Shown here: positions 1 through 64,000 of the stretch, in pieces | How positions within the stretch are numbered: position 1 is the stretch's first letter | Layout of the letters: each line of letters begins with the position of its first letter | Assembly (NCBI RefSeq): GCF_921293095.1 | Contig: NC_060252.1 | Location: forward strand, 43,152,881-43,216,880 | Length of the DNA stretch: 64,000 nucleotides | Reading direction: 5' to 3' | DNA from: Ischnura elegans | Lineage: Eukaryota > Arthropoda > Insecta > Odonata > Coenagrionidae | The notes under the pieces: model-generated | What the model was told of the DNA's origin: nothing | Seen by the model: only the letters and a program-made list of their open reading frames with translations | The model's database searches: none | Translations under genes and position numbers: made by a program

Positions 1-2479
1 TATAAAATGAAAATGCAACAATTACTTCTTGAATGTCATTGAAGTTTTCCGATCGTTCGTCATATTACTATTAAACTGTTCATATAGTCACATCGTGATG
101 ATAATATATCGTCGTGAACATACTTTTGTACTATTATTGCGACCGGCCCGCTATCATAAAATTTCCATAGGCTGTAATCTTATTAATTACCAGTAGAAGT
201 GCAGGGGAATGGATATTTTACACCTGTAAAATGTTATTTTAGGTTAAACTAGTTTCACAGAGGAACCGTGGCGATTGAAAATAATTTTTCCTTGGGAAAA
301 GATATTCGAGGCATATTTTCACAAAGCCTTCCCTTCATGATAGAAAAAAGGGTTACTGTGTTCATTTGCGATAGTTTATTTTAACGTAACAACGGTCATG
401 ACCAAATATTTCACCAAATAGTTAGCATCGACTCTTATGGGATCATCAATGCTTTGGTCGAAGTACTATCCTACCCAAGCATCCCCATTCCTGCCACACT
501 GCGCTCAACGCTCAGAACCAGTTATGCCCCCTCCAGTATATTTACAACCTCCTTGGTTTCAATACAGCATTCACGAAAGTCTAAGAAACATGTGCAATTC
601 ATAAAAATAGTGATCAGCATTATCTTTTGAAATAAAGCGTAATAGTTATCAAGAAAAACAAAGGTATGTACAAAATAAAGCTGCTACAGAAGATCTGAGA
701 TTTGATTTATTGGCCATTTTATAACAGTGAACAATAAGAACTGTGCTGAAGAATTTTGCAAGATCATGCAGAGTGTGCAATGTTGGTTAGTGTGCACATG
801 TAGTTTTGAAAAGTACCACAATATGTGAACAATTCTAAGAAATACTCCATGTTTTTGGTCACATCACAGCTCATTACCAGTCTTTTTTTTTGTTATTCAA
901 ATATTTGATGCAAATTGGATCTAAAAATGCTGTTTAGAATGTAAATTTTAAATTTATTTTATGATAAAAAATATTTCGACTCATAACATCTAGCCTAAAT
1001 TTTATGCTATGGTGATTGATGCTTCCTGACATGAATTAATGTCATGTACATCCACTATTGCAAACATGCAACCAGAGTTATTACTTTTAAACCAACATAA
1101 TTCTAAGGCTGTAGGAGGGTTAAATAGTTCCTTGTCTCTGGGCATACTCATCTCTTACATCAATGAGCAGAGTAATGTGTTCATCTCTTTTAAACTATCC
1201 AAATAAAAAGCTTAGGATGAGCAAGCCACTAACATCGCAAGGGTCCAAGAGAAGCTATTGCTCACAGCCTCGGTAACTTACTTGTATTCTGTGGGTCAGT
1301 TGTTTCTTTGCAACACTGATCCTCAGTGTGAGTTTGATTATAATTTTGAAAAATTTAATGTACACCATAAGTACAAAAATAAGAACTGGATAAATCAAAA
1401 AAATTGTTTTCCATTTTAATGGTGGATAACCTTGTGCCCGATAAGCAATTTTTCAAGTCCAAGAAATTACTATAGACAGATATTCATTAAGGCAACCACA
1501 TGCAAGTGCTTGTGAGGAAATGCGTTGAGAAATTTAAATGTTCCCATTTTGGCAGTGTATCATTATAATCAATGAGAAAATGTTAAAGACACATTTAAAC
1601 ATAGAAGACTGAGAGAATCACTCCATTTACTTTGCAGATATTTTTATGTTGTGTTGCAACATACCTTCCACAATAGTTCCCCGGGGCTATCAACATGGCA
1701 AGAGCATGGTCAAGCACTGATGTCAACTATGATGTGTATGTCCTTTTATCCCATAGCTCTCCATGGTGAATAATGGACCGCTTGAGAGCTCGTTTTGAAT
1801 GCTCCCAGTATTTCCAAACTAAACAATGCCTCATCCACTGTGGGCACTATCCAAGCCAATAAACTTAGTATCAGCAGGTAGTGATAATGGCAGGGTGGGC
1901 TGGGTTTTTGGTTGATTTAGGGGGATAGTATTTTTACGAAAGGCACTATTTCCATTTTATGCAAAGCCATCTCTTGAAAAATCACAGTTTTGAGTGTGTT
2001 TCATAGGAAAAGGGAAAATGTGTAGAGAAGTAAAGCCTGTTGCTCTCCCTCAACCAGTTATCCTTGGCTCTATCTTCATGGACAGTCAATGACAACTATG
2101 CTTGATAAAATTAGGTTTCTAGAAATTCAATTTTATCCAATGGTTCCAGCATGGGTACATTCACCTACATTATTTATTAAGTCCTCAATGAAGGCCCTTT
2201 TTAAAGCTTAAAAGAACCTACACCAGACTGACAAACAAATCAAATGTTCTAAAAATGAACTCAAAGAGATCTACTTGAGGTGTTGCAGCCAAACCCGATA
2301 ATGGCCTGTTTTTTTAAATTTAATGACTATGCAGGGGCCATACAAATACTTCATGCATTAAACTTCCGTAATAGATATACCAATCCTGATGCAGTCTTAA
2401 TGTTTTGTCATAATGACAGAGAGAATAAATAGGGAAACCTCAGATAGATGATATACAAAACTTTAGATGGAAGAACTTA
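1..2479. other. AT-rich noncoding DNA
   Basis: No open frame, splice pattern or repeat structure that I can support. Could be intergenic or a distal intron. Confidence 0.6.
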
Positions 2480-2487
2480 GTCTGTGC

Positions 2488-3195
2488 CAGTGGCGGCGCG
2501 TGCGTATACACATGTTAGCAAGTGCACACCCAAAGATGAATGAATTATAAAAGAAAACTATTCCTTTGCAACGAGAAGGATAAAACTCCTGTCTGCATAT
2601 GCTAGAAACATGAACGCTACAGCTTTTCGAATTCACCGCTCTACAAGTGTGCGATCCAGGGGCATCGCGCCGGGCCAAAGGCATTGGCCGGGTGCATTTT
2701 CAGTCTATGCGATCACTTGAGGGTGCTCTGGCGGGACGAAGTATGCGAGGGGGTATATGCAGTTCAAATGGGTGATGGGAGCAGACTCAAAACAATGCGA
2801 GTGCGCACGCGCATGTTTTTGGTGAGTGACTCGCAGGTAGTGTAGTGGTGTAGCCGCCACGTACACTACCTGCGCCCAGGATCCTAGTCCATCTACAGAG
2901 TCATCTGTAAGGCCGTATTCTACACTACTTCCTCATAGGATGTAAGGAAAGGAGAATGAATTTCGCCTACCGTCACTTGTAAAGGCGTGTTTAGAATAAT
3001 TATTTTCATGCATGCTAATATTATTTCTGTTCATGCAATTTTAAGGTTAGAATATGCCAGTGATATGTTTTGCTTGCTATGTATTCTATTACGACGAAAT
3101 ATGATGCTCATGGATTAGTATTAACATAATATAATTAAATCATCCTATATCTGCTCTAATGCACACCCTAGATAAATTAGCACCAGCCGCCAATG
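2488..3195. mobile_element. hAT-type nonautonomous element, 708 bp
   Basis: Terminal inverted repeats CAGTGGCGGCGCGTGC and CATTGGCGGCTGGTGC (13 of 16 match). A perfect 8-bp target duplication GTCTGTGC lies at 2480-2487 and 3196-3203, the length made by hAT transposases. No transposase frame remains. An internal 13-bp perfect hairpin stem lies at 2832-2844 and 2862-2874. Confidence 0.8.
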
Positions 3196-3203
3196 GTCTG
3201 TGC

Positions 3204-5799
3204 TTATCAGTCCCACCATGATTACACTACAAAGACTTGCGTTAAACATGGGTGCAAACAAAAACATTTTCATCTCCCAGTACGTTAAACACTTGCCATT
3301 CCAAAAAGAAGTGACCATTTTTACAGGTAAGCTTTATTGATGCAAAATAGGGTTAAATTACCTTATACACTGGATTTATATATGAGGTCAGCTTTGGCTT
3401 AGAGGCTCACATTCTTGCTCCTCTGTTTTTCATTGCTATCAAGTCCTCTTGTGGTATCTTCCAAACCTAAAATGAAATTCTGCTGAAATACAGTTCTTGG
3501 AAGTAAAAAATGTCTTGGTACAAAATACGAAAACATATTTACTCCTTCTGGTTTGAAAAGTAACAATATCAGATGTCGTTAAAAATGGATGATAAAAACC
3601 AAAAGAAGTAAAAGACAGCACACAAACAAGGAGTGAAGAGAATTCAGTGATACTCCAAGCTCTTAAGATGATAGTTCCACACCTAATGAACATCGCTGTC
3701 TTGGAGAGAGACACGAAATTATACAACACTTACATGGGCTACTCTTCAACATGAATTTTCACGGTTTTACAGGCAAATACAATGAAATACAAGTTCAATA
3801 CAATTGGTAAGATGCACACGGGTACCTCCTAATCCTTGAACTAATTACTGGCTCAGAAGCTACAACAAAAATTACGCCGGAGAAATAAAGACAATTCTAT
3901 AAATGTTGTACGGCTAACTTTAATAGGGATTTCCATACAATAGTTTTTCAAAATCATGAATATAGATACAAAATGAACAATATTCGTTTAAGACGCAACA
4001 ACCACACACGCATATTAGGTGACTATCTGAGATCAAGTTAATGTACCCATAAATATCGTTCGATGTTAAGATTTAATAATTATTGACAATTCTTATTACT
4101 TTGTAATCATATAAATTACTGAAAAAATCAAGAATCTACTTGGCAATGAGGTGAACATGATACATCAAACATCGAACGTGGACGTCTACAGAAATCCAGG
4201 CAATAGGATTTGAGAACGGAATATAAACCATAACTATCCAAAGGCATTATAATAAATGATATTTACCGACAAAATTGTAATCACCGGGATCATTGACAAG
4301 TAAATTCTCTTGTTTACAGGTTCACTTACAGTGCATACATATCACAACTGTGTTTTCAGTGCACATAAAAACAAAACAATGGTGAAAATGAGGTCCGAGT
4401 CAATTTTGGCGGGAGCACGGGAGGGAGGGTGAGGGTGCCCAATCCAGGTATTGTTACAACTGATTAGAACGGCATTCTTATAATGCTGCTCTCAGGATAG
4501 CATTACGTAGCTATACGAAGTAATAGCTGATAAGTTAATCACAATTTTTTCGATTATATTTCATCCCATTAAGGTCAGCTTGCTCGTGCAATTTTAAATG
4601 CTTATTGTTGGCGTAATAGAGTAGACATCATACCATTACATAGGTGGAGTGTACAATTGTTATGTATTAATTATCTATCATTGGTAGCTATCAGTCTGAC
4701 CGCGACTGTGCAGTGCTGAAGTTTGACCATTGCTGCAGGGTAATTATTTTTAGTTGAAGTCTTTTTATTGTTGTAAGAAAGGTACATATACTAAAAAAGG
4801 TGTTGCTTATATGGTGTCCCTTGTCCCAAGACTCACATTTCACCTTCAAGATTTTAACTTTTGTACACACATGACTGGTGGCTGTTGATCATAATTATCA
4901 CCTTTTTGAATTGTCTTAAGTCACTATCAGCACCATATTAATGCTGCAAATTTCATTCAATGTATAAAATGTACAGTAGGAGGCTATAGCAAATATGTTC
5001 ATTTCATATGAAAATTCAACTACGTGAGAAAACAAAAATAGTATATATTCTAGAAGTTCCAGACCCCTTGGTAAAAAGAATTGGTATGCAGGCATTGCCA
5101 TAATACCTGTGGCTCCTCATTGTTGGTGTATGGAGGATCAGTGATGAGGATTTGCCCCCTTACTGTTGAAGGAAGGTCAATGCCATTCCAGACCCCAGGC
5201 ATCACTACATTATATTTATATTCTATGATAAATCCATGATGGACATAGAATTTTCAAAGAGACATTCTATCAAGGAAATTGGGATTATTTGAAAGTCAGA
5301 AGCTTCATCCTCGTCTCTTCCACCAGTTACACAGAAAAGAAAAATTAATTGTTATCTTTCATGTTCCTCACATTTTTAATACACCTGCAAATCTCCTAGG
5401 ATAGATTGTAAGTCATTTGGGTGTGTGCAGCACACACAATGTAAGCATCAACCGTCTTCCATCCCTCTACTGATGCATGGAAAGTTCAAGGAATAAACAT
5501 CATATGTTGCAGCAATTAATTCTATTGCCTGAAATCACTATACATCTTGGTATCCCAAGTCAAAAAATGAAGGATTTTAAAGAAGAAAATGGCGTATTAA
5601 TTGACTAGTTCCCGTGGGATTAGCATGAAGATAGCCAAGCTCCTAGAATGCAGAACTTAGATAGCTGCATTTTTGGCGATGAAACTTTAAAAAATAGGAG
5701 TTTCGAAAAACTCTGGAAAAACAGCTGACTCAAAAATAAAAAAAAATGATGTTGGTATGTCTAAATTTTTGAGGATTTTAGGTAATATGGCAGTGTGCA
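3204..5799. other. AT-rich noncoding DNA
   Basis: Only short frames without supporting features. Nothing recognised. Confidence 0.55.
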
Positions 5800-5875
5800 T
5801 TGGTTTCACTTGGGATTTGAACCTTGAACCCTTGGATCAGTAGCCCAACACTTTATACCCACAAGAAAAACATGT
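5800..5875 (-). repeat. tRNA-derived SINE head
   Basis: On the minus strand, TAAAGTGTTGGGCTACTGA leads into a B-box-like GGTTCAAATCC. It resembles the SINE head at 20.6 kb. The A box is decayed. Confidence 0.45.
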
Positions 5876-6110
5876 ACTTTCCACAAATCACTATTGAAGT
5901 AATTTTTTCAATGTATTATTATTAAAAAAAAAACATTTCCCGATTTCCCAGAATTTAAATAAAGAGGGGCTTCAACTTAGAATCTGGTTTGTCTTGAATC
6001 CGTGCTAACACATATGGTAGGTATGAAAGGAACACTCCTACAAATAATTTCTAACCGTTTTATATACCAACATCTACCACATATAAACACCACAAATACA
6101 TCTATCCATG

Positions 6111-6290
6111 TCAGTCCCGGTGGCGTCAGTGTACAGTCCTCACCTGCTAATCCCAGGGTTGCGGCTTCAAATCCAGCCCAAATGGGTTTTTCACTCCTCA
6201 GGTCATGGGTGTTAGAAAAATTCTGTTGGTCTGGGCCCTGGAGAACCTACCAACTGGCTATACCATCTGGGATTCCCAGGGAAAAATAGG
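6111..6290 (+). repeat. tRNA-derived SINE
   Basis: The A-box-like GGTGGCGTCAGTG and B-box-like GGCTTCAAATCC are spaced as in a tRNA. They are followed by a non-tRNA body ending near an A-rich tail (AATAAAAATAG). The tRNA part cannot fold into a full cloverleaf, so this is not a functional tRNA gene. Confidence 0.6.
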
Positions 6291-6300
6291 TCACTAATAA

Positions 6301-9300
6301 AAATAGGACAGAATCGTCAAATTAAATAAATATATATTTATAAACACAAAAATAATAAAATATGGTATGGATGTTACGTGGGAAAAGGCTAGTAAGCCAC
6401 TCACAGAAAGGAGAACAGCTTCTCTTGATGAGCGAGTAGGTGTGTCCCTGTGGGTTTGATGCAAGGCTGGCCATGCATCAGAGCATGACCAGCCTTGGAG
6501 TCTGATATGGGATGGGTTTAAAAAAATACAGCACCACGAGAAGATAGGAAAATTAAAGAGCATCATGTTTAGGGAACAGAGATGGCAGGAGATATCACTA
6601 TGCTTCATGTAACATGGCATGCCATCTCATTCAGGAAATGACCTTGTCTTGTTGCCTCTTGAAAGACATTGAGGCAATGAAAAATTATGAGATTCTTTCA
6701 AAAAAGGATGGCTGTACGTACTCATCCATCACTACATGAACTTCACAGAGGTGCATGAAATTTTCTAAGGTATCCCACCACGTAAGTAACTCCATCTTCA
6801 TCAACATTTCGTTTACCAACTCTGTAATCATCCTCTGGACTACAGTGCGAGAAAGTTTAGAGAGTTGGTAATGAGAACATCAGCTAAGATGGAGTTACCT
6901 AGTGGGAGACCTGAGAAAGTCCATGCAATTGATTCTCCTGGAAAGCACTACATAGATCTTTCTGTACTGAGGTGACCGACAAAAAGGCAAAAATTTGCTG
7001 TGATTAAAATATGCAAATTTTGAGAGAAAAATCTATACTTTTCAGCTTATTATTTTGTCCAACACAACCACAAAAAGTCAAATGAAATAAAAATACAATC
7101 CTATAAATTTTCACTGAAATTAATCTCATTTAGAAATGCAAATCCATGAGGCATTTAGGTATGATGTAATAAGCTTGTTTTGAGAACAATCGTGCGACAT
7201 CTGACTTCATGTTAAAAAAGTTTGATTCATAAGTTGTAATGCATGTATATAAGAAGAAAGTAAATCTTTGTAATCCCTGAAAATAAATGTTACATCTTTA
7301 AAACTCAAACATTGCACAAAGGAGGACATAATTAACCCAACGCTGGCAAAGACAAAGTACGTAGGCAGTTACATGTGGGCGTACTATAGGTTTCAGAGGG
7401 TCTACAAATTTCTTCTCTTAGCTTTCTGGTGACCTGTTAACTAGAATGAGGGCTAAGATGACTTTCTATATCTCAATTCAGCTCAATGTTGAAAATTAAA
7501 TATGAAGTCTAGAAAAAATACAAGTTCAAATGGACCGCCATCTCTCCCATGTTTATATTGCTTAGGAAAGTATGAGGTATCAAAAAGGAGTAAAGCAATT
7601 TGCTGCTTCAACTTACAAAATTTGTACAAAGTTTCACCTAAAATATTATTGATGACAAGTTTCATCCATCATGGAGGATTATTAGGTTTGGTCATCGATA
7701 CCTAATGATGCCTGTGGTGGGATGTTAACGGTAGTCAATTCAAAAATATTTCAGTGACATATTCTGCACAGTTCAGTTATCACTTCAGCACTGTAATTTC
7801 AATAGGTCCAGCCTGGATGCACTTAACTCATGATCTTCCATATCCATAATAATCCATTAAGAAAAAAATCACAAAACCACACTGTATATTAAATTTTTGT
7901 TCAGATAAAAATATACAAGTAAGAAATGGGTTTGCATCAAAAGCATACAAAGTTTCAATTACTAGCTGGAAACCAACTTAAGATATTGGGTATAACCACA
8001 CACCCTCAGCCTAAGCACCGAGGTTTACAGTGAAATGAGAAAAATGGTAGATACTGATGCGTGGAATGACTCAACCAAAAGGTTGGGTTGGACAGATGTT
8101 GGTAGAGCTCACCCTGGACTAAGCCATAGGAGTGAGAATTTAGCATTTACAGGGTAGAAGGCCAATTCTTTTCCCAGGGTCACCTAGGACTTAGAATATT
8201 TTTATTTTGGCTTTGTACCTAAAGGCTTAATCCCTTATGTGATCCCTAGCACCCTCGATCAACTGCTGAATGCTATGCCTTACAGGCTACCATACTCAGA
8301 GTTAAGAAGGATTTTTATTGCTCCTTGCATATGTTGGGGATCTTGGTTCAAGTCCAGAGCAAGGTTGGTAAGCTGAGATCATACAAAGGCAACAGCACTT
8401 GTGATCATACAGTTAGTAACATTAAGATGACAATAGGCAGTATGTATGCATTTAACTCCAGAAAGTTGGCATTACAACCTGCTTAACGATAGACACAAAT
8501 AGGGAAAGTGAGAAAATAAAGTAAGAGGGAGTTTGCAATAATAGGAGGGGAGTCATGTAAAACATAATGGGAGACAAAATGGAGAAACAAGTACGAGAAT
8601 AAAAGAGTGCAGTCTTGCAACTTCAACCTGAAGATGTCAGCTGCGATGCCTATCCTGCATTAATCCAAGAATAAAAGTGGTTTTTATAGAGGTAAGTATT
8701 ACTAAGTCATACATTTTATAGCGGCATAAGTTACAGAAATGTAATTAAATCTGTAACACCTGAAAAAGTCAATACATAATAGAACTAAGGTTTTCCTTTC
8801 AGCTACAACCTTGTCAATATGGAAAACCTAGTTCAACCAGCGACTCCAAGAACTAGGTCAAAAATATGGGACTATGACAGTAACTTTTAATTACTGAATA
8901 ATAAAATTTCCTTTGAAGCGACAATTAAATGAAGAGATGGAATTTTATTGTTTTTAAAATTTATACATCATTAACAACAATACTTGTCCGCACCTGAGTT
9001 TCTCCCAAGAAATAACATCTTGTCAAAGAGGCGCTTCATCAACAATTAAGGGTCAGCCAAATGGGACCATTCTGCGTGTATTTTCAACAATACAAGTTAG
9101 TTTTTTAGCATCAAATGCTTTCTCTGTACAAACCACATCAGGCACTAAAACCAGTTATCACATGCAGCTATGGAAATCCATAACAACTCGATTCACATGG
9201 CTCAAGTAGATGCAAAAATGCCAACCACATCACTTCCGTAGGTGAATTATACATGGAGTTCATCTCCGCAAAATATTACACAATAGTCTACATAATAATG

Positions 9301-10285
9301 TACATAAAAACAACAAAAAAGAGTATGTGGTCATTGTTGTGCACACAGCCAAGTATAAAAATAGACTTTTCTCAAACTACCACCAGGTAATATTAATGGG
9401 CCCATAGAAACACCTAAAAGCTCAACTGCTTCACGGATGAGGGGAAAGATGCATGATGACAAGAGATGGTAAAATGAAGACAAAGACTTTCTCCCTTATA
9501 GGAAACCAAGAGAAATCCTCTACAAAGAGGACAAGGGTAAACATGACGACAACAGAAAAATGGACTGCACTGAAACTTGAAGGCCATGAAGCCATCATGG
9601 ATGTACCTGGAAAGAAAGTTAGGAGATAATTAGTTTTCAGGCAAGATATGGGAGAATTTTTTTAATTATAATTTTATTATCCCTTAAAAAATTTTTACTG
9701 ACCACAACCTTGAGCCTGAGACCATATTCATGTACCAAATTTGGCTGAATGAGAGGAAGGTATTGCTCCCGTGAGCAATTCTTTCCTCTCAATGAGCAGA
9801 AATCCCTCTTTGAGTTAATGAACTGGAACTCTCACGATATCATCAACTCATGAAAAGTGGGTGGAAACTTCAACCTTTTTTAATTTGTGAGAAAATGTGA
9901 GGATGAGGAAGATATATTTTTTACATTCCAACTTATCTTCCCCTTCCATACACTAAATCCTTTAAGAATTGTGATTTCATTCCTGAGTGAATGACCCCAT
10001 TCTAATGGCGTGAGTGAGCCAAGATTTGGCAGTGTTCATGCCCACATGCCAGTTTGAACATGAAATCATAGTAAATGATTAAATAATTCCTGGAGTATAG
10101 GTCATGTTGAATAATGCAAAAAGTAAATTAATTATGAAATTATAGTTGAGATGTGAAAGGTCTAGCCGGCAGGGTAGATAGGGGCATTAGCGAACGCTCC
10201 AACATCGCATAGAAATCGCATAATGAATGCTTCACCCTGGCCTTTAGGACTGCTATAAACATAATTTTTTGGGATAGGCATCTTG
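6301..10285. other. AT-rich noncoding DNA
   Basis: No gene supported. A lone B-box-like GGTTCAAGTCC at about 8345 could be another worn SINE. Confidence 0.5.
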
Positions 10286-10513
10286 CTATGCGAGTTTTCT
10301 AAATTTATTGATAAACACGTACAAATATATATTATGCACCAATTTGTGATTGGATGGATCAGGCATAGTCAAAATTCCAACTTCTTCACTTTCATGATAT
10401 GGATCTGAAATGTACTTGTTTGCAATCCACTTCAATTGATGCAAGTTAGTCCATTTATGCACTTCCATGAGTTGGACTGAGCAGGTGTTGAGACGGACAG
10501 GAAATAGAGGCAA
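10286..10513 (-). other. Orphan 75-codon open frame, possible alternative exon
   Basis: The minus-strand frame contains LMEVHKWTNLHQLKWIANKY and YISDPYHESEEVG. Its composition looks protein-like rather than random AT-rich DNA. It is preceded by a plausible acceptor (CACCTGCTCAG, exon side from about 10486) with the phase needed by exon 11 of the coiled-coil gene. I do not recognise a domain. It could be an exon, a relic of a mobile element, or chance. Confidence 0.2.
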
Positions 10514-11209
10514 GGTAGTTCAAGAAATCTGCATCAAAGTTATCATCAATCTTTCTTGTACAGAATCAGTGGTATAAACAAATCATGGTCATGGGGCCTG
10601 TTCAGTCCTCTCAAGGGGACTACCATGAGGACCTACAAATGGAGTTTTGACCTTGGTGCAGAGCTTAATCGAGGCTACAAGAGGTGATCATGCCTGTCAC
10701 AACACTAGGGGAATATGTATTCGTCAAATTCATTAAAGCAATATTGCTCTTCAGCTTTCCACCTCTCTATCTCTTGTGCGTGATTCAGCTGATAGTGGTT
10801 GGCAATAACTTAAGATGATGGATTGATAATAGTAAGCAAGCCAAGATCAATACAATGCTGGGTCAACTCATTTCATACAAGGAAACCCACTGATATTTAA
10901 AATTTAAATATTCATAAACAATAATATTGAGTAATACCACAGCATTCTATTGCTATGATGTGCATGATTCATCAAATTAGTTCAGATAACTGGTACTTCA
11001 CTTTTTCTTTAATTTCCTTGTTTAGGGTGGAGGCACTATGGGCACCCAACTTATAAATGTCCCTTGTCAGAATGGTCATAGTTTTAGGTGAAGGAATATA
11101 ATTTAGGATGAATATTGACATTAAAACCACAAATTACCAGCTGTCTAACCATAATCTCATTCTTATCTGTAAGTAGATATGCAAAGGGAGTAGTACATCT
11201 GTTTAACAT

Positions 11210-11462
11210 TGTAACGTTTCAATTAATTTCACTTCGTTTTCACGTTACTTTCAAACATTTTATTTCACTTTAAAATAATACAAACTCGGGAGCGAGGGAA
11301 CACCCGTCCGCCATAACTATCACAATCCGAGTCCCCTCTTTTCATCTCCTCCCGCGCCGTCAACAATCCCAACAATTACCTCACTCCACCTCTGCTGCTT
11401 ATTATTGCTTTTATTTCGTCACACCAACAACCAAAACAAACCACTCAAAATTACGTGTTACA
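11210..11462 (-). repeat. 3' LTR of the gag-only element
   Basis: 253 bp, TG...CA ends (element orientation). Contains the GC-rich segment around AATCCGAGTCCCC on the plus strand. Same sequence as the partner LTR as far as can be read. Confidence 0.88.
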
Positions 11463-11825
11463 TTTGCCCCATTGGAAAAGAAAATGGAATGACATGCAAT
11501 TTTCTTTTTCAAAGCCTTCAAAAACAAAGTATTATGGGTTACGGGCGTGGCCCCAACGCCTTCAGTTTTGAACTTCCCCCTTTCCATCACACAAACACAG
11601 TTCACTCCACTTCACACACCGGCATTTCATTATTCCATCTGTCACACTTCTCTTACTTATCACTCCCCTTCTCCGTTCACTTTACTCATTCATTCATCAC
11701 TGTCATCATTCATTCCAAGCATATAAATACCAACCATGCACTTAATAAACAATCAACAAACACTCCTGCAATCACCCATATCAAATTATTACACATGTAT
11801 TTACCCTCACTTTTCTCCTGTCATA

Positions 11826-12899
11826 TCACCCTTCCACCGTCTCTCCAGGGTGTAACCACTCTCGCCACCTATCTAATTGCCCCATTTTAAATTTTACTCT
11901 CCTCCTTTTCTCCTTCCTCCTTCTTCTCTTCACCCGACCTTCGTCCCTTCTTACGTTACCTTCACGTATCCTAAATATTCTCGCGATCCTCTCAGAGTCA
12001 CCTTCTCCTGCCGATCCAAGCTCGGTTATGTGACTGCTTCTTTCCGCCATCATGGAATTGACAAGGTGCTGTCGCTCCGGTTGGCGCTCCTCCGCTACAT
12101 TGTTTAGTGCAGGCCGCTGATCAGCTGATATCTCGCCCGGCCGGTGAACGTATCCATCGCCGCGAAAGTTTTTGTCTCGTCGTCCCTTTCTCTGCTGGCT
12201 CGACGCCTGCCACTCCTGCTGCTGCGACTTCCTCGAGTCCCATCCGTGCTGCTGGTTGTGCTGGAACGCGCCTCCCGACGTCCTCCACGCACTCTCCTCA
12301 CGGGGTCCTGATGTATGCCTCCCATCGAACGTCGGTACCTTCAACTGTACCGCGGATGTCATTGTGACGCTGGGTCTCGCGTCCCTCTCACGCACGATGT
12401 GTTGGACCGCCTCCTCATCCAGCCCAGCTGCCTTTGAGGTGGATTCTTGTCCTATCTCGTCCACCATCTTCCCGGGCACTTCCTCCGCTTGTTTTTCCTT
12501 TCTCCCCTCACATTCTCGCCGAAACGCCGCTAGCCCTTCGTTGATGCTTTTCATTGTCTCCTCCAACTTTTTGTCTCTTTCTTCTTGTTTACTATCTCGC
12601 CTCTCCCGTTCTGCTTTCCATTTTTTATCTCGACTCTCCCGTTCTTCTTCCCATTTTCTATTTCGACTCTTCTGTTCTTCTAGCATCTGTCTTAGTAGCA
12701 CCCGTAGGTCACTGTATCCTTGGTCCTGCGTCTCCATTTCAAACTCATGTGTCTCTATATCTACCCCTTCTTTTATTAAAAGTGGCTTTAAACGCTCCAG
12801 CAGCTCAAATTTCGCCCCTTGGGTCGTCGATCCCCGATCCCTCAACAAACTTTGTAAATCTACCTTTTTCAGTTCGTAAAATTTTTTCACTCCCGCCAT
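11826..12899 (-). CDS. Gag-like protein of the LTR element, 357 residues
   Basis: The internal methionine at 12899 (MAGVKKFYELKK) is preferred because the open frame extends upstream through the primer-binding site into the LTR. Residues 8-37 look like a SAP-type helix-turn-helix segment (LKKVDLQSLLRDRGSTTQGA). Residues about 70-130 are a highly charged coiled coil (EERESRDKKWKAERERRDSK). VPTFDG at 188-193 matches the usual entry to a Ty3/gypsy capsid, but the capsid core, zinc knuckle and pol that should follow are absent. The rest is Gln/Arg-rich and ends in a strongly basic tract (VKRRRRKEKRRRVKFK). The likely origin is a large internal deletion of a full element that left an open frame. 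Confidence 0.7.
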   Translation of the reverse strand: MAGVKKFYELKKVDLQSLLRDRGSTTQGAKFELLERLKPLLIKEGVDIETHEFEMETQDQGYSDLRVLLRQMLEEQKSRNRKWEEERESRDKKWKAERERRDSKQEERDKKLEETMKSINEGLAAFRRECEGRKEKQAEEVPGKMVDEIGQESTSKAAGLDEEAVQHIVRERDARPSVTMTSAVQLKVPTFDGRHTSGPREESAWRTSGGAFQHNQQHGWDSRKSQQQEWQASSQQRKGRRDKNFRGDGYVHRPGEISADQRPALNNVAEERQPERQHLVNSMMAERSSHITELGSAGEGDSERIARIFRIREGNVRRDEGRVKRRRRKEKRRRVKFKMGQLDRWREWLHPGETVEG

Positions 12900-12996
12900 C
12901 TTGAATTCCCGCTCTCTACGACGCGACTCGTTCCTCAGGCGTTCCGTGGTCTCGATCCTTTCGAGAAGTCGTGCCCTACACGTTGCGGCGCCAAAA

Positions 12997-13249
12997 TGTA
13001 ACGTTTCAATTAATTTCACTTCGTTTTCACGTTACTTTCAAACATTTTATTTCACTTTAAAATAATACAAACTCGGGAGCGAGGGAACACCCGTCCGCCA
13101 TAACTATCACAATCCGAGTCCCCTCTTTTCATCTCCTCCCGCGCCGTCAACAATCCCAACAATTACCTCACTCCACCTCTGCTGCTTATTATTGCTTTTA
13201 TTTCGTCACACCAACAACCAAAACAAACCACTCAAAATTACGTGTTACA
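12997..13249 (-). repeat. 5' LTR of the gag-only element
   Basis: 253 bp copy adjoining the tRNA-Lys-like primer-binding site at about 12974-12993. The LTR should carry the element's promoter, although no clear TATA box stands out. Confidence 0.88.
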
Positions 13250-13253
13250 ACAT

Positions 13254-14230
13254 GAATTACTGAAAAAGGCCATTTAAACTAGATCAAAAGTCATAATAAA
13301 ACGTAGTTGCTCAGCCTGCCAAACTAAACCCCAATTTTGACAATAATAACTTTCAAGGATCAATTATAAGCTTTGGAAAAAATAATAAGCTTACACACAG
13401 TAACTTGATAAGAATTGGTAATTCCATCTTTTTAAATTGATTTTTAATACCATTCATATACTTCTCCACCTAAACCAACAACGACTCTCACTGAATTTTC
13501 CTCAGAGGAACCAAAGCAAAACCCAAAGAAATTATAAAATACCAATGTTTGACATACCTATGGACTCAAACAACCAAATGCCACCGCATTCTCACTCATA
13601 TGTGCATCACTTTGGGAGTGCTGTAAAAAAAATGAACATTCAATAAGAATACGCCTATCAGAATACATATATAATGAGGTTTACACTATCTTGTTAATTA
13701 AAAAATTAGGTAACACCCTATTTCCATTGCTAAAGCAACATTATTATACACCATCCTCTCATTTTCATTACAAGTTACACATATATCCTGGTTAGAGAAA
13801 ATAATGGAAAGGAAACCAAGACATGACTCAAAGTAATCAATACCTCCAATGGCGAAGGTATTTTGGAATAGCATTACATGAATTCTCAGTATATTACATT
13901 ACTAATAACAGTTAATAATGATAGGTATATATGAATAAAGAAACACCCACTCTAATTCAAATATGTACTGAATTAAAAAAGGCATTAACTATTCTTTTCT
14001 ATTTTGAAGTCAACTGGAAATTTTAATCAAATGTGAATCAGTGCCAATGATTTTTGAGACTTCAACCATGCTGTTTGAAGAAAATAACACAATGAATGAC
14101 ATAGATTACATAAAAGATAGAGATAAAGCTGAGGATATATTAAAAATTTATAAAAATATATTTAAAAAATAATATACTTGGGCTGACAGTGATAAAAAAT
14201 AAACTTTGGCAGACAATATGAAAATTTAAT
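13254..14230. other. Noncoding DNA right of the LTR element
   Basis: AT-rich, no supported feature. Confidence 0.55.
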
Positions 14231-14240
14231 CAGCCACACC

Positions 14241-14915
14241 ATGAGACACAAGTATCTAATTAAAGTTATTATTAAAGGACAGGTGGAAGGAAAGAACAGC
14301 CTAGGTGCACCACAAATGATATTCATAAAGCACGTGATGAATGATGAAAAGCAGAAAACTTATGTAGGTTTAAACAGGGCTGGACTTACCCAAAGTTACA
14401 CTATAGGCACCTCTCCATTGAGTGCCCCTCCTCACTTGAGCCCCCCCCCCCCCTTTTCCCAATTTTTATGGAAAGGCAAAGCCACTCTCAAGAGGTAAGG
14501 TTCGGAAAAAAAGGAATAAACAGATACATATATGGCTGACAGCATAAGTTTATGCTTGAATTTTTATGCAGGAAAAACATAGACAATTCAATTTAAAAAA
14601 ACAGCTTGGAGTAAACTGCATGAAACAATTTAGATTAGCACATTTAAAGCCCTAGTAAAGAGGGCACCTGCAGGCAGATGGAACCCACACAATAAGCCGA
14701 CAGCGGTGCCCATTGGGGTGCCTCTAGTACAGATCATTGCTAGTTGCCTAACAGAAGGCACCCCTTGACCTGTGATGCCCCTAGGCACATGCCTATTTTG
14801 CTTTACGGTAAATCCGGCCCTAGGTGTAAAAATATTACCTGATAGGAGAACTGACTGGAGATCTATGTCAAACCAATCTTAGGATTTAAGACTGTTGATA
14901 ATGATGATAAAAAAA
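14241..14915 (+). mobile_element. Non-LTR retrotransposon 3' fragment, split by a hAT element
   Basis: The frame LRHKYLIKVIIKGQVEGKNS...YVG is the tail of a LINE reverse-transcriptase protein. After the inserted hAT element it resumes as ILPDRRTDWRSMSNQS and reaches a GATGATGATAA-like tail. Frame and stop damage show it is dead. It belongs to the same family as the fragment at 58.9-59.3 kb. Confidence 0.6.
14375..14822. mobile_element. hAT-type MITE nested in the LINE tail
   Basis: The inverted ends CAGGGCTGGACTTACC and TAGGGCCGGATTTACC differ at four positions. The flanks GGTTTAAA (14367-14374) and GGTGTAAA (14823-14830) form an 8-bp duplication with one change. Removing it rejoins the LINE reading. 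It contains a run of C at about 14440. Confidence 0.7.
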
Positions 14916-16202
14916 TATCCAAATAGAAAATCATCAAGCAGCCATGCAGCCAGAAATTTGGTAAGCAAGCATGTCTACAGCAAGTTGTAACAACTCAGCA
15001 TTTTCCTCGGAATGCCAAAAGTGAACAAATCCTATGGGAGCATGGGCGTGACCATTGTTATGATTACAAATATTTTTATCTAAATAGATTTAGTTTTTAG
15101 GTAAATGAAATTTGTTAATGAATACACCCAGAATAACTTTTAGAAATAAAGTAGATCATGCTTTATGATATTAATTACATACATCCGGAGGACTATTCAT
15201 GAAAGTAATTGTATTGTACGTTGAATCGGCATTATTTCCGGACAAGTAATCAGAATAAAGGGCATCAGCGATTGCAGATGTTGCTTCATATGTTAAAAAT
15301 GTGTTTGTTAACAAATGAGGCATAGAAGTACATCATTGATGACATACTGAGAGAGTGATAAATAGAATCAGAAAAATTTTGAAGTTTAAAAAGTGAGTGC
15401 ACACCAGATCATTGAAAGCTAAACCTCACTTAAAGCAGGGGTCTATTGCAAACAATAAATTTAAGGAATATGTAGGTATTTTGGGAGTTGCTGATGCCCA
15501 TTTAGCCATGTACCTGATTACAAATGGGGAAGCTGAATGCTTCAATCCATTATTTGGCTTTCATGTATATTATTCAAGAATAGATATTATTAGTTAGCTA
15601 TTTGAGTGCCGTTCTAGTTATTCAAACTCCATATTTGTATTTCACAAAAAAGCATTCAAGACAGAATATTATTTTGATAATAAAAATGTGGAGTAAAAAA
15701 ATAAGGAGATACTAATTTTTTTTGATACCTTATCAAGTGATAATAGGCATTTAACTGATAAGTCTTACCTTCTTCCCCATATCCAGTTCATAAGCACCGA
15801 AGATGGACTTTGTGTGTCTCGAGCTAAAACAAATTAAAAAAAAAAATACATCTCAAATGGATAGTACCTCAAGCAGCCTCCAAAATTCCCTTGTCCATAA
15901 AACTTACATATACATACATACTTTCAAAGAGTTAATTAGAATTTCAATTTTTTTCATGGAAATACACATCCAAATTCTAATGCCATTTTATAAATACACA
16001 ACTGAGCACTCTGAATCTGCAATTCCTTAATCCAGGAACATTTAAAATTTGGCAATATTTCCACAGTGAGCTTTGCAAGGAAACAATTATTTGCTGAATA
16101 ATTGCATTCATCTTCACCAGCTGAGACTGTTCCCCATTCTTTCACAAATATTCAACCTGTTGAAGCTCTCGATAATAGGACACACAGTTGCTCTTTTAAT
16201 AC
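14916..16202. other. Noncoding DNA, possible 3'UTR of the coiled-coil gene
   Basis: If the stop at 16203 is right, the minus-strand 3'UTR lies here. No convincing AATAAA was located. Otherwise AT-rich and featureless. Confidence 0.35.
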
Positions 16203-16243
16203 TTATCGCAAAGTCAGAAATGCTGCATGAGCTGATGACTCGA
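16203..16243 (-). CDS. Coiled-coil gene, proposed last exon 12
   Basis: A good acceptor (TTTCATTTCAG) is followed by 41 nt that accept phase 1 from exon 11 and encode FESSAHAAFLTLR and a TAA stop. This makes the total CDS divisible by three. An alternative acceptor at about 10486 has the same phase, so this end is tentative. Confidence 0.4.
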
Positions 16244-19200
16244 CTGAAATGAAATTAGGTACTCCACTCGCCCAGACTTGGCTCCAACTTAGAGCAGACA
16301 GAAGATTGACATGAGTAACAGATGACTTTTTAAATAAGTTCTCCACTTAACATTAGGTAGAAAATGATTGTAGGTAAAAAATGACTTAATTTTTGAGAGG
16401 AGAAAAAGTACCCAAGTTTTTAGCTAATCTTATGAAAAAACTAAACTGAGGTTTTAATCCTTCCGTGACTATGCCTAGAAAACTTACACGAACGATTGTG
16501 TGGGATATCTCATGTACCCCATTTATAATTCTTAAATTATATCCTGTATTTTAGTCTTTTCTGTAATTCAACACAATTGACTCTTCTTTAAATGGTATAA
16601 TATATTGTTTTGTATCATTAATAAATACTTTGTAGGCTACAATTATGTTTTTACATTGATTTTGTGCGAAATGGCAGGAATCTTTTGTATTTCGCTATTA
16701 CTAACTGTCGGTACATTGACTAACATGCTATGAAAAAAACAAGTAAAAAGTTGCCATCACGTGGTTGGCATTATTAAAGTTATAATGTAATAAAATTTAT
16801 TGCATTCAACTCGTATGCTTGCACTCATTTAACATGCAAGTTTTTTTTCTTGCTGCCAACAGCTGTGCTGGGTAATACTCCACCAATAACAATTAAAGTT
16901 TTCAAAAACAATTTAAATGCAAAAAAAATCATTCCTTGCATGAATAATGACAAAGTAGCTGAGCTCAAATACAAAAACTATCAAGGAGACGAAATAAAAA
17001 AAAATATCAGGGACCAAAGTGGAATTTATAGGCTAAAGTGAGGGGATTGTATGGCGTCATACATTGTGGACAGACGGGGAGAAGTCTGAAGGTCAGAGCA
17101 GAAGAGCATAAGAGGGACTTTGAAAACAGGGAAGGAAAATCCCAGTTTGCGGCTCACCTCCTAGAAGATGGATACCGGGCTGATTTCATCCCAGAAATGC
17201 TGCAACGGGTTAATAAAGGGACATTTGGGAACAGTTGTACATCGTTTCTGCCATTAGTAGGAAGGATGTTATTACTAACGTCCATGTTTTTCCCTTCCAT
17301 TCTCCGATCCTTGACCTCCCTCAGCTAATCGGGGAAAAAACCCTCCGAGCACCTGAAAACAGTCACCATCTCTCCCCTACCTCACCCCAGACCAACGGTC
17401 AGTTTAAAATTCCCGACCCTCCTTTCCACCCCACCTTCCACTCCCATTTCTCAAATGTTTGCGAGTGTGCAATTTGTGTATATATATTGGTATGGTTAAT
17501 TTCTTGGTTTAGTCTTGATAATGCTGCAGTGCAGCGAAACATGTCGACTCTAGTGTAATAAATTTTTATGTGGAAAGTGCAAAGTGTTTCACTTCATATC
17601 TCATAATGGATCTCCACAAAGTATCTGCCTCATCCATCCAATTAAAAAAAAATATACAACATTAACGTAATTTGGGCACATAGTCACAGAAGGGTTAGAA
17701 CCAATTATTTTCTATTTCAAAAGGTTTAATTTAGAAGACGCATATTTTTAATGGGATTTTTAGTCTGATTTAATCCCACGTTTCATAATGTTCTTATAAA
17801 TTCACTTTGTTGTTTCAGGAACAGTCACTCTCATTAAACAAGGACCCAGTACACAATGTATCAAAATCCAAATATAATTAGAATAACCTTAAGACATGAA
17901 GATACGTCTCTTTCGGGTAATACACCGCGTGGGTCCATTGTTCTAGTCCGAGAACAATGGACCCACGCGGTGTATTACCCGAAAGAGACGTATCTTCATA
18001 CTCATCGACCCGCGGAAGCCTGCATAAGGAACCTTAAGACATATTTATGTGTGTGAAGACCATGCTACTCACAGAGTGTATGTGTAGCATCCACTAATTG
18101 TGGCACCATCTCTTCACTCTCGGGCCTTCCTCCATGAGATGCTGATCGCTGACGTTTCTGAAGACCAGCAGCAAGCTGCTTTTTCTGAGCACCAAACTGC
18201 TTGTAAGCCTGCCTTCGCATTTCCAAGAGCTGCATTTGCTCCCCTTGGCGTTGCTCTCTATCATTCAGCAACCGCACATCGAGATGATGGCCGACAGAAT
18301 GTAGCTGAGAGATCCTTAATAATTAAGAGAACTCTTTTAACAAACCCAAAGCCATTAAATGTTTTAGTAACTGCTTTAACTGCATTTCTTTCCCTCACTT
18401 ACTCACTCAGTGATTCAACCCGAAAGTTGCTTAGGGTAAGTGAGCGTAAAGGTACGTTTACACTGTGCAGCATGTCGTACAAACAAGTTATGTACATGTA
18501 ACATGTTTTACGAAAAAGTTACAAATCTGTGTAACATGTTACATGTAAATTTGTGATACAAAACAAAAATTTGCGTTATACAACAAGTTAACATAATTAT
18601 GTTAACTCATGTTACAGAAAAGAGTTGAAGTGCATGGTGGGGATAGCCAGTTGATGGGTGGGCTAGTTGTCGTGTGCCAAGCTGTTTAGTGAGTGCCATA
18701 TGAAATGAAGACAACAATGGTCGCGTGGCAACAGGCAGAAATGATCGGGCTCATCGAGTCATACAGAGAGCAACGGCTACTGCGGGATCCCTGAGCAGAA
18801 GATTACAAGAACAAACATGATGTGAGGGTATAAATGAACGAAACTTTCAGCGTAGCGACTGAATCTGTAACATGTTATTTATACATTTATGGATCTGCTG
18901 GACTCTTGTTATAAAACAAATGTTACAAGTACAGTAAAATCTCTTTATATCGTAATGGAGGGGACCAAAATTTGGGCGATTTGATGTATGGGGGTTCACG
19001 AAAGAGAGGTTTTAGTGATATGCACCATTTTTTCCAAATCTTTTGGAAATGAAAGGCACTAACTGTCTTTTAAACCGTTATATTTTTGTGTTTAAACAAA
19101 AATGCATGCGCTAGTGAACATATATTCATTATCTAATGATAACAGAAAGCGAGTGCTATCACATGATTTTTACTATGATTTGAGAGAAAACGATGTGATC

Positions 19201-22200
19201 TCTCTTAATTCAACAGTTATTTGAAATGATGAGGATGGTTAGATACCTTTTTTCTCATTTACTGTTTTTTATGCTCTCACATGGAACAAAATGACCACAG
19301 CTAATGATTAACGTGAAAATTACAGCACATTAAAGGTGTATAAGAAAAAAAATAAGCGTGAAACATTTATCACTGAAAATGTCATTACATGTACGTAATC
19401 GTGTCTTGGTCTCTAGTTGTCTCGGTACGATTTGCTGAGGTAGTTAGGCCGTCTCGGGGGTGTCTCCTTGGTATGATAAGTGGAGGTTTTATGATATAAA
19501 GAGGTTCACTACAAAGAGGTTTGCCAATAAATTTACATGTAAATGTGACGGGACCGTAGGGGTGGTACAAGTATGGAGGTTTTCGATGTAAAGAGGTTCA
19601 CTACATAGAGGTTTTACTGTAACTTGTTACAATTATCATGTTTAGATAACATGTTACACAGAGTAAATTCACCTTATAGCTCGCCCCAGACATGCAAATA
19701 CAAAACATTCAGGGTAAGGGGGCCAGTTCCTTTCCCTGGGCCACCTCACACTGCGAGTCAGATTGATTGTCGACGAGTTCACTTTGTGGAAATTCACTAA
19801 TAGTAAAAATACAACAGCTATGGCTATTTTCCACACTTTTTTAATTGCTCAACCACTTTCAATGTTTTCACCACGGGTGGTCTGGCCAGGTCGGCTGGTC
19901 GGCGATCGCCGAGGGCCCCGAGCTTAGGGGGCTCCCACAACGCTCGTGTCTATCATGAAGAGAATATAAAAAGGTGCAATAAAAAGACTCAGATTGCTCA
20001 AACCAAGGTTATTTTTTTGCAATCATAAAAATCTGATTTTTCTTTCATTTGCTTCATTTGCAAGGTACTTAGAGTAAAAAGGTCATACAGAAAAAAATAA
20101 AGGAGTCGGAAAATAAAAGGTACCTGATTCATTTTTGAATGGGCTATTCGAAAAGCTTATTTTACAGGTTTTTTTTTTTATTTGTATGATAAAAATTTAC
20201 AAGCTGTGAAATTCTCACTTTTTACAGTATTTTTTCTGATGAAATAGCTATTTTTATTCACTTTTATGTAGTTTTTAAGAGCCAGAATAGCGTCAAAATC
20301 CATTTCCGGGCATGCAATATGCTAAAATTTTCCGGGGCAGGGGCCCATCAGGAGCCCCAGCCAAGGGCCCCCATCCACCCTAGACCACCCCTGGTTTTCA
20401 CATAATTATGTGACAGCTTGATAATGATGTGAAAACACTTACAACGGTTGAGCAAATTAAAAAAGATTGGAAAATTACTGCAGCCGTTGTATTATTGCTA
20501 TAATTCTGTGAGGATTTTATGTATTTAGGGGTGTCCAAAGGCTTCACCCTGGATTTGAACCCAGGACTGTTTGGTAAACAGCCAAGTGTTTCACCCACTA
20601 GGCTACCAAACCCATTCTTTCTCTCACATATTTAACATCTCTGGGTAAACTGGGGTAATTATAAAAAAAAGGAAGGCCTTCAAAGATGCTAAGTTTTGAG
20701 AGAGTAATATCAATGAAGATCATCTTTCATTAGATTTAATACGTACACATCAACACATATGCATTCATTCCTATGGTTGATTGAACATGAAAGGAAAAGA
20801 ACTTTTTAGCATTCATAAAACTAATTACCCAAGGACACTGGGGGGAAATGTGGTAAAAAAAAGCCTCAATAAGCAAATCACTACCTCCTAAAAAAAGTGG
20901 GAGGATACATTTGGGTGAGAATGAATATTTTTCACTCACAACAAAGTTTACAGAGAGCAGCATCACAGTTGCTATGTAGTCTTGGTTTCTCATTCAAAGT
21001 TTTTAAGCGCTCAAACCATAGTGTTAAAATGTGAGAAGTAAACCAGAGTGGGATGGGGCCCCCATTGCCAAGGTCAGTGATGCAGTGAGGGGGGTTTTGG
21101 GGGGTAAAACCCCCACCAGAGCTCAGAGAAATTTTTAAGTTCAATCCATTTTACTTAATTGGATTGATATTACAAATAGAATAGTTTAAGGATTAATAAA
21201 ATATCCCCCAGAAAGCCGCAAAACTCACCATTTTGAACCATTTATCTTAAAATTCCGCAATTTATCAGTCTCGCACCTACCGCTTATCCTGGTGGGTATT
21301 CCATACCCCCACATTACCCCGGTATTACTTGCACCTAAACCTCCCCCAGCCTAAATTCCTAGCTGTGCCCCTGGCCAAGATATCTTGATAATTACACTGT
21401 TAGAGTGTTGACAAGGGCAAGAGGGAAGATTGACAGGTAGCCACAGCAGGGGTCTAGCATTATACTAGCTCTTTAATTATACAGTTCACACAGTTGCCAG
21501 GCCCAATGACAATGGAAGATGCTAAAAGAGCCTAAGGCCTCCTGAGGACGTCCAGACTAGGGGCCCTAGCAGAGATTACCTCCCATCTGCTCCGGTTGCC
21601 ATTTTTATCAACTGGGAAAATTATTTACAAACTGTATTGCTGATTCTAATGCTCTTACATCGGCACCATTGTTATACAACACCTTGATTAATAAACAATG
21701 TACTCAACCAGACTGGAAAATCATGATTTTATATATAAACAGAAAATTTCTAAGTTTAAGGATCGTGAATCATAGGTCTTCTATAGTCCAGATTTCAATA
21801 CATACTCAACAACTTACTTCTCAGCATCATACCTACAGTCATATGTAAATTAAAATTTACAATTTTACCATTTCTATTCAATGTGAGAAAAAACCAAAAA
21901 CCAATTCTTCTATTTATACCCACTACATACCATTCCTTGTAGCACAAGCGCGAGTTCGCCAGTGTCCGTAGCTTGTTTCCAAAATTCAATTATTTTAGCA
22001 TAATTTATAATAACATTACTATGCAATCATTACGATTCTCTTCCATTCTTATTTTTTCAAAAGTAATTTGATAGCTCATGGAGACGAAGGGACATTGCCC
22101 ATATTAAAAGAAATACAGTAAATACTATAACAACAAACCAAAATTATGGTATAGGGTAAGTTACATGAAAAAACACAAAACTTCACTCATAATTCCCATA

Positions 22201-25200
22201 AAGCAATAGGGCATATGCATACAATTAGACACATATGTACTTAAGTTTCCAATTGTAATACATCTTTTGTCTTCTAATTATGTATTTCAATCTACATATT
22301 TATTGAATGAAACTTACTTGGCACTCAGTGCAGAGATGTCTTCTGGAGGAGGAATGCTGGAAACAAGAGCTCGGGATGTGGGAGAAGACCTTTGTGAGCC
22401 ATGTTTCGTAGGGGAAGACTCGGAGGATTCAGTCTTAAGTCTTTGGTTAGGAGAATTGGCAGTGGTAAGAGTGCTGGCAAGATTGGGGGACAACAACATG
22501 GGGGAAGATGCAGAGGAAGTAATTGCATCGACTGATGCATTTTGCGATGGTCCTTCTGGATTCATTGCCCTTTGACGAATTTCTTCATTCAAACGTAGAG
22601 CATTGGACAAACGCAGCTGTAAGACATCCCTCTCCTCCATCAACTAGAGATAGGGGATATTACAAACAAATAAATTATGCAGTAAAAACAAACATAATGC
22701 TATTGGCCTTAGCTGTATTACATATTTGTTTTTGAAACTCAATCGCCTAAGGAATAAAATGTAAGTAAAACAACTGCTAAATGCTTTCTCACTTAGTTCT
22801 TAGCCACACGAGTGTTATAATATTTTTGAATTTTATTTAAAATGAGTGTAAACTGAATTTCTTCTTCAAACACTACATCAACTCTAGAGAGAAAAAGAGG
22901 AGAGAAAAATTACGGATTTGCTCACCTGTTTCACCTCTAATGTCAGTTCATCGCACTGGACATCCCTCTGGTGTAGTGTGTACAGAGCTATATCCAGCTC
23001 CTCCTGTAGGGCACTCTCCTCTTCCTCTTCCCCTCCTCCCACATTCTCCACCCTCTCTTCCTCCTCCTCCCCAACAGACGTCCGCCTTCTACGATACTCC
23101 TCCTCCAACTGCCTCACAACCATCCTCAGCCTTGCCATCTCGTTGTCCTGCTCCTCTTTCATCTCCACTAACCTTGAGTTTGCTGCCTCGAGGACGTCTG
23201 CTCTCTCCCGGATCACCTCCCCTTCCCTCAGCCTCTCCTCGAGCTCAGCGACCCGCGCCTCCAGCTCCTTGACCCCTGACCTTGCAGCATTCTCGTCCTC
23301 CTCCTCGCTCCACTCCCACTCGTCTCGAGCCGTCTTACCGTCAACGCCCACGTGTTTCACGTTCGCCCTCGCCTCGTCTCGTTCTGCCTCGGCCACCCTC
23401 ACTGCCTCTGCCATCCGGTCACCCTCCAGCTCCATCTGCTCCAGGTTCGACGAAAGTCTCTCGCATTCCTCCTCCGCATACTTGAGCCTCGACAGAACCC
23501 TGTTCAGCTCCTCCCCTAGTCCCTCGGCTTTCTCCGACAGGGTCTCATTCTCCCTCTTCAACTCCTCCATCTTCGAGTTCGTTTCAATGTGCTTTCGGTG
23601 CACGTCGTTCGCTGCTTGGTTCTTTCGTTCCACCTCCTCCCCGTGTCTCGCTTTCAGTTCTTCCAATTCCCTCTGGTGGCCATCTCGATCCCTCATCAGC
23701 TCCTCGTCAAGCTGCTGAAGTTTCTCCTGGAGGCTTGATATGGCCGCATCCTTCTGGGTCAGCATGGAATCCAAAATGAGAAGTTTTTCCTGAGACTGCT
23801 TAAGGGCCTCGACATGTTGGCTACTTGAGTCTTCCTGTTTGCTTAAAAGCTGCATGAGTTGGGCTTCCTTATCACTTAACTTCTCCCGGAGCTCCTCAAT
23901 TTGGATGTTGTACTGCTGCTCGCCGGACCACAGCTTTTCTTCCATGCTTGCCACATGCAATTCAAAGTTTTTCAAGGCCTCGTCCTTCTGGGTGATTGCA
24001 GAGTTCATTTCTGCCAGTCTCCACTCCAATGACTGCTCTCCTTCTGCAGCTTTACTTTCAGCCCTTGTAAGCTCCTCTCTCAAAACTGTAAGCTCACTGT
24101 TCTTTTCGTCCAAGACTTTCTCAAGCTCATGCAATCTTTCCTGCAGACTCATGATGGCCTCACCTGAGTTGGCTTCTGAAGAGCTCAAATTTTCGTACAA
24201 CTTGGACATCTGATTCTCTTTATCTTGAAGAGCCATGGACATATCCTTCAGCCTATTTTCATAAGTTTTAATGGTGTTTTTCCAGCTGAGCTCATAATTT
24301 GATGCTTGCTTCTGCATGTCCCACAATTCAGATTCTTTGTCGGAAAGAGAAGATTCCAATGCACTCCTTGCCTGCCTTGCTTGTTCTTCAGTGCTGGCAA
24401 GTTTTTCCAGTAGTGATTCCTTCTCACGTTTGGCATTTGACATTGCTTCTTCAAGCTCCCTGATCTTCTCACTATGTTCCTGACTAAGCTGCAATGCCTT
24501 GGCTTCTGCATTCGACAACTCTGCCCTGGCCAGGGAGAGCTCATTCACTCTCTCGTTCAATATCACATCATATTCATTCAATTTTGCATTGTGAGCCTCA
24601 GTGACGTTTCCTAGTAACGTCTCTTTTTCGTTTGAGAATTCATTGAGCTGCCGATCCTTGTCCTCAATGACTTGCTCAAGGTCCTTCAATCTCCTTTCAA
24701 AAGTTACACTTGATTCCATCAACTTTTCTTGCAGAGCTGTCACTTCATTTTGCATAGAAGCAACAGTCTCATCTTTAGTAGCAGCTAATTTTTCAAGCTC
24801 CGTCACCTTTCCCTCAAAATATTTCCTGCAATCTTGCATTTTAACTTCAACGTCCAAAATCCCTTGCTTTGCCAAAACCAATTCATTTGTCTTGCTAGCA
24901 ATCTGTTCCTCCATTTGCTTCACACCTTCCTCATATGATACTAACTTATCCTTCAAATTCTTCTTCTCATTTGATTCCTGTTCAAAATATGATTGCAAAT
25001 AAGTATCCTTTTCGCCAATAGCTGATTGCAACTGCCTAATTTGTTCCTCATAATAATGACACCTTTCATTCAGTTGAGCATTTAAGTTATACAGCTCCTG
25101 ATCTTTCATACCAATGATGCCTTCTAACTCCTTCAACTTGGTCTCAAATGAGCTGCTTAAGCCCTGCAATTTGCTATCAGAGTCATAAATGTTTCTCTGA

Positions 25201-28200
25201 AGGTTTGATATTTCCTCTTCTTTCAAAGACAAACCACTTTCAAGTTCCTTGATTCTAATCTCACATTTATTCAATTCCGTCTGATACGTACTGCTGGAGG
25301 TCTCTGCAACTTCTTGGGCCGATTTTAACTGAGCCCTGGTACTATCTAACATGTCCTCCATCTCTTTCAGTCTTCTCTCACTAAGTTCTTCAGAATTTTT
25401 CAAACTCTCCAAGGCATGGCTTAGTTCTCCTCGCATCGAGAAGAGTTCTCCTTCTTTAATGCTCAACTGCTCTTCCATGGCTGTTATCTTTGCCTGTTTC
25501 TCCTGCTCCATTGCACTTATCTTGTCTGTAAGAGCAATCAACTCTCCCCTCAATGCCTCAACTTCGAGAGACCTTGAAGAGAGCTCTTGAGCCATTTCAT
25601 TAATCTTCTGCTCTTGCACATCAAACTGCATCTTCCACTGCTCTTCCCGACCTGAAAGTTCCTGCTGCAGAGAGGCCACCACCTTCGCCTCCTCAACCAA
25701 CTTATCCTCAGCCTGTTTCAACTTCTCCTCATGCTCCTGTTGAGCACCAGCCAACTTTGATTCCAATCCTGTCACTTCGTCCGTCACTGAGAGAACCCTA
25801 AGCTCAGCCTCTTCGAGTGCCTTTTCCAATTCCTTGACTTTAATTTCTTGGAACTGAAGCTCACCGGCTGCCTTCTCATTCACAGCCACCATTTCAGCTT
25901 GCAAGGATACCACTTTGTTGGTCTCTGAGGTCAATCTAGCCTCCAACTCCTTAACCTGTTCCTTGTGATGTGCCACAGTCTTGTCGACTTCAACCTGAAC
26001 ATTAGACACCTCCTCTTTGAGCAAGTCCACAAGACTTTCCCGATCTGCCACCATATCCATCAGCTCCTTCAACTGTGACTCATAGTCACTCTTCATTGCA
26101 TCTTGCTTAGTCTCAGCTTCTTTCAGCTTTTCCCTGAAATCGAGGACCATTTTCTTCATCTCCTCTGCCTTCTCCTCCACCAGTCCCTTCTCAACCTCAA
26201 CAGCCTTCTCAAGGGAGGCCACCGTAGCCTCAAGCTTCCTCTTGGCCGAACCCAATTCCTCCTTATCCTTAGTTAGGTTCTTAATTGTGGATTCCATACT
26301 GGCATTGTTACCCTGAATCTCCTCCAAAAGGTTGGTGAGTCTATCGCACTCTTCTTTGGATTCCTTCATCTGCTCTTCCAGGACCGAGCAACTCATCATC
26401 CACTCCTCGATAGCCTCAGCATGGTCTGTCAAACGTTCCTCCAGCTTTGCCCTCTCTTCTTCAAATTCCTCCCTCATCAGTTCAATTTCACCAACCTTCT
26501 CCTGCAACATTTCCTCCCTCTGCTTCAACATCAACTCCAGCTTCGAATGGTTCTTTATCCTACTGTCAAGCTCCTCATTTGTTGTCTCCAGCTCCTGAGT
26601 GGCGGCCTTGAGTCTTTCCTCAGAGGCCGCCAATTTTGCCTCAACATCTTTCACCTTTGTTTCCCTCTGCAATTCAATCACCCTCTCCTGCAGGGCGTTT
26701 AGTTCTTTTGTTGAGGCCTCGAGTTCAGCCAGTGAGCACTCCAGTTTTGTTCTGAGTTCCCGAATGGTTTTTTCTTGCTCTTCAATTTCTGTGTTCATTC
26801 CCTCCATGGCACTTGACTCATCTTTGTCCCTCATTGATTCAAGCTCATCCTTCATTTCTAACCTCTCTCTTGTTGCTTGCTCCAACTCTTCTTCCATTTC
26901 CACAGTTCTTATCTCTGCAGAAACTTTGAAAGTCTTCAGCTCCGAAATGGTGGATTCCATTTCTTGAAGTGTTTCATCCTTTGCATCATTTTCTGAAAAA
27001 ATTTCCACAGAAAATTTCAAGAGTTTGAAATGAAACCACTCAGAAAGGCCTCACTTATTTTTATGAAATATCAAGTAAAATTATCAGGAAAAAATAATGT
27101 GAAAATTATAATAAAAACATCATTTCAATTCAACGTTGACTCAATGGCTAAGATAAATTTTAGCTAGAATTTGCAAAAAAAATACCTATTTATACAGTTT
27201 GATAAATAAATATCAACATTGTTATCTGATTCTGCCCATTATTTACTAAATACTGCATTTACATGGAGAGGTAAAAAAGATATAATAATGACTGCTTCCT
27301 GCTAAATCAATCTTTTGAACAAAAGTTTGATGCATGAGTAATGTATAACCATAAGTTATTATGGATTAGAACAAAATTCAACCACCTATTTCCAAACAAT
27401 TTTACGTACTGATTGCAAACTATACTTTACTTTTATAAGACAAAAGACTATAAAATATGGCTTGAAAACTGAGTGTGCACAAATTTAATTATCAAAAAAT
27501 TAAAACAAATGACCTACAACGACAGACATCATTTCAATAACAAAGGCCATCTAATATAACTAAATATGAGATGATAAATTAAACATCACATAACAATAGA
27601 AGAACTACTCATTAATTCCAAGAGCTTACTTTTCTTAAGATCCATATTTTCTTTTTCCAGCAAAGAAACAGTTTCTTTCAGGTTTTCCAACTTAGATTCA
27701 TGCTCTTTCAGCAATTCCTCAAGTTCTGATACTTTTGACTTGGACTGAGAATCTGAAACTGATATGATTGCATGCTATTAGCATGTGTAATATTTAAATC
27801 GCAGAAAAGGATTTCAACTCAAAAGAGCAAGGAGCAAAAACACTCATGACACTAAAATAACACTGTGCAATGGACATATAAGATTAATGCAAATCCAAAA
27901 GACATTATTAGTGTATCAAAACTCTTTTGATTGAAATATTTACACCGAGAGTCTTTTTTTAAATAAGACACCACAGTAAAGAGTGATGAAAACTAGTTTC
28001 CTATCATGAGATCTGGGAGAGGTGAATCCTTGCAACTTGCAACCTTGTGGCTAATGTAAAAATTAGGTAAATGACTTCACACAATACTACCAATTTCAAT
28101 TAGAATTAGGATCGAATCCAAAATGTATTGGGAGTAAGAAAAATGATTCATTTCAATGCAACAACTGAATTCATTAGGCAATAGGCATCAGCAATTATGA

Positions 28201-31200
28201 AACACGTCCACCTATCCAACATCTATTAATACAGTCATATTTGGAGCACAAGAAAAATGGGTTTTTAGGATAGAAGAAAGATAAGAATGAAACTCAATTA
28301 AATTACGCATTGATATTTTTTGCATTGTGCCTCCTAAAATGGTACTGATTTCACTCTCATGTTCAAAAAAACATATCAAAATATTTAGAAGAAATGGACC
28401 AGATAAGAACCAAATTCAATCACCAATTCTCAAACATTATATGTTCTAATCAAAAACTACACTTTATTTTTACAACAGAAAAGAGTACAAAATTTGGCTT
28501 GAAAGCTATATGTACAAAAATGGTATACAGTGGAACCCCGATCTATCGTTCCCGCATTGATCGTTCGCCGTTCCTGGTCCCAAATAAAGTTCCATAAAGG
28601 CAATGTGATTTTTTCCCACATCCATCGTTCCCCGAAGAATCGTTTTCCTGCATTGATTGTTTGAAGATCGCGGTCCCATCATAAAATTTTCCCGCATCTG
28701 TCGTTTGACGAAAATGAGATGAAGTGTTTACAACGTGTTCTCTGTGGCTAATAACGACAGACACCACCAGGAGATTGAATTACTATAGGGTAAAACCTGA
28801 GTACCGTGGGATAGTTACATTAGCGCATTTCCCATGATCCACTATCCCTCTCCATTCAGCACTAACCTTTCTCACCCACTGACCTTTTTTAGCCTACCTG
28901 CTTCAAAGTTACCAGTTTCTGGAGGTCAACTGCTGCATGAGTCACCTATTAGCCCAAAAGGTGTCTAACAATGAATTTCGGCAATTGGCATTATACTTTT
29001 ATTAGATTGAAATACTTGTAAAAAGCATGTAATTCAAAAAAGAATGAGACCTAACACGACATATTTCTAACGTTATTTAAGCATTTAAAGCAAGGAAATA
29101 GTTGGAAAAATACAATGATGATTTCTGGCGAAACTCGATATCCTCGTAGCTGAGCTTCTCGGCAGTTAATGTGGCATTTTTCCGAAAACAGGATATCAGG
29201 TTATAATCAGTTATCAATTTACGAGTAATACTATAAGTCTCACTTGTAAGAGTTACTGAGGAAGGGATATCTTCTTTGAATATTTTGTTCCTCCATACTA
29301 ACAATCCGAATTCATCTACTCATCTGGCGCTACGCTAATTAGAAAAGAATGTGTAAGTTGCCTTCTCTTTAGGACAAAAAATTTCATGGCGCAATCAAAT
29401 GTTTATGCTTCACCCTCTGCAGTATGTTCTGCGTAAGACGTACGCTAACATCAGTTCCGAACTTCACCTCGCACGAGTGGTTCCGTCCTTTCCAGGGTGG
29501 GTTGACTTCAAACTAGCAAATTTTTTCCGTTTGGGTTTAATAAAGTAATGTTTCATTTTTATAAGTTTTATTTTTATCCGTCTTCGGACCATCGCCCTTC
29601 CAAAGAAACAAGTAGGTACTTTAAAAGATGGACTGAAAATAATTGAATATGAAGAAAAGCATCCGGGATAGAAGCACGTGAATATTGGAGAACGCCTCGG
29701 GCTGTCCGCTAGCACATGACGGTAGGGGTGGGGTAGAGCGAGCTACCTGGTGAAAACAAGAAGTAGATTGAAGCCGAGGCTCAGGCGGGCGTGCCGCTGA
29801 CGATTAACGCAACATTGTTCACACTTTACACATTGCCTAAATTACATGAAAAATATATTTATTAGACAGGAACATTACAAATAATGGACTATTTTTGGCC
29901 TATAAAATCCATCTCACAACCAATCACTGCCCCGGCGAAAGCGGTTGTTTTAGGCATAACATGCACATTGCTCTCGTGAATACGTGTACTGGAAATGGAG
30001 TTTCATGGATTTTTACATCAGAGAGAAATCCATAATAGCAGAGCAAACGCTGAGTGGACAGCGAACATTTTTTAGCGAGGTGGCGTGTTCCTTTAGGATA
30101 TTTGAAAGAGATATTATTCGAATCAACAATATGACCTAAGTGTCTCGATAAAGTAATAGTACTCCTGTAATTGGCTAAAACCTTGTTTTCATCATAATTA
30201 TGCGCCAAAATCCTGCGTTTCCTGGGACATACGCAACCTAGCCAAACATTCCCGCATCGATCGTTTTCCCGCATTCATCGTTTTTTTTTTGTCCATCCCC
30301 CTGAAAAACGATAGATCGAGGTTCCACTGTAATTAATAATCGAAAATATATGAGAAATGCTGCATTTCTGGAATTAAAGTTCCACGTATTGAAATGAAAG
30401 GTAGTTGCACTTTTCCACAATAATTTAATGCGTACAACGCATTTCGGTTCCCAGGCTCCCATCATCTGGTATAAGAGCAGTCTTATACCAGATGATGCCT
30501 CCATGAGCCAAAATGCTTCTTATGCATTAAAATATTTAGCGAGGCGAGGCAATTACCTTTCATTTCACGTGCATTTTTCCTTACATTTTTTATTTTAAGT
30601 CTCTTTACAGAAATAAACAGTAATTATGTAAATGCACCGGATGGATATGCTGTTGTTTCCAGTGTTCACATTAAAACCCCACGAGAACGTAATGCATTTC
30701 CCTGGGCATGCATTCCACAAATAATGATATTTCCTGAGTAACAACGAGAACTTCATAATAAGGTTGCTTGTATTAACAAGAGCCTACTGTATCAAACTTA
30801 ATTGCCTCTAAAACAAACCCGCACAAAACCTTTTGAATTCCTAACAGTTACTTTTAAGTACAGTGTGCTACTCTTGATCATGTAACTATTTTTAAAATTA
30901 ACATCATATCTGTAACCTTCAAAATTATCATTTTCTAAGGATGGAAAACCATTATGGAGCAAAATAACATATCATGTACTGCTAGTAATTATCGACTCAA
31001 ATAATTTTAAGATACGGTAAATTTAAGACTTGAGATGCTATAGATAGAAATATCTTTCCAATTCAAAAAGCAGAATTCAATAACTTAAAGATACAAAAGT
31101 TTGTTCCAGATGGTTTAATGGTTAATTATAACCTTTCCTTCTAGTTGATCCACTTTTTTTGACATAAATTATTTCTAAATCCCAAAACTTTAATTTATCT

Positions 31201-34200
31201 TTAATAAAAGTAAAAACATAACTTTGCCTTTAAAGGCATTGCATACCGTCTAATCAAATACTTTCTATACTCTGCAAGACTCAAAGTGCTTGTCTGAGTC
31301 AAAGTCTTTTTCACAATAGATCATGCACAAACAGTTCAAAACACCAGACAATGCTATCACGATTGCAGGTTAAATTTTTCCATTTGAAGCAAGCATTTTC
31401 TAGAAAGAGACATATTTTACGCACTAGAATATAGCTTCAGCAATCTATGATTGAATTAAATAGCCAAACAGAACGATATACTCAGTGACCAGTCAGTTTT
31501 AAATAATTTCACTGGACAAGACTATACATGGATTAAGTAACACCAACACTGCTTAAGGCCGGCTCATAGAAAAATTAGCAATAAATTAATCATAAGGAGC
31601 ACACTTAGCGAGAGCACCACCCATAGATCATTAGCAGGGCTTACAGAAAAAATAAGTACAGAACCTGGGTAAATTACATTTAAAAAATTAACCTGGAAAA
31701 ATCAGCTGAAGATAATCAATTTTGAATTGGCATGAAATTTTTGGAATGCTTAATATAGTAGTCATTAACATATGCTGTTATTCCATGTTTTGCTAACTCA
31801 CAAGGTGAACCATGGATGATTAATCTGGTCTACGGCTCCACCTTCTTCATTAAAGCTCCTAGAATGCCCATTGAATTTTTTCCTTTCTATTGTCCGCTAC
31901 CGCCACTTGCCTTTTCGTAACTTCTCCCTCAATAAGATTAGATCCTCTCTTGGCATTGCTACTTTAGCTGATCGCCGTATCCTCAATGACCGGAGACTCT
32001 TCTTAAATATCATTAATGGCAAATACAGATCCTCTGACCTTCTTTCTTTTTTTCCGCTTCGTGTTCCTTCGCGCACGACGAGGTCGAGTGATCTATTTCA
32101 TTGTTTCACCCCCCGCCTTTCTGTTTCTAAACGTTCTTTTCTATTCAGACTTCCTTCTTCCATTAACTCCTATGCCAATTGTGTTCCAAATTTTGATCCT
32201 TTTTTTCATCCCTCATCCAACTTGCACCTTCACTATTGTAATTTTCCCCCTATTCCTCGCACCACTCGATGACTATTCTTTGTTATTTATTTGTAAACAC
32301 TGTTAAATATTTTTTGTTATTGTTGGTTACATAGCTTAATATTATGAAATTGTTTCTCAGGTCCTCTGTAATTGGCCTCGTGCTGTTTTTGGATTAACTA
32401 AATAAATAAATAAAATACATAAATTATGTTGAGATATCTATGAAATGTATAATTTCGTATATTCGCGGACAATGCCGTTTTTTTTTTATAAACAGAAAAA
32501 AGTATCTACGTACTTTTTTGTAGTCAAGGGTTTGTTGTTTTACTTTGTTGTGTGTCTATTAAAAATGGTTGAGAATAAAAACTCGAAGTAGATAGTGGAT
32601 CCTGATTTTTCCGGACTAACTGCCAAAGCTTGCACAAAGACTTCGCCCACGGGTTACCGAAATAAAATTTTTTATCAGATTACACTTCAGGATGAGAAAA
32701 ACATGGACATAATATGCAATGGAGAAGCAAAATCTGGTAAAGATATTGAGGCAGCTAAGATACAACATGACTTGCTTTCAAAACAGCGTGTGGTATTTTG
32801 CTCATGGTTCTTCAGATAAATGAGATGGCATCCAATACGGGTTAATTTGTTTTATAAAATTCACAGATCCATGAAGCTAATTTTTCGTCGAGCTCTTTAA
32901 TTTTTTGCTATTTTTTTTACAAATAGGCCTTTACTACTTTCCAATATACATAGTTATTAGTGCACACGAGGAATTTGATATATTATTACATGCTATAATT
33001 AGTGGTTATATTTACACATCTGATTTTCTTTCCTTCAAACAAATCATGATTATATTTACAATCGTGATTAATGAAGCCATGCATTTAGAGCAACACATCA
33101 GAAACAGACCAGATAATTGGAAAGTAAGTCATCTCCCTAGCATATATAGAGCAAACTTAAACCCAATCCTCTCAGCCCGCACCACTTCCACAATGTTTTG
33201 GCAAACTGGGAACTAGGAAGATCATGGGAAATATCCCAAAAATGTTCTCACAATCATATTTTCCAATTATCAGGCAGTGAACAAAGTGTCAACACTCTCA
33301 GCAAAGTCCCAAAGCCTTTTTGCTGCCCATGATGCAATCCCCATTCCCACCTTCCCACCTCATTTCGAACCAGGGCGAACCGAAGTGGCAATTTGTTAAC
33401 GGCACAACTGCCTCCCCACTCCAATCGACCCAGAACCAGACAAGAGGCATAAGGGACCATACCTTTCAGTTCATCAAAGTCTACCAGATGCAACTGTAGG
33501 TTACCTTTCTCCTCTTCCAGCTCGGCTATTCTGTTGTTCAGCGTTATGACCTCTGCATGAGCATCAGAAATCTGAAATGTTCATAAAAATATATGAATTC
33601 ATCGATATTCTAATTTATAGCGAGGCAATTCAGGGTTCAATGGGTATAAATTTTTCATGATAAAGGCAATTACTATAAAAGATTTCTGAATTCCCGGATG
33701 CCGCCACCGATGCTGGCTGGGTTAGATGTCGCCTAAGGTTTGAGAACTGTCTAAGTATACAGGGCAAGGGTGGTTTTAAATATTTTTTGTCTACATTATA
33801 AAAATTTAAATAAATGGGGTGACCAGTTAGCATTAGGGAAATAACAATTATCAATTGTATTATTACTCTCCATCATTTCTACCGACTCTCTCGCATTACA
33901 TTGCATAACATTTTTACTCCGCTTATCCCACCAGTGCAAACTTCACTGTTGTTCTACTTTCCCCACAAAAAAAGGTATACATTGCAGTCCTCAAGCAATA
34001 TTTTATACTAATAAAACAGATGCAAATTTCCACACAAGGCTCACCACCACATCCAACCAGAAATAACTACATAGTTTTAAAGCTGTTCATATTGATGAAA
34101 GTTTACTGTAATTATGTATAAATTTTAAATGATCTAATTTCTATAATAGTGGGTATGATTTATAAATGTAATAATCAGAGAGAGAGATGTGGGTAGGGAA

Positions 34201-37200
34201 ACCAGTCACTGAAAATTTGGTACAGATATTCTTTAATGGCATGATAACATTGAGCCTTAATTTTTAATATGTAATCTTATGTCTCGAGGAAAATAGAAAA
34301 ATATGCAATACATTTTCCCTTCATTACTTTAACTTTCCAAAAGTGAAGAAAATCAATCGAATATTACATGGTGCAAAACTGTGATGAATTGAAAGCTTTA
34401 ATTGGAGAGAAAATACACGTGATAATAATTACTTTTCACTTGAGCAAGGTGCTTTTAGAGACCGTTCAATTGGCCCTTATGAGTTGCCTTCATAACAAAA
34501 TACTATTTGGTGAAATTGAACCTCCCACCTTTGTCACACGTATAAAACATTTTAAAAATAAGATTACAACAGGCTTTTCAAATTACATTAGTAGAAAATG
34601 AGGGTTAACAGTAAATTTTACGTAGATTTGAAATGGTCTGATTTTCTGATGATGAGGGTAAGTTTATTCGTTCATATAATCAAATGCTTGTTTGGGTACA
34701 TGGAAAAGGAAGCCATTCAATGAAATTTTGGGCTCACCATTCATTAATGACAAGATGACACTCAAACTCATTGTGCTATTAACTTATTTCTTGAAAAACA
34801 GAAATTCTGTTATTCTCCCTTCACAAGGTCGTAACAAGATTACAGAATTGAAATTCCCACAAAAAAATATTATTTTCGTCTGATATTTAGACACTCTCCT
34901 TTTCATCACCACAAAATTTTTGAGGAGTAAGAGCCAATAAATTACAAATTTTTAAAAATACATTGAAATTCCTTTCCCTGCATGTTTCTTTAAAACAAAA
35001 ACATCGGAAATCAGTAACTCGTACACTAAATTTTAGTCAGATAGCAGTCACAAAATCCACACCATTACCCATTAGTCATCCAACAGGTCAGTGATTCTAA
35101 TGATTTTCATATCATAATGTAGGTAAATTTTCCCTGATGATAAAGAGGAAATTCCCATTTCACATTCCCCAACTATTCCGATTTTCTTGACCTGCATCAA
35201 CCCTGCTTTATCTCTAACCATTTTCCAAAAGCAAAAACTAATCAATTTATAGTTAAATGAATGATTGAAAAATATACATAAAAATTAATAAGGTAAGATG
35301 GGAAATAAGAGTTTAAACTGTAGAGAACATGTCGCTCACTTTTTTCACTCGAGCAAGTTGCTTTTCAAGAGCTTTCAATTGACCCTTATGAGTGGCCTTC
35401 ACTCGCACCAATTCCTGTTTGGCTGCCTCAAGAGCATTCTTGGCCTCATCCAGCTCCTCATTGTTTTCCTGGTTACTCTTCACCACTTTGGATTCCATTT
35501 CAGCATTTTCAGCTTTCAATTGTTCATTCATTTCCTTGCACTCTACACTCAATTTTTCCAGCTCCTCAAGCCTGAGAAAAAGACAAGAGCAGATAATTTA
35601 TCAATAGGGTGGTTTCCTATTATTTTTTTATTGCCTAAATCGAAAGATTATTACTCCTGGAGTACGTATTTCACGCTTTTAGATTTTTAAATGACGATAT
35701 CTATTTTTCGCGATTAAATGAAAAGTGAAAATTTTCAAGCGCCCGAAAACGCGACGCGTAAGTATGAATGCCGGGAAATCTCTCCGTGTGACGTATTTCT
35801 GGTTCCCACTGCTGCCCTGTGAATTGACCTTGAGGCGAGGGTTAGCGCTGATACGACGCAGGCTGCTAGCGGGTAGCTGAGTACCCTGCTGGCTGGTAGC
35901 GCTTGGCTTAAATAAGGATTATTAATACCTTATCAAATGAAGAAAATTTTCCGACCTAAGCCAGTTTTAATATGTGATTATTAAGACATGTTTCCCTGAG
36001 CTCTGTGCCTCATGCATGCATTGGTAACCTCAGACAATGTATAACTCCTATCTACTCATATAGAAACTAGGTCCCTGTGACGTCACGTGGAGTGGTATTG
36101 CATGGGTGCCAATCTGGCCCTTTTCAAATGAGGATAAAAATGGACCATTGCCATTCGTCTAAACCGGTATTTCTAAAATGAAATAATTTGTACATTATAA
36201 ATACAGTAATGGTGGGTAACGAATCGCAATCAATGCCTTTCGTTTTCTTTGATAAAGGAAACTACCCTATTGACTCATTCAAAAACAGCCAAAATGGCCT
36301 TTACATTGAATAGACAACTTAAAATCTGAAGCTTTAACAAATATAAACTATAAAAAGGATATTAAAGAAAGAAAAAAAGGTTCAGAAGATGGCTTTTGGA
36401 AGCTGCCCCTTGAATGATCTGATGGGCATTGAAAGATCCAGGGAAGGGTGAGTAGTCGAAATGGTATTGAAAGAGGTATGGAGTCTGTAAAAAAGTGATC
36501 TCTCAGAGAGAGAAAGACTGAATTTAGGTTGGTGTAGTAGGTGGTTATTACGGAATATTAAATTTACTCCACCCATAGTTATAAGAAGAATTTTTCCAAT
36601 TTTTTGAAACAATGGCCAAAAATATTTGAGGCATAATAACTCCTAATTGAAATGTTTACCCCTACAGATTTTGCTATAATTCAGCAGTATTGATTCAGAA
36701 GTTATGTTTTAGAGCTGAAATGAACAGCCCTGACAAGTGGCATATCGAACAGTCCCCCATTGGCGGCACTCACACCTAGCTAGATCAAGCTTTGTTTACG
36801 CTCGATTTGTAATTTGTTCATTGGCCAGAAAATATAAGTTTGAATTCATTTTATTACATTTTATATGGAAAACCCTGATAGCCTAAGATACTAAACCAAG
36901 ATGAGTAAATAGGGCTAGAGGAAAATCTGATTTGTACTAATGCACAAAAGTAAAATGAAAATAAATAAAGTAGCTAATACATTTTGTCTTCAAAACTTTG
37001 TTATTTTTGCTAGCAAGCATAAATATAATCCATGCAAACAGCGCCCGCAACATCATAGCACATTTTTCCTCCTACAGCATGGATGCAAATAAATTCAACT
37101 TTATTGGCAAACATTATTTACAACATGCAACAAAATAAGTTTCAAGCTGGCATTCAATTTCTTTAGCTATGAAGTCAAGTCGATATATCACTCATCGCCC

Positions 37201-40200
37201 AACTCTGGCCCTAGGAAATTCTACAACATATGATGACTTTGGGACCTGCCTTACAAAAAACATAGAGGACGGAGGACGAGAGGAGGAGGAGAGATGTGAG
37301 GACGGAGAAAGACATTAGGTTAGAACAGAGGCGTAGATAATGAGGGGATAACCATCTGAACCTGACCACACCAAAAAATATTTATAAATATGTAGAAATA
37401 TGGAACTATGTATGTAAATGGTTAATTAGAATGTGAATCGTACACATTTAATTACAATCTCTGCCATGTAGCATTCCATGGCCAGTTGCAAAAAAGATGT
37501 ATACCATGGAAAAACGTTAATTGCATGAGTGTAACGGTGATGTTCATTGTGTTTAATTTTTGTATAGTGGATGATGGTATTCCTTAAGAAATCAACTAAA
37601 AAATCTACTTGTTAGGGGTTTTTGGTACTATATTATTTTTATAAGTAGTACTGTATTTTCAAAAATGGTCTTGGGAAAAAAGAAGTAGGGGAAGAGAACC
37701 AACAACAGAAAATTTGGCCCAAATCCATGCAGGAGAGTTATATTCGATGATAATTTGGCATGGAATGATCCATAATGAATCAAGAAAGGAGTAAGTGCCA
37801 AGCATATTCGACAGACTGCCCATCTCACATTCGATCAAAATACCTTTTATAATTTGAGGGCAAAGTAAGAGACTAGCAGCTCACCTCTGGAGAGCTGATG
37901 TCAGCTGTTCCCTCAATGACTCAGCCTGAGCTTTGGCACCTTCCTCCCTGATGGCAAACTCCTCTTGCATCCCTCTCATCTGCTTCCGAGTCTCGTCCAG
38001 TGCCTCCTGAGCACTCCTCCCACGTCGCCCCGCATCCTCAGAGGCAAGGACGACAGCTTGAGTCCTCGCTTCAATCACCTCATCCTTTTCCTTCAGGTTT
38101 TCCTGTAATATTTCGAAAGACACTTAATCAGGGTTCCCACTCTAACTACATTATAAAATTCACGGTTTTTTCCAGGTTTTCACGGTTTAAATATCATCAA
38201 ATTCACGGTTTGTAGATTGGGCATTTTAGGCAGAAATATTGATCACGTAACAATCATCGGCCGCACGTTAACTAAAAATGTAACAAACGCAACAGATGCC
38301 TTGAATGCAAACGCAGCAATGACAGTGCTATCTCTCATGACGTCACCTATCGTAAGCAAAATTCAGGTCCGGCGAAAGGGTGCGAGTGGGAAAGTGGAGA
38401 GAGAAGGGTGGCAGGGAAGTGAAGAAGTGCCTGATTTTTTGCCAGGGTTAACGTCTTCCAATCGCAGGTTTAAGGTCAATGTGCTGTCATGGCACATACG
38501 GACCAATAGGGTGGTTTCCTATTATTTTTTTATTGCCTTAATCGAAAGATTATTACTCCTGGAGTACGTATTTCACGCTTTTAGATTTTTAAATGATAAT
38601 ATCTATTTTTCGCGATTAAATGAAAAGTGAAAATTTTCAAGCGCGCGAAAACGCGACGCGTTAGTAGGAATGATGGGAAATCTCTCCGTACGTCGTATTT
38701 CTGGTTCCCCCTCCGCCCGGTGAGGTGACCTTGAGGCGAGGCTTAGCGCTGATACGTCGCAGGCTGCCAGCGGGTAGCCTAGTGCCCTGCCGCCTGGTAG
38801 CGCTTGGCTTAAATAAGGATTATTAATACCTTATCAAACGAGGAAAACTTTCCGACCTTAGCCAGTTTTAATAAGTGATTATTAAGACACGTTTCCCTGA
38901 GCTCTGCGCCTCATGCATGCATTGGTAACCTCAGACGACGTATAACTCCTATCTTCTCCTATAGAAACTAGGTCCCCGTGACGTCACGTGGAGTGGCATC
39001 GCATGGGCGCCAATCTGGCCCTTTTCAAATGAGGATAAAAATGGACCATTGCCATTCGTCTACACCGGCATTTATAAAACGAAATAATTTGTATATTATG
39101 AATACACTAATGGTGGGTAACGAATCGCAATTATTGCCTTTTGTTTTCTTTGATGAAGGAAACTACCCTATTAATAGTTGCGCTTTCGAATACATGTGGG
39201 CAGCTAAATGTGTGGACAGTATCTGCACGTGACTCGACCTTGAAACATGATTGAAATATCATTTTTTTTTTCTTTTAACCCGTCTATCGTTGTTCTGCAA
39301 TCAAGTTTGATAGATTTTTAAGGTTCTATGACGAAATTCACGGCTATTTCCAGGTTTTTTCACGGTAGACGCAATTCACGGCTTATTCACGGTTTTAAGG
39401 TTTTCACGGTTGAGTGGGAACCCTGTTAATATAATATAATAAAATACACATAATAAAATTTCATAAAATAAAAATACACATAGGGTAATCCAATGTCAGT
39501 TCATCAAGCCGTTTTGGTAATATAGTGAAACTTACTCGGCAACTAAAATGGTTGAATCATTGTAAAAAAAAAGCAGACAGAATGAGTGATTTCATAAAAT
39601 ATTCAATGAAATACAATAAATAGTGAACTAACCTTCAAGTCAATGATAGCAGCTTCCAACTGAGTCACTTTGTTATTCAGCTCCACAATCTTATTGTCTT
39701 TATAAACAATCTGAGCATACATTTCCCGAGATTCAGCTCCAAGATTTTCAGCCTATGAATAGAGATACCATATTGTAACATTTATGTAATGATTCAAGAG
39801 AATTATAAAACACCAATATACAGGATACAATGAAGATAGCATGGTACAGTAAAGAAAAAATTAATTTTAAAGGGAGTAATTAAAAAATCCGATTCTGTGA
39901 ATCTAAAATTCAGCAGCCCTACTACGAATAAGACTGCAACCCAATTAGGCCTCTATCTTCCTTTAAAAAGTAGATTTTTTAATAATGCTTTATAACAAAT
40001 GAATTCTGGTACACATATGTTTTTCAATCTGATATATTCAGTACCTAAAATTAAATTACAGATTTTCCATCACTAGCATGTATCTGTGCAGGGGCGGATC
40101 CAGGATTTTTTTCAGGGAGGGGCACAAGCAAGGCCGTATCCAGGATTTTGTTCTGGGTGGGGCACAAGGATACCTCGTAATACAAAATGAATGCAATGAT

Positions 40201-42371
40201 AATGGGACCGTATTAAATATCATGCATATTTTTGAGGGTCTGGGGGGGGGCACGTGCCCCCATGCCCCCCCCCCTGGATCCGCCTATGTATCTGTGCAGA
40301 ACCGGCATGAATTGTATCTTTATTCTAAGTACAAGTACACATTCATTCAAACTTAAAATCCATTGCTTCCATTTAACCCAATCTTACACCACTTCATCTC
40401 TACTATTGAAGCTAGGATATAGGAACTCAACTGTTTCCATCTGCAATATTTGTTTTTTTCCTCATGGCTAACATCTTCCATCGTTAATGTCTACTTGGCA
40501 AATCTCCATATCATGCAAAATATGTGATGTAAAGTCTCTATTGCAAGACCTGATATAGGAACTCAACTGTTTCCATGTGAAATTTTTTTTCTCATTGTTA
40601 ACATCTTCCATTCTTATGTCATACCGCATCCAGCTTCAGGGGTGCAGCTAGGAATTTAGGCTGGAGGGGGGGGGTTTAGGTGCAACTGATACCGGGGTAA
40701 GTGGGGGTATGGTATACCCACCAGGATAAGCGGTAGGTGCGAGATTAATAAATTGCATAATTTTAAGATAAATGGTTCAAATTGGTGAGTTTTATGGCTT
40801 TCTGAGGTATATTTTATTAATCCTTACACTTTTCTATTAGTAATATCAATCCAATTAAGTAAATGGATCAAACTTAAACATTTCTCTGAGCTCGGGGGGG
40901 GGGGGGGTTTATCCCCCAAAACCCCCCACTTGCTGCGCCACTGTCCGGCTTATACCTTGAATCCCATTGTAGACTAGGGATTAAATGAGTTCATACAGTA
41001 TGTATGCATCATTTTCCAAGCAAAAAGAATAAGAAATACAAAGCCGTGCCAAATGAGCCCATATAAGATCACAGTTTCAAAGAATTAGAATTGAATTTTT
41101 GAGAGATAGTTCACCTCTTTCTCCTTGCCCTTCTGCTGATCAGGTGCAATCTCAGAATTCATGACTGGGGGAGGGGCTTTCTCCACAACTGGGGCATGGA
41201 GGGCATCAATCATGTGGTTCTGTTGGTTGAGCTGAGTACGGAGGTGCTCCACCATCACCTCCAACTCCTTTCTGTTTTCCATAGCATGCCTCTCCCGTTC
41301 CTCGAACTTAAGTCTACATAAATTTAAAAAAAAACATTGTCAGAACACTTGATAAGAGAAAAACAGGCCACTTAACAAATAAAATATGCTAAATTTTCAC
41401 AAATCTAAAATGCTACCCTCTCCTGAAAACCAGCAAAAATAAACTTTCCTTAAAGAAGTAACAACAGATATGCAAATGTGGAAAAGGCATTTTAATCCCT
41501 CCATTTACTGCCACTGAAAACAAGAGAACATTTGAAGACGGAAGTGAATTAAAGATATGCAAACGCTTTAAATAGTAAGTCAAAGAGGTATTCTAAATTT
41601 CATGCCAATCTCTTTACTGAAAACTACTAACAATCCCATACAAGCTTACTTCCAAACACCAACCAGCAACACCTATATTTTTCAACAAAACCTATTTATC
41701 ATAAATTTGTAAGAAAAAACATTAAATTTATAATGATGTATTCATATTTCTTACACAAAAAATGCATGAGCTTTAATAAATTAATTGGTCAAACATCTAC
41801 ATTCATTCATTTTCTTCAAGGATTCAGTATGTCTTTTTCATTACTAAGATATATATATACACACTCTGCACTTCAACAGATGGCACGCACGCGAGGATGC
41901 TAAAATAGCATGAGAATAGCAGACACAAAGGAAGGAATTGCTTCAACAAAATACACCACCGTAAAAAGAAGCCAATCAACAAAGGGGGTCGGTGTACACA
42001 ATGGTGGGATTGCATAACTTGAGAAAACTTTACGAATTAACCGCTTCACATGGCTTACCTATTCTCTTCTAGTTTCTTACGAAGTAAGAGCATTTTCCCC
42101 TTGCTGGAAGACTTTTCTACAGGCATTTCTTTCTTGGGATCTTTATTTATATCAGCATCCACTGGCCTTTTAATAGCACCATCTGCGACATCAACAAGAC
42201 TTTGCTTGTCTGCTTCAACGGGCAGTGGACTGTTGAGGGATAGCCTTTTATGCCGAGATTTCATCTCGGAAAATTTTGGGGCGTACTCCTAAAAGAAGTG
42301 TCAAGTTGAAGTAAGGATCAACGATAAAATGCACTCGTAAAACCAACGGAAGGACATATACGTACCTCCAT
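16203..42371 (-). CDS. Large coiled-coil protein gene (golgin / Lava lamp-like), 12-exon model
   Basis: Exons joined in minus-strand order are 42371-42366, 42288-42059, 41313-41115, 39752-39633, 38102-37885, 35571-35340, 33571-33505, 27752-27630, 26992-22926, 22643-22318, 18314-18073 and, tentatively, 16243-16203. The total is 5,871 nt, an exact multiple of three, giving about 1,956 residues. Every junction is GT-AG and the reading phase matches at each join. The N-terminus (MEEYAPKFSEM) is followed by a basic, Ser-rich region with an MLLLRKKLEENR segment, and then almost continuous heptad coiled coil to about residue 1755. After that comes a Ser/Pro-rich linker and a last Arg/Gln-rich helical exon. 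No motor, CAP-Gly, GRIP or membrane segment is visible. The architecture suits a golgin-type tether or scaffold; insect Lava lamp is my best guess from general similarity, not from an alignment. The gene is certain; its name and its 3' end are not. Confidence 0.85.
16850..17640 (+). mobile_element. Penelope-like element 3' relic (GIY-YIG endonuclease end)
   Basis: Three frames in succession encode NIRDQSGIYRLK, then CGQTGRSLKVRAEEHKRDFE with SQFAAHLLEDG, then YIVSAISRKDVITNVHVF. These correspond to the C-terminal GIY-YIG endonuclease region of Penelope-like retroelements: the GIYRL motif, GQTGRS, the R..EH helix and FA.HLL..G. Two frameshifts and loss of the YIGQ tyrosine show it is inactive. 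Downstream lies the typical ...GCAGCGAAACATGTCGAC terminal motif. It lies in the proposed last intron of the coiled-coil gene. Confidence 0.75.
17511..17549 (+). ncRNA. Hammerhead-ribozyme-like motif of the Penelope-like element (decayed)
   Basis: Stem I would be AGTC (17511-17514) with GACT (17546-17549). Stem II is GCTGC/GCAGC with loop AGT (17523-17535), followed by GAAAC and ATGTC. The conserved CUGAUGA core reads TTGATAA, with two changes expected to abolish cleavage. Such ribozymes are known in Penelope-like element ends. Confidence 0.5.
17896..17999. repeat. Perfect 49-bp inverted repeat with 6-nt loop
   Basis: Arms 17896-17944 and 17951-17999 are exact reverse complements; the loop is AGTCCG. 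They are GC-richer than the surroundings. A 13-bp direct repeat AACCTTAAGACAT flanks the structure (17885-17897 and 18030-18042), so a segment of about 130 bp looks inserted. The unique part (18000-18029) ends in GCCTGCATAAGG. Confidence 0.88.
18073..18314 (-). CDS. Coiled-coil gene, exon 11
   Basis: The acceptor is TAATTATTAAG and the donor GTGAGT. The alternative acceptor CTCTCAG ten bases further in would break frame, so the upstream one is chosen. The exon encodes residues 1863-1943: ISQLHSVGHHLDVRLLNDRE and then QMQLLEMRRQAYKQF, followed by a basic KRQRSASHGGR patch. It leaves in phase 1. Confidence 0.78.
18450..19674 (+). mobile_element. Harbinger-like element relic with MADF fragment, hosting a pogo-like insert
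   Basis: The ends AGGTACGTTTACACTGTG and (inverted) AGGTGAATTTACTCTGTG pair imperfectly. Inside, 18718-18836 reads MVAWQQAEMIGLIESYREQR, then RLLRDP, a stop and AEDYKNKHD. This matches the start of the MADF/Myb-like DNA-binding protein that accompanies PIF/Harbinger elements. Stops show decay. The target duplication is unclear (TAA against TAT). It lies in the intron between exons 10 and 11. Confidence 0.5.
18932..19619. mobile_element. Pogo/Tc1-mariner-type MITE nested in the Harbinger relic
   Basis: Ends CAGTAAAATCTCTTTATA and (inverted) CAGTAAAACCTCTATGTA, flanked by TA on both sides. 688 bp without a transposase frame. GAGGTTCACTACA motifs recur near the right end. Confidence 0.7.
19872..20393. 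mobile_element. hAT-type MITE, 522 bp
   Basis: Ends CACGGGTGGTCTGG and (inverted) CAGGGGTGGTCTAG. A perfect 8-bp duplication GTTTTCAC lies at 19864-19871 and 20394-20401. Intronic in the coiled-coil gene. Confidence 0.82.
20500..20613 (-). repeat. tRNA-derived SINE
   Basis: The minus strand begins GGGTTTGGTAGCCTAGTGGG (A box TAGCCTAGTGG) and reaches the B box GGTTCAAATCC. A short non-tRNA tail follows. Confidence 0.6.
21075..21373 (-). mobile_element. hAT-type MITE, family shared with 40.6 kb
   Basis: Flanked by GCCAAGGT and GCCAAGAT (8 bp, one change). Ends CAGTGATGCAGTGAGG and (inverted) CAGGGGCACAGCTAGG. The body matches the 40637-40943 element in opposite orientation, including the CCGCTTATCCTGGTGGGTAT segment. 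Confidence 0.75.
22318..22643 (-). CDS. Coiled-coil gene, exon 10 (Ser/Pro linker)
   Basis: The acceptor is TATCTCTAG and the donor GTAAGT. The 326 nt, residues 1755-1862, begin as helix (LMEERDVLQLRLSNALRLNE). They then become a disordered Ser/Thr/Pro-rich stretch with several SP sites (SSPMLLSP, SESSPTKHG, SSPTSRA), possible phosphorylation sites. Confidence 0.87.
22926..26992 (-). CDS. Coiled-coil gene, giant exon 9 (1,355 codons)
   Basis: The acceptor is AATTTTTTCAG and the donor GTGAGC. The exon is 4,067 nt, residues 399-1754, with no in-frame stop. It is Glu/Lys/Leu/Gln-rich with continuous heptads and very few prolines, so it predicts one long parallel rod. Residues 706-1507 (26072 to 23667) are 21 tandem units of about 39 residues. 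Each starts with a pattern like [L/I/V]KELExxLxxK[D/E] and ends near E-[K/R]. The last 180 residues are more acidic and include glycine breaks (NVGGGEEEEE). The part nearest the 3' end (22926-23700) is clearly more GC-rich than the rest. The long serine-rich frames on the opposite strand are reflections of the Glu/Leu codons and are not genes. Confidence 0.92.
23667..26072 (-). repeat. Array of 21 coiled-coil repeats, 39-residue period
   Basis: The unit starts can be read as LKELMDMV, VKELEARL, VKELEKAL, LKQAEDKL, INEMAQEL, ITAMEEQL, LKEMEDML, IKELESGL, LKELEGII, IRQLQSAI, VKQMEEQI, VTELEKLA, LKDLEQVI, LNEYDVIL, IRELEEAM, RSALESSL, LKDMSMAL, LHELEKVL, LAEMNSAI, IEELREKL and LLILDSML. Spacing is 39 residues except units 9 and 15 (32, one heptad short) and unit 13 (36). 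The sum is 802 residues, which equals the 2,406 nt measured on the DNA. The units are diverged at sequence level, so the duplication is old. Confidence 0.85.
26993..27629. other. Intron 8 of the coiled-coil gene
   Basis: AT-rich. Bases about 27368-27490 resemble about 28400-28515 on the other side of exon 8 (shared ATGGCTTGAAAACT / TTGGCTTGAAAGCT and ACTTTACTTTTAT / ACTTTATTTTTAC). Confidence 0.5.
27630..27752 (-). CDS. Coiled-coil gene, exon 8
   Basis: The acceptor is ATCAGTTTCAG and the donor GTAAGC; 123 nt, residues 358-398. Leucine-rich heptads, for example SKVSELEELLKEHESKLENL. A 5.7-kb intron full of transposons separates it from exon 7. Confidence 0.85.
28528..30329 (+). mobile_element. 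Tigger/pogo-like DNA transposon, 1.8 kb, degenerate
   Basis: Ends CAGTGGAACCCCGATCTATC and (inverted) CAGTGGAACCTCGATCTATC, with TA on both sides. At 29600-29718 the plus strand reads PKKQVGTLKDGLKIIEYEEK, HPG, a stop, then KHVNIGERLGLSAST. This is the helix-turn-helix start of a pogo-class transposase. No catalytic DDD region can be read. CCCGCAT...ATCGTT motifs repeat near both ends. Confidence 0.72.
30332..31819. other. Intron 7, unassigned part
   Basis: Noncoding and AT-rich. A short complementary pair occurs at about 30455-30500 (CATCTGGTATAAGA / TCTTATACCAGATG), a 14-bp hairpin. No gene. Confidence 0.45.
31820..32415 (+). mobile_element. 5'-truncated non-LTR retrotransposon (RT C-terminus)
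   Basis: One frame runs IWSTAPPSSLKLLE...SLNKIRSSLGIATLADRRIL...NIINGKYRSSDLLSFFPLRV and VPSRTTRSSDLF, the standard C-terminal end of Jockey/CR1-type reverse transcriptases. It ends at a stop near 32270 and a 3' tail of AAATAAATAAATAAA near 32400. Truncation at the 5' end is typical of LINE insertion. Confidence 0.72.
32416..33504. other. Intron 7, exon-proximal part
   Basis: No coding feature supported. CAGATAATTGGAAA at about 33111 has a near inverted partner at about 33260, hinting at a small inverted-repeat element. Confidence 0.4.
33505..33571 (-). CDS. Coiled-coil gene, exon 7
   Basis: The acceptor is GAACATTTCAG and the donor GTAACC. The 67 nt encode ISDAHAEVITLNNRIAELEE and EK, residues 336-357. 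It enters at phase 0 and leaves at phase 1. Short, but the splice sites, phases and heptad pattern agree with both neighbours. Confidence 0.8.
34430..34515 (-). pseudogene. Relic duplicate of coiled-coil exon 6 (pseudoexon)
   Basis: This stretch lies in the intron between exons 6 and 7. It matches the end of exon 6 base by base over most of about 85 nt. On the minus strand it reads ATHKGQLNGL, then a stop codon, then KHLAQVK; exon 6 reads ATHKGQLKALEKQLARVKK. It has lost a good donor and carries a stop, so it is not coding. It is evidence of a local exon duplication. Confidence 0.7.
35340..35571 (-). CDS. Coiled-coil gene, exon 6
   Basis: The acceptor is TCTTTTTCTCAG and the donor GTGAGC; 232 nt, residues 258-335. 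Strong heptads (for example LEELEKLSVECKEMNEQL and KATHKGQLKALEKQLARVKK). A decayed copy of its 3' part sits about 0.9 kb away at 34430-34515. A 667-bp repeat starts 32 bp upstream of its acceptor. Confidence 0.87.
35604..36270. mobile_element. 660-bp inverted-repeat element, copy A
   Basis: Ends ATAGGGTGGTTTCC and (inverted) ATAGGGTAGTTTCC. About 667 bp, no coding capacity. It closely resembles copies B and C. The outer TA may be the target duplication (Tc1/mariner style), but the conserved CA before it makes the boundary uncertain. It lies 32 bp upstream of the exon 6 acceptor. Confidence 0.75.
36271..37884. other. Intron 5, unassigned part
   Basis: Noncoding. Contains a short purine-rich tract (GAGGACGGAGGACGAGAGGAGG, near 37264). 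No gene. Confidence 0.5.
37885..38102 (-). CDS. Coiled-coil gene, exon 5
   Basis: The acceptor is AATATTACAG and the donor GTGAGC; 218 nt, residues 186-258. Coiled coil with ENLKEKDEVIEARTQAVV and a glycine break (EDAGRRGRS). It leaves in phase 2. A nested hAT-like element begins 26 bp upstream of its acceptor (at 38129). Confidence 0.85.
38129..39425. mobile_element. hAT-like element with nested copy B
   Basis: Ends CAGGGTTCCCACTC and (inverted) the same 14 bases exactly. Repeated TTCACGG motifs lie just inside both ends. Without the nested element it is about 630 bp. The flanks share TTAAT but no full 8-bp duplication, so the superfamily is probable rather than proven. Confidence 0.65.
38506..39171. 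mobile_element. 660-bp inverted-repeat element, copy B
   Basis: Same ends and body as copies A and C (shared GTGACGTCACGTGGAGTGGC core). Inserted inside the hAT-like element 38129-39425, so it is the younger of the two. Confidence 0.75.
39633..39752 (-). CDS. Coiled-coil gene, exon 4
   Basis: The acceptor is ATTCATAG and the donor GTTAGT; 120 nt, exactly 40 codons in phase 0-0. It encodes a heptad segment containing YKDNKIVELNNKVTQLEAA. It continues directly into ENLKEKDEV of the next exon. Confidence 0.85.
40089..40288. mobile_element. hAT-type MITE, 200 bp
   Basis: Ends CAGGGGCGGATCCAGG and (inverted) CATAGGCGGATCCAGG. A perfect 8-bp duplication TATCTGTG lies at 40081-40088 and 40289-40296. 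It contains C/G homopolymer runs. Confidence 0.82.
40637..40943 (+). mobile_element. hAT-type MITE, 307 bp
   Basis: Ends CAGGGGTGCAGCTAGG and (inverted) CAGTGGCGCAGCAAGT. Flanks TCCAGCTT and TCCGGCTT (one change). Second copy of the element at 21075-21373. Confidence 0.78.
41115..41313 (-). CDS. Coiled-coil gene, exon 3
   Basis: The acceptor is TTTATGTAG and the donor GTGAAC; 199 nt, residues 79-145. The first half is helical (ERERHAMENRKELEVMVEHL). The second half is a Pro-rich linker with the segment EKAPPPVMNSE. Phase enters at 2 and leaves at 0. Confidence 0.85.
41314..42058. other. Intron 2 of the coiled-coil gene
   Basis: AT-rich, no repeat or coding feature recognised. Confidence 0.55.
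42059..42288 (-). CDS. Coiled-coil gene, exon 2 (N-terminal basic region)
   Basis: The acceptor is CTTCTTTTAG and the donor GTAAGC. The 230 nt encode residues 3 to 79. The exon is rich in Lys, Ser and Asp (for example KSRHKRLSLNSPLPVEADKQ) and probably unstructured. It ends in the charged segment KGKMLLLRKKLEENR, where the first coiled coil begins. It ends in phase 2, matching exon 3. Confidence 0.85.
42366..42371 (-). CDS. Coiled-coil gene, start exon (Met-Glu)
   Basis: Only ATG GAG is coding here, followed by the donor GTACGT. The context upstream of the ATG is ...CGTAATA. The next exon begins GAG TAC GCC in phase 0, giving MEEYAPKF. Upstream on the minus strand, TTTTCTGAAG could be the acceptor of a 5'UTR intron, and a TATAAA lies at 42401-42406. 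The true transcription start is not resolved. Confidence 0.6.
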
Positions 42372-43572
42372 TATTACGAATTGGTTGAGTCTTCAGAAAA
42401 TTTATAGGCCTTCTATTTCATAGCACCAAGGCAAGAATTTAGAAATCGAAGTCATGAGGGCAGCAATGCTTGTGGAATTGGACTTATCCTGTTCTCAATT
42501 ACCAACCTATTTTCATTTTAATGTGCCCTCCTAAATGTAATAAACCTACGTATGCACCCGCAGTTGGGACACACAGGGTAAAAAATGTCAATAATGATGC
42601 TTACACCTACTGACCTTGTTACACATCGCGAGATAACAGCAGTTCGAAGTAAACGGTAATAAAATACGCTGATCACCGAAAAAAGTCATTACACGCATGT
42701 GATTATACCATTCTACAACAAATATAGATATTTACTTAAGTTAAGGGTTCGAAAAATATTGTCTTTCATTTCCTTTAATATTTGGGGAGGACGTGTCGTG
42801 AGGAACGGAAGTTGGAGTCTACAGCTGACGGAAATCAATAAACTGAGCATCTTTTCCTATGATTTCCTAAGTAATTAAAGGAAATAGAGCACTAAAAACT
42901 TATAAATATATATTTTTATTTTATTGTTTTAATTTAAGTTTTATGTACTTTTTTGGAAATATTAAATTTAATGTTTAATTTGACTTCATTTCCTCTTTGG
43001 TGTGCAAGATTCAAAAGGGTGACTTTGAGGCTGTAAACTGTAATTAGAAAATTTTATGGACTAAACCGATTATGTTAGTAAAAATTTCTATTCATATATT
43101 TTATTATAATTTTTACCTGTTGTAAAAGAGGACAAGGCCAAAAATACTTGAAAAAGTATTATGTTCCTTAGAGACATTGGCGATTTTTGCTTCTAGGGGG
43201 TTGGAGGGGGGGGGGGGGCAGCTGCCCCCTCCTGGGTACACCCATGATTATGTATGTAACTTATTAATATGTTCACATCAATTATTTTTATGTTAAAAAA
43301 AATAGAAAAAAAATCCTGGATCTGCCCATGATAAAAGCAATGAGGTTTGAAAGAAGTCAGGCAGTTGAGCATAGGGCATCATCTTTGAAAAAATTTGATT
43401 ATAATTTAGTAAATTTTATTCAGTTCTACATCTGTATTTTTGGTTCTTCTCTGAGAAGTTTTGCAATTGAATTTTACATAGGTAAGTACATATATACATA
43501 CATGCATTTTCAATCAATTTGGAATTTTGAAGACATACTCATCGATGAGGATAAATGTAATAATTTAAATTA
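42372..43572. other. Upstream region of the coiled-coil gene
   Basis: Should hold the 5'UTR and promoter (minus strand). A GC-richer patch at 42785-42835 with ACTTCCG and CACGACACGT is a possible promoter region, but no defining element is clear. 43190-43330 holds G/C runs and GGATCTGCCCATG, probably a worn hAT MITE related to the 40.1-kb one. Confidence 0.35.
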
Positions 43573-43576
43573 TTAA

Positions 43577-44315
43577 CCCTTTCGAGACGGCGGAGTTTTC
43601 GTCTTAGCATGACTGCTGTACTGAGCCCCAAGAGATTCTTCTTTCTCGTGGTACGGAGCATTTTTATTTTTTGGAGGACATTCGTTAAGAAGGGTCTCGC
43701 AGAATTCCTTTTTCGACCCCTCCCCGCTGGGACTCCACATTATCTCCGACTCCGAGAGTAGTTGTCCTCCCTCCTTTCCGGGTTTACGACCATACCTGCG
43801 GCATTGGTTCGCGGTCAACTTATGTAATGCTTATATATATGTATTTAGCACATGGATAATTGTTGCTTGCACGTAAATTGCAGACTTTGAATTGAATTCC
43901 TCATTTTTTTTTTTAGCATTGTCAAATTTTAAACAAAGCTCTAAGGTCAATATTAACGCATTGAATGCAGCAACAATTTCCATTTTGATGTTCATACAGA
44001 ACTCGAGATATAAGTCAATATATATTGTAGAATTTCATTTAAACATTGTTAACGCAGCTCAAAAGACAAAGAATTAAATTTTTAGTCTATATTTCTTGAG
44101 AAAAGAACAAATATTTATTTTGAAAACTGACTGGATAAACATTAGCATGACTGCGGTCCCTTACCGCTAAGAGGGGTTATAAAAGATGAGGGGTAAGAGC
44201 TAGAAAATGTATATAAATAAGACTTTTGTTCTCCAGACCAGGAAAATCTCACATGTAAATATAGGACATGTAAAATTACGGCTGGAAACGTCCACACGCA
44301 TATATAGGGAAAAGG
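43577..44315. mobile_element. PiggyBac-like MITE, 739 bp
   Basis: TTAA on both sides (43573-43576 and 44316-44319), with ends CCCTTTCGAG and (inverted) CCTTTTCCCT. TTAGCATGACTGC occurs near both ends. No transposase. TTAA is common in AT-rich DNA, so confidence is moderate. Confidence 0.5.
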
Positions 44316-44319
44316 TTAA

Positions 44320-44945
44320 TCAAGAGATTTTTGGATTAGGTAGCGATAAGCACTTCCCTAAGCTCAGTGGTTTGCAGTGACCACTGTTGCCAAAGGACGT
44401 TTGCTGCGCGTCCCGCGCATCCTCTCACTGTCTGTGGATTTTCAGGACAGCGAGAGGACGACCGGCTACTGTCCTAGCTATCCGTCCGCACACTGTCCAA
44501 TCTCGGACATCCAATCAGTGTCCCTATCTGTACGAAAGTTTTGACCACACTTGTGAATTCTTATAGGACCAAAATTAATGTGGACAGTTTCTTCAAAATA
44601 ATTTCTTAAGGTTACCCAGTTAAGCGAAAAAGAATGGAAATTGAGTCATCCAAAAACAATTGCTAATTTACCCTTTTTTACGCAAAGAATTTACATAGTG
44701 CTTGTGGTATGATCATCAAATAAGGTATAATTTTGTGAAGAGAGATATTTAATACAAATATTCTGGACGTTCTGATAATTCATGCTGAAAGTCGTAAAAA
44801 GTCATTGCATGAAAGTGTCCGCAAGTGAACCACATTTTTTCAAGGAGACAAAATTTCCTGTTTTGTCAAGACTCAAAATATAAAAAGCAACCATCATACC
44901 GCAAAGCCCAGCACCTGCTGTTCTTAGAAGGTGAGTATAATTTTG
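44320..44945. other. Noncoding DNA left of the CACGTG element
   Basis: Contains a GC-rich patch at 44400-44520 with a 12-bp near-perfect hairpin (CCTCTCACTGTC / GACAGCGAGAGG). No gene. Confidence 0.4.
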
Positions 44946-44994
44946 AAAAAAGATTTGATGCTTTCCAGGTGAATGATTTGCGTTAACTTCTCTA

Positions 44995-45497
44995 CCCAGT
45001 GAGAAATGGGTGGTGGAATCCACGTGGAACCCACGTGGAATCCACGTTGAGTAGTGGATATTTGGTGGTGGTGGATATTGAGTGGTTGGACCCACGTGGA
45101 ATCCACGTTGATTTCAAGTGGATTTGTGGTGATTAGCATAAAATGTTAAACAGAATTTCTAATTTGTGGAACTTAACTCTCTGGTGACATTGCGTCATTT
45201 ATCATCCTGAAACCACGCTAGTTATGTGAAAATGTATCGCACATTCTATTTTTATATAATTCGTGGAAAGGCAGCCATGAGAGCACATGAAAAATCGTAG
45301 ACACATATATAGAAGGTTTAGATATACTAGAGTGGTTGAGGTTTTAATGGTTTTAGGACAGCACCAACTGCTGTTTTAATTTTTCCACCAAATTTCCACG
45401 TGGGTTCCACGTTGATTCCACGACCAAAAACACGTGGTATCCACGTTAATTCTCCACGTGGGTTCCACGTGGATTCCACCACCCATTTCTCACTGGG
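44995..45497. mobile_element. MITE with CACGTG-motif arrays, 503 bp (Harbinger-like)
   Basis: Long inverted ends (CCCAGTGAGAAATGGGTGGT and onward for about 45 bp) are flanked by CTA at 44992-44994 and 45498-45500. Three-base duplications suit PIF/Harbinger. Each arm contains repeated CCACGTGG / CCACGTTG boxes, about ten in all. Joining the flanks restores a sequence like the repeat at 51.9 kb, confirming the insertion. Confidence 0.75.
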
Positions 45498-45705
45498 CTA
45501 GGGATTCCCACAAGGTTAGAAGTTACACCATGGAAGAAGGTTACATTTCCCCTGACACGTCGGCATCGTGACGTTCCGTGCCCTCAGTCGGAGCTTTTAA
45601 TGTCGGCAGAAATGGAGTTTCTAATTTGGTGGGAATCTGGAGAGAATTTAATTCACAATAAAATTTTAACTTATTAAATTTTCCACAGAGGCTGTGTGAA
45701 GGACC

Positions 45706-46047
45706 TTGGAGGAGCAATTAAAAAATAAACTTTTTGCTCATAAGATGGTAGGTCATGTAATTCCAAAATATTTGACATTCATATTTCAATTTATCATATG
45801 TTATGTTGACTATATAAACAATGTTATAAGCTACCACTCATCTTACAATGTTAGCCAGGTACTTGAGGACAATAGGAAGAAATACTGCATCAGATGCCAC
45901 CTGGTGTATTATGAGAAGGGTGATCATAATAATGCTATGGCCACAGAATTTAGCTTAGCTGATGCTGGCAGTAAGCAATCCTTCACAGGCCTTAGAATGG
46001 CTATGATTGTAATCCTTAAGTATGATCCTATTGGCTTTTTAATTTAG
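45706..46047 (+). other. Unassigned 113-codon open frame
   Basis: Contains NRKKYCIRCHLVYYEKGDHN, with a CxxC pair. No domain recognised and no matching neighbouring exons. Probably a mobile-element relic or chance; not called as a gene. Confidence 0.2.
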
Positions 46048-46356
46048 CTGTCTAGCTTCTTCATGGAAAAAATATCTTCTCATACATGATTTATAAATGT
46101 TTATTTCATAACATGGTCAATGAGGCAATTAGGGCAATTTATGTAAAACCCCCAAATATATTCACAAGCCCTATCAAAAATTCAATGGTCACTGTGAGCT
46201 AATGACCTCCCAACCCCTCTCTCCTACACAGTGCACACCCCTAATTTATAACTTAGGTTACTCATGTCTAATGCAAGAAATGCTTTCTGGGTTAAGGTTG
46301 ATGTTTTTGGGTGTGGGAGAGAGTTGAAGGAAGAGGGAAAGCAGTTTATTACTATC

Positions 46357-46717
46357 CAGTTGCAGATCCAGGATAGGGAAAAGGGGGGAGCTAAGTGGGG
46401 GCAACCTCCTAGCAGTAGCGGGGGTCCAAAAAAATTACCATTCTATCTAGTGTAAATTGGATACTCATGGGGGGTCTATAGCCCTCTATAAATCATCTCT
46501 GATTCTGTCACTGGATTGTAACCTACCAAAAGTGTGTAAATAAAATAGGCCCTAAGTTTAGAGCTAATTTGTATTTTAATTCATTAAAGTAAGAAAATAT
46601 GACTAAATAACTTTGTACTAAGTGGCAACCTCCAAAAATTTCTATTTTATCTAGTGTGTGTTTTGACACAATGAGGGGGGGGGGGGGGTACTTAGCCCTC
46701 CCTCAGACCCGCCACTG
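46357..46717. mobile_element. hAT-type MITE, 361 bp
   Basis: Ends CAGTTGCAGATCCAGG and (inverted) CAGTGGCGGGTCTGAG. Flanks TTACTATC and CTACTATC (one change). Confidence 0.7.
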
Positions 46718-46731
46718 CTACTATCCACAGT

Positions 46732-47238
46732 CAGGGGCGGATTCAGCATTAATTTCTCAAATAGAGGGAGGTCATGACCTGGGTCAGGGGAGTATGAAAT
46801 CTCCCTCTAGGAGGGAGGGGCATTCTCCCGCTTTAATTTTTTAAATTTATCAATTTTTTATGCATTTGACACCCCAAAATTTCATCATTATTATTCCAAA
46901 AGAATTGAATCAAATAAAAAATATTAAATTAAACTAATATAAATTAAACATTTTTGATAAAATTTGATGTGGGGTGTGGCGGGTTTGCACGGAGGCCCCA
47001 TTAACTACAACATCGGAAAGGCAGCGGGCGCCAAGGACGCGGAGCTGCGGGGGCGACATGTATAAAAGGCCGTGTCTGGCGGCATATTGGGGTTATTGCT
47101 GTAAAACTATCCAGCTGTAAATTCGCTTGTGGGCTATAGAATAAAGAGGGCAAACCCGGAACGGAGCATTTAGTTATTTTACGGCAACAACACAGGGGGT
47201 CATGACTCCTGGGACCCTCCCCTCTAAATCCATCCCTG
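46732..47238. mobile_element. hAT-type MITE with a possible solo LTR inside
   Basis: Ends CAGGGGCGGATTCAG and (inverted) CAGGGATGGATTTAG. Flanks TCCACAGT and TCCACGGT (one change). It begins 14 bp after the previous hAT element ends. Confidence 0.7.
46975..47189 (+). repeat. Possible solo LTR
   Basis: Starts TGTGGCGGG and ends GGCAACA, with TATAAAA at 47061 and AATAAA at 47140 in promoter and poly(A) order. GC content is higher than the surroundings. No clear target duplication, so the call is tentative. Confidence 0.4.
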
Positions 47239-47246
47239 TCCACGGT

Positions 47247-50200
47247 ACCCAGGTGTTATGCAATGCCACTCAGTGATAAGGCATCCACTAACATTGAAGT
47301 GACTTTTAGATATTCTCTAATACACACATTTAAACATTGCCAGTTGAGCTGGTGAAATAATACGTAAGCATTAGAGACACCACTTTAATGCTTAGTTACC
47401 ATTTTTTCTGGAATTATGTTGGGGGTCACCTCCTTCCCTCCTTACCGCTTAATCTGCCCCTGTGGAAAAGTCAAATGCATGGAGCAGGTGATGAAGGGCC
47501 AAAATCAGAAGAAATGTGGTAAGTGCAATAAGTCAAGTCGGTGAGGGAATGGAGTGGATGGCTGTGGCAAAGCAACCTTCGGATTGTTGACTGCTGATGA
47601 TGACCGAAGAGAAATTCCGCACCAAAATTATTTGCTTAGCTCCGCCTCCTATTTTTTTTGCTATCATGAGGTCATATTGGAAATCCTTTGAGAGAGTCAT
47701 AAATTATTACAGTTTTTCTGGATAATAAAACCAGCATGAACTTGAGGCAGACGTCAGCAAAATTACTACCTGAATATCATCTTATGCAAAAAGTAAAAAT
47801 AAACTCGTAACAAATGCCTCTGACACTCAAAAGTCCTTGACTACGATGTTGTTTTCAGAGGGTCGAACAATGCCTTGTGTTGGTCTTACAGGTATTACTA
47901 GGGATTGTTGAGGAATAGCTGGGAAGAGGGAATTTACAGGTGGGTTAAGGAAATGTTAAGATAGAAGTGAAAGGATGATACCAGTAGAGAAGAGATGTCA
48001 ACTTCCAATGCAATTGCATCCATTGGAGTGTTAATGATTGGGGGTTCCAGAAGTGCTTACGAGCACCCCCTGCAAATTAAGTCTCTTAGATGGGCGATTA
48101 TGAAGCAAGTTCCTAAATGAATACATATTTAATAAAATCTTTTAAAATAATATTCTTCCGCTATTTTTCAACGACTCGACTATTACAATAAGGAATCAAT
48201 AAAATGAATAACAATTTAAACATTGCAAGTTATACTTCTTAATATTCAGGAAATGTAAGATTTTTTATTATGAACTATAATTATTTATCAAGAGAACGAT
48301 TTTGAAGATTTTAAATATTCCTTTTTCAAGGGGTTTTCTGGGCTACGTTATTGCCCCTTATACAGGTAAATCGTGCGTGGGTGACGTGACACCCTTTGTA
48401 GACATACCTATTGTTGGTTCTTCAGTGCCCGCTACAGAACCTAAATGTAAGAAGAAGAACTTTGCTTCATAAAAGCAAAGGAGAAATAGGTAATGCCCTG
48501 GTTGTCAAATCTCAACGGCGCAGAGGGCAATTTGAATAACCTCATTCCTGAGCGTAAAATTGGAGCACCGCTGAAAAACACGAGTTCCTTGGCCATCATG
48601 TGGTTTCCGATTTTGCCAAATGCCTTGCCTTTCCTCATTTCATTCATTTTACATTTAAAAATCATTTCACAGTTTAATATCGCTTTATGCGCACCAAAAA
48701 GAATTAATTTATACGACCCATTGCATACTTCTCTGACCGATTGACTATATTTATAACTTGCAGTTAACTTGGTGGACATCATTATAAAATTCGACTTTGA
48801 TGTAAGAGATACCGCTTACCGCATGATCATGATTGTTTATCGTCTTTAACTGCATAAAAGAGTGAAACTTATTCAACATTCGAGAGTGAGACTAATTCAT
48901 GCTTCTAATTTAAGATTTCATTCCCAATGTTTATGAAGCCCATTCGATGGGAATGAACATCAGGTGGCCTATTAAACTGCTCAGGGGACATCCAAAGAAG
49001 TGGTTTGAGAAACTTCAGAAATTGACCAAAATCAATCATCCCTCGCGTTATCACCGAGGGTGTCCTTGGGGGCAAGTAAAGATATAATTAGCCTATTTGG
49101 TGGTCCAGCGAATAAACGTTGACTTATCAAGTTATCTTCAACAAGTATTCCATCACTCTCGCTTTCATCTGGAAAGAAAATAACGGACTGAATGCAAGCT
49201 CTTTGCGAATTAAGGGGGCTCACTAACTATGGGAAAAACGCAACTTTCAAAAAGTAATAAAAGCCACTGGTTCTCCATTTTCATTTGAAATCAAAGTGAA
49301 ATACTGCATTTATGAATGTAAAATATAAAAACCTGTATTATGACTTTTGTCGAGGACGCCGCGCCAACATCAGTATAAAATCTAGAAATGTCCGTAAATA
49401 TTTGAAAGTAATGTAGTATTTTAATCAAAATAAGTGTCATGCTGTTTATATTCAACGATAAAGGATCAATATTTGCAGATACCCTAAGTTTTGGTGTCGA
49501 AACCGTGTTTGTGCAGTGGAGGTATCGATACTTAAAAAACACTTTAATCAATTTTGGTGCCTAAAATTTCTAATGTATACATTAATAACCAAAATAATTT
49601 TTTTTAAATAAAATGTAAATAATAACTAGTAATTAAAAAAACACACTCACACAAACACACACTTCTAAAAAAGTTAAGGAAAGTGCGTTCCAGCACTGCT
49701 TACTTTTTCATGACGTCACTGGTTTTAAGTCCAGTTTCATCAACTTTAACAATGCTCTGAAGAATATCTGGTAATAATTGCAAATAATCATCTACACCTT
49801 AAAATATACAGACAATAAATTGAGTGCACCACGGCCAAAATTCTAAAATTAAGTAGCTAAATGGTAAATCGTGATGGTCTGGAGTTAACGCTCATTCAAA
49901 TAAAATCCACTCATCTAGTAGCCCTAGTAGTACTAGATGAGCAGATTTATTTCGGAGGGGGATATTGTTGGGTGTTTGTGCAGTGGAAATATCGGATTGA
50001 AACGCATCAAAAATCATACTTTACATCAAATCAGCCAAATAATCCGTATACATAATGCTGAAAATTGAATTTATCGCTGATTAATGGTAAACACTATGAA
50101 ATATATCAACATTTAAAAAAATGAAGAGTCAGAGGGCATAGATGCAAATAGGATCTCCAAAGCAGATCATACTGTATGTAGTCGTCACAAGGGAAAATTT

Positions 50201-50836
50201 TCTGGGGGGCTAAAACTCACAAAGCCCACCCACCCTACTGGCGACGTGCCCATCTACATACGCGCTTATTGTAATGAATCATTTTGTAAAATGCTGCCAT
50301 CACATACGATAAGTCCTCCGATCACGATTAGGTGTTCCAATGCGGGAGGATGTTTTCTCCATGAGTACATTTCATAAGTCGGCAATTGAAATCTAATTCT
50401 ACCCTAAATCAATGCATCCACTCTCTGCGAATAAATGTGACAAGTAGTAAAACTCTTCACCTCCTTATGTAGGTACAGTGTGCATTTGTCTTTCTCTGGA
50501 GTTTTGGTCCAATATTGAAAGCGGGTTCATTCCAATACCGATTTTCGGCAAATTTATGGATTTTAAACCAAAATATTAGAATGCATAAAAACAGAATTAG
50601 GTAGTTCCTGTAAAAATGCAAGTAAAAAGTAAAGGATTTCATTAAAAATGCTTAAGGTTTTGCCCTGTTTGATAAATTAGATAAAATTTGAAGCCCAAGA
50701 AGAAAGCATTTAATAAATATGCCGATATACCGTGAGCGGAAGTAATACTTTTCATTCTGGACCACGACTCAAGAGAAAGAAAAATGAATTTATGCAATCT
50801 TAAGAGTATTTTCGACGTATTCCATTGTTTCAAAAC
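47247..50836. other. Intergenic DNA
   Basis: No supported gene. At 49032-49180 a minus-strand frame (DESESDGILVEDNLISQRLF) follows a good acceptor (TATTTTCTTTCCAG). It has no partner exon and may be a transposon relic. Short palindromic ACTAGATGAG / CTCATCTAGT lies at 49910-49940. Confidence 0.4.
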
Positions 50837-50842
50837 TTTATT
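50837..50842 (-). terminator. Candidate poly(A) signal of the secreted-protein gene
   Basis: AATAAA on the minus strand, about 285 nt after the stop codon at 51128. Distance and orientation fit, and no better signal is nearer. Confidence 0.4.
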
Positions 50843-51127
50843 ACTTATGCCACAGTTGGATGACAAGTTATTACACAGTGCATTCAAGAACCAACAAGAA
50901 CAATAGCAACACATAGTATGTCGATTGATTGGTATGGGATGTACAGACATGAATCCACAAGTATTGTTGATGTTGAACGGCAAAAAATCGAAAGCAAACT
51001 ACTCCAGGCATGATTTTCTAAAGAAGCAGTCCAGGATGCTGAAGGCAATACTGCGGCAAAGCGGATTCACCAAAATCCAGAGCGTCTCCTCTTTCATGTA
51101 TCAGTTTTAAATCAGTGGATAGTCCAG

Positions 51128-51232
51128 TTACGTGCAGGAAGAGTAATGTCCATCGTTGCAGCAGATGTACTGAGGGGTACTGGCCTTGCCGAACTCCCAG
51201 TTTCCGTCACAGAGCTTGGAGAAGGCGGCGAC
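51128..51232 (-). CDS. Secreted ten-cysteine protein, exon 4 and stop
   Basis: The acceptor is CAAACTCCTCAG; 105 nt in phase 0 encode the last 34 residues, ending at TAA. Features are LCDGNWEFGKASTPQYICCN and a final SSCT, with cysteines 114, 130, 131 and 139. It lies 4.07 kb from exon 3 but completes the cysteine pattern exactly. Whole protein: 140 residues, about 122 after signal cleavage, ten cysteines (five possible disulfides). The family is known to me from insects as an uncharacterised secreted protein. No enzymatic motif is seen, so no function is claimed. Confidence 0.85.
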   Translation of the reverse strand, partial: VAAFSKLCDGNWEFGKASTPQYICCNDGHYSSCT

Positions 51233-51371
51233 CTGAGGAGTTTGAAGGTTGCAATCAGTTGATAAATAAAAGATACAGTTTCTGGCGTAATTCGGTGGAA
51301 ATATTTATTTTTTAAAATATAACTAGCTATCCCATGCGAAAATTTCGTGCTTTCACGCCATCGGGAAATAA

Positions 51372-51574
51372 GTATTATATTATATTATTATATTCTCAAA
51401 CCACCGGATACAACTCTGATTGGCCATTTTACACCGGCGTGTTCAACAAATTCAACAAGTAAACGTACACAAACGACCATGCCCTGGACCGGGGAAACCT
51501 ACCCAGGCGGGACTCGAACCCGCGACCTCTTGCTTGGCAGGCGAGAACGTTACCCCGCCGCCACGGAGGCCGGC
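51372..51574 (-). repeat. tRNA-Gly-derived SINE
   Basis: The minus strand starts GCCTCCGTGGCGGCGGGG, with an anticodon-like CTGCCAA loop (GCC, Gly) and the B box GGTTCGAGTCC. A body follows, ending in (TATAA)n at 51372-51395. Acceptor-stem pairing is lost, so it is a SINE, not a tRNA gene. It lies in the last intron of the secreted-protein gene. Confidence 0.72.
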
Positions 51575-51847
51575 AAATGGAATATGTTAAGAACGGAATA
51601 TGTTAAGGAAACCGTGTAATTGGGGTTTGAATAGAGAAGAAGGTGTATCATAAAGTACTTTCTTCTTGCTTGTTTCCTTGCAAAAATATACAAAACATAT
51701 GAATACAAAAAGGCAAGAGAGTCTGGTACCAGTAGGGACAATCAACATGTCATTGAATTATTGAATACTTTCAACACAATATTTTTATTTACCCGTGATA
51801 CACGTTATCTTTAAGTTCATTACACACAACGTCTCTTTCAGAGTACG

Positions 51848-51980
51848 TTTAACATTGAAGAAAGATTTGATGCTTTCCTGGCGAATGATGTGAGTAAACT
51901 TCTCTCGGGCCAAATGACCATTATGAAGCCTTTAACCCGGTGGGAAACCCGAGAGAAGTTTACGTTTAACATTCTTCATA
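51848..51980. repeat. Dispersed repeat with 16-bp inverted repeat
   Basis: GTAAACTTCTCTCGGG (51894-51909) has an exact inverted partner at 51948-51963. TACGTTTAACATT flanks both sides. The left part (AGATTTGATGCTTTCC...) also occurs at 44951-44994, where the CACGTG MITE interrupts it. Confidence 0.6.
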
Positions 51981-54900
51981 CTTCTTCGATTTTATTTTTA
52001 ATATTTTTGCCTGCTTGTGTTTTGTTTCTTTGGTTTAGTTATGGATTTAACGGGTTATTAAACTTTTTTTTTTGAAGTTAAAAATAAAGAAATGTGTGGA
52101 GTCGATATACCTCGAGCGAGTAATCGACATGGAAAAATCGAAGCATTTTAGTTAAATTAATGGGTAAATAGTGAAATTTGAGACTGAGATTGTATTTTTA
52201 GCCAGAAGCCAGGGATTCAAAGTTTAAAATGATACCTCATTAGTCACTATATGTGTAGTATTAACGGAACATATACGGAATGAAAGAAAAAGACCTTTAT
52301 GCAATAATATAAAGGTTATTGAAAAGGACTTTTCTATATCCATACTTATTTATTCCAACCCACCCAGGTTTCGGCGCATAATGCCATAAATAGATATAAG
52401 TGTGGAAACAGACAAGTCCTTTTCATTATGTTAAAAAACAGTTGATTAATGAAACTATAATAATTTAAGGAGCGAGTCAATCATTGAAACTAACAGACCA
52501 AGATTAAATTTATGTAAACGTTGCTTTCTCTGTATGGGGCCAAAGATATTTAATCTACTGCCCACTGAAATAAAAAAATTAATTCTTAATTAATAAAATG
52601 TTAAAACTTGCCAAAGACAGGTTTTTCTCCAGAAAAATTGAACATTTATTTTTATGTAATTTCATTGGAACACTAATAATGTAATAGTTACTGTGTTTAT
52701 TTTGTGGCATAATTTTTGTTATTTTATGGTGGCTCAATTCTGGTATTTTGACATTGGAGACCACCTTAGTTCCCTCTCCTTTTTTATTAAAAATTGTACA
52801 ATAAAAGATAATGGGAGTAAGTAAATTATTATATTATTATAAAAAGTTTGGAGATAAAAAATCACTTTTCCCGGTGGATAATACGTGAAAAATATTTCAA
52901 GTTGGCAACATTGACTTTATCTTAAACGTTTCGGCAGCTCGCTCTGCTTTTAACTTCAGGGAAGACATGTATCGAGTTCTGTGGAGTAGCCGCAATACAT
53001 ATCGTTGGGTGTCACTGTTGAGCGTGGGAAAATTGAGTTACTTTCAAAAGTATGTATTGGGGCCACTTCCCATACGTCGACACTCTTCACCCCTCAAAAC
53101 AGTAGCGAAAAGAGCTGTCGAAATGTTGGAGATGGAGCCATTCACACGGCTGTCAACCTAAGAAGAATTTATGCTAATCAAGGTATTCCAGGTGAGCTGT
53201 GGGGGAGGCGGTCCATCCTCAGGACTCCACCCTCGCTTCCCAACAACCCTTTCCAATTATCCCTAAATTCTAAATCACACGATCATTTTATCCGTCCGTT
53301 TGAGGGATAGCTCCAGCGATAGCTTTTCAGGGACCAAAGAAATGATCGCTCCATCCATCATTTTAAGAATCACACGTCCATTCCCACCGTCCTTTTTCCA
53401 TCGCTTTTTCCTGTCATTTTCTGTATTTATAAGTGTCTTTAAACTAAAAGCCGAACGTGTCGTTGCTATCGCTGTTAAAAGCTGTGCCAAGTGAACTGCA
53501 TAGAGGAGGCCCAATTCTATCCGGCAGAAGGTAGATTTCTGTTGCCTCCTCGGTCGCATTTTAATCGGTTTAAAAAAATGTCCGCGGCGCGGTGATGAGT
53601 GCGATTAGATCCACTTTTTTCCCAAATTATGCAGTGTAATGCTTGCTATTGCGAGGAATAGCATTGAAAAGTTATGCGTTTGATAGATCACGTCATTATC
53701 TATATTAATATCGGTTAAAACCGCTATTTATACCACATTTCCCCGTGAATCTCGGATCATTTTGTCCGTCAGCGACACGAGTGGCGACCCATTTTGTAAA
53801 CCCATTTGAATATGCGGTGGTTAACAACACGTTTAAAGGCCAACTTGAGGATCCTCTTTTGTAACACTCATAGGCTGTGCGTCCTGATTGACTGAAGGAC
53901 GGTGCAAGCTGTGGTTTCAGCGATGTCTCGAGTGATGGAAAAAGGGATGGAAATCCCATCCCTCGAGCTATCGCGGAAAATGATCGCGAGAAACTGTCAT
54001 TTTTCCCGCCATCGCTGGAGCGGTCGCTTAAGGTGTCCCTACAAAGGAATGGAAAAAATACGGCGTTGTTCAGTTTTAACCCTCACCTACTGCATCGAAA
54101 GACCGAAGGAATCTTCTACAAGCATGCATCGTGTTCCCATGTAGTCATCGTTTTGGCTCAAAGAAAAGCTAAGTGCAACGCTTCGGCGCAATCACTAAAG
54201 TGCACCGTAATTTCAGGTCTGAAGGACGACCGTGTTCCTTGCCTTTAAGCAAATCCGGATGACTTACGCCTCCGAAATTCCGTCATCGTCATAATGACGA
54301 AGCACAGAGTAAAGTTTGATCAGAATCACAACCTTGGAATTACCAAAATGCAAAAATGAACAAAGAAAGTCCCGCAATGACCAACTTTTACTCGGCAATG
54401 AATATTTTAACCTTTATCGTCGATGAGTGTCCGAGGTCAAAACCTTTTCAAGGGTAAAGGAGGTACTTAAATGTAAAGAGGCTTACTCGCTAGATATCTC
54501 ACTAACAGGACACCTCTGTATTTTAGATTTTTTCTTTAAAATTGCCAAAAATTTATTTGAATTTTTTGCCTCACGTACGTCCTTCATTGCTCAAGTGATC
54601 TTATCGAAAATATCATATCTCTTCATCCTTATATCTCTTGTTCCTATGAGGAATATTATTACCCTGGAGGTCTCTCTAGTCGGCCACAGTTACCCACCGC
54701 GCATTTTAACAAAAGCCAATAGTCCCGTCGCTGATGGAAGAGCGTTCTGAATTTCACGGGAAAATAATCATTTATTGAGCTGTGAATGGAGATTTATCTT
54801 ATTGATAATATGATATATCAAATCCATAAATTTTCACTGATATTCGTCCTTATTTCAAAACTTATTTGCATTGGCGTCGATTGGTGTACGGGCTTCCGGG

Positions 54901-55298
54901 AGGTCGGAGGGGCATCGAATACCTTGAATGAGGGAGTTCAAGGGCCCTCCCCCGGAAAAAAATTAATCATGGAAATTGTGATTTTAAAGCAATTTTTACC
55001 CCATTTATATCCAATTTTATACCCCATCAGGAGATTTTTCGCCTTATTCATAATAACCTCATTAAATTTTCTGGGCGACATATCCCGACGCATCAAATAT
55101 AAGGGGGATGAGCTCCCCACAGGATAGACGTCAATGATTCATTGCAAATATTGAGAATAAATGGACCACTCTGTGCCCATCGCCGCACTGTGGACATTTT
55201 TGAAAACTGATTAACACGCTCTAAAGGGGCAACATGAATTAACTTCTGAGGGACGGACTGGAGCCTCGTCTTTGAAGTACACTTGACTTTGCCCTTAC
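51981..55298. other. Last intron of the secreted-protein gene, remainder
   Basis: No exon supported. GATCATTTTRTCCGTC occurs at 53281 and 53756, with related GCTCCAGCGAT / ATCGCTGGAGC pieces, suggesting a decayed inverted-repeat element at about 53280-54030. 54880-54970 looks like a common G-rich dispersed repeat fragment. Confidence 0.4.
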
Positions 55299-55406
55299 CT
55301 CTCCCATGTTAACATCCTTGTCGAGTAGACTGCAGGCCAATTCACCCACTGTCTTGCCGTCGGGTCTGACGTAGTCCAGGTTTCCGCCATCGGTCATCCG
55401 GCCAAT
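55299..55406 (-). CDS. Secreted ten-cysteine protein, exon 3
   Basis: The acceptor is CCGCTGTTCCAG and the donor GTAAGG; 108 nt, 36 codons in phase 0-0 (residues 71-106). It contains the most family-like stretch, MTDGGNLDYVRPDGKTVGEL, and cysteine 95. Confidence 0.87.
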
Positions 55407-56236
55407 CTGGAACAGCGGGAATGTATGATTCATTTTACGCTGAAATTCCTCTAAACTTTCAACACCCTAAAGCCCGAGCAAAATGACTAAATGTGACATA
55501 AATTGATTAATTAAGAACTAGAGCACTTGATACAATACTCCTTCATTCACAGCCCAAACCATTCATCAACCATGAAATCGATTTCACTCGACTTACGATA
55601 GCTTTTAGCTCTCACCATAGAATTATTAACTTCCTTGCTACAAGCAAATACTAAGAAACATTTTAGCATTTTTCAGCTAATGGCAAACCTAACCCGAGTT
55701 GCGCCATTAAAAACTGTGAACCAATACAAGCTCTTTTTTTTATTTCAACCCAATATTTTTGCCAAGTAAAGTCATGTTAAGTTTTTGTGAACAAGGATTA
55801 AGGCTAAAGTTCCCTCGAATGAACTCAAACACATTTTGGATAGTGGCACAGAGTCGCGAAAGGATTGACGAGTTTGCTATAATTTCATGGAAAAGTTAAT
55901 TAAGTTATAGAATTCTCTGCGAGTTATTTTACGACTTTAAACCATTATGCCATCAATATTGCTCAGCAAAAATAAACGGCTAGACAAGCAAGGCATCGCA
56001 TATTTAGGAACCTCTTAACTTATCATAGTTATTTTACATTTGCTAAGTCAAAAACTTACCCTTATACAGGCAAAATTTCGAAAGATTAGATTAAATCATT
56101 TATTCTCATTACTCATATTTATGTAAGACGAATCTTATATCCTTATAAGTCATTGGCTACATGATCTTTTGAAAATAAATGTATTGTAATTAATGCTAGA
56201 ATAGAAATCGCACAATTAACCAAAGAATTCACTTAC
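55407..56236. other. Intron 2 of the secreted-protein gene
   Basis: AT-rich, no feature recognised. Confidence 0.55.
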
Positions 56237-56396
56237 GCTCTGGACGCACATATCGGAGCAAGCCTTGTGCATATCATCTCCTTCGCAGCTGTCCACATGC
56301 TCATCCTCCTGGAGGTACATTCTTGAGGTCAGATCAGGCTGGCTGGGATCTTCGGATGACCTCAAAAAGGCCGCACACTGACACTGGCCTTCGGCG
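56237..56396 (-). CDS. Secreted ten-cysteine protein, exon 2
   Basis: The acceptor is CCTTTAAAATAG and the donor GTAAGT; 160 nt, residues 17-70. It carries five cysteines: a CQC pair just after the signal peptide (22, 24), then 54, 63 and 67. The spacer between them is acidic. Phase 2 in, phase 0 out. Confidence 0.87.
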
Positions 56397-56642
56397 CTAT
56401 TTTAAAGGAGATAATTAAGAATGTAGTTAATTATTTTTGCAGCAATCATTCGAAATTATCCAGCAAGCATTTTACTATGCTTATATCACACGATTTAGTG
56501 CCACCAAGGGTAATTTTGCTTTCCGTCTCTGTGTTCAGAAGAAGATTAATTGATCTATGCAAAAATTGATCTCGTCACCGATTTGTAGTTTGTTTTGGCC
56601 AAATCGTCGCTATATCAAACAAACAAATGCAGCGCTACTTAC

Positions 56643-56692
56643 TTGGCATAGTGGAGAACTGCCACAAGGAGAACGGCAAGGAATCCCTTCAT
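56643..56692 (-). CDS. Secreted ten-cysteine protein, exon 1 (signal peptide)
   Basis: ATG AAG GGA opens MKGFLAVLLVAVLHYA, a short n-region and a hydrophobic core typical of a signal peptide, with likely cleavage after NA at residue 18. The donor is GTAAGT in phase 2. Upstream, TTCTTTGTTCCAG at 56718-56730 is a strong acceptor, so a 5'UTR intron is likely and the promoter lies further right. Confidence 0.87.
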
Positions 56693-56717
56693 ACTGGAGG
56701 TTTATTTCAAACTGATT

Positions 56718-57680
56718 CTGGAACAAAGAATAACAGTTATCCACCCAAAATTACAAGTAACAAAAAATGATAAAAAATCCCGAAGGAAATCGAATATTAC
56801 AGCTCATAAAGATTAAGAAACACATATGCAATAGGACATGAAAATTCATTTCATAAATTCCACACTAATGCTTTTTTTCACGACAGTGGTTCTAGCAATA
56901 CTATGCCATTATTCAGGTCTCAATAATAAACACCTTGATGATGAAATAATATTGTCGAAAAAATGATCGGGAAGAATAGTTCCAGGTATTTTCGAAGTGA
57001 AAAGTGTTTTAAATAAAACGTTTAACAACAATTTAAAAATTCCGGGGTTTTAACGCTTTCTTATATTTATTACACTAAACTTTCATCAGTCAATCACCTA
57101 TCAAATGAAAGAGCAACTCAAACAGTTTTACATAAACACCGACAAAAGTTCAATGTGAGCACTATTTGTCACACCTCACCGCCCTAAAAATATATTTGCA
57201 TAAATACCTTCTACCTCTTGCATTTTGGAGAATGAAAGCTGAAGTGAAATATCAACACCCGGGCAAAAATTTGGCAGGGCTCACGGTGAGCAAAAATCAT
57301 CTAAAGCCGGTGAAAATCCAAAAAGATTTTGAGTTTGGAAACTGAGGCTTCAGATAAAGATGCACAATAAATCTGCAAGCTTACGGTGTGGTACCCGAAT
57401 TTTATGTTGTGAGCGCACATTCACAATATTTATGACGTCCAATGAGCACCGATTCTACTTAGAGGTCTTCTAAATTTTTCCGCAAAATTTATTTTACAGA
57501 ATTTAAGAGATTTGAAGATACAAAAGTTATACAAAAAACCACTCATATATGGGTAAAGTACATGTTGCTCTAATTAGTTTGAATTTTCCTCGAGAGAGGG
57601 GAGAAGGGTAACTAATCCTCTCTGATCTCCTCCCATGAATTTGTCCCGTTAAGTTACGTAGGATAGACTCTATAATATTT
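56718..57680. other. Upstream of the secreted-protein gene
   Basis: Expected to contain the noncoding first exon and promoter (minus strand). No TATA box or start could be fixed. No coding frame. Confidence 0.4.
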
Positions 57681-57689
57681 TATGAATCT

Positions 57690-57985
57690 AACACCAGTTG
57701 GAAGACCAAATGGATGGTTAAGGCAGAAACGCGGTGCTAAAGAATAACAGAAAGAAAGGAACTGTGGAGAAACATACGCTAGAGTAGGAACCGGTGGATA
57801 AGTCATGTCATTTATGACAAAGCAATCACGTGAAAAATATAATGGAGTGATAAAGCGAAGAAAAAGTCCTCCGAGGAAGACCTAGAGACAGATATCATGG
57901 GAAAGATGCAAAAGGACACAAGTACGAAGTACATCAGGGACCTGAAGGAACTAGCAGAGAAGGGGAGATATTGAAGGCTACATTA
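57690..57985 (+). mobile_element. LINE fragment, RT C-terminal tail
   Basis: The plus strand reads RKELWRNIR, stop, SRNRWISHVIYDKAI, then SPPRKT and further pieces with stops. This is the usual RNRWIGH..., EGK..GRPR tail of a LINE protein. Heavily decayed. Confidence 0.5.
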
Positions 57986-58004
57986 TACCAATCCCTGTGA
58001 ATGA

Positions 58005-58060
58005 ACCAGGTTTTGAATCCAGACTCTCACAAAGCAATCCAGTGCCCTGACCAGGAGCGG
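58005..58060 (-). repeat. Possible tRNA-derived SINE head
   Basis: The minus strand shows GGTCAGGGCACTGG and then GGATTCAAAACC, a worn A/B box pair. The sequence to the right (CAGGAGCGGATTCAGG) is the left end of a hAT MITE of the 40.1-kb type; its other end was not found. Confidence 0.35.
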
Positions 58061-58249
58061 ATTCAGGATCAAATATTGGCGGGGGTTCAAGGTCTGAGTC
58101 TGGGGAGTATGGCGTACCCCAAGGTCCTTAAAATATAAATTTCCATAAACCGAAAATATTTTCTGGCTACGGCCTTGGATGAGAGTAGTTTAACCAGCCA
58201 ACACCGCATAAAAATTCTTGAGATAGTTGAAAGGGAGGGGTAACTAACT

Positions 58250-58620
58250 TGTTTATGCCATATGAGGAAATGGAATGCAAAGAAACATTACGATCGGCTT
58301 AAGTTTATCAAGAGCATTTTTTTGAGAATCACGTCAGCATAGGAGGCTTACACGAATAAGAATGAATAGATATGAGAGAATATTTATGTAAAAGTTTAGA
58401 CAAAGCTGGTTAAGAGACTGATCAGGAGTTATGGCCTTTACGTCGCAGAAATGTGGACGCTGATGAAAGAATACGAGATAACAACGGAGGAATTAGAGAT
58501 ATGGGATTGGAGGAGAATTGATAATGCGAAGTGGAAAGTTTAATGGGAAGTGGTAGTGAAGGAAAAACGTCGGTTAAAACCGATTTTTCGAGCGATCGAG
58601 ATTTAATCAAAATGAAAAGC
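58250..58620 (+). mobile_element. LINE fragment, RT thumb region
   Basis: VWSYGLYVAEMWTLMKEYEI and EELEIWDWRRIDNAKW correspond to the YG.E.WT...E.FEMW.WRRM...W part of LINE reverse transcriptases. In an intact element this part precedes the region seen at 57.7-58.0 kb, so these are separate or rearranged pieces. Confidence 0.5.
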
Positions 58621-59325
58621 TCGACTTTCCAACATCATCGTCATCATTAGTCAACGAGCCTAAAGGCCGTTTTACACGGTACACGGAATTGCGCAGTCTG
58701 ACGTACGTGTGAAGGCGCAATCAAAATTGCGTCGTGTAAAGCGGCGAATTGCTAGAACACATGCGAGAATGCGTGGATGCGAGACGGCAAAATAGCCCCT
58801 GTTCTAATTTCGTTCATGCATTCGCGCAATTCCACGCCATTTTAGAAATTAATGCAGCTCTAACCTGCGCAATTCCGTGTACCGTGTAAAACGGCCTTAA
58901 GAATGGTTAGACGAAGCTCGCCATTCCACTCTCCTATACCCAAACTTTTTCGTAGCGACATATTTCCTCTCATTAACATCCTTAATAACCTGTCCAATGT
59001 AACTCATTCGGGGCCGTCCCTTGTCCTCCTTCCCCTCCACCTGTCCTTCAAAGATTGTCTTCATCAGGCCATTATACCTCAAAATTTGGCCAACTAAGTT
59101 TTCCCCGGCCCTAAGGCGTTAAGGTCTTCTGCTTAAGGTTTTTAGGATAATTCTCTTTTCTCCCACTCTCCTTCGCACTTCCTCGTTACTTACACGGTCG
59201 ATCCATCTCACCTTCATCATTCTTCGGTAGCACCACATTTCGAATGCTTCCACTCCTGACCTCTCTGCTGCTGTCACTGTCCAAGCCTCGCTTCCATAGA
59301 GAAACATTCTCCATATATGGCATCT
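58620..59325 (-). mobile_element. Non-LTR retrotransposon 3' end, frameshifted
   Basis: The minus strand encodes FLYGSEAWTVTAAERSGVEA, EMWCYRRMMKVRWIDRVSNE, then (after a frameshift) RYNGLMKTIFEGQVEGKED, GRPRMSYIGQVIKDV and YVATKKFGYRRVEWRASS. It finishes in an ATGATGACGATGATG tail at 58632-58650. The Harbinger MITE sits just before this tail. Same family as 14.2 kb. Confidence 0.72.
58664..58897. mobile_element. Harbinger-type MITE, 234 bp, nested in a LINE tail
   Basis: 33-bp perfect inverted ends starting AGGCCGTTTTACACGGTACA, with TAA on both sides (58661-58663 and 58898-58900), the PIF/Harbinger pattern. GC-rich, no coding. Perfect ends suggest a fairly recent insertion. Confidence 0.85.
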
Positions 59326-59329
59326 GATG

Positions 59330-62290
59330 AATTGTTTTCATACTTCTATGCTTGTATTCTCAGCAAAAAAATCGAAATTTGAGCCGAAAGATCAATTAAT
59401 CGAAAAAAATAGACGGTTCTTTAAAAAACTGCTTTTACAAATAAATGGTTATTTCTTAATCGAAAAAACACTAAAAATACACATTCGAGTAGTAAAAAAA
59501 ATCTCCTTAGAATAAATGCTTACATTATTGGTAGATACATTTACAAATGCTCCCACATCAAAGTTTGGGGAACACCGCCTATAACCATTCGACTTGACTT
59601 AAAGTTTTGAGAAAGATCAACTGATTGAGGTGCTTTATTGGTGTAGAGGGCGTGATTTCCAATCGGGTCTTTCACATGGGACGGATGACGTTATCATAGG
59701 CCGGTAGTGGTGCTGCTGAGATCAAACGAAATGGTCAAGATCGAACTCGAAAAATCGAGTTTGAATCGATAATCGAAGATCAAGGCTTTCTCTATCTCGA
59801 TTTCCTCGATCTTTGGCATTTAAAACTCGACTTTCGATTTTTATCGAGATCCATTGTTCCATCGCTCGAAAACAAGGAAGACAGGCAACGAAGTTCTCGA
59901 CGTGGTGGGTGATTAGAGGTATATTGTTGAGGAAATAGTCAATAATATACAAAATATAGAGGGCTAGTTCGGGGGTTTGGATGGAGCTAAGTAGGGAGGA
60001 GATTTTAAACGCCATTTTGGAGGGACTAATGTTAGGCAAGCAGGGAAGGGAGGAAGAGAATAGTATTAATATATGAAATGTAATTGATAAGGGTTTAAAG
60101 GGAATCGAAGAAAGAAGTTCAATTTGGGGACTCATCACTACTTCCAACATAATGCCTTCGTCATCGGCCGAAAAAATCATTTATCGGGTGATAAGCGGCA
60201 GATACAGAGAAAAACGTTGCACTTGTGGTAAGGGTTGCCTACGACGTACAAAGACGACCTCGCTGGTCATCTGCGTACTTTTGAAGGCCATCTTAGCTTC
60301 ATCCTCCAATGATTCCTCCGATGCATCGTGACACGCGATCGAAATTATGGGCCTCATCTCGCAGGCGGATTATTTTTCAAAACCTTTCAGGTAATACGCT
60401 ATTAAAATGTCATTTATTAATTGCTTGGATGATTTTTCCCGGGGAAAAAATTCCTAAAACTGAATTTACACTCCACTGCACGAAAAAAGTTGCTTGAAAA
60501 AGTGTTTTTATGACAAAAACCATACATATATAATCCAAAAATATTGAAATCTATTAAATAGCATGTTTCATGCTGATCAAGTATAATGATATTTATGCTA
60601 TAAAAATCCATTCAAAAAACTAATCGCTGCTAAAATTTAAATATTTTTAAGTAGAAGGAACTGGACAGGGAAATATTCCACCCCTTGGTAGTTTAAAATT
60701 ACAATCTAGCGTGGGATGATATTGAAGATTCGGCCCCTAAATTTTCAACATCCTCCATTTCAGAGGCCATCATAGAAGTTATTACTGTAACGCTAAATAG
60801 TATTCCCATTTATTTGAAATACCTCCGCCATATCATGCGCTTATCATTTCATTGTGCATAGCCCATGTCACGATGTCTCCATTCCCCACATAATATCAAC
60901 GTCACTGCTCAGTTACACAAAGCCATTTCTAGCAGAGATCACAGTGGAGACTCAGCATTATTGCTCAAGCCTAATAATGTCCTATTAAGTTGTGTGATTA
61001 CTGTAAGACCAACCAGTTAGTTTTTACCACAACCCCACGAAAGCTTTAGAGTCATTCTTTTTTTCCAACGCAATTCTCCTCTCTTACCCTCGGGGATGGC
61101 TAAGCTTTTATTATTTCCTGCTCGAAGGTCACCTCAGCAATAAAAAACAACTCGATCCTCTCCCCCAGAAACACCTTGCGCTTCTTGGAATAACGTGTAG
61201 CCATGAGATAGTCTCGATTCACTCGACAGTGGACTGTTCGAGGCGGGAAGGTTAAAAGGATAACATTTCAATTCATCAAGATCTTTGGCGAGGATTTGAT
61301 GGGCGGAGGTGATTCTCTCGAAGAAAAGAAAAATTAGTCAAGGGACAGCGACTGAGAAGCAGACGGGCAAGGATATATAGGAATGGGAAATGGAAAACGT
61401 AAGAGAGTTTCAATGACTTCACCACGGTGGTTGAGTGCGCAATTTCCGACAAAAGAGCCATTGTATATTGTTGCGCTAATGATGAGACTGAGAGAGAGGG
61501 AGAGAGAGGGGAGGAATTTGCTTATGCCTGAGGAGTTAGCGTGCGAAATGACAAAAACACCGCGTGACAACTTTGGGAGAACAGTCACAGGCACCCAGGC
61601 AGAAACAAAAAAGTCATGAATAATTAATACATAGATTTACCGGCGCAAATTTTTAAGAATACTTTAATTTATTATTGATTACGGAACTCAAATGCAATTG
61701 AACAGCAAAGGTATGAACAAAAATTGCGCTAGGAACAAATGGCGGGTAGTCTTTCACATCGAAAATTTATCTTTAATGAATGTGTTTTCTTTAATGTAGG
61801 TATACGAATGATTGTTCTCTTGTACAATTTTGCCGGGGCTAGAAAAAATGTTAACTTAGTATCTAATTATGCACTTCATACTTCCTGAATTTCATTTAAT
61901 TATCTCCACCTACAAAATGATGCCTGGAATCCACTATAAACCACTTGAAGCAGCACAGCTTCAATATCCTCGCTTTCGTATTCAATTTACCTAAACAATT
62001 CGAATAACATACGCACGATATACACGATAAGATTAACCTACCTTAAACTGATAGCGTAGTCACGATCTTGAAACAAATCCCGATTTTTTTAACGAAATCA
62101 GGATTCCTCATTAAAAGTACAGTAAGAAAACAAGAGTAGAAAAATTATTTACGACATAAACTTTGAGAAAATAATATTGAAAATGATCCTCTCAGAGGCT
62201 TGCAAATGACGAAATACTGACATAAAGCGATTTACAATACCCTGGGTATTAAGGTAGGTACCGCGGTAGATGCAAAAAATCACGAATACT
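59330..62290. other. Intergenic DNA
   Basis: No gene. 59742-59852 is crowded with TCGA/ATCGA palindromes. 61485-61515 is a short (GAGA)n tract. Confidence 0.5.
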
Positions 62291-62298
62291 GGGTATAG

Positions 62299-62930
62299 AG
62301 GGTGTTTCAGGGGGAATATGCGATATTTCAGGAGATGGTAGGGGAGACAATTATAAGCTTTTTTTGTCCACAAACATGGGGTCGCAACTCCTTAGTTACT
62401 GAGCTATGGCAATGAAAACATTTCTTGGATGCACACTACAGTTGTCATGAAAAGTCTAAATTTTTTCCATTCCATTTATAAATGTTAAATTACGTAATGA
62501 ACATGACAAGAATACACATTTTTTAGGGAAGCAATAATAAGAAAAATGTATATTGGATCCAAACCTCTCTTCAATGCACATTCCTCAACGAAGGAAAGAA
62601 TTATTGAAGTGAATAATTGTTCTACTTTCCAGTCGTTTTCACATTTGAATTGGCCTTAAACTGTGTGAGCATTAATAATAATTGCACTGTAATTAAACCA
62701 ACCACTCCCCTGGAAATTAAAAGGTGCATGGTACCGTTACGCTCGAAAAGACATTAAATCCAGTGCAAAGATTATTTTAGGAACATCTATTGGGAGCAAA
62801 TGCACAAAAATACATGATGATAGTAAATATAAGCTGATATTATTACATGAATATCAACATCAATTACACCTTATTCAGCTCCTCTAAGGGACTGACCCCG
62901 AGACTACTTCCCACCCCGTTTGAACTACCT
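62299..62930. mobile_element. Possible unclassified element, 632 bp
   Basis: Ends AGGGTGTTTCAGGGGGAA and (inverted) AGGTAGTTCAAACGGGGT, flanked by GTATAG at 62293-62298 and 62931-62936. The end similarity is weak and no coding is present. Confidence 0.35.
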
Positions 62931-63206
62931 GTATAGTTAAATATATTTTATTAATTGAAATATTCGGTATTGAAGGCGAACTGTTCACTGTGTTACAGTT
63001 CTCTATTACCTGTTCACACTGTCCTGTAGGGTTAAACAAGTCGCTCGCAAACGCTGAAGCCTTTTCTTCACTATTTTTAAAGTTTTAACAGAAAATTTAT
63101 TTACAATTGTTTGAAAAATAATGATTTATCCACTTATTACAGTTCTCTTAGTAACGTTGTAGGAATGGGAAAAAATAAAGTGAAAATTCTTTAGCAACTG
63201 TGGTCA

Positions 63207-63862
63207 ATAGGGTGGTTTCCTATTATTTTTTTATTGCCAATATCGGAAGATTATTACTCCTGGAGTACGTATTTCACGCTTTTAGATTTTTAAATGACGA
63301 TATCTATTTTTCGCGATTAAATGAAAAGAGAAAATTTTCAAGCGCGCGAAAACGCGACGGGTAAGGAAATCTCTCCGTGTGACGTATTTCTGGTTCCCCC
63401 TCCCGCCTTGTGAGGTGACCTTGATCGAGGCTCTGAGCGCTGATAGGACGCAGGATGCTAGCGGGTAGCTGAGTATCTTGCTGGATGGTAGCGCTTGGCT
63501 GAAAAAAGGTTTATTAATACCTTATCAAACGAAGGAAACTTTCCGACCTTAGCCAGTTTTAATAGGTGATTATTAAGACATATTTCCCTGAGCTCTGCGC
63601 CTCATGCATGCATTGGTAATCTCAGACGATGTATAACTCCTATCTTCTCCTATTGAAACTAGGTCCCTGTGGCGTCACGTGGAGTGGCATCGCATGGGCG
63701 CCAATCTGGCCCTTTTCAAATGAGGATAAAAATTGACCATTGCCATTCGTCTAAACCGGTATTTCTAAAACGAAATAATTTGTATATTATGAATACAGTA
63801 AAGGTGGGTAACAAATCGCAATCAATGCCTTTCGGTTTCTTTGATGAAGGAAACTACCCTAT
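63207..63862. mobile_element. 660-bp inverted-repeat element, copy C
   Basis: Same ends and body as copies A and B, with a roughly 10-bp deletion near 63365. Flank is GGTCA on the left and CACAT on the right. Confidence 0.75.
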
Positions 63863-64000
63863 CACATGATCCTCTATCAATTTAGACTCAATGAAAACAC
63901 AAGCGGCAGTCGATTTTGTATAAAAAATAAAATTATGCTTAAATAGGAATGGAAAAAATTAACCGGATGGCAATATGGTCATACGAGCAATGAGGTGGTG

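Follow-up and report, generated by a model that had tools for sequence, protein, structure and literature searches.

The actin-binding pseudo-repeat of tropomyosin measures 39.3 residues. Tandem 39-residue units also make up the repeats of the Leishmania K39 kinesin-like protein, as described in the available parts of PMC9587664 and PMC6921591; the former cites a coiled-coil prediction for the kinesin repeats, and the rK39 antigen is described as having 6.5 non-identical repeats. Stutters, as presented in the available part of PMC9369452, are four-residue phase slips that give hendecads. The 38-39-residue helical motif of CagY indicates that a heptad-like sequence need not form a coiled coil (excerpt of PMC2581425), a precedent that counts against the tether model proposed below.

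Among the Golgi proteins, Lava lamp is a spectrin-binding coiled-coil protein of large size that sits on Golgi membranes and may act as an adaptor for dynein/dynactin (excerpt of PMC4620150). Giantin has a transmembrane domain as its anchor (excerpt of PMC5840792), and the length of its coil, not the sequence, is conserved; the coils of golgins contain numerous short breaks (both from an excerpt of PMC5082667).

How does the present locus compare with these systems? The window, a 64,000-nucleotide stretch of Ischnura elegans DNA, encodes a long coiled coil with a real 39-residue repeat. A partial literature search for such a repeat led nowhere, none of six sequence fragments sought in the literature was found, and the available parts of PMC1322226 and PMC9849145 contain nothing on repeats.

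A rod of 21 units

The repeat lies on the minus strand, within the open frame 22884-27050, while the plus-strand frame over the same region is interrupted by many stops. Our recount bears out the 21 units of the original prediction, as well as its claim that their sum, 802 residues, equals the DNA span. The unit boundaries were placed by hand, and the cuts at residues 639 and 863 bring the neighbouring units into register.

23667..26072, minus strand: repeat rod of 21 units (18 of 39, two of 32 and one of 36 residues), ORF residues 327-1128
25041..25136, minus strand: 32-residue unit, shortened by one heptad, ORF residues 639-670
24582..24689, minus strand: 36-residue unit, likewise shortened, ORF residues 788-823
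24369..24464, minus strand: 32-residue unit, shortened by one heptad, ORF residues 863-894

Over residues 327-1160, the mean BLOSUM62 score at lag 39 is 0.547, which corresponds to z values of 14.3, 13.3, 13.5, and 11.3 against full, 7-block, 11-block, and 28-block shuffles, respectively. The signal also survives the heptad-preserving shuffles by which it had been proposed to be judged, with z 13.9 when the position modulo 7 is kept, and it stands at 9.1 when the hydrophobic/polar pattern is kept. In each of the six kinds of shuffle, 0 of 2000 sequences matched the lag-39 value at any lag from 8 to 130. The block and phase shuffles thereby rule out a heptad artefact as the source of the signal. 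For residues 327-1128 alone, the similarity is 0.59 (z 14.1, 500 7-block shuffles), and the exon flanks outside the rod give no lag-39 signal (z 0.0-0.9, 500 shuffles each).

Leave-one-out profiles recovered the assigned start, within 19 residues on either side, in 17 of the 18 full units, with the unit at 671 shifting by 7. With a profile of the first eight full units, the 14 best windows include 8 of the 10 later units; with a profile of the last six, the 12 best windows include 7 of the 8 earlier units, although units 327, 366, and 444 score lower with the latter than some windows outside the array.

Anatomy of the unit

The hydrophobic period of the rod is 3.545-3.550 residues, and the heptad period is almost without signal (over residues 327-1128, the power is 73.7 at 3.550, 51.9 at 3.545, and 0.1 at 3.500). 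Therefore, four heptads plus one hendecad fit the unit, and the Fourier analysis agrees with the original prediction of 11 turns, as 39/11 is 3.545 and not 3.5. The value falls between 3.5 and 3.667, the range expected of a coiled coil with regular hendecads. Every hydrophobic peak in 156-residue windows from 222-377 through 1002-1157 lies at 3.54-3.575, and the period of the N-terminal flank (ORF residues 20-326) is 3.502.

Within the unit, the hydrophobic sites are 1, 4, 8, 15, 18, 22, and 29, with weaker ones at 25, 33, and 36. Core sites 1, 4, 8, 15, 18, and 22 are hydrophobic in 98/108 cells, and sites 25, 29, 33, and 36 in 38/72. Ile and Val occupy 29/90 a positions and 4/72 d positions (site 11 included), while Leu and Met occupy 33/72 d positions; this preference is the rule for parallel dimers and speaks for such a pair. 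Site 11, a d site, is Lys or Arg in 14 of the 18 full units and hydrophobic in none. Charges at i,i+5 comprise 49 attractive and 47 repulsive pairs, that is, no net attraction, and therefore g-e′ salt bridges give an in-register parallel pair no support. Both the basic d site and the charge balance count against the tether model.

An old repeat held at the protein level

The full units are only 19.6% identical on average (153 pairs), and the mean for successive ones, 7.9 of 39 residues, barely exceeds the 7.6 of the average pair. At lag 39, codon positions 1, 2, and 3 of the first eight units give 0.42, 0.46, and 0.30, as compared to 0.30, 0.30, and 0.29 at other lags. The repeat is thus visible at codon positions 1 and 2 and leaves no trace at position 3, and is therefore old and held at the protein level. 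Among 1168 residue-identical pairs, 495 share the codon (0.424; expected, 0.404). Recent tandem duplication was rejected, since the silent sites are at background and Tandem Repeats Finder reports no DNA array at the rod. A second copy of the exon was likewise rejected; the only match in the genome, among 34 scored of 176 candidates, is the exon itself.

Could the pattern be a mere relic, set by an ancient tandem duplication and preserved by core packing alone, so that the period and the slack twist do nothing beyond what a heptad rod does? The low identity and the scarcely greater likeness of successive units accord with this possibility, as does the presence of core sites 1, 4, 8, and 15 among the most informative columns. 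However, the lag-39 signal is still 9.1 standard deviations above the shuffles that retain the hydrophobic pattern, because outer sites are conserved too: site 39 is Lys or Arg in 14/18 full units, site 37 is Glu in 11/18, and sites 3 and 5 are each acidic in 12/18. We consider the relic explanation possible, albeit rather unlikely.

Another possibility is a ladder in which residues occurring once per unit (an aromatic residue or His at 36, Glu at 37, Lys or Arg at 39, and the Lys at buried site 11) form a putative binding site every 5.8 nm, the approximate rise of a straight unit, for a repeating partner such as a filament or identical proteins in a row. His, Phe, or Tyr occupies site 36 in 10/18 full units, and the basic residues show a strong fourth harmonic at 9.75 residues (power 14.8, against 5.7 for the 99.9% shuffle point). 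In contrast, the acidic and hydrophobic residues lack the first- or second-harmonic zoning of tropomyosin, the three units of other lengths interrupt the strict spacing, and no result points to any partner; we thus regard the ladder as improbable. In a bolder version, little likelier in our judgement, the ladder would be graduated and selected as such: the 21 units would constitute a tether of set length, with the slack twist and sites 36, 37, 39, and 11 facing a repeating partner step by step. We know of no golgin that employs such a ruler principle.

Self-assembly, in which chains or dimers would pack with whole-unit axial shifts into a staggered filament or sheet, appears very improbable. 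Besides zero, the best hydrophobic coincidences do occur at shifts of 78, 117, and 39 (ratios 1.70, 1.64, and 1.63), but this is expected of any repeat, and the unit length shows no strong banding of charge. With the 18 full units in phase, the acidic power is 1.2 at 39 and 1.3 at 19.5 residues, and the basic power is 3.3 and 0.3, respectively.

Comparison with tropomyosin and other repeat systems

Tropomyosin resembles the rod in its period length, and a two-stranded coiled coil is expected in both. However, the likeness to its actin-binding pseudo-repeat, suggested in the original prediction, was not supported. Human TPM1 has a period of 3.500, a lag-39 z of 0.5, and an acidic power of 10.0 at 19.65 residues; it thus combines heptads with acidic zoning and lacks the residue-level lag-39 repeat. 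The rod has this repeat and neither of the other features, with powers of 0.1 at 3.500 and 0.7 (acidic) at 19.65. We accordingly rejected a tropomyosin-like zoning. The acidic half-period is absent, and the actin idea is therefore unsupported; the 5.8-nm rise is close but unequal to the actin spacing.

The K39 protein, compared here by its partial description, shares the tandem 39-residue units but is another protein from another lineage. With the stutter coiled coils, the rod has hendecads in common. Its stutters return roughly every 39 residues along the 802 of the rod, and therefore the heptad frequency is nearly absent.

The gene and its family

The rod and its flanking coiled coil are encoded by a single large exon, and further exons were found on both sides.

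42059..42288, minus strand: most 5′ exon found
41115..41313, minus strand: upstream coding exon
37885..38102, minus strand: upstream coding exon
35340..35571, minus strand: upstream coding exon with a weak match to Golgin_A5 that falls short of the Pfam cut-off
33463..33571, minus strand: upstream coding exon, 29-residue motif resembling a provisional giantin sequence
27630..27752, minus strand: upstream coding exon, phases fit
22926..26992, minus strand: one large exon of 4067 nt with the entire rod and the coiled coil on either side (acceptor TTTTTTCAG, donor CAG|GTGAGC)
26073..26992, minus strand: N-terminal part of the large exon, a coiled coil that lacks the 39-residue repeat
22926..23666, minus strand: C-terminal part of the large exon, coiled coil without the repeat, terminal motif resembling a provisional giantin sequence
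22314..22643, minus strand: last exon, rest of the C-terminal motif, Ser/Pro-rich tail, stop codon, no Pfam match

The start codon was looked for and not located. An exon-like frame at 55239-55466 was left out of the gene, as its 45-residue core has four copies in a region of about 100 kb on that contig.

Weak matches to the provisional giantin sequence suggest that the gene encodes a golgin of the giantin/Lava lamp type. With this sequence, model residues 1-372 give a 29-residue motif as the best match (13 identical, E 0.002), and residues 1481-1835 give a 48-column motif (E 0.002); the N and C motifs share their order with giantin, which is also a very long coiled coil. When the whole model is compared, the three matches listed do not include the N motif, and the C motif, the best, scores 25.8 bits, below the 99% point of 500 shuffles (28.9). 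Against the C-terminal part alone it scores 26.6 bits (500 shuffles: best 27.3, 99% point 23.9). A Pfam scan yielded three matches, all below the cut-off. The weakness of the giantin and Pfam matches counts against the tether model.

Giantin may differ in its transmembrane anchor: none is evident by eye in the Ser/Pro-rich last exon found here, though a further exon may follow. Golgin coils are broken by many short gaps (excerpt of PMC5082667), whereas the stretch here is unbroken, a difference that also weighs against the model. The N-terminal half of the provisional giantin sequence (lag-39 z 3.6, with at least six lags higher) lacks a leading 39-residue period, unlike the rod. The expectation that ordinary golgins lack so strict a period is backed by one same-genome control, a coiled-coil open frame of 1,081 codons close to a GRIP match, with a lag-39 z of 0.5 and a period of 3.49 (own best lag 31, z 6.1).

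A GRIP golgin was rejected: PF01465 has no match in any of nine scanned pieces, of which eight belong to the rod gene, and the genome's two listed GRIP matches are on C4 and C6 rather than C7. A PDB sequence search with the ORF gave 0 matches at E 0.001, and the unit profile gave 19 weak coiled-coil matches at E up to 1 (best 0.00045). Pattern scans of genome contigs (15 matches) and of viral contigs (two) found no relative.

A proposed low-twist tether

On balance, we favour the view that the rod is a low-twist tether, that it belongs to a long coiled-coil protein, most probably a golgin of the giantin/Lava lamp type, and that it arose by ancient duplication of a 39-residue unit. We infer the following course.

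Origin: An ancestral 39-residue helical unit, comprising four heptads and one hendecad, was probably duplicated in tandem long ago, and the units would since have been maintained by selection on the protein.

Pairing and twist: Two chains would pair in parallel. The supercoil would be slack, because the stripe advances 3.545 rather than 3.5 residues per turn. Assuming a free helix of 3.62 residues per turn, one supercoil turn would take about 172 residues (26 nm), as compared to about 106 (16 nm) for pure heptads.

Tethering: Each 5.8-nm unit would consist of well-packed positions 1-22, followed by the weaker, hendecad-bearing positions 23-39. The rod, predicted to be about 119 nm long, would thus carry evenly spread soft joints within some 1,600 residues that contain no proline (none occurs between model residues 134 and 1755). 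It may serve as an evenly bendable long spacer that keeps Golgi membranes or vesicles apart.

An 802-residue rod whose repeat has been lost at silent sites yet kept in the protein suggests selection on the twist and the joint spacing themselves. Such selection would offer a natural model for the setting of coiled-coil pitch and flexibility, and it raises a simple question for comparative work: is unit number variable and unit length fixed?

Gene structure and protein identity

The array of 39-residue units, hereafter called the rod, is encoded on the minus strand by one large exon, which joins seven others in phase to give a spliced model of 1,835 residues. The 5′ start of the gene model was searched for and was not located.

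22884-27050, minus strand: open frame holding the rod, 1,388 codons
22926-26992, minus strand: single large exon inside this open frame
42059-42288 to 27630-27752, minus strand: six upstream exons, phases compatible
22314-22643, minus strand: last exon, phase compatible

With 34 of 176 candidates scored, the large exon matches one place in the same genome, namely itself. A Pfam scan of nine pieces gave three matches, none reaching the cut-off. The best matches of an unverified giantin sequence to the two ends of the model follow the same order in both proteins. The match to the N part covers 29 residues, 13 of them identical, and scores 28.1 bits (E 0.002), where the highest score among 200 shuffles is 26.2; the match to the C part covers 48 columns and scores 26.6 bits (E 0.002), where 500 shuffles reach 27.3 at most and have their 99% point at 23.9. 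Because neither match exceeds the shuffles against the whole model, the protein would be described as giantin/Lava lamp like, and is not assigned as a member.

Other elements in and around the window

An apparently complete short LTR retrotransposon occupies 11210-13249. Its LTRs are two 253-bp direct repeats, 100% identical, starting with TG and ending with CA; ACAT lies at either flank, and the interior holds a 401-codon minus-strand open frame, gag-like by eye. The insertion is likely recent. A dispersed element is present at 35602-36113, 38504-39014 (91-94% identical to the first copy) and 63205-63705 (78-84%). At about 44995-45498, a MITE-like element (by eye) of ~500 bp has ends that are inverted copies of each other and contains many palindromic 11-mers, such as GTGGAATCCAC. 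The exon-like frame at 55239-55466 (minus strand) has no Pfam match; four occurrences of its 45-residue core (91-100% identity) are spread across about 100 kb on the same contig, and it is perhaps a member of a tandem gene family. Outside the window, a 1,000-codon minus-strand open frame (L006, about 4856-7855) begins with a part resembling a LINE endonuclease/reverse transcriptase by eye.

The 39-residue repeat

The 21 units of the original prediction cover open-frame residues 327-1128; 18 of them have 39 residues, two have 32 and one has 36, and their boundaries were placed by hand. The consensus is approximately L-K-E-L-E-x-x-L-x-x-K-E/D-x-E-L-x-x-L-Q-x-E-L-S-x-x-E-x-K-L-x(6)-h-E-x-K, with many loose positions, and full units are on average 19.6% identical (153 pairs; maximum 15/39, minimum 1/39). 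Over residues 327-1160, the strongest lag among 1-129 is 39, followed by 78 and 117. The proposed period is significant against six types of shuffle, each run 2000 times: the lag-39 z, the self-similarity at this offset in standard deviations, is 14.3 at its highest and 9.1 at its lowest, where the hydrophobic pattern was preserved, and no shuffle matched the observed value at any lag from 8 to 130. The exon flanks gave no lag-39 signal (z 0.0-0.9). Leave-one-out profiles recover 17 of the 18 full units, and half-to-half profiles recover 8/10 and 7/8, some units in the latter case scoring below windows outside the array.

Geometry and core of the rod

The hydrophobic power of the eight unbroken full units (residues 327-638) is 30.9 at a period of 3.545 and 0.4 at 3.500; for all 802 rod residues, it is 73.7 at 3.550, 51.9 at 3.545 and 0.1 at 3.500. 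In 156-residue windows from 222-377 through 1002-1157, the peak lies at 3.54-3.575, and the rod therefore fits the predicted four heptads plus one hendecad per unit. The adjoining windows peak at 3.500 and 3.520 on the N side (118-273, 170-325) and at 3.535, 3.525 and 3.515 on the C side (1054-1209, 1106-1261, 1158-1313). Windows farther away have weaker peaks scattered from 3.49 to 3.68, and three windows N-terminal of the rod peak at 3.565-3.615. By arithmetic, a 32-residue unit makes 9.03 turns of 3.545, leaving the stripe nearly in phase, while the 36-residue unit displaces it by about 0.15 turn. Assuming a helical rise of 0.1485 nm per residue, a 39-residue unit contributes 5.79 nm to a rod 119 nm long. 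The supercoil would complete a turn in about 172 residues for a helix of 3.62 residues per turn (136-234 for 3.64-3.60).

Unit sites 1, 4, 8, 15, 18 and 22 are hydrophobic in 98/108 cells, as compared to 38/72 at sites 25, 29, 33 and 36, so that a firm and a weak segment would alternate within every unit. Site 11 is never hydrophobic in the 18 units and is Lys/Arg in 14. An Ile/Val preference for a over d is a mark of parallel dimers, and the bias seen here (29/90 at a, 4/72 at d) points to such dimers. The i,i+5 charge pairs are even (49 attractive, 47 repulsive) and therefore leave the chain register unfixed, while intrachain pairs are chiefly attractive (i,i+3, 71 versus 20 repulsive; i,i+4, 51 versus 31).

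Comparison with other coiled coils

Three controls were used for the period: a frame from a GRIP region, human tropomyosin TPM1 and the N-terminal half of the unverified giantin sequence.

C6 (another contig of the same genome), 51.283-51.333 Mb (L019-L023): match to GRIP, the C-terminal golgin domain (PF01465); a coiled-coil open frame of 1,081 codons shares its strand

These two were taken as parts of one putative golgin gene. The frame has a lag-39 z of 0.5 and a hydrophobic period of 3.49, on the opposite side of 3.5 from the rod; its top lags are 31 (z 6.1) and 59 (z 5.3), and golgin-like coils can therefore carry weaker repeats. The giantin half has a lag-39 z of 3.6, with lags 14, 28, 21, 35, 60 and 74 higher. 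The original prediction also drew a likeness to the tropomyosin period. TPM1, however, has a lag-39 z of 0.5, a period of 3.500 and an acidic power of 10.0 at 19.65, whereas the rod has 3.545-3.550 and 0.7. On these tests, the resemblance is a chance agreement of length.

Age of the repeat

At codon positions 1 and 2, the likeness at lag 39 is 0.42 and 0.46 among the first eight units, and 0.34 and 0.50 among the last six. Position 3 stays at background, with 0.30 in the first set and 0.26 in the second, against 0.29 and 0.26 at other lags. Residue-identical pairs between full units share the codon in 495 of 1168 cases (0.424; expected 0.404). The repeat would thus be either an old duplication or a convergent likeness; in both cases, it is maintained at the protein level.

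Possible function of the rod

The repeats of the Leishmania K39 kinesin also have 39 residues, with a coiled-coil prediction cited for them, and the CagY A motif (38-39 residues) is helical yet not a coiled coil by CD. The CagY case cautions against assuming that the rod helices pair. The rod might serve as a ladder for a repeating partner, for which the recurring residues are the one support, and we consider this improbable. The flexibility of the golgin GCC185 is a topic of PMC5082667. On the most economical reading, the rod would serve as a tether whose twist is slack and whose soft joints are evenly distributed.
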